The position numbers and the translations under genes are program-made. Shown piece after piece: positions 1 through 64,000 of a DNA stretch of 64,000 nt; position 1 is the first letter of the stretch; the number at the start of each line of letters is the position of its first letter. Location: assembly GCF_004664715.2 (NCBI RefSeq), contig NC_051084.1, forward strand, positions 65,787,971-65,851,970. The letters are read 5' to 3'. Below the pieces are notes generated by a model, which saw only the letters and a program-made list of their open reading frames with translations, did not search any database and had not been told where the DNA came from. Origin of the DNA: Peromyscus leucopus. Lineage: Eukaryota > Chordata > Mammalia > Rodentia > Cricetidae.

Positions 1-459
1 GCACATGCTAGGAGGGGAAAATACTGACATTGATCATGTTAAAGAAAAGATTTCAAAGTCTTGAAACCAACACATTCTAGGTAACAATCAATAATAACTA
101 GTAGTTGTTTTTACCCATACTTACACTATTTTTGCCACAAGTATGTAAATTAATTGAGCAGAAAACACTTTAACCTGCCAACTGACACAAAAATGGATTG
201 AGATAATCAAATACTTCTATCAGCAGATAGATCTGTCTAAAGTACTCCTGTTTGGGTCAAAGGATGCAGAAATGAAGACTCTCATGGAGAAAATGCATGA
301 GAGTGCCAGTGAACAGGGTTCTGTGACATGATAATGAAGCACTCTATTTAGCTTTTAAGTCTCCAACTTGGCCACTGAAATTCACTGTGTAAAGCTAAGA
401 GGAATGTGAAAGGCTTCTGGATCATACATAAACAGTATGCTGCAATTGAAATTGTTGAA

Positions 460-790
460 AAATGTGCTCCAAAGTTCCATGTGTTGAACATGTAATCTTA
501 AAATTCATATGTGAATGCTACTGGGAAGTGTTACACAACCCTGTGAAGATAGGGTTACTCTGATGACATAGGAAGCTTCGTGAGAAGAGGACTAGAAAGA
601 TGAGTTAGCATCCTTGTTGTGCCTTTCCATAAAGTATCTCCTATCAGATTATAGAGCAGCAAAAGCCCTCACCAGAAGAGGAGCAGATATCATGTCAGGC
701 CTATGTCTCTGGACTTTCTAGCTTCTACAGCAGTAAGGCAAATAAATTTATATTCTTTATGAATAATTTTGTTATAGCAATATAAATGTA
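460..790 (+). repeat. Old MaLR-like LTR fragment
   Basis: The stretch has the order of blocks I know from mammalian MaLR LTRs: a GTGTTGAACATGTAAT-type start, an internal GAAGAGGACTAGAAAGATGAG block, CCCTCACCAGAAGAGGAGC, then a 3' end with GGACTTTCTAGCTTCTAC, a CAAATAAATTTATATTCTTTATGA polyadenylation-like block and TTTTGTTATAGCAATA. It is strongly diverged and edges are approximate. The subfamily (MLT1 or MST type) is not determined. No coding content. Confidence 0.4.
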
Positions 791-1039
791 ATATTTTTAT
801 CAGCTACACCGGTAGCATGAATCTTAAAAGTTCTTACTAATAAAAAACAAAGTTGAAGCCAGGTATTGGGGTAAACACTGGAAGATCAGAGAGACAGAAC
901 AAGTCACAGCTAACCTCACCTGGCCAACTTCTCAGGTGATCTTGTTTTCTCAGACTGGAAGCCTCTGTGTCCTCATATCCAAATGGCTCTCAGCTGAACT
1001 GTGCTGCTCCAGAGCCTGAAAGCTTAACCAGCCAAAATG

Positions 1040-1245
1040 CTTCTAGTTTCTGGTCCTCACGCCTTATATACCTTTCTGCTTTCTACTACCACTCCCTAGG
1101 ATTAAAGGCTTGCTTTCTGGGATTAAAGGCATGTGTCACCATGCCTGGCCATTTCCAATGTGGCCTTGAACTCACAGAGATCCAGAGAGATTTCTACCTC
1201 TGGAGTGCTTGGATTAAAGGTGTGAATGCCACCATTTTCTAGCCT
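1040..1245 (-). repeat. B1-derived SINE fragments (antisense)
   Basis: Antisense B1 signatures are visible: GGATTAAAGGCATGTGTCACC near 1121-1141, CTTGAACTCACAGAGATCCAGAGAG near 1166-1190, then GAGTGCTTGGATTAAAGGTGTG near 1202-1223. The A-box-side piece occurs more than once (GATTAAAGGC at 1101 and 1121), so this is a duplicated or compound SINE. It appears to lie in a longer rodent repeat (about 840-1340) ending CCCCAGATAAGTTTATTATGG, whose name I do not know. Confidence 0.6.
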
Positions 1246-1345
1246 TTGTATCTAGTGGCTGTTCTGTCTCTGACCCCAGATAAGTTTATTATGGTGCACA
1301 TTATTTTGGGGAACACCCAACAATAACACCACATACACCTCAAAA

Positions 1346-3180
1346 AGATTTCTAAAAAATTCACACAAAGTATACATGCTAAGAGATTAATTCTGTGCTA
1401 CAGCAAGGACTTTAAACTGCCTAATGGTCTCTGACATATCCCTCAGCTTCAATTTCTCCCTCCAGTCAAATTGAAATAGAAAGTAATTATTATGATGGTG
1501 CCCTGCATAGCAGAAAACAGAACCTATTCCCAGCTTTACCCAAGCTTAGGAAACCCCACAGCATTAATTTTGCAGTGTGTAGAGAATACTAAACTCAGCA
1601 ACCCTATGTGCTTTGTTAAAACTAATTTACCACCCTGAAATTCTATCTTATAGAGGCCCATGCCCTTTCAGAATCATCAGCCGAACCTAAAGATAATAGA
1701 AAATAAAATTCCCTCATAAAGGAACTGCCAGGCTCACCGGCTGCTGGAAGTTTACCCTAAGATTGCTGGGTGGTTCTGGAAAATTCAGACTGTGTACTTT
1801 ACATTTCTGAAATACTTGTTTAATAAATCATATAAAACTTTTCTAGAATTTTATAGGAAGCAAAAGTGTGCTGCTTGGACTCTGACATAAAACAGAAAAG
1901 ACTCGGAAAATGAAAGCAACAGATATTTGCCACCTGACATTTATCATGTCAAATGAAATCTACAGGACGAGACTTGTGGATGTTCTCTCTGCTGCTTACC
2001 TCAATCAAATGGGAAGCATATTAGTGTATTTCATGAAGGTTCTAAACATTTTACTTCAAATCTTCTCTGATGTTTGAGTTAAGCATTCATAGATGTTTCC
2101 TTGAGTTTCTGATCTTAGGAAAATGCAAGCACATTAAAGTAAAATTAAGGCATACAGTCATGATACTCTGGCCCTTGGGCAGAAGTAGTACTTTTTAGCT
2201 GTTCCTGATAAATCTCTGATCATTACCACATAAACAACCCAAGTTAGTTCCCTGGTAATAAAAATCAGATGACCCAGCCTTCTAGTGGCAGACACATGGA
2301 TATGCTTCCCATAAATATTCCTGGTGAAGCCCTTCAGATATTAGATTGCCCAGGTAAATGAACACTAAAATTTGATTCAACAACCATACACTGAAGTCAA
2401 AATATCTTGAATTTGAGTTAAATTAATGAATAGAAACATTCATGTTCTTATAAAAAAAACCCTTGACACATGCATCTACTCTCTCTTAATTTTATGTTAT
2501 TAGGGCCTAGAATTATCAAACAGCACAAATAATAAATGATAAATTGAGCTTCGGTAAAACTGAGATAACTTTGCTTACACAAAAGAGACAATTGAGCTGA
2601 AATTATAATCAGGTAGAAAAAATATGTAAAAACATCTATGCTCAACAAATCATTCATATACAGATTGCATATGATTTTTTTTATTAACAATGAGCATAAT
2701 CCACAGCAATAAACAACTACACATAGGCAAGAAAATCTAGCTGGCAAGATGTTTGACTGTTTCACATGAGACAGTAACAACAGGTGGGTAAGCATGAAAA
2801 TATAATCTTTGTAATCTGTCACCTGGGAAATTAGATTTGAAATTTTGTTAGAGATGGAAATATAAGTTTTTATGGTACATTGAAAGAGCTTAAAGACCAA
2901 CTGAAATAAAAATTTTCTTAAAAAGCCAAGACAATGGAAGAAAAAGAAGAGAGGGAGAGAACAGTTTTAGACATCAGAGAGCTAGTGAAGCGCTGTAATT
3001 GTTAGTAGTGAATGATTTCATGTGTCCTGGATTCAAGCTATACTACATACATTACATGATAAACAGTGCAATTGATGACTTGAAAAGTTTCTAGATCAAC
3101 TGTGTAATAATGTTGCATTATATTGGAGCAAAGATCCAAAAGAGACATTGACATATCTCAAAAAGACATTGTGACGTTAA
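1346..3180. other. AT-rich non-coding DNA, no gene recognised
   Basis: No repeat family, RNA gene or protein-like reading frame is recognisable. The longest frame (minus strand, 2448-2900) lies in AT-rich sequence with a composition-driven Ile/Leu/Cys/Ser bias and no domain. I treat it as chance. Confidence 0.55.
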
Positions 3181-3181
3181 T

Positions 3182-3540
3182 TCACGTTCTTCTTTTTATT
3201 GAAAATAGCTCCTTCTCTCATACAGTACTTCCCAATCCATTTCACCTCCCTCCACACCTCCTAGTTTACCCCACATCCCCTCTCTCCAGAATCCACTCCT
3301 CCTCTGTTTCTCTTCAGAAAAGAGCAGGACTCCAAGAGACAACAGTCAAACAGGACAAAACAAGATAAAATAGAACAAGGTGAACATTGAGATTGGATAA
3401 AGCAACCCACCATGATTCACCATTAAAATATTAAGATTTCATCTTTCTGAGAAGCACTCAGTCAATGTTGGTGCATCACTGCAGGAAGGAACTATCTTTT
3501 TACAGGAGGCTGAAACCCTTTCTTCTCACCTTTAATCACA
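3182..3540 (-). repeat. L1 3'-UTR fragment (antisense)
   Basis: Reads as the reverse of the rodent L1 tail region: TTTTTATTGAAAATAGCTCC, a pyrimidine-rich CTCCCTCCACACCTCCTAG stretch, CCAGAATCCACTCCTCCTC, then AAAAGAGCAGGACTCCAAGA and AACAGTCAAACAGGACAAAA. The AAAAGAGCAGG...CCAAGAGACAACAG order is typical of Lx-type rodent L1 3' ends. No ORF2 coding sequence remains. Confidence 0.6.
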
Positions 3541-3859
3541 GCATTTGGGCAAAGTTATTTTTAATGCTTCAACTATGAATATCTTTGCCCCATTTTACCA
3601 TGGAGAGAGAATTCAGATTTGTGCCTCCTTGGAAGGCACATCTCTTTGGATGATATAGATGTGAATTAGCCTGCATGTGAAACTGATTGCTACCTTACGG
3701 TTTGAGAACCAATGGAGTGTTGTCAAAATGTTATGGTAATTCATGAGACTCTACTTTCTCTCTGCATGTTGAAGAATGGGGAAGGCTCTTATAAATGCTG
3801 ATGGATAATATGCAAGGTCGTTCTTACATTCCCATCATCTTTAAAATTAATATATATTT

Positions 3860-4135
3860 AATTTAGTCTATGAAAATTTCATGCATTTCAGCAATGTATT
3901 TTCGTCATATATTTTTCCCACTCTTCCTCTTCAACACCTTTCAGATCCTCGTACCATAACCATCTCCCAAATTTGTGGCCTCTTTTTCTTAGCCCACAGA
4001 GTCAGAGGGGTTCCCATATTTACATGGGTGTGGAGCCATCCACTGGAACATGGGCAATCTACTAGGGGACACTTCCTTGAAGAAAACTGGTACTCCCTCT
4101 TCTAGCCATCAAGTAACATCAAGACAGGTCCCGGT
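3860..4135 (-). repeat. L1 3'-UTR-type fragment (antisense)
   Basis: Contains the rodent pattern TGAAAATTTCATGCATTT...AATGTATTTTCGTCATAT, then CACTCTTCCTC, TTACATGGGTGTGGAGCCATCCACTGGA, and CTACTAGGGGACACTTCC with TTGAAGAAAACTGG. This order is a common rodent interspersed sequence that I associate with old L1 3' UTRs. Diverged; boundaries approximate. Confidence 0.5.
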
Positions 4136-4891
4136 ATTTTTACAACTTATATTGATAAAACAGCTAGTCATGTACCATCTTCTTTAGCCTTGTTTGTCAT
4201 GATCTACTCAAGCCATTTTAGCCTATTCACTTATATATTTCTTATATAAGAAGTAATCACAGGATTTTTTTATGGAAAATTAACCTTCATGACTGCTATT
4301 CTTCAATTTAGGAGATGTTTCTTAATCTTTTCTGTGAAGACTCCTTTTCATATCCTATATGAAATGCTTAATTTTGATTTAACAATGAAATTGTTTGATT
4401 TCTTAGCTAATAGAGATTTCAAATAAATATGTACAGTGCTCACAGTTTTATGATTAAAAAAATAACCATTCTTCTCTATTTTCCCATGATTGCTAGCATT
4501 TTCACTTTATCCATTTGATCTAAGTGTCTAGTAATCCACTCATGTATAGATTTTATTTTCTAAGAGTTTCCTTATGTATATCCTATAGATGGTATACCTA
4601 AAGTATGTTTCCTTCCCAGACAACTATAGATGTGGCATGACTACGAACATAAAATTCGGTGAGAGAAATCTGAGTAAATATGGGTTCTGTGAGTGGTTAG
4701 AAAAAAAGAGTGTGAAAAATTGCCTGATAATTAAAATTACTTGACACTGAGGCTGAATTTGGCAAGAATGGATTAATTTACCAAGTTGAGATAAGCACTC
4801 TATAAATCTAACTTGGGACTAAATATGAGTATTTGGAAGCAAGTTATATAATCAAATGACAAAATTTTAAGTGTTATTAAATTATTTGAGT

Positions 4892-5054
4892 AGGGACTAG
4901 AGAGGTGGTCCAAGAGTTAAGAGTGTATGTCACGCTTCTACTTCAGGGCCCTACTTCAGCTCCAAACACCAATATCAGGCAGCTCACAATTGCCTTTAAT
5001 TCCAGCTTCAGGGAATCTGACACCCTACTTTGGCCTCTAGAAATACCGGCACAC

Positions 5055-5133
<79 letters not shown>

Positions 5134-5150
5134 ACATCTTTTAAAAATAT
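4892..5150 (+). repeat. B2/B3-type tRNA-derived SINE with dinucleotide tail
   Basis: The head GGGACTAGAGAGGTGGTCC and AGAGTTAAGAGTGTATG resemble the tRNA-like part of rodent B2/B3 SINEs. The body continues with GGCAGCTCACAATTGCCT, AATTCCAGCTTCAGGGAATC and GACACCCTACTTTGGCCTC, in the usual order. The tail is replaced by a long (CT)n(CA)n microsatellite. Confidence 0.65.
5058..5136. repeat. (CT)n-(CA)n compound microsatellite
   Basis: About 26 CT units run from 5058 to 5109 and pass directly into about 13 CA units ending near 5136. It forms the 3' tail of the adjacent SINE. Reading frames through it are low-complexity and not genes. Confidence 0.95.
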
Positions 5151-5710
5151 ATAAATTATTTTTATTAATTTTAACAATTAAGAAGCATTTTTAGTTTACA
5201 CATTTGATAGCAAAAAATAGCAAAAAAATTAAATAAAATTGATTATAACCATATAGCTTGTAGAGAACCAATTTTAAAACATGAAAGGATTTCAATTCAA
5301 ATCTATATAAATAGTTACATTAAAAAGTCATTCTGTGTGAATTATCCTAAGATGTAGTTTATAAAAAAAAAAAATTACCACAAAGTCTAATGACTAAGTA
5401 TCTAATTACTTCAAGCTGGAAAAATCACTTAGCAAATAAAAGAAAAGCAAGATAAATTCAAAAAATACCTGCAAAACAATTCTGGATATTAAGATCTAAA
5501 AGATAGTAGACACAAATTCAAAGAAATTTCCATTGCAGAGGCTCATGGTTGCGTTTTCAGAAAGTCAGTGGGAAGTGAACACAGACCCAGAGAACACAGA
5601 CCTCAGCATCAACGAGCTAGATTGGCTTTCTGTGTTTGTTTCAGAGGTTTCCTGGAGGCAAAGCTCTCTGGTGTTCAGAGTGTCATAGAGGGACATAACT
5701 TCCACGTCTG
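5151..5710. other. AT-rich non-coding DNA
   Basis: I see nothing recognisable here apart from an A-rich run at about 5364-5376. Confidence 0.5.
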
Positions 5711-5712
5711 AG

Positions 5713-5801
5713 TGCATAACTCTGTTTCAATTCCGAGATCAACCCAAAGCCTTTTACAAAGCCAGCAGATGCTCTGCCACTGAGCCACATCTCAGTCCTC
5801 T
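5713..5801 (-). repeat. ID/B4-like tRNA-derived SINE fragment (antisense)
   Basis: The segment TCAATTCCGAGATCAACCCAAAGCC...CAGATGCTCTGCCACTGAGCCACATCTCAGTCC is the reverse of the tRNA-like head of ID-type SINEs (GGGGCTGAGATGTGGCTCAGTGG...). It is too diverged to be a functional tRNA gene. Confidence 0.5.
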
Positions 5802-6044
5802 TGGTAGAATTTTTTTATCCCCATGTTAGGAACAGCTTTATTAAAGAGTTTTGTAAATGCTCAGTGAATTGCCTCAGCAAATAATGAATTTCCTATTAGT
5901 CAAATTATTTATGTATAAGTTTGACAGACATTTGGCAGGACTGCCCTTTCAGATTCTTTACAAGATAGAGTGTCTTGTAAATAAATCAATTCTAGTAGGG
6001 ATATTTTATTCCTGAAGCCAATAATTCACTTGAGTAGGGCTAAA

Positions 6045-6125
6045 TTTTTTTAAAGGCAGAGTCTTTTTATGTAGTCTAGTCTAGTCTCAAACTCACAATT
6101 ACCCTGCTCAACTCTAAAGGGCTGG
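6045..6125 (-). repeat. Degraded B1 fragment (antisense)
   Basis: GGCAGAGTCTTTTTATGTAGTC, TCTCAAACTCACAATTACCCTGC resembles the antisense left half of B1 (GACAGGGTCTC...GTAGCCC...TCGAACTCACAGAGATCTGCC). Short and diverged. Confidence 0.4.
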
Positions 6126-6389
6126 CAAAAGCCGAAGAAAATATCCTCCTAAACAAGGGACCCCAGCAGAGAGGAAAGGTGGAACACTACCCTGAGCTGG
6201 CACAGGTAGAGGTCCAGCTACGGCTTCTCCTCTGAGGATCTCTGCAAACCCGGCGAAGGAGGCAGGTCTGCAAGGACAGCAGGCTGTGGAGGGCAGCCCG
6301 CTGAAGCAATGCGCTTGCAGCTGCTCAGTTGGGTAGGTGGAGACGATGAGGATGGTAAGGTATGTTAAGAATCGTTGCAGTGTGCGTGA

Positions 6390-6703
6390 CAGTTGTGTAG
6401 CTTGGTCTTCTTGTGGGTCTCCTAACAGTGCTAACGGGGGCTGCCTCTGACTCTTTCACTGGCTTTTGGAACCCTATACCTCATAGGTTTGCCTTGCCCA
6501 GCCTTAACACAAAGGAAGGTGCTCAGACTTAATGCAACTTGATATGCCATGTTTTGTTGATTTCCATGGGAGGTCTGCTCTTTCCTGAAGAAAAACAAAG
6601 GAGGAATGGATGGGAGCAGGCAGAAAGTAAGTGGGAGGGGGGGGGCTGGGAGGAGAGGAGAGAGGGGAAACTGCAGTCAGGATGTAAAATAAATAAATAA
6701 ATC
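6390..6703 (+). repeat. L1 3'-UTR with (AAAT)n tail
   Basis: The order GTTGTGTAGCTTGGTCTTCTTG, GGAACCCTATACCTCATAGG, TTGCCTTGCCCAGCC, CAACTTGATATGCCATG, CCATGGGAGGTCTGC, then a G-rich GGGAGG tract, GGATGTAAAATAAATAAATAA matches the end of L1 copy B at 50690-51003 block for block. It is a 5'-truncated L1 3' end; the AT-rich tail was then the target of the adjacent B1. The more GC-rich 6130-6390 upstream is not recognised. Confidence 0.7.
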
Positions 6704-6870
6704 TTTTTTTTTTTTTTTTTTTTGGTTTTTCGAGACAGGGTTTCTCTGTGTAGCTTTGTGCCTTTCCTGGAACTCGCTTTGGAGACCAGGCTGGCCTCGA
6801 ACTCACAGAGATCCGCCTGGTTCTGCCTCCCGAGTGCTGGGATTAAAGGCGTGCGCCACCACCGCCCGGC
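6704..6870 (-). repeat. Well-preserved B1 SINE (antisense)
   Basis: A 20-base T run (6704-6723, the reversed poly-A tail) is followed by a complete antisense B1: CGAGACAGGGTTTCTCTGTG, CTGGAACTCGCTTTGGAGAC, CAGGCTGGCCTCGAACTCAC, GAGTGCTGGGATTAAAGGCG, ending GCGCCACCACCGCCCGGC. Many CpG dinucleotides survive, so it is relatively young. Flanking ATAAATAAAT-type sequence on both sides (about 6691-6702 and 6872-6881) is compatible with a target duplication. The variant sequence fits cricetid B1. Confidence 0.9.
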
Positions 6871-7079
6871 TATAAATAAATATTTTAAAAATAAGGAAAA
6901 TAAAATATGGGGGGAAAAAGAATCATTGCATGAGTCAGAGCAGAGGAGTTCTAAAGGATGAGTTAAAATGGGTCAAAGGGGAAAGAAAGATAACCATGGT
7001 AGAAACTCAATTTGAAATGGACCCTCCTTACAGTCTCTATTCATTTGAGATTAGTGCTGAAACCAGGGTTTACGTCTTG

Positions 7080-8165
7080 ATGTTTAGAGATTGCTGTGCT
7101 GGCATGCATCCAGAACCATGACAGTGTTGATGAAATATGCCAAAGCTGGGCTGCAAGCCAGGCCCACACAGTCCAGTGATGCTGTATTAGGAAAAACCTT
7201 TGTCCGGTAGAAACAGAGAAATGACTCAGGCTCGGCAAATTGCTTAGACGCCCACAAAGCACTGCTCAGTTCTGCAGGGATTGCGTGCTCTGTGCTGCTA
7301 TGGTATAGCCATGTGTTCTTTCTCCTGAGAATACGACAAAGCACAGGGATCAGAAGCGTGAAGAAGAAAAGCAGACTACTACCGGGTGCTAACACATACT
7401 GATGTCAAAAATACTCTGCAACAGAATCAAGAGATGAAAGAATGAGCCTTGAGCAAAACTCAAGTGTCAGCAGCCGTACTTAGTGCCTACAATATTGCTG
7501 GAGGACGCTGAAGTACAGACCAAGCTGAAGTCCAGCCACACTCCATCTGCTAGCACTGTGCAGCACATTGTAGCCCTTGTGTCCACAGCATTCATTTTTT
7601 TTTCCTGGTACGTGCTGGGAAACAACTAGGTAACAAAATGGATTTTGTATTTGCTTATACAAGCAGTGTTGTGAAAAACAGCTGCACCTGTCTGAACTGA
7701 ACAAAAAAGGCATATGCCAAAGGGGCTAGTCACATGCCCATAATCTACCTCAGCACACCAGGCATTATGTGAAGGGTCATATCCACTCATATCAGGTGGT
7801 ATTACTTCACACAGATTACTTCTTCCATCACTGCGCAGTGTGTTAAACTTGCTACCTTTAAACCTGTCTTGGGGAAAAGTGTCACTTTTTTTGCTCATCC
7901 CGTGTTGCTTCAATATTTGGCATATATAGAACTGTGAAACTAGTAGATTCCTAGTTTCTGCCACATGCATTACTGAGCTAAGTTTTCGGTGCTGTGTCTG
8001 GCCTCACTCTGCCTGTAATGATCCTTTTAAGCAATTGCATACATTGCCTGAGAGCAGAATTGACTCTAATGTGAAAATTCTTTGTCCACCAATACTGGTG
8101 TCACTGTGTAGCTTAGAGAAAGGGGCATTAAGGATCTCAGAAGACACTGAGCAAAACTTAGACCA
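7080..8165 (-). pseudogene. Unidentified coding-like remnant
   Basis: On the minus strand one frame stays open from about 8163 down to 7626 with a single TGA near 8000, roughly 178 codons, where random DNA of this composition would give several stops. Its conceptual protein is not low-complexity: it has mixed charged and aromatic residues, for example FPQDRFKGSKFNTLRSDGRS and CEVIPPDMSGYDPSHNAWC. Two further minus-strand frames follow (7713-7480 and 7395-7084), the latter with a hydrophobic stretch LLFFFTLLIPVLC. A TTGATTCTGTTGCAG acceptor-like sequence lies on the minus strand near 7415-7430. I do not recognise the protein. It may be a decayed retrocopy, an exon-containing fragment, or chance. 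Confidence 0.3.
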
Positions 8166-8214
8166 AATATCTAATCATTACCACACAGAGAACAAAAAAT
8201 GAATGTGCACAAAA

Positions 8215-8450
8215 CAAAATATGCTTTGCCCTAATTTCCAACCTGTGGTCAACCGAGAAGAAAGCCTCCATTGAGGAACCGGGCAAATCAGATAGGACTG
8301 TGGGTACATTTGTGCTGGGACTGTCTTCATTTTTCATTGATGTACAAGGGTGCAGCTCCCTCTGGGTCATACTATCCCCATACAAATGTGGTGTAGATTA
8401 TATAAGAAAGCTAACTCAGCATGAACCAGTTAAGAAGTGGCCTATAAGAT
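8215..8450 (+). repeat. Rodent LTR-like interspersed repeat (family unnamed)
   Basis: The order CAACCTGTGGTCAACCGAGAAG, CCTCCATTGAGGAACC, ATCAGATAGGACTGTGGG, TTTTTCATTGATGTACAAGG, then GATTATATAAGAAAGCTAAC and TCAGCATGAACCAGT matches a common rodent repeat (the ...TATAAGAAAGCAGGCTGAGCAAGCC pattern) that I believe is MaLR-related but cannot name. Diverged. Confidence 0.35.
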
Positions 8451-8569
8451 GCAGGTACAAGAGAATTATGAATTGGATTCCTTTCACTCAGGAATTAAAG
8501 CCAACAATTTACACCTATGATTTATAAACCTGAAAAGCTCATTTATAGCAAAGAAAAAAAAGAAACTCA

Positions 8570-8778
8570 ACTGAGTGCAGAGGAAGTCCACAAAGTAGGA
8601 GAGAATCTTCGCCAGCTACACATCTGATAAAGAATTAATATCCAGAATATTCAAAGGACTCAAAAAAAAAAAAAAAACCAGAAACTCGGGAAAAATAATG
8701 GCTGAATTTTAAAAACAGGCTACAGATGAGAATAGGAAATTCTCAAAGGAAGAAATAAAATAGTTAAGAAATAAAGTT
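8570..8778 (+). repeat. L1 ORF2 3' fragment, upstream part
   Basis: Contains L1 ORF2 3'-region words: TCTTCGCCAGCTACACATCTG, AAAGAATTAATATCCAGAATATTC, AAAGGACTCAAAAAA, then AACAGGCTACAGATGAGAATAGG and TTCTCAAAGGAAG. The same region in L1 copy A is near 18500-18660. It stops at the ERV junction at 8779-8781 and resumes after the ERV at about 11440 with AGCATCCCTGGCAATTAGGG. Confidence 0.65.
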
Positions 8779-9022
8779 TTTGGCGCCAAGACGTAGGGTG
8801 AGACTTTCCACCTAAAACCTGAGAAAGCTTTAAAAAAAGGTTCTAAAATGGAGCCAAGAGCAGCTTCCCAGCTGTCACCCTCAGGCCAGCCGCAGCCTGT
8901 GGGGTTGAGCTACTCCATGGCAGGTTCATATGTGCAGGCTTGATCTGCAGCATGGCGGGAATGAGGCGTCTCCAAGCCGCACATTACACTGTGTGGTGGA
9001 TTTAGCCTTTACTAATACAGAC

Positions 9023-9047
9023 AGAAAGAGAGAGGAGAGGGAGGGGG

Positions 9048-9120
<73 letters not shown>

Positions 9121-9121
9121 A
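9023..9121. repeat. (GA)n microsatellite in ERV internal region
   Basis: A purine tract whose core from 9052 to 9117 is an almost perfect GA repeat, preceded by less regular GAGG units. Reading frames here on either strand are Arg-Glu or Leu-Ser repeats and not genes. Confidence 0.95.
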
Positions 9122-11062
9122 AATTTGGGGCTACATGCTGCTGGATGGAAGCATAGACCCACTGCCTCTCAGAGTCAGCAGACAGCAGACAGCCTGGCTT
9201 CCAGGCTGCACATGTAGTTCTGCCACGTTGGGAAGCTGAGGTGACTGGAGCCAGCAGCCACAGCTGCCACTTCAGTCCTGGTAAAGCTGAATTTTAAAGC
9301 AATAGATTCACAATAAGGCAGATTCAGGTGGAACAAGACTTTAAGTGGTTTACAGTGTGTGTAAAAATGTACGTAGGCTTGTAAGAGGAAAAAAATGAAC
9401 ATAGAAAGTTATATGAAAAGTAGTTTTAAAAATAAAGTCTTTAAAGAGATAGTAAAGGTAATATAAAAAATAAGCTATGTAATATTACACAGAGAGCCTG
9501 GATTATATTGTCTTTGGGATTTTTAACTGCAGAGAGACATTTGATTGTAAAAGCTGCTGAGTTAAATTAACATGTATATTTTAAAGATATCTTGATTTCA
9601 AAATTTATGTCTAAGGATACGTTGCTTTGGAAAGGAAGCTCTGCTTTTGTTTCCACAGGAAGCAAGAGGCTATGGATTTGTTCCAGGTTAAGATACATCA
9701 GGGTTGACCAGCCAAGACCCCCCTGAAAGGTCTCCGATGGCACCATGGTCCAGATGATCCAACATTCAGAACACTTTCAAGGAAACTGGCTCAAACAATG
9801 CAACCTCATGGACTATTCCAGTCAGGACTTGACCATAATTCTTAATTTTCTCAGGATCCCCACAAAAATACAGTACCCTTTGTTATCAAGAAGTAGACTA
9901 GAAAACTATGCCCATATTCCCCCAAAAAATAGATTGTGGGTGTTTGTCTTTGTTTAGGTTGTTGGTTACAAATTGTTATTGGTCACAGTCAATATCTTTC
10001 TAAAAAAAAAAGAAAACGGGATATGATGTGGAAATATAGGCTATAGATATGATAAGATGAAAGGGTGGATTGTTGAACCTACTTTTCAACAACTTGCTTA
10101 AAATGTTTTACATTGGTATAGATTTTAATTTATTGATACAAATTAAGAGTTGATTTTGTTATACTGTATATATATTTCTATTCTCGCTTAAGGCACTATG
10201 TTTATATAACTCATTTAAATTTTAGTATATAATTTAAAAAATACAGATTAATAATTAGTCTTCTATTATAGTCAAACTTATAGTCAAGTTTTCTTGCTAT
10301 ACACAGATATAATTCAATTATGTAGGTAATCTTCAAACACTTTGAAGACCTGCAGAATATGGCATTTAAAATATTTTAAAAACTTAGACTTTTCTGAACA
10401 TTGAGATATGTCTGCTCCTGGCATCACCCATTTACTTCAAAGAGAAAGATGAGCATCAAAGATACTCTATATGTAGTTTATCTTCTTCTTGGCCAAAATA
10501 GCCTTTTGGGCAAGAAACTGTTCTTGCCTGGACTGCTTGACAAAATGTTCTATCAACTGGATACGCAGGACCCATAGGAAGGTGACCACTGAACTTTGCA
10601 AGGCAAAATGGTCCTTCGGGTTCCTACTTCACAGAAGAAACTGCCAGACATTCTACAGGACACAGGAAGAAGTGAATGAGAGACCCTAGGCTAAAGAAGC
10701 ATGCCCCAACGTTGCAGAAGAACCTTAGGTGATTGTCCAGGCAGCCAGCTGTCTCTGTCATTGTAGATTTTTGGAAGTTGCTTTCAATGCACTTCCTGTT
10801 CACTTAAGTAATATCATATCCTTCTGAAGTCTTTGATGTAGCTGAAGACTAGATAGTTGTAGTTATAATTTCCCTGGGTTATGATAAAAAATAAATTAGA
10901 TATAAAACTTTAGACTCACAAATATAGGATAGATAAAACATTATCTTTAATTTTACAAAATACAAATGGACTAGATATTGTAACTGTAATTCTTGCTTGA
11001 CATATGTAATTTTACTAGGTTAAAGTTAAAACCTTCCTTTTGTTTAGAAAAAAAAGGGGAAG

Positions 11063-11437
11063 TGATGGAGGAATGTCTTTCTGTATGCTGTGAAAATATG
11101 TTGCTCTGATTGGTTGATAAATAAAGCTGTTTAGCCAATAGTGAGGCAGAATAGGGTTAGGCAGAACATTCTAACTAGAGAGGAGGAGGGGAAAACAGAA
11201 CTGAGGAGGAAATGCCAGGCCACCATCCAGGGAGCAGCATGTAACTGCACACAGGTAAAGCCATGGACACGTGGTGACATATAGATTAACAGAAATGGGC
11301 TGAGTTTAAGTGTAATAGCTAGTCAGTAATTAGCCTGAGCTAATGGCCAAGCAGTTTTAATTAATATAAGCCTCTGTGTATTTACTTGGGTCTGAGCAGC
11401 TACAGCCTGGGAGGGACACAGGAAAACTTCAGCTATA
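11063..11437 (+). repeat. 3' LTR of the 8781-11437 ERV
   Basis: Starts TGATGGAGGAATGTC directly after the purine tract and ends ...CTTCAGCTATA. It carries the family core CTGATTGGTTGATAAATAA with an AATAAA signal at 11120-11125, and the 3' block TAAGCCTCTGTGTATTTACTTGGGTCTGAGC, which recurs in the other LTRs of the window. Following bases GTGTTT may correspond to the GTTTT-like bases before 8781, but the target duplication is not clean. Confidence 0.75.
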
Positions 11438-11439
11438 GT

Positions 11440-11870
11440 GTTTAGCATCCCTGGCAATTAGGGAAATACAAAGATGGTAAAACCACACCAATTGGTTCAC
11501 AATTGGTCAAGGTGGTCAGCCTTGCAAACATACATACAAGTAACACTATTCAGACTAAGCAGGTTATGTTAATGTATTTAGGAATACTTATGTTTATACA
11601 TACATAAGGAAAAAATACCATGTATTTGAAAGAGAGCAAGGAGGAGTATACCAGAGGATTTGGAGGGAGGAAAAGAAAAGGGGAAATTACATTACAACCC
11701 CCCCAAAAAATTAATGAAAATTAAAAATGATTAAATTTTTAAAAAGAAAATAACTCACAGCAAATGCTGGCCCTCCCCATTTCACTACAGGATTGTGAAT
11801 TGGAACAGCCACTATGGAAACTAGTGTGGAGAATTCTCAAAACGCTGAAGGAAGTTTTAAGATTAAAGTG
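11440..11870 (+). repeat. L1 ORF2 fragment interrupted by an L1 3'-UTR piece
   Basis: 11440-11490 (AGCATCCCTGGCAATTAGGGAAATAC) and 11751-11870 (CAGGATTGTGAATTGGAACAGCCACTATGG, GTGTGGAGAATTCTCAAAA) are ORF2 3' words in the correct order. Between them, about 11495-11745, lies a rodent L1 3'-UTR block (CACTATTCAGACTAAGCAGG, TTTGAAAGAGAGCAAGGAGG, TTTGGAGGGAGGAAAAGAAAAG, A-rich end). So a second L1 end appears nested in the first. Confidence 0.55.
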
Positions 11871-13020
11871 CGTATGTGGCTCTGATTCACTCTGGCTCTA
11901 CTATGTGAAGCTCTCAGCACAGCAGTTGACACGGTCAGTCCTCATCAGCCATGGGTTCCTTCTGTACATCGGCAGCACCTTAGCATTTACTTCTAGCTCC
12001 AAAATCAGCACTTACAGTGATTTCAAAAGCATTTGCTGACAATTGTAAAACAGCAGAAAATTTGAGCCACCCGGTAGACTATGTTCCCAGCTGAAGTGAA
12101 CAAGGCAATATTCATTCTGTCTTTACTTTCAATTATTTTAATCTATTTAACTCTTTACTTCCTACCTTTGAATCTATTAATCATCTGGTGTTTTAATCTA
12201 TTTAATTCTTTGATCCCTACCTTCTTTGGTTCTTTTCTGTTTATATGTCTTTCTGTCTATGATTTTGCTACTTAAATTGGAACCAAGTAGCTGTCTGATA
12301 TTTCTAAGCAAAAGGCAGCTATGACATGTCTTACAGTTAAATGTTTGATAAGCTTTATCTTATTGTGAATGGCAATGCAATTATTTGTGACCTCAATGTT
12401 AATAAATCAAAACTATGCACTAAATAAAGAATACTTAATGGGAACACACATAATCAGGCTATTATTTATTGAAAAAATCTAAAGAGAGACTTAAAGATAA
12501 CTACTACCACATTTCTCTTAGTAGCATTGTTGCACTGAGTCCTGGTTTGGTATTTGCAGCAAGTTCATATAAAATAGCTGCTGGCAATATTGGTAGCTAA
12601 CTGTATTATAAATGTGATACCATTGTCTTTATTTCTCACCAAGTAGGGACTATCAAGGTATTCAAATTTTTTGCCATAAAGGTACAGCGTGTTTCAGGAA
12701 AAATGTGTTTTCTTTATCTTGAAACTAAGGACACTGAATTTGTAGCATATACTAAACATTACAATATATAGTACATTGTACAAACTGTTACTGAAGAAAC
12801 TCTGTGAACATCCCCATAAGCACATATTAAAAAACGTTTGGATAATGTTTTCTGAGGAAAAGAAAGTTACAAATAATATGTATACAACTTATTCTTTCAC
12901 AAGTATCCACATGCACATTAACTTGTCATCAAATTCATTTCCATTTATATATCTCAAAACCACGTAATTTTAGCTATACATATACATTACATGTCTCAAT
13001 TTTTACTGTAATAAACCTGA
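11871..13020. other. Non-coding DNA with a short degenerate tandem duplication
   Basis: No gene recognised. TTTTAATCTATTTAA occurs at 12136 and 12191 followed by similar CTCTTTACTTCCTACCTT and TTCTTTGATCCCTACCTT blocks, giving a diverged 55-bp tandem duplication. The frame at 12081-12275 spans it and is composition-driven. Confidence 0.5.
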
Positions 13021-13024
13021 AAAA

Positions 13025-13150
13025 TGCCTGCCAAGAGGGTTCAGCATGTATAAGCATGGCTGAAGACTTGAATGCAACTAAAAATTTGTATCTTGAACGT
13101 TGTTCTCTGACTTCCACAAGTGTGGAATGCATCATGCGTGCACGCGCGCG

Positions 13151-13195
<45 letters not shown>
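13025..13195 (+). repeat. B3-like SINE remnant with (CA)n tail
   Basis: GCCTGCCAAGAGGGTTCAGCATG, then TTGTTCTCTGACTTCCACAAGTGTGG, GCATGCGTGCACGCGCGCGC and a CA tract match the 3' half of tRNA-derived SINEs of the ...CTCTGACCTCCACACATGTG...(CA)n type. The CA run spans about 13149-13194. Confidence 0.5.
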
Positions 13196-13197
<2 letters not shown>

Positions 13198-13728
13198 CAA
13201 ATAAAAATAATTTTAAAGAATAGTTTTAAATCTCTATAAAGCACATTACATTAATAATTATTTATTATCCTTATTTTAATAGATAAGAAAATTTGTGTAA
13301 AATTTATCAAGTCAATTGCCATGAGAATGATATTAAAAGTCAAAATCAAACTGGATTTTAGCCCATTTTTTTTCAAAACCTATTTAGTCTTTTATATGCT
13401 CAGTATCATAAATCAATGTTGATTAGTTTAAATAATAATGTTAATATCACATTACTCTTGATGCCATATAATTAGAAATCTTTCTCATAATTCCATTGAT
13501 AAATAATAATTTGAATTTTTGAAGAACTTTGTTTTATTTGCAGAGAAGTAATTTTCTATTTTGCAGCCTTCTGGATGCTAGAGAAATTGCATTATTAAGT
13601 ATAACTTTCTGGAATTTAATTTATCTCATGGAATTACAATAAAAGCATTGATAAATATATATTTTACAATGTCAGCAATATTAGACTTTGTTTGATAAAA
13701 TATTTTCACCTTTGTTAACAAAAGACTT
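13196..13728. other. AT-rich non-coding DNA
   Basis: Nothing recognisable. This is the integration target of L1 copy A, whose left target duplication begins at 13729. Confidence 0.5.
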
Positions 13729-13746
13729 AAGAATAACTTCAGGCAA

Positions 13747-14277
13747 GTGCCAGCCAGCACCTGACTGGACTAAGAGGTGAGTCTTTATCCTCATACCCGA
13801 ACACCCCAGCCCCCAGGCTTTGGGCCCAGGGGCACAACCCTGCGCCCTACACCACCACCCACTGAAGTTCCAGTTTCAGGCCAGTTGGCAGGCAGACCTT
13901 CTGCACACAGGTCAGACTACTCCTATCCCCCATCAGACTCTGTAACCAAAGCCACACCTCCCCCAAATCCCACCCACCCTCCGAGACTGCAACTGTTCCC
14001 TGAGACAGAGCTTGCCAGCACCCAAATGGACTATGAGGCCAGTTGGCAAGCAAACCTCCTGCAGACAGGTCAGACTACCACCATCTACCACAGGTAAGAC
14101 TGAAGCTACTCCCTGAGTCAGAGCCCACTAGAGCCAGTTGGACTAAGAGCTGCTCCCTAAGACAAAAAGTCCATCACCATTGACTAGACCTAGAGCTCCC
14201 ACTGGATCAAGAGTATCAATCAGACCAAGAGAGGCTCCCTCAGACACAGACACCACTTGCACCAAGTGAAGAAAGAG
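13747..14277 (+). promoter_or_regulatory. L1 copy A 5' UTR with tandem monomer-like units
   Basis: GC-rich leader with an internal near-repeat: CCAGTTGGCAGGCAGACC at 13881 and CCAGTTGGCAAGCAAACC at 14039, offset 158 bp, each followed by a CAGGTCAGACTAC block. A third partial unit (GAGCCAGTTGGACTAAGAG) lies near 14130. Rodent L1 promoters are often built of tandem monomers, so this is the likely ancestral promoter. Present activity cannot be judged. Confidence 0.7.
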
Positions 14278-15343
14278 ATGGGTAGACGCCAGTGCAAAAA
14301 TACAGTCAACAACATAAAAACCAATACGGCTCCATCAGAAAGACCTGAACATCCCAACAGAGAAGAAACAGAAGGTATCTACCATAAAAATTACTTTAAG
14401 AAGATATTAGAGATCTTAAAAGAGGAAATAAAAAATTCCCTGAAAGAAACCGAGGAAAAGTCAAACAAAATATGGGAAGAAATCAATAAAACCCTTGAAA
14501 GCGAAGAGAAAGCAATTAAACAAGTGAGGGAAACAGTTCAAGATTTCAAAACTGAAATGGAGTCAATAAAGAAGACACAAACTGAGGTAATGCTGGAAGT
14601 AGAAAATCTGAGTAAACAAACAGGAACTACAGATGCAAATATAACCAACTGAATGCAAGAGGTGGAAGAGTAGATCTCTGGCATTAAATATATGGGAGAA
14701 GAAATAGATTCATCACTCAAAGAAAACACTAAAGCCAACAAAGTCATGACCCTAAATGTCCAGGAAATTTGGGACACCATGAAAAGACCAAACCTAAGAA
14801 TAATAGGGATAGAAGAAGGAGAAGAATACCAACTCAAGGGCACAGAAAATATATTCAACAAAATCATAGAAGAAAACTTTTCCAACCTAAAGAAGGAAAT
14901 GCCTATAAAAATACAGGAGGGTTACAGAACACCAAATGGACTGGGTCAAAAAAAAAAAAAAAAAAAAAGGCCCCTTGCCACATAATAATCAAACCACTAA
15001 ACATACAGAATAAAAAAAAATTACAAGAGCTGCAAAGGAAAAAGGATGAGTAACATATAAAGTTAGACCCATAAGAATAACACCTGACTTCTCAATGGAG
15101 ACTCTAAAAGCCAGGAGGTCCTGGACAAATGTTATGCAGATACTAAGAGACCATAGATGCCAACCCAGACTATTATACCCAGCAAAACTCTCAATCAACA
15201 TAGACAGAGTAAACAAAATATTCCATGATAAAAACAGATTTAAACAATATCTCTCCACAAATCCAGCCCTACAGAAAGCACTTGAAAGAAAAATCCAACC
15301 TAAGAAAGTTAGATACACCCATGAAAACACAGGCAATAGATAG
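14278..15343 (+). pseudogene. L1 ORF1 (copy A), disrupted
   Basis: I place the start at the ATG at 14278 (MGRRQCKNT...), which matches the usual ORF1 opening better than the in-frame ATG at 14257. Residues 20-125 are rich in Glu, Lys, Ile and Asn as in the ORF1p coiled coil. The conserved RNA-recognition core follows (QEIWDTMKRPNLRIIGIEEG near 14761-14820), then the C-terminal domain in another frame (15095-15343; LKARRSWTNVMQILRDH). Breaks seen: stops at about 14650 and 14671, and a frame change across an A run at 14949-14968. ORF1p normally coats L1 RNA as trimers. Confidence 0.85.
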
Positions 15344-15399
15344 TTCCATACCAACAAATACCAAAGAAGGGAAACATACAACACTATCACCAAAAAATA

Positions 15400-18300
15400 A
15401 CAGGAATTAACAATAACTGGTCATTGATATCCATCAATATCAATGGTCTCAATTCACCTATAAACAGACACAGGCTAACAGAATGGATACAAAAACAAGA
15501 TCCATCCATTTGCTGCATACAAGAAACACACCTCAACTTCAAAGACAGACCCCACCTCAGAAGAAAAGGCTGGGAAAAGACTTTCCAATCAAATGGATTT
15601 AAGAAGCAAGCTGGTGTAGCTATCCTAATATCTAATAAAATAGACTTCAAATTAAAATAAATTGAAAGAGATTGGGAAGGATACTACATATTTATCACAG
15701 GAAAAATCTGACAAGACGAAGTCTCAATTCTGAATATTTATACCCCAAATACAAGGGCATCGACATTCATAAAAGAAACATTAGTAAAGCTTAAATCACA
15801 CATCAAACCCCATACACTAGTAGTGGGAGACTTCAACACCCCATTCTCACCAATGGACAGGTCTGCCAGACAGAAATTTAACAGAGAAATAAGGGATAGA
15901 TATAGACAGAATATTCCACCCTAACACAAAATAATATAGCTTCTTTTCAGAACCCCATGGAACCTTCTCCAAAATTGACCACATGCTTGGTTACAAAGCC
16001 AGGCTCAACAGATACAAAAAAATTGAAATCACCTCCTGTGTCTTATCAGACCACCATGGCTTAAAGATTTCAACAACAACAAAAATTACAGAAAGCCTAC
16101 AATCTCATGGAAACTGAATAATACCCAATTGAATCACCAATGAGTCAAGGGAGAAATAAAGAAAGAAATTAAAGATTTCTTAGAATTCAATGAAAACGAA
16201 TGTACAATGTACCCAAAATTATGGGACACCATGAAAGCAGTGCTAAGAGGAAAATTCATATCTAAATGTGCACATGAAAAAGTTGGAGAAATCTCATACT
16301 AGTGACTTAACAGCACAACTGAAAGCTCTAGAACAAGAAGAAATAAACTCACCCGGGAGAAACAGATGCCAGGAAATAATCAAATTGAGGGCTGAATTTA
16401 ATAAAATAGAAACAAAAAGAATAATACAAAGAATCAATGAAACAAAGAGTTGGTTCTTTGAGAAAATCAACAAGATAGATAAGCCCTTATCCAAATTAAC
16501 CAAAAAGTAGAGAGAGAGCATCCAAATTAACAAAATCAGAAATGAAAAGGGGAACATAACAATAGACAATAAGGAAATCCAGAGAATCATCAGGTCATAT
16601 TTCAAAAACGTGTACTCTACAAAATTGGAAAATCTGAAAGAAGTGGATGACTTTCTGGAGAGGTACCCCATACCAAAGTTAAATCAAGACCAGATAAACT
16701 ATTTAAATAGACCAATAACCCCTAAGGAAATAGAAATGAACAATAAAAGTCTCCCCCCCCCCAAAAAAAAAGCCCAGGACCAGATGGTTTCAGCACAGAA
16801 TTCTACCAGATTTTCAAAGAAGAGCTAATACCAATACTCTTCAAATTGTTCCACACCATAGAAACAGAAGGAACATTATCAAATTCTTTTTATGAGGCTA
16901 CAGTTACCCTGATACCCAAACCACACAAAGATGCAACAAAGAAAGAAAATTACAGACCAATCTCCCTCATGAACATTGATGCAAAAATACTCAATAAAAT
17001 ACTGGCTAAACGAATCCAGGAACACATCAAAAAATTATCCACCATGACCAAGTAGGCTTCATCCCAGGGATGCAAGGATGGTTCAACATATGAAAATCTG
17101 TCAATGTAATACACCATATAAACAAACTAAAAGAAAAAAACCACATGATCATTTCATTGGATGCTGAAAAAGCCTTTGACAAAATCCAATACTCCTTCAT
17201 GATAAAGGTTCTAGAGAGATCAGGAATACAAGGAACATACCTAAACATAATAAAGGCAATTTACAGCAAGCCGACAGCCAACATCAAATTAAATAGAGAG
17301 AAACTCAAAACGATTCCACTAAAATCAGGAACAAGATAACGCTGTCCACTCCCCCCATACTTATTCAATATAGTACTTGAAATTCTAGTTACAGCAATAA
17401 GACAATATAAGGAGATCAAGGGGATACAAATTGGAAAGGAAGAAGTCAAACTTTCATTATTTGCAGATGATATGATAGTATACATAAGTGACCCCAAAAA
17501 TTCTACCAGGGAACTCATACAGCTGATAAAATCCTTCAGTAAGGTGGCAAGATACAAGATTAACTCAAAAAAATCAGTAGCCCTCCTATATAAAAATGAA
17601 AAAGGGGCTGAGAAAGAAATCAGGGAAACATCACCTTTTACAATAGACACAAATAATATAAAATACCTTGGAGTAACTCTAACTAAGCAAGTGAAAGACC
17701 TGTATGATAAGAACTTTAAGTCTCTGAAGAAAGAAATCGAGGAAGATATCAGAAAATGAAAAGATCTCCCATGCTCATGGATTGGTAGGATTAACATAGT
17801 AAAAATGGCAATCTTACCAAAAGCAATCTACAGATTCAATGCAATGCCTATCAAAATTCCAACACAATTCTTCACAGACTTGGAAACAAAATCCCAACAC
17901 AATTCTTCACAGACTTGGAAAGATCAATACTTAACTTTATATGGAAAAACAAAAAACCCAGGATAGCTCAAAGAATCCTATATAATAAATCAACCTCTGA
18001 AGGCATCATGATCCCTGACCTCAGGCTCTACTATAGAGCTATAGTAATAAAAAAAAGTTTGGTACTGGCATAAAAACAGACACGTAGACCAATGGAATCG
18101 AATTGAAGACCCTGACATTAATCCACACACCTATGAACATATGATTTTCGACAAAGAAGCCAAAACGGTACCATGGAAAAAAGAAAGCATCTTCAACAAA
18201 TGGTGCTGGCATAACTGGATGTCAACATGCAGAAGATTGCAAATAGATCCATATCTGTCGCCATGCACAAAACTCAACTCCAAGTGGATCAAAGACCTCA

Positions 18301-19146
18301 ACATAAATCCAGTTACACTGAACTTGATAAAAGAGAAAGTAGGAAGTAGTCTGGAATGAATTGGCACAAGAGACCACTTCCTAAATATATCATCAGTAGC
18401 ACAGACACTGAGAGCAACAATTAATAAATGAGACCTCCTGAAACTGGGAAGCTTTTGTAGGGCAAAGGACATGGTCAATAAGACCAAACAACAGCCTACA
18501 GAATGGGAAAAGATCTTCACCAACCCCACATCTGACAGAGGGCTGATCCCCAAATATATATAAAGAACTCAAAAAGCTAGACACCAAAATACTGAACAAT
18601 CCAATTTAAAAATGGGGGTACAGAGCTTAACAGAGAATTCTCAACAGAAGAATCTCAAATGGCTGAAAGGAATTTAAGGAATTGTTCAACATCCCTAATC
18701 AACAGGGAAATGCAAATCAAAACAACTCTGAGATACCATCAGACTCTGTCAGAATGGCTAAGATCAAAAACACTGAAGACAGCTTATGTTGGAGAGGATG
18801 TGGAAAAAGGGGAATATTCCTCCACTGTTGGTAGGAATGCAAACTTGTACAACCACTCTGGAAATCAGTATGGTGGTTTCTTAGAAAATTGGGAACAAGT
18901 CCTCCTCAAGACCCAGTTATACCACTTTTGGGCATATACCCAAGGAATGCTCAATCTTACCACAAGGACACATGCTCAACTATGTTCATATCAACATTAT
19001 TCATGATAGCAAGAACCTGGAAACAACATAGATGCCCCTCAACTAAAGAATGGATAAAGAAAATATGGCACATATACACAATGAAGTACTACTCAGCAGT
19101 AAAAATCAATGATATCATGAAATTTGCAGGCAATGAATGGAACTAG
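15400..19146 (+). pseudogene. L1 ORF2 (copy A), disrupted
   Basis: The endonuclease domain opens near 15400 (SININGLNSPINRHRLTEW, then SICCIQETHLNF), which is the typical ORF2 start. The reverse-transcriptase active-site motif FADD is at 17460-17471 and the KYLGVTLT block is near 17660. The C-terminal region ends MKYYSAVKINDIMKFAGNEWN and a stop at about 19144. Intact pieces lie in all three frames (for example 15424-15660, 16268-16510, 16846-17055, 17145-17339, 18141-18359, 18889-19146), so several indels and stops have accumulated. A 35-bp tandem duplication sits at about 17857-17921. Unable to encode a working protein. Confidence 0.9.
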
Positions 19147-20180
19147 AAAATATCATCTTGAGTGAGGTAACACAGACTCAGAAGAACAATCATTGTATGT
19201 ACTCACTCATAAGTGGATACTAAATATGAGAGAAGGGATGGCCAGACTGCAACCCACAACTCCAGAGAGGCTAGCTAACAGGGAAAGACCCTAGGAGGGA
19301 CACATTGATGACTCTGTGAAGGAGAAGTGGATGATATCTACATGACTGGACTGGGTGTGGGGGTTGGCAGAGGGCAAGGAGTGGGGGATGAGAACATAGG
19401 GAAATGGGAGGGTCAAGCTGGAACAGGGATAGAGTGGGAGGGAGAAAGATACCCTGATAGATGAGGACATCATGGGAATAGGAAGAGGCAGGGTGCTGGG
19501 GAGGCTCTCAGGAATCCACAAGGTTGACCACACCTTGGTCTATTGACAGTGGTCCAGAGGGTGCCTGGACCGGTCTACTCTGGTGACCAGCCTAGCAAAA
19601 AACCTAGCTGTCATCATAGAGCCTTTGTCCAGTGTCTGATGGAGGCAGATACAGAGATCCACGGCCAGGCACCAGGCTGAGCTCCGGGAATCCAATTGAT
19701 GAGAAAGAGGAGAGATACTGCAGGTGAAGGACGTTGAGAACATGATGGGAGGATGTGCAGAGATGACCGGGTACACTAGTAGAAGCCCATGAGCTGTGGA
19801 CTGGTGGCTGTGGAGCCCCCATAGGACTGGACTAGGCCTTCTGGATACGGAAGACGGTTGTTTGGCTCTAACTGTTTGGGGGGCACCCAGGCAGAGGGAT
19901 CGGGATCTGTTCCAGTTCTATGGGCAGGCTTCTGGAACCCAGTGCCTGTGGTGTGACACCTTGCACAGCCTTGGTGCAGTGGGAAAGGGCTTGGACCTGC
20001 CTAGGCTCAGTGTACTAGGCTCTGCTGACTCCCCATGGGAGACCTCGATTTGGTGGATGTGGGGATGTGGCATGGTTTGGGAAAGAGGGCTGGGGGGTAG
20101 GAGGAGGGAGGAGAGGGATCTGTGGATAGTATGTGGAGTGAGTAGAAAATTTCTTAACAAACAAAAATGAAAAAAAAAAA
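19147..20180 (+). other. L1 copy A 3' UTR and A-rich tail
   Basis: Begins after the ORF2 stop, with ACTCACTCATAAGTGGATA near 19200, then a G-rich purine part (GGGAGGGAGAAAGATACCC, GGAAGAGGCAGGG). It ends ATTTCTTAACAAACAAAAATGA and A10. G-rich polypurine segments are normal in rodent L1 3' UTRs. The open frames on both strands here (19291-20362) have no domain. Confidence 0.8.
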
Positions 20181-20624
20181 GAATAACTTTGGGCAAAGGA
20201 CAATGTTTTACGCAGTGTTGAAAAAGTAAATTCCACAAGCAGAAGAATGAAACTAGACCAGTATCTCTTAAGGGAACTTGAAATGGATTCAAGTCTTAAG
20301 GTAAGGCTAGAAACAGTGGATCTGCTACACCACATGACGAGAGAAATGCTTCTGAACATCATGGGTGGGAAAGGATAGTCTGAAAGGCATCAAAGGAAAA
20401 CAAAACAAGACAAATGAGTTCTAATAAAAGATGGGGGTGATTTTGATCTTATTAACTTATGTTGATAAATGTGTGCCTTTGTATCATATTCTTTTATTTT
20501 CTGTTGTAAATAGAAAGTTTATCAGATTTTTCTACTTGGTTAAAATTAATAAATAAACTGTTGATTATGTTAAAAATAAAACATTGTACACATGTGTATG
20601 AAATTCTTTAACAGTAAAAACAAG

Positions 20625-21270
20625 TCTCTGCATGCAAGAGAAGCAATTCACAATGAAAAGATAGCACAGTAATAAAGGAGTATCTATAGTAGATCAGGAA
20701 CCCATCTCAAAAGACAAACTAAAATAATTCATTGAAAACATGAGCAATAGATCTTAGTAGACATTTCCTAAAACTATGAAAAAAGACTCAGTTTCACAAA
20801 TCTATAGGAAAATAAAATTTTGTATCTCAATGGAAGATGAAATACCATGTCATTAGAGTAACAACAAATTATTATTTATCAAATATCAAAAGGACAGAAG
20901 AAAACAAGTCCTGATGAAAGTGTGGAGGTCAGGGAACTCTTAAACACTGTTGGTTAAAATATGAATTATTAGAGTCATGTGGAAAACAGTGACAGGATAT
21001 TTAATTATTTTAAGTAAGTATTGTGTGAGCCACCTACTGTACTACTAGGAAGTCACATGTGAGCTCCCACTGCACTAGTATCTGCAAGAGCTAAGAAATG
21101 GAAGCAGCATAGGTGTCCATCCACTGACGAAACATACAAGGAAAACGTGGTACAGATACAGAAATCCTTCACCAAAAAGCATAGAATCTTATCATTTTCA
21201 TAAAACACGGATAGATCTAGAAGTTACTATAGTAAGTGAAAGGCACTGAAAAAAATTACTGTTTTGATTT
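20625..21270 (+). repeat. Old L1 ORF2 3' fragment
   Basis: Diverged L1 words in the right order: AAAAGACAAACTAAAATAATTC, GAAAACATGAGCAATAGATC, GAAAATAAAATTTTGTATCTC, AAATACCATGTCATTAGAG, TGATGAAAGTGTGGAGGTCAGGGAAC, GAAGCAGCATAGGTGTCCATCC. Far more diverged than copies A and B, so an older mammalian-wide or early rodent L1. Confidence 0.6.
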
Positions 21271-21858
21271 GCTTTGGTTTTTTACCCAGTCATTCAACTG
21301 AAATCTTGAAAATCTGAGTGATAATATCACAGGCTTGAAAGACTAGAGGGACAGAATGAAGAAAGGCTTGTTAGTGTGTACTGTACTTAGGTAAAAGTTC
21401 TGTATTGCTGTCACATATTAGGATGACTGCATCATGAAACTGTATTAATTGTATACATAGTATATATGCATACACATTAAAAGAGAAGACAAGATTTAAA
21501 TGTTCTGCTATAATAAAATTATAAATATTTGAGAAGATAGAAATGCTTACCCTGGTTTAACAATTATGCAGTCTATAAGTGTATTGAAATATGGCATGTT
21601 ACCCAACAAATATGTATAATTTTACATATCATGAATCAGATTAAAAGTAATTTAAATAGGATTATATCATATGCCAATTGATAGTCTTGAGCTCTCTTTC
21701 CAAAGAGGAAACTGACTATGCACCACACTGATATATGAGAATTACATGACAATTCTATAATACATTGCAACTTCTGCCAATATCTACAGAGCAGAGGCCA
21801 TTATGGCAATACTGAGTGACTGTCATGTAGTGGCAGATAACACCCTAAACCTACAATG

Positions 21859-22259
21859 ATGCTATGTTGCTAGAGTTTTCCTGCCTTGCCCACAGTCAGG
21901 ACAAATTTCTGTCACCCGCCAGTCCCACAGCCGCTCAGATCCAACCAAATAAACACAGAGACTTATATTGCATACAAACTGTATGGCCATGGCAGGCTTC
22001 TTGTTAACTGTTCTTATAGCTTAAATTAACCCATTTCTATAAATCTATACCTTGCCACATGGCTGGTGGCTTACCGGCGTCTTTACATGCTGTTTGTCCT
22101 GGCGGTGGCTGCAGTGTCTCTCTGCCTCAGCCTTCCGCTTCCCAGAATTCTCCTCTCTCCTTGTCCCACCTACTTCCTGCCTGGCCACTGGCCAATCAGT
22201 GTTTTATTTATTGACCAATCAGAGCAATTTGACATACAGACCATCCCACAGCAATGCTA
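21859..22259 (-). mobile_element. Antisense solo LTR of the same ERV family, with 6-bp target duplication
   Basis: Target duplication ATGCTA at 21859-21864 and 22254-22259. The LTR body is 21865-22253 (389 bp), starting TG and ending CA on either strand. Reverse-complement family words are present: the reversed core TTATTTATTGACCAATCAGAG near 22207-22227 and CAAATAAACACAGAGACTTATA near 21947-21968. No internal region is attached, so it is a solo LTR, normally the product of LTR-LTR recombination. The short frames at 22052-22317 are not genes. Confidence 0.85.
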
Positions 22260-22924
22260 TATCTCTGTTGATTTTATATTAATTAGAAATGTTGATTTGG
22301 TCCTTTTTGTAACCTAGAAAGGCAAATATTTTGGGTTCTTACTTTATGAAAATAATCAAGAATTAGTAATGAGAAAAAATAAGCAATTAATAATAAAAAT
22401 AATACTTAATTACAGAGTTGTTAGAAGGCTCAAATTGACTAATTGTGAAGTATTGGCTTTGAATACATAGAAGCACTGTAGATTTTTAAAGAATACATAT
22501 ACATATATTCCTTATCCATATATATGATTGTATTATTGCATATATTTTATTTTGAATATAATATAATTATTATATTATGTTATATAAATATAATTATATT
22601 ATATAAATATTATATGATATATAATGTATATAATATATCTTCTTACTAAGGCATATATCTTAAAATAATACCCAGTAGTTTTATATTTTTAGGAGGATGG
22701 ATATATTTTCCTACATATAAACTTCTCTAAATGTCTCTAAATGTCACAGAATAAATGATTTACTTATTTTTCAGTTAGCTATATTCTTACACTCAGCTAT
22801 CTAAAAATGCATAATTATTTTCATACATTTACTAGCACATGTTACCAAAGCAATTTTTTTCAATCACTTAGTAAAGGTGATATCTTCCAGACATCTTTAT
22901 CACAAACTTTCCATTTTCCTCCTT
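22260..22924. other. Very AT-rich DNA
   Basis: No gene. 22555-22640 is almost pure A/T made of interlocking ATATAATAT and TTATATAA palindromic words. Confidence 0.5.
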
Positions 22925-22929
22925 TTAAA

Positions 22930-23330
22930 AAACTATTTGACAATTTCATACATTCAATGATATTTTTGTCACTTTGCATTGCCATCTCTCTTCCCCATTC
23001 CATCTCAGGCTAAAGCTTTTCTTTGCAACATAGCTCCCTTCTTCCTTCATGTCTTTAGTTTGATGAACCCACAGAGTTAAATATGGATACTTGCATGAAT
23101 ATGACGGGGAGATTACTTACTGGAGCATGGTCAGCTAACCCCAGCAAACATTAGCTGTCAACAGATCCTAAGCGAGGGCTTGGAGACAGGTCACTGATTT
23201 CATGCCACATTCAAGGATGGGGAATGGAACACTGGCATGTTGTTCTACCTTCTGGTGGAGGAATACTCACATATATGTTGTGTGACTTTTCCTGGGGAGC
23301 CATGAGCAAATATCTACTCATCCTAGATTG
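22930..23330 (-). repeat. Possible L1 3'-UTR-type fragment (antisense)
   Basis: AACTATTTGACAATTTCATACATTCAATGATATTTTTGTCAC, then CCCATTCCATCTCAGGC, and TTACTGGAGCATGGTCAGCTAACC parallel the block order of the better-preserved fragment at 3860-4135. Strongly diverged. Confidence 0.4.
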
Positions 23331-23627
23331 AGAACTAATGATAGAAGAAAGTAATGATAGCACAAAAGTCTAATTTTGTGAGTCAGTATGATTACTGGAG
23401 TTATTCACACATGTATGGGTGAGGGGTTATCTACAGGAGCAGGAACATCTTAAAAGTAGCTGTGCTACCAAAAGCCCACCCAGCACAGGAGATGGTTCAT
23501 GAAAGCTCAAACCCTGGAACTCACTGCAGGACTTACAGCCACCTTGACATGTTAGGCACTCTCTCTTTCCAGATAACTTGGCAGCTCTCTATTTGCTTAA
23601 CGACCCTTAACTGCTTATATGACTATG

Positions 23628-23804
23628 TTAGTTACTTTCTATTGCTGTGATAAAACACCATGACAAAGAAAATTTATAGAAGGAAGGAGTGTATTGGGGC
23701 TTATCGTTCCAGGGGGTTAAGAGTCTATCTTGGCAGAAAAATATGATACCAAGACGTAGGCATCATAGCATGATCAGTCTTTTTTTTTTTTTTTTTTTTT
23801 TTTT
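23628..23804 (-). repeat. Rodent LTR-like repeat end (antisense) and T25 run
   Basis: GTTACTTTCTATTGCTGTGATAAAACACCATGAC followed by GGAAGGAGTGTATTGGGGC is the reversed 3' end of a common rodent repeat. A T run occupies about 23780-23804. The sense-oriented 3' end of a similar repeat lies at 23950-24132, so the two are an inverted pair. Confidence 0.45.
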
Positions 23805-23949
23805 ACAGTACCTTGGAAAAAGACATTAAAAAATATGGTCATGTTAGCCATTTCTCTATTTTATGTCACTTGTCTTCTACTTGAATGAAGATCATTGCAT
23901 ACCCTGTTGTACAATGGGTGAGTAGTTGGGCTGCTGGTTTTCATGACCC

Positions 23950-24132
23950 CATCACTTCTGCTTCCTACTAGAGAAAGCAGAATAGCATTCCCTGATTGCT
24001 GTCTGCCCCCTGTTGCCTCCATTTCTTCATCGTGGATTTTAATCCTCTGAAAGCATTAACTCAAACAAATTTTACCTTCTATAAATATCCTTAGTCATGT
24101 TTTAGCACATCAACAGAAAAGTTACTAATACA
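23950..24132 (+). repeat. Rodent LTR-like repeat 3' end (sense)
   Basis: TTGCCTCCATTTCTTCATCGTGG, TAATCCTCTGAAAGCATTAACTC, then CTTAGTCATGTTTTAGCACATCAACAGAAAAGTTACTAATAC matches the 3' end of the same common rodent repeat (...GGTCATGGTGTTTTATCACAGCAACAGAAA...). MaLR-like; the family name is not certain. Confidence 0.45.
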
Positions 24133-24674
24133 ATGATCTTGAGAAGGGAGGCCCTTGAACATTCTGTCAGTTTCAGAGATTTTCTGAGACTTCTGAGTTG
24201 TTTACTTCCTGAATATTACTGAGCCTTCCCCTAGAATTTACTGAATCTTTAGAGGCTTCAAGTTACAGTTTTCTGAGTATTAATGCACCTCAGGATAAAT
24301 TTCTACATAAGATGTTATTCAGAATATTTCAATGAACATGAGTTAAATTTCCATGCTTTACTTATTTATGGGATCATTTGTTTACAACACATAGATTCAT
24401 GTGTATTTACTTTGTTGTGTGACTTGTAACCTAGTTCCATATCTACTTGTTTGATTGACAAATTTTGTTCCAGGTTACCTCTTATTTCTCTCTGCAATAT
24501 ACCCTTTGATTTTTAGTACATTCTTCTTCTGGCATTACCAGGTTGCTCTAGGCTCACCTGGTAATTTCCTCTGCTTCAGCTCTGGGAACAACCATTTATT
24601 TTAACATCCTAGTTTTTTTTATTGTTATTGTTACCTATTTATTTTTTTCTTGGGAATACTATTTATAAGTCAAG

Positions 24675-24815
24675 AGGCAAATATGTGGTGCGTGCTTGTA
24701 ATTTCAACATTGGGTAGTGGAGGATGAAGAGCTGCGATGAGTTTAAGGTCATCCTAGTCTCTAAAAGAGTTCCATAGTAGCCAGGGATACATAATGAGTC
24801 TTTGTCCTAAAACAA
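24675..24815 (+). repeat. Degraded B1 SINE (sense)
   Basis: GGCAAATATGTGGTGCGTGCTTGTAATTTCAACATTGGG, GAGTTTAAGGTCATCC, CCAGGGATACATAATGAG and a CCTAAAACAAAG end follow the B1 order, with heavy divergence. Confidence 0.45.
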
Positions 24816-24849
24816 AGAAGCAAGAAAGGCAGGGGAATAGGAATAAGAA

Positions 24850-25082
24850 AAACAGGGACTTGGATAGCTCGCTCAGAGGTTAGGAGTACATGCTTCTCTT
24901 GCAGAGGGCTTACGTTCAGTTCCTAGCATCCACATGGTTGTACATAAGTCTCTGTAACTCCAGTCCCAGGGGACCTGACACCCTCTTCTGGACTCTGCAT
25001 GTACCAGGCTTGCACATGGTGCACAGACATACATGCAGGCAAAACACCCACAGACATAATTACCAATTAAATTATTTTTGAA
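24850..25082 (+). repeat. B2/B3-type SINE
   Basis: GGGACTTGGATAGCTCGCTCAGAGGTTAGGAG (tRNA-like head), TTCCTAGCATCCACATGG, AACTCCAGTCCCAGGGGACC, GACACCCTCTTCTGGACTC, ACATACATGCAGGCAAAACACC: the standard order of the family. The internal frame is not a gene. Confidence 0.65.
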
Positions 25083-26930
25083 AGGAGTTGGAAATATATC
25101 ACTACTGGGCTATATGAGTATATAGATTAAAAAAACATACACATGCATCTTGCTCTTTTTTACTTACATTCCCATAATTATATTTATGTCTATGTTTGAT
25201 AGAAGATAGAGATGAAGATGGAGAGAGAGAGAACTAAACATGAGTTTATACAAACCTCATTGCTATATTTCAGAACCACTGGTTTCATTCTAGCCAACTG
25301 TTTTTGCTTATCTTTATTCTCTCACTCCAACAGCAAAGAACCAGAGAAAAACAGCAAACTCCTGGCATTCAACAGCCATACCATCATTTAATTTTTTATA
25401 TTTTCTGTATACATGTTCAGAATCATTAAGTTGTACTTCTTGCCTCATCCTTATAAATAACTCATTTATCCCCAGTAGAATTTACAGTTTATGTCATTTT
25501 TGTGACAATTTCCCTTTAGAAAACACGTGCCAAATTCACTTGACCCTCATCATGTTATTGTGTCATACTCCAGGACTTAATAGGCTTATTGGTACAACAG
25601 CTGTGGTGTAAATTGCTCTAATGCAAATAAAAAAAACAAGTGCTTTTAGGAAGACTTATGTACTATGGTGTACTCCAAGAAATAGTATATTTTTAAAGGG
25701 ATTAAAACTTAATGACATTTTGTCTTGTGAATTTACATATATGGGCACTTTTATCAAGCCAAGACTGTAACTGAATATTTCTTCATTCTTCCAAGCACGA
25801 AATGTCAAGAATGATGTCACTTAAAAGTAGACCATTTAGAGGAACTACAAAAGAATTACTTCTCAGACAATGGGGGTATAAGAAGACATCTTCTCCCAAA
25901 TTAGATTTTTTACAACATTTTGTTATACCACTCTAAATGCTGAAATGTTAATGAGAAACCAATCTCACGTGTCTTGGTGTAAGAAATAACACAAAATTAT
26001 TGTGCAAGCAGAGTATCATTCTCACTTGTATACATGAATCCTATCAGGTGAGTTAGTGGATAGCCTGAAAATGCCATGAATGACCACTGGCCATATGCAT
26101 TGTTGTAGGTTTCTCCAGCCCCAGGAAGGTGAGAGAAAAGATCTAGAAAATGCTTGAAGTAACTAAAGAATTTTAAAGCGAATTAAAATTCATTAAAGCA
26201 AAAAATTCCATGTTGTTTACCTAGTTGTCTTAATGGTGGTCTTTAGATAGATGTCAATTGAATTCAAATTAGCTGTTTAATACCAAGTAAAGGAACATAT
26301 TTTAGAGTTGAGCTGCTGGGCCATTGCTGGCTGGTCAGAGACAGACCAGTGACTGTGAGAGAGTAAATGAGGACAAGAAGGTAGAGTTTTCCACAACAAA
26401 CTATGTCTAGTCCAAAGTTTGCCCGAGATGATGCCTTCTTCCAGAGATCTGAGACATTAAAGATCTTTAGAATAAATTATGAAATAATGTTTGTCTTCAT
26501 GGGATTTTCAAAATCTCAAAAACAAATTTAAAAGATAATTGATGTTTTCATCGTTGCTGTTATACAAATATATAAAATTAATACGTTATACAATTTTAAG
26601 TCCAATTACTTAGTCCTGAGTGAACATGGAAAATACAACAAGTTCAAGGGCAGAATGATGAGTGGCTTCTCTCCTTTGGCTCTGCGTTAGCATTCCCACA
26701 GGCAAGACATATTCCCTTTGTCCTCCATTTACTATAATCAACAAATTTATAAAACAATTCCGTGTCAATGTATGCAGAGAAAAATAAGAGCAGCATAAAT
26801 AAACACCCAGTAATTTTTTCAAGAGCTTTTATTTTATATAATAAAATAGTAACAAAATAAGTCAGAAAAATCATACCCTGAGAAGAACATAACAGCTGGT
26901 TATTCAATAATCCATAATGATCAGTATTGA
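25083..26930. other. Non-coding DNA, nothing recognised
   Basis: No repeat family, RNA gene or convincing frame. The minus-strand frames at 26610-26907 show no domain. Confidence 0.5.
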
Positions 26931-26934
26931 GAAC

Positions 26935-27190
26935 ATATATATATATATATATATATACATATATATATGTGACATTATACAGACTGAACAGGTTATACTT
27001 AGGAATATATATGTATATATATATATATATATATATGTATAAGTATACAGCAACATTACTAAAAAGAAGTCATGAATTTGAAAGAGAGCAAGGAAGGATA
27101 TATGGGAGGGTTCAGGGGAGGAAGATAGAAGGGAAATTTGAAATTTTTTTATAACAATTTTTTTATAAAATCTGAAAATTTTTTATAACC
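26935..27190 (+). repeat. L1 3'-UTR end containing (TA)n tracts
   Basis: CATTATACAGACTGAACAGG, TTATACTTAGGAATATATATG, CATGAATTTGAAAGAGAGC, AAGGAAGGATATATGGGAGGG match the block at 11495-11745 and that at 55050-55250. TA repeats occupy about 26937-26957 and 27007-27035. Confidence 0.55.
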
Positions 27191-28474
27191 TCAAAAATTT
27201 TTAAAGTATAAACAATTGCATAGTCACAGAAACTTGTATAAAAATAGAAACCAGAGTCTACTACTCTGTTATTCTCTCCGTGTGTTTTGTCATTTTCTGT
27301 CTCTCCATGTAGAAATAGAGATAGAAATACAGGTAGCTATACATTAGATACAATTAGTGAAAGTAAATATAACTAAACCAAGAGCCAAAGCAGAAGTTGA
27401 ATATAGTTTTTACTTGCATCTGGATCTACACATAAGAGTGAAGTGAATAATTTTGTCCTCTAATATTCTTTTCTATATGCAATAATTTTGTCCATAATTT
27501 GACCTAATCTTTGGATTACTTGCTTGTCCGTAATAATCAGAGTTATGAATTTGATATTTCAGACACCATATATACCCTTTTGCAGATCTTCCAATGACTG
27601 TGGCATGGTATTTTTTTGGATGCAGAACCTTGACTCAACATGGAATGCTTATTTTACATTTGGAAAGTGATTTTCAAGGTGATCTTTTTAATTGTTTTGG
27701 TCATCATTTAAGAGGAGGCCCACTCTCATTACAGCCATAAACAAAACATTAGTTTTCAAAAACTTCGTCTCCACTTGAGAGGCATGAATGTCATCTTATT
27801 GCATTTAGACATAACTATATTTAAACCCTCTTTAGAGGAGGCAAGGAAGTACAGAGGCAGAGCTGGTTTTTGCTTTCACCTGGGTTTGGAGAAGGCCCAG
27901 AGAAAGGTCTTCTCCACTATCACCTTCTTCGGGAAAAGAACGAGGCCCCCTTCTCAACCTCACCATGAAACACCTCTGTGCCTTTGTGGACAGTGGTAAA
28001 TAGAGAAACTTATAACTGGTCAAGTGCAGAGAATAAATATCTGCAGAATATTTAGCCATAAATGGGACATCTATATTGTAATCCCTCCTCCAAAGTTTCC
28101 AGGGAACTTGGAAAATGTGGTAGAAAGCTTGTAAGAACCAAATATCAGAGAGAAATGGTGAGAAACAGTGTCCTAAATACGACAGGATTGCTTCATTTGT
28201 GAACTCACAGCAGCTGGGTGGCTTGTACAAGATCAAAGCACTCAACATCCAGCATGGGTTGGGGAAGCACACACAAGCACCCACCCCTAGCTGAGGAGCT
28301 AGTCACAGTTGGTGGCAGCTAAGGGAGGGGAGAGTCTTTTTTCTTGAGGAAAAAATCTCTGATAGCTTTACTATACTCCAGTCAATGGCCCACACACGTG
28401 GGTATTGACAGAACTAATTGGATTCAGTGGGTTATAAAGTAGAAAAATATTAAAATTAATAATAAAATTAGTGA
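27191..28474. other. Non-coding DNA, nothing recognised
   Basis: The antiparallel frames at 27775-27999 (+) and 27832-28284 (-) overlap in the same slightly GC-richer segment. Neither shows a recognisable domain, and I do not call a gene. Confidence 0.45.
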
Positions 28475-28479
28475 TTTCA

Positions 28480-28690
28480 GGGATAGATACATGGCTGAGT
28501 GGTTAAGAGAACTCATTGCTTTTACACTGGACCCCTTTTCAGTTCACATACATACAGGGCACCTTACAACCGCCTGAAATTTCAGCTAAGGTTTCGGAGG
28601 GGGGGTCAATATCCTCTTCCACCTTCTGCAGGCTCCTGCACACATGCAGAGCACACAAACTCAGGCAGATTCAAATTAATTAATTAATTT
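28480..28690 (+). repeat. B2/B3-type SINE, diverged
   Basis: AGGGATAGATACATGGCTGAGTGGTTAAGAGAAC (tRNA-like head), then CAGTTCACATACATACAGGGCACC, CCTCTTCCACCTTCTGCAGGC, CACACATGCAGAGCACAC and an ATTAATTAATTAA tail. Confidence 0.5.
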
Positions 28691-30167
28691 AAAATATAAA
28701 GAGGGTAAGAAGTTAGGAGGAGGCATGGTGGATATTACAAGAGTTGGAGGGGCAGGGTGGATATGACTGAAATGCATTGTATGTATATATGAATTTCTCA
28801 AAGGATAAATAAAAATAGTAAGAGAAAAATACAAATCAAAACGGAACAGAAAAATGAATAGAGCTCATGAAAGTGTCTTCCTTTTTTTTCCTCTGAAAAC
28901 CGAGGGAATTAAAGACACATTCAAGCTAATTTTCAGTGTCATGTTTTATTTTTACTCAGGTTTGTAAAAAGAATCTCTTTAAGGTTAGTCTTCACACCAT
29001 TCTTTAGTTTTCTAGTGTATTCTTTGCTTCCTTCTGCCCTTCAGCCCTTTTCACTTTGCCGACCTCATTGTTCAAATTTCATAGTCATTGTATATATAAG
29101 ACCCTTTGCAAAGAGTCCAGAAATGCTCAGTGCCTGGTGCTTCCTTTACCTCACATACTTCACTTGCTGCCTTTGGCAAAATGGTGGAAATAGATTTCCT
29201 CAGCTGGTGCATAAAAGAAAAGGAAGGGGGAATCTGCATTTATTTATCTTCTTTTTACCATGTACTTTCTGGTTAAACCACTTTTTTTAAATGTTCAACA
29301 AACATGAGGTAATTAAAACCAAGAATATGAGTACCTATCTAAAAATGAGTTCCTTTCTGGTGGGCTGTACATTGCACATCTACCCAAAGCTAAAGCCAAG
29401 TCTCTCTTATCTTCTATTAGATGTTCCTGTGTAAAAGAAAAAGTTGGGTATTTCCAAAGAATAGCTTTCCTGTATGAAGTTTTTAATACCACACAAGATA
29501 ATAGGTTTCATTGTGATATTTGATGCAAATATACCTTTGTATTTTACTCATATCTACCTTCCTCTTGCCCTTTCTTTTAAATAAACTCTCCTGTTTCTTA
29601 TCCTAAATATTACTGATTTTGCCTACATGTGCTACTCTTGGGTGGCAGGTTTGTTGTTCGTTTGTTTATTTTAAATTTACAACTCAGAATTTAATCATTC
29701 TATACTCTTGGAATGTGAGGCTTCTACCAAGAAATGTGTTAGTCTTTGAAAGATCCCTGATTGCAGCTTTGCAAGCTTCTTTTGAAACTTTTAGACATCT
29801 TTATCATGTGATTTTTGCCACTTTGACCACTAATAAATTTGAGGGCATGTTTATATTGGGTTCCACATCTTTCCCAAAGTCCCCATCTTTACCAAGACTA
29901 GGAAAGTGGCTGCACTTTATTAAATGGTTTCCTATATTTGTTATTTTTCCTTTGTAAGCACAAAAATGCATAGACTTGTTCACTTAATTATGTCACAAAA
30001 ATTCTAGATGCTTACTTCATTTTCCGTCTGCCTGGGATGTTTCAATAATATATTCTGTCTTCCATTTCTGTTGGAACTTTCAATTGTATTTTCTAATTGA
30101 CTTATTTTGTTCATTTACAATTTTTCTGTTTGGTTCAATTTCAACAGTTTTTACACATAATTCTTTA
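28691..30167. other. Non-coding DNA, nothing recognised
   Basis: AT-rich, no repeat family identified. Frames at 29015-29290 and 29619-29957 show no domain or retained motif. Confidence 0.45.
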
Positions 30168-30728
30168 TTAATTCTTTGGAAATTTCTGCCAATACCAAGC
30201 TGTTTTTCTTACTGCCACTCTATAGTTGAATTTGAAGTCCGGGATAGTGATGCCTCCAGAAGTTCCTCTATTGTATAGGATTGTTTTGACTGTCCTGGGT
30301 TTTTTGTTTTTCCATATGAAGTTCAGTATTGCTCTTTCCAAGTCTATGAAGAATTGTGTTGGTATTTTGATGGGGGTTTGCACTGAATCTGTAGATTGCT
30401 TTTGGTAGGATTGCCATTTTTACTATGTTAATCCTACCAAGAACATGTGATATCTTTCTATTTTGTGGTATCTTCTTCAATTTCTTTCTTCGAAGACTTA
30501 AAGTTCTTACCATACAGGTCTTTCACTTGTGTGGTTAGAGTTACCCCAAGACATTTTATGTTATTTGTGGCTATTGTAAAGGGTGATGTTTCTCTGATTT
30601 CTTTCTCAGTCTGTTTATCAATTGTATGTTGGAGGGTTCCTGGCTTTTTCTAGTTAATCTTGCCACATTACTGCGGGTGTTTATCAGCTGTAGCAGTTCC
30701 CTGGTAGAACTTTTGGGGTCACTTATGT
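30168..30728 (-). repeat. L1 ORF2 fragment (antisense)
   Basis: On the minus strand this encodes the segment just after the reverse-transcriptase motif. [16 protein letters not shown] near 30385-30432 and the [20 protein letters not shown] block near 30290-30360 match copy A around 17790-17950. The right end (TTTTGGGGTCACTTATGTATAC) is the reverse of the sequence just downstream of FADD and stops at about 30728. Truncated at both ends. Confidence 0.85.
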
Positions 30729-31550
30729 ATACTTTCTATGTATCCCAATCCTGCTTATCTCCCAATCCCTCCATATCTTACCCCCACCTCGCTCCTCCAT
30801 CTTTTCAATACCTCTTCATTCATCCTAGTGGCATCGAGAGTTGTGGTGTGTCACATAGTGTATCCTTTTGTCTAACCAGCCCCACCCACTAAAATGATTA
30901 CATTGCAATTTGAGTTCAATTGTCTAGATTCAAGCAAGGCCTACTGGTTTTTGGATACCACCATACATCCTGGAGACTGAGTCCAATCAATTAGAAAATT
31001 CCTCTCAGATACCCTGTTGTTGCCTCCCAGATCATGAAGAATTCTATGGAGCTATTAGTTCTAATAGGACCAGATCCTTTGTGTGCACATTCAGCAGTTG
31101 ACAGATGGAGATTAGCTTAGATTAGGAATGGAGCACAAACACCACGCCCCAGGTGGGGTCTGGGTCGAATAGCCTGAACTGGTATAGTTTCAGAGCATTA
31201 AGAACCCATTCCTGCAGCCGTAGAGGGCAGAGCACAGCATCTCCAAACCAATGCCAGCAGAGGCAGGCTTATACCAGCCCTATGGTATACTGTGAAGTTT
31301 TGTAGACCAAATTCGTCTCACTGATAGTAACGATTCAGCTCTCAGAATGGCTGAGGTGGGGAGTGGAAGTCCAGCTCTCCTGTTATCGGTGTCACAGCAT
31401 GGACAAGGGCAGCTATTCTGCTGTAAAACTCGGCATGGTAATCGAGGATAGACCATGCTCTCCACATGACCACGCGTTGATATTTTCTCGAGCGAGATTT
31501 GCCTCATAGTGACTCCTTGGTTAGTCCTTGTTCGGCCATACATATGAGCT
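30729..31550. other. Rodent-like sequence grading into anomalous sequence
   Basis: 30729-31280 looks like ordinary rodent repeat-type DNA (TCCCAATCCCTCCATATC, CAGATACCCTGTTGTTGCC, GGACCAGATCCTTTGTG). From about 31280 rare-in-mammal words such as ATTCGTC, TAACGATT, ACCACGCG and CTCGAGCGAG begin to interrupt otherwise plausible sequence. The change is gradual over several hundred bases and has no insertion-like junction. Confidence 0.5.
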
Positions 31551-34500
31551 CCACGTGTCGTAGCGCAAAGCCAGCTCCCTAAGACCCTGAGTCGAGCTTC
31601 TGCTATCGCTTGAGCAACAACCTAGTACCATGGGCCCCTATAGACACGCGATCATGCCTGGCTACCCACAGCACCTGTGATGGGCTTGCTGGTGCACACA
31701 CAGTTACGAAGATTGGCTTCGACCCCATCGGTAGCAAGGCCCTACAGACACCAGCCAAATCCAGTCCACATGTCCAACTCGGATAGTTTGGCCCAGAAAC
31801 TCGCTCTGGCAGTCCAACATTTGCTTCTTGGATAGTGCTTACTTCAAATACGAGACAGCGGCCGTAGATGGGTACATCATTATCAAAAGCAGACATACTG
31901 GATACTAATGTAAGGATCAGTGGCTCACACAGATTCAGCACTAGTAGCTCCTTTGGCAGTAGCCTGACCCAGATGACCCCATTTGCCTCACACCTAATGG
32001 ACGAAGTATAGTGCTCTCAGCACAATCACTCTAACATCCGTTGGCCACAGAGTAATAGGCAAGACTGACGACCCCATCAGAGGTCATCTACGTGGATGCG
32101 ACTTTAGGGTCCGGAACCCTACACGCCACAGAACATCGCACAGAGTTACCTGAACTTGTGATTCAGTCACCACAGGACCCTCGAGACATATTTTTCGGTC
32201 CTGGCATTGCAGCCAGCCAGCAGTTTCCGACATTGCATCCACACATTGAGCGTCCCGTACGAGCGGACCAAGCACACGTCACCACCCACGGATCAGCGTT
32301 ATACCCCACTGCAGCAGAAAAGCGTTTCATCATGATATGATTACCTCAGGAGCGTTCACCACTACGAACAAATGAGTTGAACAGCGAGCTTCTCTTTCTT
32401 TGATGAGTTATGGTACTCCATATTGGGCCTCCTCTCGTGTTTGAAGATGGAAGATTGATTCCCATTTAGATGTGAGGTCCCCTTTGAAAGCACATGAGCT
32501 CCTGTGCAGAACTCGTGAGTTAGCTCACTGTCTATTAAGCTGTTAGTACTGTCTAATACCACTTATATGATGATATGTTTTCTGTCAAGCTGACTCTATT
32601 AGTCTCAGCGGCTATCTAGTGAGATGTTTGAATCGTTCCCACCTTGCGTGCTGCTTTCTGCTTTTCACTAATTCGAGTCAATGAACAACCCTGGCTAGGC
32701 AGATTCCAAAGTTTTCATTTATGTTTTGTTCGTTTTTCAAAGTATCACTTCCCATAATGGCTAAGTCTCACATGCTCCGCCTTCTCCTTACTGAGTTTCT
32801 AGCAGGCTTGCCTCTATTACGCGACTGTCCATTTAAAAAGCATACAGCTCGTCTGTCTGTCATGTTGCTTTCACCTTCGGTGGAGCAGAAATAAGTAGGA
32901 CTGAGGCCACTCTCCTATTAGTCTATCTCTCGAATCTCCCTTTCCACACTTTCATTCTCTTGATATTTATCGCTTGATTTGTTTTGATATTACTTAGGTC
33001 TGTCCAGGTTAAGCATCAAATGCATCTTACATTTAATCTTTTTTATTAAACTACACACAATGGCGCCATGAACTAATCCACTATATACTCTGTTTGGACT
33101 CGGCTCCAAACCTCCCGCGTATCTCGAATATGCAGTACAATGATGTGTAATACCAATGACTCACTCACAAGAGTCCGCATTCGTGACGTACCTGAGAGAG
33201 CTTCTGAGAGTTCCTTGGGAAGCATCCAGCTTTAGGTTTCCTGTTCGCCTAAATATAAAGCACTACGATAGTGTCCTATATATTTTTACGAATTAATTGA
33301 GCAACCCATATCAACGTATTACGTTACGTTAACTTATAACGACATAATTTATACGTGCAGTCCTCAGATGTCAATGTAGGCCTTCTACTGCAGGTTCATA
33401 TTTCCGCTATTTCCTCCTTCACACTTGCCCTCCCGTACCACCTGTCTTGCTCCTTCTGTCTGGAGTCTGATTTGTCTCTTGACTCTGTGTAGAAGTGATC
33501 TCACTCCCTTTCTGACTTTCATTTCCTTTTGCTCATTCTTGCTCTTTACCATATAGTCTATTCACTCGCGTCGAACGCACTGTTGAATCAGATACTAATA
33601 CTAACATAAACCAGAAGTTTGTGCTCTTCATGCCTTTGATTATGCTTTATGCTGGTAAATTCGGTCTGGACAGCTTCCCGTACCTTGACTGATCATGATG
33701 CCCTAGTCTTTCCACTATCTAATCAGTTAAATCTAACGTCTCAGCTGTTTGCGATGCCTATGTCACACCCTAGATCACAAATCTAGTTAACATCGACTCA
33801 TAATCTCAATTCGTCAAATTTTGGTTCGGCGTCGTGTCGCGTACTGTCAATCCAAAGTGGTACATCACCCTCCCTAGTTAGTCTCCACTATATAGGTCTG
33901 AATGTTTACTCACATCTACTCGATGCCTGGGGAGAGTGGATCTCTACCGTAGTTGTTGTAAAAGGTCAATTGTTGTAATGGGCCATTTAAGCCGAACAGT
34001 GAGTTTATCCTCTCAGTTCGAGCAATAATATACAGCAGCTTCTGTCGTCTCACTGACCCTCCGGTTGTTCGAAGCGTTGTTTATCAACATTGCCACAACT
34101 GCCTCCGATATCCTAAGCGTGAGTGCTCTTCTCTTCTTCTGCACGTCTAGGCAGCTACTAGGTGAGTATTCAGTAGTTTCTCAGACTAGCCTTGACTTCA
34201 CAGACAATGCCTGCAGGGCCTGTCGATTGTCGCTCTTGCTGTCTATATCATTGCAAAATCAATTAGCAACTAATAGCATACTGACCAACGTCAAGATCAT
34301 AATGTTGCCAGTTCAAGTGCTTTCTTTTATAATGTCTGTTCATTCGGGCTTCGATCGGCGGCTACTTTCACTGTTTCACAGGCGAAGTACGAATAATGAC
34401 ATTATCAAATCTAACCAAATCCACAAGTATACCTGGTGTTTTGAAAAGAAGGAGTGAATCTTTCATTATAGATTTATTCAGTCTCACACACAGACTTCAT

Positions 34501-37500
34501 TTGCCATGATTACGAGTTTGACATCCTTGCATTCAATTCTTAATGTCTCATTTCCTCCTATTTGCACTCTAACATCCATGACAAGAATTTTTAAATGAAC
34601 GTTCACCCAATGAACTAGTAATCCTTTATAACGCGTATTATTCCACCAATCTCTATGTATCTTTTCAAGAATTAATACATGCAGGTCATATGAGCAAGAA
34701 CATATCTTTTCTCCAATTTAATTTTTACTTTTATATCTTTTAACAAATCTTTATTTTGCAATCCTGAGCTTGCTTCTTAGGCGCTTAGCAATTATAGTAC
34801 CAAGGGAATCTCAAATTTCTCTTTCCCTGGGCCATGTAGGAGACTATTGGTGCCAGATGGTGAAGTCACTCTCCGTCTTGCGCGTGTCTGTCTCCGCGAG
34901 ATAGGCTTTATACTTATGGTCTTCATACACAAGACTCATAGCTGACAGAATGCTCTCTTGCCTCTTAATAGGCAATACTGACCGCACAGTTCTTCTTTTG
35001 ACAATTTGAGCTCTATCGCATTCGAAGTTTCTTCATCCTTCTCTAACATTTTAAGTTCAGTAGTGATCGTGGATGTAATCTGGGATATGCAATTCCACCA
35101 CACTCGGTCTCGGATCTCTGCGTAGATAACTTCTCCCTCTCATCGCTCTACGCGTCCTATCTTATAACCCCTCAGGTAACGACTGTCTTGTGTACGCCAA
35201 TGAAAGGCCCGTATCCAATCACTGCTCGTCGTGCACTAAGTACCTGAATTCTGTTAAGTTTGGGAGGAGAGCCCTCATGACTCCATCCCTTATCCTACCA
35301 GCTGTTCGTCTAGTGGCCTGACCACGTCTCATTCTTCTCCCAACTTTTACATGTAGCAGATACCCTATTGTCTCCGTATCGCCGATACCTTAATCCCGTG
35401 ATGAGGGCCGCGTCCTATGCTGCACCACACGTCATCCACTATACCCCAACCTCTTCCTCGGAAACTCCGGCTGCGATCATCCTACCCCCTTGTGACCGAG
35501 TACCTGTCCGGTCTCCATCACGACATGGCCTGATATCCACTGTGAGTCTGGATAACGCGCCGCGTTAGACTTGATTATCAGACGCCTGCCACCAACTCTT
35601 ACTCCGCACATACTGAACTCCAGACATCATCCACGATATCGAACTGACTTACCCTGCAGTCAGGCGCAGCCCAACTCTCCTCCCGTCCCTCCTAATTCAC
35701 GCGACGTAGTTTATAGATACCTCAGACATAGCTCTTACCCTTCGCTACTGCGACGCGTTCCACGCTTTCCTCGGCGTTCGTAACCTCCGGTCATCCAGGC
35801 TTTCGCATCACCACTAATCTACCAGCCCTTGGGAACCTCCGTCCCATTCAGTATGCAGATATATTGGACATATCCCTATTTCTGTATGACATCCCTTATC
35901 GTGCTACTCCTGCTCTCGCACACCCGCCTACAGTGTACTTCGCGGTCTTACACCCCAATATCGTTCACAGGCGACTGCTTTAATTCACCCACGTTCCACA
36001 GCTCGCCATGCTACTGTCTGGATTCTCAATAAACGTCTACTGATTCTCGCGTACACCTGCACACCAGCTCCTCGCGTTCCTATATCGGTAGCGTCTGAGT
36101 CTCAACAAGATCCTCGCTATGCACGTTGAACCACCACGCGCTAGCGTCGCAGATTCGGTCACAGCCTGTGACTCTTTGCGCTCTTGACCATCACCCTCGC
36201 TTCGTGCTTCCGAGAAGGGACCTATATTTACCCCCACAGCATCGCTTCAGGCCTTAGGCCTCTAATCGTATTAATCTAGCTACGCATACCATCCAGATCT
36301 CACAGCTGAAGTCAGATGCTAGTCCCTCTGCCAACAAACAAACACCTTTCCGCTGAGGATATAGACTTGATCCGGAAGCCACCCCACCCCATCCTCAGAT
36401 ATTGATCATTCTAAACCCTTAAGTCACCGAAATCACCCTTATCTATCACGAGTCTCCGTAACCTAGACCTTGTCTCTTCCCCGCATGCTGCGTATAACCT
36501 GACACATAGGCGAAACTAAAGATTCAACCTGCAGTAGTCACTTCGACCTGTGCAAGCGGCAGTTCAGCAATTAATCAGATACTTCCTTATCTCTCAATAC
36601 CTTTATTATGTCTACGTGATGCACTCGTGGTCACCCCACCAAGACTCGCGCATGGCAGCCCATGCATCTCAGACCCGTCTTTCCTCTCGCAGGGCTAGTC
36701 GATCTTCACTGGTCTCCCTCACGCGCACCTGCACTTCACGACCCAGATCTATATGCATTCATTCCACCGCATCCAATCGTAGCAGTACCTATTCCCCAAG
36801 TCGTACTTAACCTATAAATGCAAATATTACAATACTCCTCTGGTCCTTTTTAGCCTCAGCCCTATTAGCCGCACATATCATGCACCGTTTACTGCAACGT
36901 GAGACGAGGATCTCTCCATACCCCCGACTTCTGCAGTGGCCAGAGCCCGCTGAGTCAACACCCGATCCCCAGCGCCGCAGTACTCTGCTACACGCGGTAC
37001 CCGGCTTGTCGTACCTTTCCCGTCGGCCGCCGTTTAACTTTATTCACGTCTCCACCACCCGTTTACACGCCCTCAACGCTCCCGCCGGCACGGCTCCCAC
37101 AACCAATATTCATCTACCCATATCGACGGCCATCAACTTGTCTTCAAAGCGCTATACCCTCACTCTCTTCGCACGTTCTACCGTCGGCGTGACCCATATC
37201 TCGATCCTTCTTCACTCTGTTATTGATGTTCGCTCCTCCCCCTGCCTTCACGGTGTTTCAATATACGTCCACACACCTGCCTCGGCCATTCTTTACACTC
37301 TTTTCTTCACGTTGTGGACAATGACTCGCCCGCAGAGCCTTCGCATCTGCACGCGATTCTGGCTTTGCCGCCCAAGTATGGCGCTTTATCCCTAGTTAAT
37401 CCTCGCCAGTCGTCTGCATCACGTTATCCAACCACTGGAACAGGCACGCCTTAGAGTCGCCACCGTGTCATGCCGCGCCGTAAGATGACCTAGATACACG

Positions 37501-40300
37501 CTCGTTTTACACACCCGCAACTTCTTTCTCTAAGCTCTTTACATCCACATGCCGACGACAACCTAAGCAGGCCAGCCCAATCTTTTCTGCCTCCTGCTCG
37601 ATTCTATATTCCCTACGTCGTCCCCCGCATCATCGCCCGCCGAAGACGAGCACGCTCACTTCGACTGAACACGATTCTGCGCGGGGTCCTCTTAAAATAA
37701 GCCCACATACTGTTCGCCTACCTTAACCCCCTGAAACTCCTCCAGGTTTACCTGCACCACCTCCGCGGCAAACCTTATCACACTCACCCCCTCTCCACCT
37801 GTCACGACAGCCGGCTTCCACTGACAATTCATTCCACCATCTATTCAGTTGTATGATGCAGTTATTATCCTTGGTTACTCGTACATTGTGTCCGCCTTCC
37901 CCTTGTTGTATCCACATACGGCTTGCTATTCCCTTAATGTTACTGGTTATCAGCTAGTCTCCTCACGTCATGAATTGCACATCGTGTAGATGCTGTATCA
38001 TGCGAATGCGCTCTTGTATGCACTGATTATGTACTCGTATCTAGAGACTACCAGCGCTTCTTTTCTTCGCTTGGTCGTGAGCACTCGTCTCTCGTACCAA
38101 CTTACTGATCTCTCATACGACTGGCAAGAGCTGTGTCGACCCTCACCACGGGGATAGTTTCGCCCTCAAGAGTCGTGTCCAGCAGAGAATCGCTGAATCC
38201 TGCTGCAACCCTTATGCATACACCGGGCGAGCATACCGCATCTCTCTGCGGCACAAGCAACTCACTGTCTGGCTATTCTTGAAGATTAACCCTGACATAC
38301 GATTTAGTCTGCCGATACTAGGGCGCAGGGTGTTCCCGAAATACTGCATATCCAGGGGTTGACATGACTCGACTTGTCTATCATATACCCAACGCCCCTT
38401 CAACGAGTAGAAACCCCGCGACGCACTGGTATACTCGGAGCCCGCATCGTATGGACCTCCTAAGTGTATTATTAACGTTTTCCAACTTCATGGCACACCA
38501 GCTTAACTATATCTTCCATACCACTTTTCACCTGACCAACGCCAGATGTGCGCGCTATGGCGCCCACTGATAGTGACTCTCGACCAGCTACTTCCTAGCA
38601 TTATGCATATCTAAGATTCACAGCCGTACGCTGCTTCCCCCAGCCTGATTCCTGATCATCAGAAAGTGTTCCCTATCCAGTTTGTCAACCATTCCCCCCC
38701 CCTGACCAACCGTCCCAGCTCAGTGTATCCGCGGCATCGATTATCTAGTTCTTCGTTCGTATCACCCTCGCCCACAGCCCGCCCCTCGACAGTTGTATAT
38801 ATACTTACCTTGGCGGTTGCCGCAATCGTCGATACCACCTCTTAATTCTTCACGAAAGAGATGCGCATGCTGCGTTTAGAAATCCAGTTTCCCTCGACCC
38901 CTAGTAGGCGTACTGCCCACTCCTTCACTTTGGACCTTTGATTTTACCCGATCCACCAATTCCTCCACTCTTACCTCGACATGCGGAAATCTCGATGCTA
39001 TAACGCAGCTACTTAGCAGTCACCTCTTCTCCCGTATCTCGTACGCCCGGGCTCGTCAGAGCCGCACTCGCGATGATCCGTCATAGACACTATTACGCCT
39101 GCAAGCTCATTATGCGCTCCCTCACATCTCCTGCCCCATTCTGCGTAACCGCAACCTATGTCCTCTCGTTGCGCTCGATTAGCGAGTAGTTTCCCTCGAT
39201 CCGGCGAGTACAAAAGTTCGCACCGATTCGTGCAATCTTGCGCGTTGCATCGTGTCACAATGTTGCCGATCCATGCCACCCCAGCATAATAAGTTCATAC
39301 CTGCCCAGATCCATTATAATCCTACGAGCCGATCGCTTACGTTTCCTCGCCGGCTTACGACTCCGTTTGCACTATTACCACTATCTCCCAAATGGCACAC
39401 TCCTCACTGCCGCCAACCTACCGTCACTTAACTCAGATTCGTCTCATTCCTGTTTCAATACAATCAGTCGTCCCTGTCCGGTGCCCCGCGCTCCGTGTCG
39501 GCGAGATCCAGTGCTACTGATCCTTTCTCCGATAACGTCATCCACCAATCGAAATCGGTATATATGGCGTCATTCTGGACGATGCCGTCCTCTCGGTCTA
39601 ACCCCGCCACGACGAACTCGACCTTTCATTTTTATCGCTTTACGATCGCGTTACCGTCACACTGGTTCAACGACCATATGCCAGCGTTTGTCACATTTCA
39701 GTTACCGAGAATCTCCGTCAGCATCCACACTCTACCACTTATTTAACTGTTGCATATTTTTGTCGCGTCCACGGTATCTTCTTCAGGGCGCCGTGCCACC
39801 AGTGTACTGTGAACAACACTTCTGTCTTAGCACCGTGAGCATAGAACTCCTCTCGCGATCTTGCCTCCCTTCTCCTACAGGCAACGTATCCTCTTCCTAG
39901 CTCTAACTCATACCAATTCCGAGATCTACCCGTCCCGGTTATCAAGCACAACTCTACAACCGGTCAACCACGAAAGGCCGCGCAGCACCTCCCTTCTAGC
40001 TCGGCTTAAATGAGGGCTAACCGACGTAGTGCGTTGACAGCTACTGGCATCTGTTCCTAAAGTCTTTAGATGTCCACATCTATCATCTCACTATGCCTGT
40101 GTCTGCCCGATGGTCCCACCATCAGTGTCACCAGCCCCTCACATATACTTACTGCCTCACCCCCTATCTGCGCTCAAAACCGTCATAATACATTCCGCTC
40201 TCCCATTCCCATGCGTGTCACTCCTCAACACGATGGCCCTGGCGATTAAAACCCTAAGCGCACCTACTGCTATAAGGGGACTGCTACCTTTAATGAACTC
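31550..40300. other. Compositionally anomalous block, probable assembly or base-calling artefact
   Basis: For nearly 9 kb I find no SINE, L1, LTR, microsatellite or long A/T run, although these fill the rest of the window. CpG is not depleted: 39601-39660 alone holds nine CpGs, 35701-35760 six and 37081-37140 five. The + strand is pyrimidine-rich and G-poor, especially 35.3-40.2 kb. Frames such as 36880-37395 and 39238-39900 are long because C/T-rich DNA has few stop codons; their products are Ser/Pro/Arg/Leu-rich and domainless. I see no CpG-island or satellite structure. Uncorrected long-read sequence used as gap fill is the best explanation; foreign DNA is less likely because the left edge is graded. 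Confidence 0.6.
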
Positions 40301-40330
40301 TTCCAAGTCACCTCCACTTGTGGTTGTCTT

Positions 40331-41235
40331 CACTCTATTTCACAGCTCTGTTTTTCAGAAAAAAAATAATAAGGATGTCAGGACATGTAAGCATTCCTTT
40401 ATATATGCACACATGCACAACTGATTCCCATCTGAAAGAATGCAGGTCAGTGTTGACTTGTGGACTGACCAGTTTGCGTTCATCTATAGATTCAATTCAA
40501 TATTCCCTGTTAGTGATGTGTAGCACTTTGAATTCTCTAATTGTACCTTCTTATTAATTCTCTCATTGATTAATGAGTTCAAAAAATATTCGACGTGTGT
40601 ACTTTTATATTCAAAGTACCTCCACATTTGGTCTTATTTTTAAATAACACTCTTACAAAATATTATATGCCCATTTAATTAAACATTATTAAAGACCAAG
40701 TAAGAAAACTATCCAGCACCTCAGCTGACTCTCCTTCTGTGTAGTCATATCTTTTCAATACCAATATGACCTTATTCATCCCATGTATAAGAAACTTACT
40801 CCAATGGATATTTCTTCATTTTAGCTTTTGGCTTCATCTTGAACCCACTGACTTCCTATTGGAGTTTTCTAACATCTGCTCTGCCCACTTTTCTAACTGC
40901 AAGCTGCCATCATTTCAGTTCCTAATGCACCTTAGAGTTCATATGAGCTCACTCTTTATTCAAAAGTTTACACACTAAATCCCATCTTTAGAGAGAGAGT
41001 TCTTCCTGTCCAGCATGCTATTCTCTTGTCCTCTCAGTGGCTTTCTCAGTCTTACCTGAAGTCACTACTTGACACTCCACAAGCAGCTTATCATGAGCCC
41101 AGTGTTGTTTGTTTACAAGAGTAATTTTTACTGTAGCTTTGTTTTTCTTACTGTTGCTATCTGCCCTAACCAAGCACAATAGAAAGTGAGCAAAGACTAT
41201 GGGCATTACGAAAAGCACCCTTACTAGGACTTCTA
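40331..41235. other. Ordinary AT-rich non-coding DNA
   Basis: Composition returns to the normal CpG-poor state. No gene or clear repeat family seen. Confidence 0.5.
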
Positions 41236-41239
41236 ATGC

Positions 41240-41701
41240 TTATACATCAGGATTAGGTATGATCAGTTCTTACTCTGCGCAAGAAAGGAACTGTGCCACC
41301 CCCCATTCTATCCCCAAGGCCATCCACCCTCATCCCTGGCCCTGCTGCCACTGGGCCCCTACCCCCAATCCCAGTGGGTGTCTACCACAAAGGAGCAAAC
41401 CACTCCAGCTACAACCACCTTCACCAGTCAACTCCAGCAGACTCCACAGGCCCATTCACAGTCCACACCATTTGAAAGAACAGTCACAAGCGCTCTACCA
41501 GAGGCCAGGCTGGTCCTATGTATCACACAAGAAGACTGCAGCTTTACCAGATACCAAACTGGATTAAGGGACTCAAGACCCCCAAAACCATAGCAGAGAC
41601 ATCTTACTTGACCTAAAGACTCATCAGTCATCAGAACTTTTGGCCACTTAGGGCAGAAAACCAGAGAGGATACAGAAACTAAGGAACAAAACACCCATTG
41701 A

Positions 41702-41732
<31 letters not shown>

Positions 41733-41780
41733 GGAATCAATAACTAGACCTATAATTACCCCTGATTCAAGACACTAAAT
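41240..41780 (+). promoter_or_regulatory. L1 copy B 5' UTR
   Basis: C-rich leader (CCACCCTCATCCCTGGCCCTG, TTCACCAGTCAACTCCAGCAG) followed by the A-rich pre-ORF1 region and a (CA)n tract at 41703-41725. It shares no obvious monomers with the copy A leader, so it represents another 5' UTR lineage. Three overlapping short frames here (41199-41593) are not genes. Confidence 0.55.
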
Positions 41781-43260
41781 GTCAGTATAAGAATACAGTC
41801 AATAACAGCAATAACAGAAGGGCAATAAATCACCACCAGAAACCAGCTATTCCATGGCAGCAATCCAACACAGCTAAAGTACAAGAAAACAATCTCAAAA
41901 ACACCTTTATAAAGATGATAGAGGTTCTTGAAGAGGAAATGCAAATAATTCCTTAAAGAAACTTGGGAAAAGACAACCCAAAAGTTGGAAGAAATCAGCA
42001 AATCTTTTAAAAATGTCAAGAAAAAGTAAGAATCGACAGAAACAAATAAAACTGCTCAAGACATGAAAATAGAAATAGAAGCAATAAAAAAAACATGAAC
42101 TGAGAAAATTCTGGAAATGAAATGCCTGGGTAAATGAACAGGAACTACAGATGCAAGCACCATCAACAAAATACAAGAAATGAAAGACAGAATCTCAGGC
42201 ATTGAAGATACAATAGAGGAAATGGATTCATCAGTCCAAAAAAAAAAAAAATGTTAAATCTAAAAAAATTCCTAACACAAAATATCCAGTGCTGGGGGAT
42301 ATCTTTCTGTATGCAGTGAGTATATATTGTCCCCATTGGTTAATAAATAAGCTGCTTTGGCCTATGGCAAGGCAGCTTTGAGGCAGGCAGGAAATCCAAG
42401 GAGAGAAAGGAAGGAGAAAAGCAGAGTCTGGAGAGAGACACTAGCCTCCACCAGGAAAAGGAAGATGTGAAAGTGCCATTAAGCCACAGGCATGTGGCAA
42501 CTTATAGAATAATGGAAATATGTTAAGTTATGAGAGCTAACTAGCAAGAAGCCTGCTATAGGCCATACAGTTTGAAAATAATATAAGCCTCTGTGTACTT
42601 ACTTGGGTCTGAGCGGCTGCAGGACCGCTGGTGAGAGATATTTGTCTGGAGTGCAAAGGGTTGGGCGGGACTGGAGAAACCTTCTGGCTACAATCCAGGA
42701 AATCTGGGACACTATGAAAAGACCAAAGATAAGAATAATAGGAGTAGAAAAGAAGAATAATCCCAGCTCAAAGGTCCAGAAAATATATTCAACAAAATCA
42801 TAGAAGAAAAATTTCCCAACCTACCTATAAAAGAGGTACAAGAAGCTTTTAGAACATCAAATAGACTGGAGAAGGAAAAAAGTCCCCTTGCCACATAATA
42901 ATCAAAACACTAAATAGAGAGAATAAAGAAATAATATTAAAAGCTGCAAAGGAAAAAGGCCAAGTAATGTATAAACCCAGACCTGTCAGAATTACACCTG
43001 ACTTCTCAATGGATACTCTAAAAGCCAGAAGGGCCTGGACTGTTGTCCTGCAGATTCTAAGAGACCATGGAAGCCTGCCCCAAATACAATATCTAGCAAT
43101 TTTTTTATTACCATAGATGGAGAAAACAAGATATTTCATGACAAAGTCAAATTTAATCAATATCTATACACAAAATCAGCTCTACAGAAGGTACTGGAAG
43201 GAAAACTCCAACTCAAGGAAGTTAAGAAGTTAGATCAACCCACAAAAACACAGGCAATAG
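41781..43260 (+). pseudogene. L1 ORF1 (copy B), disrupted
   Basis: A-rich coiled-coil-type region to 42260, then the RNA-recognition core (the QEIWDTMKRPKIRIIGVEK block at 42694-42750) resumes directly after the solo LTR. The C-terminal piece (ACTCTAAAAGCCAGAAGGGCC, 43015-43035) follows. Many stops and indels; the solo LTR splits the coding sequence. Confidence 0.75.
42284..42698 (+). mobile_element. Solo LTR in L1 copy B with target duplication ATCCAG
   Basis: The LTR body is 42290-42692 (403 bp), beginning TG and ending CA, with ATCCAG at 42284-42289 and 42693-42698. Copy A has the uninterrupted target (ATGTCCAGGAAATTTGGGAC near 14754). Family words: CCCATTGGTTAATAAATAAGC, TATAAGCCTCTGTGTACTTACTTGGGTCTGAGC. 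No internal region. Confidence 0.92.
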
Positions 43261-43279
43261 ATAATCCCACACCAGAGGT

Positions 43280-43280
<1 letters not shown>

Positions 43281-43321
<41 letters not shown>
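43281..43321. repeat. (CA)n microsatellite in L1 copy B
   Basis: About 20 AC units between ORF1 and ORF2 of copy B; copy A has only GAAACATACAACACTATCACC at this place. Confidence 0.95.
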
Positions 43322-43323
<2 letters not shown>

Positions 43324-45090
43324 CACCACCACCACCAGCAGCAATAACAATAAAAATAACTGGAAGTAACAAATCACCAGTTATTAGTATCTCTCAGTGT
43401 CAATGGACTTAATTTGTCAAAAAAATGTACAGGCTAACAGAATGGACACAAAACCAGGATCTATCCTTCTGCTGCACACAAGAAACACAATTTGACATCA
43501 AAGACAGACATTACCTCAGAGTAAAGGGTAGGAAAATAATTTTCAAATCAAACATACCAAAAGAAAGCTGGTGCAACTATCCTAATATCTAGCAAAATAG
43601 ACTTCAGAACAAAATTAATCAAAAGAGAAGGACATTTCATATTCATCAAAGGAAAAATCCACCAAGATGATGTCTCAATTCTGAACATCTATGCCACAAT
43701 ACAAAGGCACCCACATTTGTAATATATATATGTTAAAACCACATATTGAACCCAATACATTAATACATTAATTGTGGGAGACTTCAATGCCCCACTCTCG
43801 CCAAAGGACAGATCATCCAAACAGAAACTAACAAAGAAATAACGGAACTATCAGATGTTATGACTCAATGTCCCTAGTATATATCTACAGAACCTTTCAT
43901 CAAAACACCAAAGAATATACCTTCTTCTCAAGACCTCATGGAACCTTCTCCAAAGTTCACCACATAGTCACAAAGCAAATCTTAACAAATAAAAAACAAT
44001 TGGAATGACATCACATCTGTGTCTTATCAAATCACCATGGATTAAAGTCGGAGTTCAACAATACAAACTTCATAACCCCTACAAACTCATGGAAACTGAA
44101 CAACTATCAACAGAATTACCACTGGGTCAAGGAAGAAATGCAGAAAGAAATTAAATACTTCCTAGAATTCAATGAAAATCAATGTACAGCATACTCAAAT
44201 TTATGGGACACAATGAAAGCAGCGTTAAGAAGAAGGTTCATAGCACTAAGTACCAACATAAATAGAAAATTAGAGAGATCTTATACTAGTGACTGAAAGC
44301 TCTAGAACACAAAGAAGCAGACACACCCAAGAGAAGTAGATGGCAGGAAATAGCCAAACTGAGGGCTGAAATAAATAAATAGAAACAAAGAGAATAATAC
44401 AAAGAATCAATGAAACAGAGTTGGTTTTTTGAGAAATTCAACAAGATAAACTAATTGTTATCTGAACTAACCAAAAGGCAGAGAGAGAGACTATCCTAAT
44501 TAACAAAATCAGAAACAAAAATGGACACATAACAATAGACACTAAAGAAATACAGACAACCATTAGTCATACTTCAAAAGCCTATACTCCACAAAATCAG
44601 AAAATATAAAGGAAATGGACAAATTTCTTGATAGATACCACTTACCAAAATTAAACCAAGATCAGATAAACAAGTTAAACAGATCTGTAACCCCTAAGGA
44701 TATAAAGGCAATCATTACAGGTCTCCTAACCAAGAAAAGGCAAGGACCAGATGGTCTCAGTGCAGAATTCTAGCAGACTTTCAAAAAGAGGTATTACTGA
44801 TACTCCTCAAAGCATTCCACAAAATAGAAGCAGTTGGAACATTGTTAGATCCATTTTATGAGGCTGTAGTTACCCTGAGACCCAAACCACACAAAGACTC
44901 AACAAAATTACAGAACAATTTCCCTCATGAATGTTGATTTAAAACTACTCAATAATATACTGACAAACTGAATCCAAGAACACATCAAAAATATCATCCA
45001 CCGTGATGAAGTGGTCTTCACTCCAGAGATGCAGAGATGGTTCAAAATATGAAAATCTGTCAATGTAATCCATCATATAAACAAACTGAA

Positions 45091-45095
<5 letters not shown>

Positions 45096-45139
<44 letters not shown>
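45096..45139. repeat. (CA)n microsatellite inside L1 copy B ORF2
   Basis: About 22 CA units interrupt ORF2 just before the GATCCTTTCATTAGATGCTG block; copy A has AGAAAAAAACCACATGATC at this place. Confidence 0.95.
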
Positions 45140-45141
<2 letters not shown>

Positions 45142-45305
45142 TCCTTTCATTAGATGCTGAAAAAGTCTTTGACAAAATCCAACACCTCTTCATGATAAAG
45201 GTCTTGGAGAGTTCATGGATACAAGGAACATATCTAAATATAATAAAATGCAATATATAGTAAGCTGGTAGCTAACAGCAAATGAAATGGAGAGAAACTC
45301 AAAGC

Positions 45306-45659
45306 TGCTGTGGAACAATCTTTGTACTCTGTAAATATGTATTACTCTCGTTGCTTAATAAAGATCTGACAAGCCTATAGTTGGGCAGGAGAAATTGGAC
45401 AGGAGAAGTAGACTAGGGGAATTCTGGGAAGAAGAGGAGCTGAGTCAGAGAATTCACCAGACAGAAAGTAAGCAAGACATGCCATAGAGGTAAATACTAC
45501 AAGCCTTGGAGCAGCACATAGATTAATAGAAATGGGTTAATTTAAGTTGTAAGAGCTAGTTAGTAATAAGCCTGGGCTATCAGGCAAGCATTTAAAATTA
45601 TTATTAAGCTTCTGTGTGTTTACTTGGGAGCAGCTTGTGAGACAGATACTTCCACTACA
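45306..45659 (+). repeat. 5' LTR of the 45306-48221 ERV
   Basis: Starts TGCTGTGGAACAATC, ends CCACTACA. It contains GTTGCTTAATAAAGATC with an AATAAA signal near 45357-45362 and the family 3' block AAGCTTCTGTGTGTTTACTTGG. It directly precedes the primer-binding-like site. Confidence 0.9.
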
Positions 45660-47879
45660 AATGGTGCCTAACATCCAGGACCACATACATCCCCATTAAT
45701 CTTGAGAAAGCTTTAAAAATGTTCCAAACACACAGAAACAGCCAAACAGAGCTTCCAAGTCTCATGTCTCTCATGCAAGCCACAGTATCAATACAAGTCT
45801 TCTAGCAGCTGCCTGTAGGAAGAGCCAGCCACCAGCCACCATGCACTACCACCATGCATCAAGCTAAGCTACAGCTGTGGTGACTGATATAGCAATTTAG
45901 TATTTGTCTCATGTGATCAAAAAATAATGCAGATGCTCTTTAAAAACAGGACCAGACAGAAAAAAACTCTGAATGGGTTACAATGTATTTTAAAAGATAC
46001 ATAGGCTTAGGAAAGAGAAGAGAAAAAGTGTATACAGTCTTAGATTAAAAATATAGTTTTAAAATGATAAAGTAGAACCCTTAAAAAAGGACTAGAGTAA
46101 TAAAAACATATAACAAGCCACATAAAGATGGAAAATACATAGAAAGTCTGGATTCTGCATGTTATTCTGTTGTCTTTAGATTTTCTGACTGCTAATGAAG
46201 GAACAACAGAGACATTGGATTATGAAAACTGCTGGATTAAACCAACCTACATATTTCTAAAGTGTCTTAATTTCAAAATAAAAGTTAAAAGATATGCTGC
46301 TTTGGGGGAAAGGTTATGCTTTTATTTCCACAAGAAATGAGAGCTTGTGGATTCATTCAATGTTAAATATGATCAGGTTATTTAGGAAGACCCCCTGAAA
46401 ATCCTGGCACAAACATAAAGAAATAAACCTAGAAAAACTACAAGACACATGTTATATATTTTACTAGCTCAAATATAAAACAAAAAATCATCTTTGGTTG
46501 ACTTGTGTACATGTCTACACTTGTATTAATGCAGATATGCATGTTACCTTTAAAAATTTAAGTATTTTCTTAACAAGTGTACCAGACACCAATTAAAATG
46601 GGTGGTCTAGGGGGTCCAGCATTCAGAACAGCTTCAAGGCTGGTGGTTAAGATGATCCAGACTCACAGAGTATGCCAGCCAAGACTTAACAATTATCCTG
46701 ATTTTCTCAAGGTTCCCTCAAAGTTACCAGTACCCCTGTATAACACAAAGCAGTCTAGAGAAAACAATGCCCATGTTCCCAAAATATTGGTTATGGATGT
46801 TTGTTATCATTTAAGGGGTTTGGTTATAAATTGTTATTGGTCATAGTAAATAAAAAAAGATAAAGGAGCTAAATTCAAAGATTCATTTCTAAAAGAAAAA
46901 GAGGGATATAGTATAGAAATGATGAGATAAAAGGGTAGATTACTGAATCTACTTTAATCCAAAAAAACAACCTTTAATCTCAAAATATTTAAATTGGTAT
47001 GGATTTTGGTTTATTGATACAAATTTAAAGTTATTTTTTCTATACTATATGAATGTATGTATGTTTCTACACTTGTTTGGATTACTGTGTTTATGCAACT
47101 CATTAAAAATGCAAAGTATAATTAAAATACAGATTAATAGTCATCCATAATAGTCATGATAGGTATGTTTTCAAGATTAAACAGATATATTTAGATAGAT
47201 AGATGGTCTTCAAATGTGTCAAAGACCTAAAGAATATGGCCTTTAATATGTTTAATAACCTAAGACTTTCCATGACAGCAAGACACATCTACTTCTGATA
47301 GCACCAATCTACTTCAGAAAAGATAACGGACATTGAGGAACCTCCATATGGTGTTTGCTTACTTTATGGCAAAAGTTAGACATTTGGGCAAAGGAATTGC
47401 CCTTGCCTCAATTACTGACAGTATACTGTCCAAACTGGACCAGCAGGGCACAGAAGAAAGCAACTGCCAGACTTTGCCAAGATAAGGTAGGACAGTCCTT
47501 CAAAATTCCCTGCTTCTTAGTGAAGTCTTGGAGATATACTAGGCCCGTGGGCCAAAGATGAATGCCCCAATGTTACAGAAGAACCTAGGGTGACTTTCCA
47601 AGCAGCCAGATGTCTTTGTCATGAGATGATATTTCATGCCTCTGGGGTCTTTGATGGTGCTGAAGACTAGGTAGTCATAGTTAATGATAAAAGGTAAATT
47701 ACACATAAATCTTTATTCACAAAGATAAGATAAATAATAGAGTATTTTTCTCTAATTTTGCCAAATATAAATGGGCTTGATATTGTAACTGCAATTCTTA
47801 TTGATAACTGTTTTGTTGTATATAATTTTACAATATTAAAGTTAAAACCTTCCTTTTTAATTAAACAAAAAGAGGGAAA

Positions 47880-48221
47880 TGCTGTGAACAATCTTTGTAC
47901 ACAGCAATATGTATTACTCTCATTGATTAATAAAGAGATGATTTGTCTATAGCTGGGCAGGAGAGCCAGACTGAGAATCCTAGGAAGAAGAATGGAGGAG
48001 TCAGAGGAGTCGCAAGCCAGCCAGAGAGTAAGCAAGACTGCCAGAAAGAAAAATGCCACAAGCCTTGAGGCAGTACATAGATTGATAGAAACTGGTTAAT
48101 TTAAGTTGTAAGAGTTAGTTAGTAATAAGTCTGAGCTATTAGCCAAGCATTTATAATTAATATTAAGATTCCATGTTTGTTATTTAGGAACTGGTGGGTA
48201 GGAAAGGAAAGTCCACCTACA
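47880..48221 (+). repeat. 3' LTR of the 45306-48221 ERV
   Basis: Starts TGCTGTGAACAATC after AACAAAAAGAGGGAAA and ends CACCTACA before CAAAGC. It carries CATTGATTAATAAAGAG. It differs from its partner by scattered substitutions and indels, as expected after long independent decay. Confidence 0.9.
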
Positions 48222-49438
48222 CAAAGCAATTCCACTAAAATCAAGAACAACACAAGGCTGACTACTCTCTCTATCTATTCAATATAGTACTTGAAGTTCT
48301 GGCTAGAGCAATATGACAACAAAATGAGATCAAAGAGATACAAATAGGAAAAGAAGAAGTCAAAGTATCACTATTTGCAGATGACATCATAGTATACATA
48401 AGCAACCCCCAAAATTCTACAAGGGAAGTCTTACAGCTGATAAACACCTTTAGCAAAGTATCTGGATACAAGATTTACTCAAAAAAATCAGTTACCCTTT
48501 TCTATACAAATGACAATAGGGTTGAGATAAAAATCAGAGAAACAATCACCCTTCACAATAGCCACTAAAATATCTTGAGGTAACTCTAACCAAGCAAGTG
48601 AAAGACCTGTATGACAAAGTTTTAAGCCTTTAAAGAAAGAAATTGGAAAAGATATCAGAAGACAGAAAGATCTTCCATGTGCATGGATCAGTAGGATTAA
48701 CATAGTAAAAATGATAATCTCATGAAAAGCAATCTACAATTTCAATGTAATCCCATCACAATTCTTTACAGACCTTGAAAGAACAATACTTAACTTCATA
48801 TAAAAAAAAACAAAACAGGATAGCTAAAACAATCCTGTGCAACAAAAATACTGCTGCAGGTGTCACCATCCCTACTCTCAAGATCTACTATAGAACTATA
48901 GTAATAAAAACATCATGGAATTGTAATAAAAACAGACACATTGATCAGTGGAATCAAATTAAAGACCCAGACAAAAATTCACACAGCTATGGACACTTGA
49001 TTTTTGACAAAGAAGCTAAAACTATACAATGAAGAAAAGAAAGCATCAACAAATGGTGTTGGTATAACTGGATGTCAACATGCAGAAGATTGCAAATAGA
49101 TCCATATCTATCATCCTGCAAAAAAACCTCAAGTCCAAATGAATCAAAGACCTCAACATAAACCCAGTTACACTGAACCTGATAGAAGAGAAAGTGGGGA
49201 ATAGCTTTGAACACATAGGCACAGGAAGCAACTTCCTGAATAGAACATCAGTAGCACAGACACTAAGATCAAAAATTAATAAATGGGACCTCATGAAAAT
49301 GAAAGTCTTCTGTAATGCAAAGGACACTGTCAATAGGACAAAATGGCAGCCTACAGAATGGGAAAAGACCTCACAACCTTACATATGACAGCGGGCTGAG
49401 CTCAAAAATATATAAAAAACTCAAGAAACTAGACACAA

Positions 49439-49439
<1 letters not shown>

Positions 49440-49477
<38 letters not shown>
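49440..49477. repeat. (TAA)n microsatellite in L1 copy B ORF2
   Basis: About 12 to 13 TAA units after CTAGACACAAAA. Copy A reads AAAATACTGAACAATCC at this position, so the tract arose in copy B after insertion. Confidence 0.95.
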
Positions 49478-50020
49478 CCAATTAAAAAGTGGGGTATTGA
49501 CCAAAACAAAGAATTCTTAGCAGAAGGATTTCAAACAGCAGAGAAACATTTAAAGAAATGTTCATCATCCTTAGCCATCAGGGGAATGCAAATCAAAACG
49601 ATTCTGAGATTCCATCTTATACCTGTTAAAATGGCTAAGATAAAAAACACAAGGACAACTTATGGTGGAGAGGATGTGGAGCAAGGGGAACAATCCTTAT
49701 TACTGGTGGGAGTGCAAATTTGTACAGTCACATTGGAAACAGTATAGCAGCTTCTCAGAAAATTAGGAATCAATATATCTCAAGACCCGGGGATATCACT
49801 CTTGGGCATGTGCCAAAAGAATGCTCAATCATGACACAAGGACACTTGCTTAACCATGTTCATAGCAGCTTTATTTTTTGTCAACAACGTAGGTGCCCCT
49901 CAGCCAAAGAATGGATAAAGAAAAATGTGGTACATTTACTGAGTGGAGTACTACTCACCCATTAAAAACAATAACATCATGAAATCTGAAGGCAAATTTA
50001 TGGAACTAAAAAAATACCAT

Positions 50021-51003
50021 CCTGAGTGAGGGAATCCAAATGTAGAAAGACAAACATGGTTATACTTACTTATAAGTGGATATTAACTGTAAAGTAAAGG
50101 ATAACCATGCTATAGTCCACATACCCAGAGAGGCTAGGTAAGAATGAGGGCCCAATTGGGCGGGGGGGATTCCTAGATCTCCCTGGGAAGGAGAAATAGA
50201 GGAAATCTGGATAGCCTGGGGGCATGTGGGCATGAGAACTTGAGGGATTGGTGGGGAGGTGGCGTCGAGAGGGAGAGTGCTGAGAAAGATGACTAGAAAG
50301 GGGGACTTTATAGAGTCAGGTAGAAGCAAGGGAAACTCCCATGAGTCTACTACAATGGCCTCAACTAAGACTCCTGGTAGCAGTGGACGCATAGTCTGAA
50401 CTAGCCATCCTCTGTGATCTGACTGGTGACTAACCAGGTTGTCATCAGAGAGCCTCATCCAGTAACTGATGGAAGCAGATTCAGAGTCCCAAGACCAACA
50501 TTTGAGCTAATTTCAGGGAGTCTTGCTGAAAAGAGGGAGGAGGGACTATTGGAGCTGGGGGTGGGAGGAAAGCATGTCAGGGACATTGGAAGAAAACCCA
50601 CAGAAAAGATAACCTAGCTCATAGGAGCTCACAGAGTCTGGGTCAACAACCAGGGAACCTTCATTGGAAGGGCCTAGGCCCTCTGCGTATATGTGACTGT
50701 TGTGTAGCTTGGTCTATTTGTGGAACACCCAGCTAGGAGAGCAGTGGCTATCCCTAGTACTTTGGCCGGCTCTTGGGAACCTATTCCTCATGCTCGATTG
50801 CCTTGCCCAGCCTGAACACACGGGAGGTGCTTGGTCTCATGGCAACTTGATATGCCATGCTTTTCTGATACCCATGGGAGACCTGCTCATTTCTGAGCAA
50901 ATACAGAGGAGGGGTGGATTGAGGTAGAGTGCACAAGGGAGGGGTGGGAGGGGCTGTGAGGAGATGACGAATGGGAGGATGTGGCTGGGATGTAAAATAA
51001 GTA
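50021..51003 (+). other. L1 copy B 3' UTR
   Basis: Starts with TTACTTATAAGTGGATATTAAC near 50064. The G-rich part includes GGGAGGGGTGGGAGGGGC near 50937. It ends GGATGTAAAATAAGTAAATAAAATAA. The terminal 300 bp match 6390-6703, placing both in one L1 lineage, while the end of copy A differs. Confidence 0.75.
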
Positions 51004-51010
51004 AATAAAA

Positions 51011-52161
51011 TAATTTTAAAAAAGAGTCTTTAGTGATAAATAAAACATCATATGAAGAAAACATTTTTACTATTTGTGTTGAAAACATTAAAATAATTAT
51101 GTTAACACTAGATAAGCTTCACTAAGGGTTAAATAAAAGAGGCAAATAATAAAAGATTGTGTGTTCCTGTGCATGAAGAGCACATGCAATGGCACATACA
51201 GAGACTGGAGCACAACCTCGGATGTCTTCCCTTCCCTTCCACAGAGTCCCTCATTTGTTGCTTCAAAAACCAGGGTGAGTCGGCCACTGGCCCCTTTCCC
51301 TCCTCCCATCAGTGGATAGGAGCTTGATGGGACTACAGACATGTGATGCTCAATTTTATGTGTGTGCTGACGATATGAACTTATTCACCAGGTGTGACAA
51401 GACCTTTGCCCACTGAGTCCACGCACATAAATGCAGTTTGAGAAATATTTTAACACGAACAGATCACATTTCAAGAAACAAACTGTACTTGAGTTAGAAA
51501 CCTAGAGTTTGACTCAAAGTATAAGAGAAGAGAAGGGGCATTTTGATATGTGCGTGGTAGGTGTAGCCAAAACTCAGTAAATGGTTTGTTGGGGGGAAAC
51601 TGCAAACACGTTTTTAAAGAGCCTCCCCCCTGGAGGCTTTCTTCAGCCTTGTGGAGGCTCTCTTAAGCTTTACTGAGTCACAGGGGTTTCTGTTCGCCTG
51701 TGTGACTCTCCTGCTGAGTCCTCTTCTTCACCAACTCTGTGATGGTCATAAAACTGTTACTCTCCTTAAGTTATAATAGATAGTGTGAACCAAAAAATAG
51801 ATCCTGGTTAATAGGAGCATTCCCAGAGAGGCCATTTCTATCTCAAATTATATTTGCTACAAGGAAAGCACAGAATGAATCACAATGAAGAGGGAAAATG
51901 TATCGATGGATAAAAAAAGCCCTGACCATCTTCCAAGTCTACATAATTAGGGAGTGTTCCTGAGTAATGGATGATGGTTTTATGCAGCACGCGGGAACAG
52001 TTGGGGACAGCTTTATCATCTCTAGCTTGCAAATCAGCACTTTCAAACAGGACTCCTAAGTCATTTCTCTTATTACTTCATGGTAACATGACTGAGGCTA
52101 GCATCCCCACACAGGCACTTCTTTGACCCCTGGTTTTCACAACTTTGAGAACTTGGGACAC
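51011..52161. other. Non-coding DNA, with a small hairpin
   Basis: No repeat family named. A perfect 9-bp inverted repeat AGAGCCTCC / GGAGGCTCT lies at 51618-51626 and 51653-51661. No T-run or promoter context suggests function. Confidence 0.45.
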
Positions 52162-52369
52162 ATCTGGAGCAGTGTTTCTCAAGCTATGGGTTACGACCCC
52201 TTTGACAAACTTCTATCTCTAAAAATATTGAAGATATAATTGATAACAATAACAAAATTACAGATGTGAAGTGGCAACAAAAATAATTTTGTGGTTGGGG
52301 GGTCACCTACATGAGAAACTGTATTAAAGGGTCGCAGCCTTAGGAAGGTTGAGAACCACTGATCGGGAG
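52162..52369. mobile_element. hAT-Charlie-type MITE (URR1-like) with 8-bp target duplication
   Basis: The body 52170-52361 (192 bp) starts CAGTGTTTCTCAA and ends TTGAGAACCACTG, near-perfect terminal inverted repeats. It is flanked by ATCTGGAG (52162-52169) and ATCGGGAG (52362-52369), matching at 7 of 8. Internal words GGGTTACGACCCCTTTG, AAAATAATTTTGTGGTTGGGG and GTATTAAAGGGTCGCAGCC match the rodent URR1 pattern as I know it. Non-coding; moved by a hAT transposase in trans. Confidence 0.85.
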
Positions 52370-53130
52370 GCAGAAAGAGAACTTAGGTTTTCCTTTTGCC
52401 TAAGGGGCCAAGAAATAAATTCAATTCAATTAAAAATTGTTCCCATCTATAACGTGGCACAAGTTTCTGACTTTGAAAAACAAACAAACCAAAAGTTTGG
52501 ACTCAGTGGCAAAGGTCTTGTCACACATCCATCAAGCTAATTTAAAACTGTTCTAGATGTGTCCAATGCCCTCTGAGGCTGAAGCTTGTTGTCCCACAGC
52601 AGTTTCTATTCCTCACCTAATTGTCCCAAAAGACCCTCTACAACTGCCCTTTGCTTTGTCTCAAGATCCCCAATGTGGATGGTTAGAGTACCCCCCACAT
52701 TGCACCTCTCCAGCCCCTCTGGAGCCTGCCCTGTTCTCTGAGATCACAGAAGGTTATTACACACATTTAGCTCTCCCACTAGAGTCACTCATCCCACATC
52801 CCCGCCTCTTACTTGATTGCTGAAATGAGCTCTTGAATATTTTTAATGTTTTTAACTGAAATAGAATTAGATACCCTTCACCCTGCCTTTACCTCTGTTC
52901 TCATGGCCCCCCACTCACTCCCAAGTGCATAGCTTCTTTTTTTTTTAATTCTCTCTACCCTCCCCATCACACTATAAGCACCAGGAGTCATGGTCCTTAA
53001 CACTTTTAAATGACTTAAACATGTATATTAACTGTTTGAGCCAATAGAAAATGTATTGTTTAAAACCAGCATTGTTTATCTCACATTCATCAAAAACTCT
53101 GCTATTTGAATCTCATTGAAAGTAAACATG
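52370..53130. other. Non-coding DNA, nothing recognised
   Basis: The frame at 52557-52823 is Pro/Leu/Ser-rich from C/T-rich sequence and has no domain. A T-rich run lies near 52938-52948. Confidence 0.45.
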
Positions 53131-53134
53131 CTAG

Positions 53135-53480
53135 GCACTTTTGTGTGGTTGTGAAACAAAATTCCTGAGGAAAAGGATTTACTGTTGGCCATTGTTCCAG
53201 GGGATTCAGTAGGCCATCGCTTGATCCCACATGTCTGGGTAAAACGTCATGGTGGTGGAAGTCTATGACAGTGCCTCTTCTTCTTCTTGTGCTATACAGT
53301 AAAGAGTTGGGGTAAGACAGGTCTGAAGACAAAATATACCCCCAGGTATGTGATTCCAATGACTGCTTCCTTTGGTAGTGCCTACCTCCTAAATTTTCAA
53401 GAACCTCTCAAAAAACCACCACCAGATGGGAGCAAGCATATGAGACACGAGTTTCCAGCAAAGACATCATCCTAACTCAG
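53135..53480 (-). repeat. Rodent LTR-like repeat (probably antisense)
   Basis: GTTGTGAAACAAAATTCCTGAGG, GGATTTACTGTTGGCC, CGTCATGGTGGTGGAAG, later GACTGCTTCCTTTGGTAGTGCCTACCTCC and GATGGGAGCAAGCATATGAG follow the order of a common rodent repeat of unsure name (the AGGGTTTATT...CACTTCCTCC...AAGCATATGA type). Heavily diverged. Confidence 0.35.
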
Positions 53481-53604
53481 AAAACAGTTAAGTAAAACAG
53501 AACCAAATGTTGCCAGTATCTCCAGTCATGATAGCTATAACATAAAATCTTTCTTAGTTTTTAGTTTATAATTCTAAACGAAATAAATAATAATAATAAT
53601 CAAA

Positions 53605-53810
53605 TAATGTCTGGGCTATTGAGAAGGTTCAGTGAGTAAAGGCACTTGCTGCCAAGCCTGATCATGAGAGTTTTGCCCTCAGGGCTCACACAGTGGAAGA
53701 AGAGAACTGGCTTGTATAAAGTGTCCTCTTGACATCATCTTCCACCTATATACCATGGCTTCGGTGTATACACACACACACACACACACAAACACAAACA
53801 CACACGTTAA
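53605..53810 (+). repeat. B3-type SINE with (CA)n tail
   Basis: GCTATTGAGAAGGTTCAGTGAGTAAAGGCACTTGCTGCC is the standard tRNA-derived SINE head; CACAGTGGAAGAAGAGAACTGG and GTGTCCTCTTGACATCATC follow. The tail is (CA)n from about 53769 to 53803. Confidence 0.65.
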
Positions 53811-54309
53811 AAAATAATCAAATAATAACTGTAGTCTAAGCAGTGAGAAAGATTAAATTCTTAAACTAGAATTTCAAATAAAATGATCCAGAAAATTATA
53901 CTTTAAAATTTCCTTTAAATATATAATAATATATTTTAAAAACCAAATTAGAAACTTTATATATAACTTTATATATAAATACACTTTAAAAACCAAATTA
54001 GAAACACCACAAAAATAAGATACCCTTGAATTTCTTGGGACTTTTGCATTATTTTTAGAAAAAAATATATTTGAATATTATTAAATAGTAGCATAAGTGT
54101 GAATGAGTTGCATGAAGGCCAGGGTCAAGCCGGCTCTGCAGCTAATCACTGGCATCACCTGTCACTCATGGATAATCTAATAACTCTTGTGCCAAACAAT
54201 ACTGCTTAATAGTATCTAAAATAACACACCTGAGATCTAGAAATAACTATATTCCCATTTTACTTTTGAAATAAATATATTTTTATTTTATATGAATGAG
54301 CATTTACAC
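53811..54309. other. AT-rich DNA with a short local duplication
   Basis: TTTAAAAACCAAATTAGAAAC occurs at about 53935 and again at about 53986, separated by AT-rich ACTTTATATATA units. No gene. Confidence 0.5.
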
Positions 54310-54475
54310 TGTGTCTGTAAATCATGTACTTGCAGTGCCAGAAGAGGTCAAGAAGGAGCACGAATCCATGGGACTGAAAGATTGCTAGTCTCCAAGGTGA
54401 CAGGAATCGAACCTGAGTTCTCTGAAAGAGTAGCAAGTAACCTTAACCACTGAGCCATGTCTCCAGCATTGTAAG
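54310..54475 (-). repeat. B2 SINE (antisense)
   Basis: GTGCCAGAAGAGGTCAAG, GACAGGAATCGAACCTGAGTTCTC, TGAAAGAGTAGCAAGTAACC and TTAACCACTGAGCCATGTCTCC are the reversed B2 words ending in its tRNA-like head. A short minus-strand frame across it is not a gene. Confidence 0.75.
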
Positions 54476-54589
54476 CATAGATATCAATAAACATTAAATG
54501 TATAAAAGAGCAGTTCTTGATTGCTGAGACATCACTTTCACTTATTCTGTCACATGAAGATAGAAAAATGCTTCTAATCCTGGCAGGCA

Positions 54590-55255
54590 CCTCCCTCGGA
54601 ACCAGGTGAACTCTGGTCTTGGGAAGGGGGCTTTCCAGGGAGATGTGAAGGCTTAAGAGGAAAACTTGACCTAATTTTCACTCAGTGACTACTAGACTAA
54701 GTAGACAGAGAGAATGGCAGATGTCTCTAATACCAAATATCATCAATACTGATGAGTCATTTCAAGATCTATATTGTTCCCAAGACTGAAAGGCAGTTAA
54801 TAATCTCAGAATAAGCAACAGAAGTATCCCAACAACTTTGAAGTCTCAACAACATGGCTGCCTAAATAAGACCTGAATTCTGAATGAGGATGACACTAAC
54901 AGACAGACTATAACGGAAGGGAGAATCTCATGAAGCCCTACATTTAGACAAAGAACTAGAGGCAACTAATGACTGCTAAGAGAGATAAAATTTGTGTTCC
55001 CTAGGAATGATCTCCCTATAACAATAGCACATGGTCAGTCCTGAAATTAAATTAAATGGATACACAAATAACATTATATGGACTGAACAGACTTTATATA
55101 TTTAGGAAATACATAATAATAAGAAAAGGCCAGAGGCCATGAATTGGAGAGTTAGGGAGAAATACATAGGGAGGGTTTAAGGGAGGAAAGGAAAATGGAA
55201 AAATATGTAATTATATATTACTTTCAAAAATAAAAACAAATTTAAAAGTGAGAAA
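54590..55255 (+). repeat. L1 3'-UTR (sense, old)
   Basis: CATGGCTGCCTAAATAAGACCTG, GGGAGAATCTCATGAAGCCC, AAAGAACTAGAGGCAACTAATGACTGC, ACATTATATGGACTGAACAG, GGCCATGAATTGGAGAG and TTTCAAAAATAAAAAC match a common rodent L1 3' UTR in order. No ORF2 sequence attached. Confidence 0.6.
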
Positions 55256-56106
55256 ATAAACTGTCATGTACCTCAGTTTAGATGGGTTTCAAACATTATA
55301 TCCTTTGTATTATTGGTATCTTGAAATATCTCTGAAGTTCATATTAATTAAATAGTTTTCAGCACCAAGGACCTTGTCATCTCTTTCACTCCAACTGCCC
55401 TGTCCTTCACATTGGAAGGTTAGCTGTCACTGTGTTCCTCCTGAGGCAGAGATGAGCTCTCTGTGGGATGGCTTCCATGTCAGCAGTCCTGCCGTAGAAG
55501 ATGTACACACTCCATTGTGTGCTTGTCCTGGACTTTACTTCCAGCCTTGCCAGATTTTCCTTCTTTGATGTAGTTTAAATGTGTGACTGCACAGGTTTTA
55601 TAGTGATGGGTACTTATTACTGAGAGACAAGGAAGCACCAAAGCTATACCGATACAGTTTGTGTGGAGATTGAACAATGGCTACATGCGATAGGCCCGAG
55701 CAGCCTGTGACGGAGCTGATGAGATGAGCTTGGTGCCTGTACACAGTTGGCTGTGTTACCTGGAGACTGATGGCTTGAACAACCAACAGCAGATTCAGTC
55801 CTTCACCCAAGCATCCCCACATTATATCCCACTGTAACGAACATCAGGTTCATCCTGTTATTGAAAATTGGTGTTAACTCAATGGCTGTAATATGATTTC
55901 AACATAACAGAAGTGTAAAAATAAGAACTCAGTGTTTCTCTAATATGCACCGTGTCTGCTAAGTATTTGAAAATACATGAAATTTTTTTAGTAATTCATG
56001 TTAAATAGAGATTCTGATTAATCACCAAATTTCATTTGTAATTGTGTAAGCTGATGTCGTATTTTCTTTACTGTTCCATACAGAAATATCCATAGCACAT
56101 ACAACT

Positions 56107-56107
<1 letters not shown>
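55256..56107. other. Non-coding DNA, nothing recognised
   Basis: Small frames at 55374-55568 and 55480-55822 overlap on opposite strands and lack domains. Confidence 0.45.

Positions 56108-56151
<44 letters not shown>
56108..56151. repeat. (CA)n microsatellite
   Basis: About 21 CA units, followed some 50 bases later by a short (TG)n at 56201-56221. Confidence 0.95.
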
Positions 56152-56155
<4 letters not shown>

Positions 56156-56379
56156 GCACTCAGAAGAAAATTATTGAAGATAAAACCTAACCAATAGTGT
56201 CTGTGTGTCTGTGTGTGTGTGTTGAATTTTTGAGAAAGCTTTAACCTAGTTTGATTCAGAAAATATGAGAATTGCTCCACCCTTTAGCAATAATATATAC
56301 TTATTATATGTGTATTTGTATCACCACAAATGCAGATAAATTTTTAAGCATGTTTTACAGTGTTTTAATTTCTCGACTG

Positions 56380-57260
56380 GAGAATATGTCAGGATTCCCT
56401 GTCAGATAATACTGAACGTCAGTGTGTGGGCAGCAGGCTCATTAGCCTGTTTTTAAGGAGCCTTGACTTATGGAATGTAAGAACTCCCCAAAGTGCTTTG
56501 TAGTTCAGACATGCTCTCGGAGATGTTCCATTTCCTAAGGATAATCATTTTCAGTGAGGCCATAAATAAAATCCCTTCATAAAGATGAAAGCGAGCAAGA
56601 TTCACTGCTCCCTATACTTTGATCTGCTCCAGCTGGCCAATCACAATGAGCTTACCATTTCATTTGGCAATCCCAGTCTCTCCAATTGCCAGACACTTAA
56701 AATTGCATCTCCGAGCCAACATGCTGATCTCCATCTACCCTGAAGAGTCTTCACAGTGTTTTATTTATCCGAGTTTTAATCTTACACTCTCTCCAAATCT
56801 TTCCTTTGTTGCCCTTTTGAGGTCAGATTTATCATTTCAGCACCCAGGCCCACTGATAGGTGAACCATTAATCCTAATTCAGTAGGGACAGAATGTCTTT
56901 GGAGAAGTTTCATCAGCCTAATGGAAACCACCCTCCCGGCACCTGTAATCTATCTTCCTTGGAAACTACTGAATAGAGGCACTATGCTTATAAATCCCAA
57001 TTGTGGTAAAGATGTCCCAGTACTTGCCTCTCAGCCAGTCCCATGCTCCTCAGTAACAAAATACATTTTACAGTGGTCTACCAAAGAAAAAGTAGATGAA
57101 TGAAATGTCTTCTTTATAATTGCGTGGGAGTATTTCTGCTGCTTGGAAAGAATAATACATCTACCAGCTCACATATCAGCAACAAGCATTGTATTGAAGC
57201 AGCTTGGTAGGGAGTTTTGGAAGCATTAATTCATTCAACAAATCTTTTAAATGTCTGTTA
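56380..57260. other. Non-repetitive block, possible conserved non-coding element
   Basis: Balanced composition, no microsatellite and no recognisable transposon for about 880 bp, in contrast to its surroundings. It contains CCAATCA, TTCATAAA and TAATTCAGTAG-type words but no evident promoter. Frames at 56619-56885 and 56921-57103 show no domain. Conservation cannot be judged from one sequence. Confidence 0.25.
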
Positions 57261-57448
57261 TAAAAATCCTTAAGAAGCTGCAAAAGAAAAGGAGAAACTG
57301 AGGCAATTAACCATTCAAAGGGCATAGGATTTGGGTATGAGTTATTTTGCTAGATTTCTACAAAATGTTTTACAAATTTAAGGGTAGAACAAACATCATT
57401 TATTAGCCACATAAATTTATTGCATTTCAATGAGTAGTATTTACAAAT

Positions 57449-57487
57449 GTGTGTATGTATGTATGTATGTATGTATGTATGTATGTA
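57449..57487. repeat. (GTAT)n microsatellite
   Basis: About nine GTAT units in tandem, preceded by a GTGTGTAT start. Confidence 0.95.
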
Positions 57488-57624
57488 TTTGAGAGTAAAA
57501 GAATAGAAAGTGCATTAGGAGTATGAAGAATGAATCTTAGTACCTTATCACCATAAAATATCTGAGTCATTGTACATCAAGAATGTAGTTACTTTGATGG
57601 GAGAAATTTTTAATATATATGTTG

Positions 57625-57825
57625 GATAATAAGATTTATTTTTAGTTATGTGTGTGTGTATGTATGTAGGTGCTGTTGCTCACAGAGGTCAGAAATATAG
57701 GATTCCTCTGGAACTGGATTTATGGTTTGTTTATGGGCTGCCCTTTTTTAGAGCTTGGAATAAATCTCTGATCCTCTACAATAATCATATACATGCTCAG
57801 CTAACTTTCTAGCCCCTATTTGGTA
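57625..57825 (-). repeat. B3-type SINE (antisense)
   Basis: AAGATTTATTTTTAGTTATG, TGTGTGTATGTATGTAGGTGC, CACAGAGGTCAGAAATATAGG, TCCTCTGGAACTGGATTTATGG and a degraded CAGCTAACTTTCTAGCCCC end are the reversed order of a B3-like element. Confidence 0.55.
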
Positions 57826-57979
57826 ATTTTAAAATACATATATATTTTTAAATGGTAAGAAACATCACAATATGCTTAGGAATGGAAGATTTGATGAGGG
57901 AGGTGATATACGTCTTGATGTTGACCAATGCTTTGGGAATATTGAGCTGTATCAGAGTATTATTTCAGAAACAAGCAAG

Positions 57980-58590
57980 CAAGTAACAAAGATAAATTGA
58001 AGGCATTACACTTCCTGATTTCAAATTATGCTACGGAATTGTAGTAATAAAAACAATACTAAAATTAAAACAGACTCATAAACCTATAGGGCAGAAATAA
58101 GTGAATGCATTTATAGCTAATTCACATTTAACAGAGATGGCAGGAACACACAATGGGGAAGGAACAGTCTGTAAAAATCTGTTATCTATACACCAATGGA
58201 TGAAACTGCATTCGGATTTCCTACCACATAAAAAATAGACTCAAAATAGATTAGACTTGAGCATAAGACCTGAAACTTTAAAGCATCTAGAAGAAATCAA
58301 ATAGAAAAATAGTTACTTACATTGCATTGAGATATTTTTCTATTATTTTTTTGTTCATATATATATGAAAATCCAATAAAAGCAAAACAGACTAGGAGAA
58401 TTGCATCAAAAGAAAATCTCCAACATAGCTACAAAAACAATTCACAGAGCAAAAGGCAAGCCATTAATTAAGAACAATACTGGCAAACAATACCTGTAAT
58501 CAAGTATTAATACATAAAATATACAAAGAACTCAAAAGACTCAGTAGCAAGAAAATAAATAACATGAGTAATAGTATCAGGAAAAAGACC
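57980..58590 (+). repeat. Ancient L1 ORF2 fragment
   Basis: Diverged L1 words in order: CACTTCCTGATTTCAAATTATGC, GTAGTAATAAAAACAATAC, AAACAGACTCATAAACC, CAGAAATAAGTGAATGC, ACACCAATGGATG and TATACAAAGAACTCAAAAGAC. It continues after a MaLR-like insertion at 59345-59490 and probably near 60835-60890 and 61040-61200, giving one old L1 cut into pieces. Confidence 0.6.
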
Positions 58591-58594
58591 TTGT

Positions 58595-58865
58595 CTTTGT
58601 TCATTTCCAGTGCTATAGCAAAATACTCAAGACTCAGTAATTTATAGAGAATAAAAATTTATTTCTCATAGTTATGAACGCTGTGAAGATCCAGATAAAA
58701 CCTTGAGGAGTTTCAGCATCTTGTAAACATTGTTTTCTGGTTTCAAGATGGTATTTTGTTGTTGTGTCCCCCTTCAGAGGGGACAAATACTATGACCTTT
58801 ATATTGCAGATGAGAAAGAAAGGCAAAAGGGAAAAGAACCAGCTCCTATCATTTTATATGAGTGT
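58595..58865 (-). repeat. MaLR-like LTR (antisense)
   Basis: GTTCATTTCCAGTGCTATAGCAAAATACTCAAGACTCAGTAATTTATAGAGAATAAAAATTTATTTCTCATAG is the reversed 3' end of a MaLR LTR. The tail of the feature (GATGAGAAAGAAAGGCAAAAGGG) also fits. A second similar piece seems to follow from about 58865 to 58990. Confidence 0.5.
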
Positions 58866-59118
58866 ATTAATTTCATATCACTAGAAAAAATGCCATAAAC
58901 AGGTTAAACAGGCAATTAGAAGAGTTTTATTCTATTTCAAGTTCAAGATTAGTCTGCACATTGATTGGTTCTCTGACCAGAGCAGTAGATAGCTATGGCA
59001 GGGCACAAGTCAGAGCCGGTGGTCAACTCAGAAAGAGAAAAGAAATGATTCAGAGCTTCCCCCATTGATAGGGGGATACAAATAACCTAATAATTTGCAA
59101 AAATCCCCAGCTTTAAAG

Positions 59119-59190
<72 letters not shown>
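59119..59190. repeat. (CA)n microsatellite
   Basis: About 35 CA units with one AA interruption near 59150. The minus-strand frame through it is poly Val-Cys and not a gene. Confidence 0.95.
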
Positions 59191-59192
<2 letters not shown>

Positions 59193-59344
59193 CACACTAT
59201 TGCCAACCACATATACCAAAGACCGCCTAGTTATAGAGACTCCCGTGTAGCATCTGTCCACACTGTGACAGTCATTATTATCACCTACCTATGGCACAGC
59301 TGTCCCATGCCTTGTACATACAATGGGTACAGAGTTAGTATGTC

Positions 59345-59490
59345 AGAGATAGATATATTCTCATGTTCATTGTGGTGTTATTCATAATGGCCAGGACATG
59401 GAACTAAACTATTCATCATCTTCATTAATAAATTTAGAAAAAGGTAATACAATGCTGTTCAGCCTTAAAACAGGAAAATTAGACAAAAGA
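59345..59490 (+). repeat. Ancient L1 ORF2 C-terminal fragment
   Basis: ATGTTCATTGTGGTGTTATTCATAATGGCC, then AATACAATGCTGTTCAGCCTTAAAA are the L1 ORF2 C-terminal words (compare copy A near 18985-19110). Same orientation as 57980-58590. Confidence 0.6.
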
Positions 59491-59830
59491 GATGGCTCGG
59501 TAAATAAAGTGATAAAAAACGTTCAAGGCCCAAGCAAGAAAATTGACCCAGTACTAACATAAATGCCAGGTGAGCATGGCTTACCTGTAATTTCACCCTC
59601 AGAAGTGGAAATATGGGATATCTTCAGATTACCCTGGCTAGGGAGAGTTGCTAAATCAATTATTTGTGGGTTTAACTGAAAGACTTTGCCCCAAAGAATA
59701 AGGTAGAAGAGATATTGAGAAAGATTCCTAACATCAAGCTGTGGCCTCCATAAGATCACACACTTGCATGCTAAAACATGCATACATGCTCTTTCATACA
59801 TCACACATATATATGCAAAAAGAAAAAAAT
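59490..59830 (+). repeat. B4-type tRNA-derived SINE, diverged
   Basis: AAAAGAGATGGCTCGGTAAATAAAGTG (tRNA-like head), CAGGTGAGCATGGCTTACCTG, AACTGAAAGACTTTGCCCC, AAGAATAAGGTAGAAGAGATATTGAG, CACACACTTGCATGC follow the order of a long rodent tRNA-derived SINE. The minus-strand frame at 59523-59804 is its shadow. Confidence 0.45.
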
Positions 59831-60887
59831 GTCATTTTCTGAACATGGTGAATTTGAAATGATGATAAATGGCCATCAGTGGAGGTGTTGGTTGACAATG
59901 ACAGCATACATTGTCAACTACAATGGTGAGCATATCAACCAAGCTACTGACTGGTGGTGTGGGCTCTCAACGACTGCCTTTGGGGTAAGGGACATCAGGG
60001 AAGTATAAGGTACAGTGTACACTCTGTTACAGTCCTGCCTTTCGACAACAAAATGACTGAGAGGAAGAACATTAGCCCCTTGCCAACCCTATGTCCCTTG
60101 GCTTCCTTTAAGCTAGGTCCCAGGTTACACAACCCCTTATTTCTCCGTTCATAGAAGAGAAGTTGTCACCTCCCACCTTCTGCAGCAGTGAAATGTGTTG
60201 TATGGTTGGGTACTGAGGTCAACTTCTGGTTGATGTTGGCCTTGTGAGGCTACAGCCACCTGTGCTGGTAGTGTAGAATGTCTGTAGAATCCCAGAGAAG
60301 GTGATATATGTAGGTCTCTGGCTGAATGACAGTATATATTCATAATGTCCTAGTCAAGTTAGAGCACCCTGGGCTCTGGGAGTGTGTAGACTCTTTCTGC
60401 AAGACTCTGCAGATCCCTAATTAGACTGTGAGCCTGCCGTAACTATGAAACTGTACAGTAGCTGGGACTATCATCGTTCATGCTAAGAGTTTGCCAGGAC
60501 TTTCCCACTCACTCTTGCCCTTGAAAGAGAGAAGGTGGAGAGCTCAGTGGTGGGTTCCAGGGAACAATATTCTTCGTGTGCATCTGGCTGAGGCTTCAAT
60601 CTTTCAATAGTTCAACCTCACTCTTGTGTGTTCTCACATCCTCCCATATTCACTCACCTCAAAACTGCAGCTCTTTAGCTGTTTTAGTTCTCATTTTAGA
60701 AGAGAGGGCATTTTACTGCTGCTTCTCATTCATTTTGGATCCTTCATAATTCTATTTTATAGCAGCATAGCTGCCTACCAAATCCTATCAAATTCTTAAT
60801 TACTTAATATTCATGTAATCAGTCACAGAGATACAAGTGCTGTATGACCTCCCCCATATGTGTACTTGAATATTTCCAAATTCTGGG

Positions 60888-60995
60888 CTGGGGGTGTTTT
60901 TCAGAGACATTGTACCTGCTCAACACACATGAGGCCCTGAGCTCAATACTCAACACACACGCATGCACGCACACATGCACACACATGCCCAATCA
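60888..60995 (+). repeat. ID-like SINE
   Basis: GGCTGGGGGTGTTTTTCAGAGACATTGTACCTGC, then ACACATGAGGCCCTGAGCTCAATACTCAACAC follows the ID/tRNA-like pattern (GGGGATATAGCTCAG...GAGGCCCTGGGTTC...), ending in a CA/GCA-rich tail. Not a functional tRNA gene: the head is diverged and no cloverleaf is evident. Confidence 0.5.
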
Positions 60996-61589
60996 CAATT
61001 CAAACCCATAGAAACAGGCAGTATAGGGGTAGTACCAGGGCCTGGGGACTTAGAGGAAATAAATAAGTATTATAAAAGAGATAAAGTGTTGGACAGAATA
61101 AACAGGTTGTATTGTATCTGACATACAGCATGATGATTGTGTTTATTAATGTGGTGTTATTTGCTTAAAATTTGTTGTAAGCAAATCTTCAACATTCCCA
61201 TCACTTAATAAAATAACCCTGCAAGATGATGGGTATGCTAATTTGCTTGATTAGGGTTATCATCTCACAGGAAATGCATATGTCAAAACATGATGCTGCA
61301 TATGAGGAATACATTTTCTTTTTTCAGTTATACCTCAATACAGCTAAGCAAAGATGGGATCTTATTTAAGAAAATAGTTGCAAGCAAGTATGAGGAGAGG
61401 GAAGCAAAGATAGGTGAGTGCAATAACAGTGCAGAGCTTCATATGAGTTTGGGACCCATTTCAACATTCTCAAGGAATCAGTGATGATGTTTTTACAGCA
61501 TAGTGTGCCTGGTGCTGAGGCATGAGGGTTGTCTGAGCCTATGAGTTAAAAACCCATCATGGATCACATAGTAAGAAAGAATAGAAAAA

Positions 61590-61935
61590 AAAATAAGAGA
61601 AAGAAACAAAAAGGAAGAGAAGAGAAGGGAGGGGAGGAAAGAAAAGGGAGGGAGGGGGAGGGGAGGAGAGGAAAGAGAAGGGGAGGGGAGGGGAAGAGAG
61701 GAAAGAGAAGGGGAGGGGAGGGGAGGAAAGAGAAGGGGAGGGGAGAGGAGGGAAGGGGAGGGGAGGAAAGAGAAAGGAAGGGAGGGGGAGGCGAGGAAAG
61801 AGAAGGGAAGGGAAGAGATGGGAAGGGAGGGGAGTAGAGGGGAGGGTGAGGAGAGAGAAGAAGGCAAGAACGGAGGGGAAGGGAAGGGAACTAGAAACTG
61901 AAGGAAAGGGAGAGAAGAGGAGAGGAAAAGAGACT
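61590..61935. repeat. Long polypurine tract (GGGGA/GAAA-type)
   Basis: About 340 bases almost wholly A and G on the + strand, built of GGGGAGGGGAGGAAAGAGAAG-like units of roughly 20-30 bases. Antiparallel frames (61559-61837 and 61493-61867) are Arg/Glu/Gly or Pro/Ser/Leu repeats and not genes. Mirror-symmetric polypurine DNA can adopt triplex structure; that is general knowledge, not shown here. Confidence 0.95.
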
Positions 61936-63548
61936 CATAATAAATGGCTAGTCAACCCTCTAAAAGAGTTCCTCAGTACATGTAATAATACAAGTCACTT
62001 GATCCGATATGAGAAAGATGGAGAACTAGACACTTCTAGAAACTTTTTAACAGGAAGATGTAAGTGAAACCTGTACTTTAAATTACACAGCATTCCACAA
62101 GCTTCTTCTTGTGCAATCCTTTATAATAATCCATAGATGTTGTCTAATAGACCCCTAAAATATTCCTGTATATTATATGCATTAACTAAATGCATACTTT
62201 TGACAATGTTACTTTCACTGATTGAAATAATTACAGAGTGTCGGCTTTAGGGAAGTCAGTCCCTGAAATCTTACTGACTTTTAACGGCATTTGTTTCTAG
62301 AGCACTTGTCAAAGAAAATGTCTTCCAGTTTGAGTGACAAGACTACATGCTTAACAGCAGAGAAATCACTGGATTTTCACCAACATACAAAGCCTTTTGA
62401 CCCTACCACACATAGTAGTTCAGAGACACTGAGATTTAAATATGATGAATCATGAGAAAGCAACATGCTCCAGTACAAGCCCACCACATCCAATATTCAT
62501 GGTGCATTTAACGTCACTTAAAATGAAAATTATCAGGTTAAAAAGCAGCATGGATATTACCTTGTTTTCCCAGTTCTGCTTCTTAAATCTTTATAAAACG
62601 TTTTTGTCACTTTTTAAAGTAGAGATTGCTTAATAACAGATACAACAAATGTCCATATCCACACATTCAAGTCAAGAGCACATTTATCTCAATTGTTGCC
62701 CAGACTGGTTTCAGTGGCAACACTTGACTTCTTTGTCACTTCCATTCTAAGCATGTGTGACTTGAGTAAGGGAAGTCTTTAGCCAGAAATATAAATGATA
62801 TCCTAACTTTGCAAACTGCACCTTTTATCCTGTCTCATCCTCTTCATTTTTCACAATTACCTCCCATTTGACTTTTAAGTCACTAAAAACATCATAATTT
62901 TATAATCTCCTTAAGTTGTAATATTGTATTTCACTTTGGAATGTCAATATTACTCTCGGTAGCAGCCACTGGCACTCCATGTACTCATTTATTTTCCAGT
63001 GCAATTTGCATTTAGATTTATGATGCTTATACTTTTTCTTCTGTGAAAAATAAGTGAAACCCAGATTATCAATGTTCTCCTGAAGATGTGCTTGAAATCT
63101 TTTCTTAGGACTAAGGATTCCTTTTTACATAAGCTATATCTGGTTGTATGATTTATTCTCAGCTTAAAATTAGCACTCTAAGAAATATAAATTTAGACTC
63201 AATATGCATGAGTGGTACAAGCTTTTGCATATCATTCTTTAAAAAAAATATATATTTTTTTATCCATTGCCTGGAAAACAAGCAATCCTTAATGGCTAGT
63301 AAAGTTCTTTGTGGCTGTAAACAGAGTTTTTCTAACAGTGCTATCACAGAACGAACAGGCCTCTGGGGTCCCTACTTGAGGAAAGTAAGTGAGTCTCAAA
63401 TATGCTTTGTCTAAATCTAATTTGGAATGTTGAATACAAAAATTTCAGCTCCAAGAACTAGACAGTTCCATCACATAATAAAACCACACAAGATGAAGCA
63501 TCTAACCTGAGAGACTGCTTCATACAAACCAACAGCCATTTCCCTCCA

Positions 63549-63550
<2 letters not shown>
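61936..63550. other. AT-rich non-coding DNA, nothing recognised
   Basis: No gene or clear repeat family. Frames at 62442-62633 and 63148-63414 show no domain. Confidence 0.45.

Positions 63551-63582
<32 letters not shown>
63551..63582. repeat. A32 homopolymer
   Basis: An uninterrupted run of about 32 A follows TTTCCCTCCAAT. No SINE or L1 body is evident upstream, so its origin as a retroposon tail is not shown. A second A run of about 16 is at 63763-63778. Confidence 0.9.
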
Positions 63583-63583
<1 letters not shown>

Positions 63584-64000
63584 AGACCACCTGCTTTCCC
63601 AAAGTTAACTTTTCATGCTTCAAGTAGCTTAGGCAATGATGAGGGTAAGATTGGTAGCAACGTATCTCTCCAACAACTACAACTTTTTAAATATGAATGG
63701 GACAACAGTCCCCAAAAGTTGATCAATAACTTATTGATAAACCCAAATTAGTTGATTGCAAACAAAAAAAAAAAAAAACCACCAAATTGTATCCAGAATT
63801 TCCTAACTCCATGGAAATAAAATTTCCTTACATAATAGAAAAATGTTTTATAGTATAGCAAAATATCATCTATCATACCAAGAAACAAGATGTTCACCTT
63901 TGAAATATGAGATGTGCAGAGTGGCCAACAGTTTGAGGAACAGCATTCTGAAAATTTTTAGCAATTATTTTATAGTAGTCATAATCAAAATATTTAAAAA

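Follow-up and report, generated by a model that had tools for sequence, protein, structure and literature searches.

The window, the whole 64,000-nucleotide stretch of Peromyscus leucopus DNA analysed here (NC_051084.1, positions 65,787,971 to 65,851,970, forward strand), belongs to a sequence 79.8 Mb long, in a genome that totals 2.475 Gb over 1840 contigs. A block unlike its surroundings was delimited by the maximum-scoring segment at 31429-40288 (~31.43-40.29 kb). An earlier sequence-only reading of the window had placed a foreign block of about 9 kb at 31550-40300. That observation is real and lies far beyond chance. Its coordinates proved right and are refined here both in their limits and in the recognition that the block is not uniform but consists of two unlike parts, a ramp at 31.1-34.8 kb and a core at 34801-40288. 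To the left of the block lies an ordinary interspersed repeat (30183-30736), which matches two other copies in the window, both in reverse orientation, at 75-83% identity (17474-18074) and 72-76% identity (48391-48930); all three copies are taken by us to be LINE-1-like. On the right, CpG-poor genomic sequence resumes within a few hundred bases of a junction at 40288-40320, as placed by the end of the maximum-scoring segment and by the CpG o/e of 500-b windows. The remainder of the window contains A-rich sequence at 14001-18000 and 42001-45000 (A 42-45%, CpG o/e about 0.07-0.17), where 14.3-16.0 kb is matched at 65-77% by tiles from 41.8-44.0 kb and repeat bodies are probably present, and a purine-rich, degenerate (GGGAG/AAGAG)n tandem repeat at 61573-61861 (G 32.5% in that kilobase), which looks like an ordinary simple repeat. 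No tandem array was detected by TRF between 27.2 and 41.7 kb, in agreement with the earlier remark that the block has no satellite period, and a satellite is unsupported as its identity.

CpG content separates the block from its flanks. The CpG o/e was 0.00-0.36 in every kilobase of the window outside 31001-41000, which bears out the earlier description of CpG as rare there, and 0.96-1.36 in every kilobase within 35001-40000. In 500-b windows, values of 0.41-0.60 (starts 31001-31751) were followed by 0.62-0.86 (starts 32001-34751) and 0.81-1.46 (starts 35001-39751), and the right edge was crossed at 0.90, 0.53 and 0.27 in windows starting at 39751, 40001 and 40251. The rise across the ramp, from ~0.4 to ~0.85, is uneven, with dips to 0.49 (window 31501) and 0.64 (window 34501). 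The sequence-only reading had described CpG as undepleted throughout the block; this holds for the core, while the ramp, at 0.41-0.86, is still somewhat depleted. Its count of nine CpGs in 39601-39660 was exact on recount.

The core (35001-40000) is composed of A 0.217, C 0.337, G 0.177 and T 0.270, with a C+G content of 51% and a mean CpG o/e of 1.12. The block had also been called rich in C and T and poor in G, a description that fits 35001-40000 (C+T 61%, G 17.7%) and fails at 31101-32400, where no pyrimidine bias is present (C+T 50%). Over 5 kb the core has a GC skew of -0.31, with single 500-b windows ranging from -0.15 to -0.40, and 58 own-genome 5-kb tiles span -0.11 to 0.09. The ~1 kb immediately right of the block likewise has a negative GC skew of about -0.2 to -0.3. 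The own-genome tiles came from a background sample of 30 loci from one chromosome, amounting to 295 kb including about 5 kb of N, or ~0.01% of the genome. No second block of this kind was met in these 30 loci, in which the 1-kb CpG o/e reached at most 0.67 in 290 tiles and the off-diagonal statistic described below was at least 158 in 58 tiles.

The dinucleotides of 35001-40000 depart from independence (chi2 53 on 9 df). When the four same-letter pairs were excluded, the same sequence fitted independence (chi2 4.7, 5 df, p=0.45). This quasi-independence test, which takes letters to be independent apart from same-letter avoidance and scores the off-diagonal dinucleotides, never fell below 158 in the own-genome 5-kb tiles (58 of 58; median 250), which had not been picked as CpG islands, and gave 48-128 in eight of eight tiles from E. 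coli, a control genome free of mammalian CpG decay. The texture of a mammalian genome is therefore absent from the core by this statistic. Order-2 dependence given order-1 was borderline in the core (52 on 36 df, p=0.041), with a median of 125 and a minimum of 57 in own-genome tiles and values of 153-240 in E. coli. The mutual information (MI) of 34801-40300 lay inside the range of 100 shuffles at lags 2, 3, 4, 5, 6, 9 and 12 and exceeded it at lag 1 (0.0070 vs a maximum of 0.0033). In the flanks, MI at lag 2 was 0.0156 and 0.0068, and MI lay above the shuffles at five of seven lags in the left piece (all but 5 and 9) and at four of seven in the right piece (2, 4, 9 and 12). Repeated 8-mers in the core numbered 346 against 352 expected, as compared with 932 against 449 and 2800 against 680 in two flank pieces. 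Single-base runs of at least 3 were rarer than chance in 34801-40300, with the exception of two classes, GGGG (4 vs 3.7 expected) and C runs of at least 8 (1 vs 0.6). The letters of the core thus come very near to a random sequence in which homopolymers are suppressed, with small departures present.

The size of these departures was gauged against 300 simulated sequences in which letters were independent apart from a suppression of same-letter pairs, with parameters hand-set to resemble the block. The core fell within the 5-95% range of this null for CpG o/e (1.12; null 1.00-1.14), for the off-diagonal statistic (4.7; null 1.4-10.6) and for MI at lags 2 and 3 (0.0008 and 0.0024; null 0.0005-0.0024 for both), with the lag-3 value at the 95% point. 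The order-2 statistic of 52.0 was just over its range of 24.0-51.7. Since the mean CpG excess is contained in a null of same-letter avoidance, a biological cause for it is unnecessary. In 300 further simulations, CpG variation in the core exceeded the null (s.d. of 500-b windows 0.198 vs a 95% point of 0.178), and its CpG peaks were slightly over the 95% points at both 500 b (1.461 vs 1.456) and 1 kb (1.36 vs 1.297), indicating that the noise is not perfectly homogeneous. An alternative log-likelihood score, comparing the block's own composition with an order-4 genome model, was less discriminating: 3 of 579 background 500-b tiles (in loci L014, L017 and L004) attained the range of the core, so this score alone is not specific enough, and the ramp values of 0.038-0.109 overlap the top 1% of the background (0.076). 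The highest background noise score belonged to positions 4501-5000 of L014, a GC-rich and, by eye, collagen-like locus that is G-rich (G 50%) at 4501-5000 and 9501-10000 and contains an N gap of 62.

The same measurements bear on whether the block could be real but unusual rodent DNA, either a very old unique unmethylated region or a large CpG-island-like domain. The usual CpG island cut-offs are a CpG o/e above 0.6 and a C+G content above 50%, and 35001-40000 exceeds both over 5 kb (1.12 and 51%); the slight excess of CpG variation over the simple noise model would also suit such a domain. This reading nevertheless appears very unlikely, given a strand skew well outside that of the 58 genome tiles, suppressed homopolymers, higher-order structure that is nearly nil, a mean CpG level within the prediction of same-letter avoidance, and a CpG o/e of only 0.67 in the CpG-richest of the 290 sampled kilobases. 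In addition, no repeat fragment common to the flanks or the sampled loci was found in the block. A CpG island as such is unsupported, as the core is without genome-like texture. A true 9-kb chromosomal stretch of near-maximal entropy, strand-skewed, CpG-undepleted and repeat-free, kept by some process that avoids same-base runs, is less probable still.

The ramp retains traces of ordinary sequence. Off-diagonal dependence persists weakly in 31301-32400 (p=6e-4) and 32401-34800 (p=2e-4), and base composition shifts near 32.4 and 34.8 kb. Order-2 dependence was undetected in these short pieces of 1100 and 2400 bases (p=0.21 and p=0.64, respectively). One frame per strand is stop-poor in 32401-34800 (29 vs 40.4 and 38 vs 56.0 stops expected), and repeated words in 31301-34800 are above chance (8-mers 159 vs 118 expected; 12-mers 3 vs 0.5 expected); both features may be traces of a template. 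On CpG alone the first kilobase of the ramp (CpG o/e 0.45) is unexceptional, as a value of 0.45 or more occurs in 9 of the 290 own-genome 1-kb tiles. A dilution simulation, in which random letters were inserted into 254 real tiles of the same genome, raised the mean CpG o/e to 0.39, 0.54, 0.66, 0.75 and 0.84 as the noise fraction went through 0.1, 0.2, 0.3, 0.4 and 0.5, and the CpG range of the ramp matches these values as if genomic DNA had been diluted 10-50% by noise letters. The ramp is accordingly listed as partly genomic and partly noise. A narrower version of this interpretation, overlapping with our main reading, regards the core as noise and the ramp as a copy, with numerous errors, of ordinary genomic sequence or of a repeat. 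The residual dinucleotide signal, the shifts in composition, the stop-poor frames and the slight surplus of repeated words make it rather probable, even though a template was found neither for 31050-32400 in the own-genome search, where it matched itself alone in a search insensitive to noisy copies, nor for the ramp tiles in the flanks and the 295-kb sample. The left neighbour of the ramp (30737-31450) also gave only a self-match in a local search against the sampled loci and flanks.

Relatives of the block were sought at several levels. Tiles were searched against the window flanks and the 295 kb of sampled chromosome, and non-self repeat matches at E<=1e-4 were obtained for 43 of 53 flank tiles vs 0 of 10 block tiles, consistent with the earlier description of the block as free of repeats. 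One of the ten block tiles was initially flagged; its sole match was its own flank and it was hence not counted. A degraded copy of a repeat from the window or the sampled chromosome is unsupported by this result. The recovery of flank-tile partners under simulated error fell from 43 of 53 to 31 at 15%, 19 at 30%, 6 at 45% and 0 at both 60% and 80%. This collapse in detection means that an absence of matches is predicted by heavy noise, yet it does not constitute proof of noise. In the own-genome search, 35001-37000, like the left part of the ramp, matched itself alone. The low-stringency search that the sequence-only reading had proposed returned no match at E<=0.01 in phages (31100-39000) or plasmids (33000-40300). 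A Pfam scan covered ten of the 23 listed ORFs, none of which came near a curated cut-off (best E 0.013, 15.3 bits vs a cut-off of 27), which agrees for these frames with the earlier statement that no domain-bearing frame is visible. By a method that finds close relatives only, close relatives of a 220-aa ORF were absent from viral contigs and those of a 171-aa ORF from prokaryote contigs. Rfam gave 0 matches at gathering scores over 28000-44000. Within the searches made, the block showed no homologue, as is expected of a noise fill.

These results weigh directly on a foreign origin, in which the block would be bacterial, plasmid or viral sequence, present as a contaminant or through horizontal transfer, that was spared CpG decay. 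A CpG o/e of ~1, a base composition unlike that of the flanks and the stop-poor frame on each strand of 32401-34800 would all suit such DNA, but the phage and plasmid searches were empty, no scanned ORF approached a Pfam cut-off and neither of the two ORFs compared with viral and prokaryote contigs, respectively, had a close relative there. Stop codon counts in 34801-40300 are close to those expected by chance in each of the six frames (49-63 vs 62 expected in the + frames, 94-115 vs 102 expected in the - frames), and no frame is strongly stop-depleted, the lowest count being 49 vs 62. The core lacks a clear lag-3 signal, its MI lying at the 95% point of the null, as compared with 0.0039-0.0148 in E. 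coli tiles. The lack of period 3 in the core by itself makes foreign coding DNA unlikely, and foreign DNA of any kind is considered a very poor candidate. Deliberately random or synthetic DNA, such as a spacer or library insert, either integrated or brought along by contamination, would explain letters that are nearly independent. It would not be expected to show a genomic-to-random ramp on its left or same-letter suppression, and the plasmid search offered it no match; this origin is held to be extremely improbable.

The block is best explained (probability roughly 0.94) as sequencing noise retained in the assembly, and not the organism's DNA, most likely from a long read extended over or closing a gap. 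The artefact favoured by the sequence-only reading is thus strongly supported by the near-random core and the relative-free searches. Confidence is high for noise and moderate for long-read gap filling, which we infer from a ramp present on one side only, a right edge that is abrupt, the asymmetry between strands and the way the chromosome is gapped. On this view, a long read with its anchor in the left contig would have served to carry the assembly over a gap or to close it. Proceeding rightwards, the base calls of that read would have lost contact with the template over ~3.5 kb, and over the next ~5.5 kb the calls would have been essentially random, favouring C and T on the + strand. A base would have been repeated less often than by chance if two successive equal signals were merged into one call by the base caller. 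Coverage by one read, or by none with a usable alignment, would have let these errors escape consensus and remain unpolished, and the next good contig would start at ~40.29 kb.

Several observations are compatible with this route. The edges have the shape expected of a noise fill, with an uneven ramp on the left and an abrupt edge on the right, and one poor read at a gap would be expected to lose its signal over kilobases and then to give way quickly to good sequence at the far side. In a consensus built from reads of both strands, an asymmetry such as that of the core would tend to be evened out, and the suppressed base repeats would fit a base caller that merges equal signals. When the chromosome was sampled in 20 evenly spaced 10-kb pieces, 3 of them contained N gaps (60, 62 and 114), which suggest a scaffolded assembly. 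Among the papers listed in literature searches, none described this assembly. As counterpoints, neither edge of the block bears a run of N or any other sign that a gap was filled, and a template of the ramp was not recovered, although a local test detected 0 of 53 flank tiles at 60% simulated error. The small departures of the core from randomness, the stop-poor frames and surplus 12-mers of the ramp and the negative GC skew just right of the block also count against this explanation.

As an artefact, the block should be masked over 31.1-40.3 kb before annotation. It has no biological significance and matters as a point of assembly quality control. It passes the usual CpG-island cut-offs, contains chance ORFs of up to 220 codons and could be mistaken for lineage-specific sequence when genomes are compared. 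With a single number, the quasi-independence test set the core apart from every genome tile (58 of 58) and every E. coli tile (eight of eight), and it could be used to scan whole assemblies for such fills and mask them.

Two known systems provide a comparison. The core resembles a CpG island in its C+G content of 51% and CpG o/e of 1.12 over 5 kb, and differs from one in being strongly strand-skewed, suppressed in homopolymers and almost devoid of genomic texture. The available text of PMC7671305, in which reads were aligned to a reference, lists homopolymers among the most over-represented k-mers of PacBio and Nanopore reads, which is the opposite of the core and does not fit; it also describes insertion errors that peak where PacBio reads begin, with errors otherwise uniform along reads, and this peak is in keeping with noise at a read end. 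The other parallel is with the long low-quality read segments that the available text of PMC6977585 counts among the artefacts of PacBio data that call for repair ahead of assembly. The block is known from its assembled letters alone, and a sequencer type is ascribed to it by inference, in which respects it differs from those segments; like low-quality PacBio segments in assemblies, it is kilobase-scale, noise-like, set between stretches of good sequence and free of relatives in the searches made.
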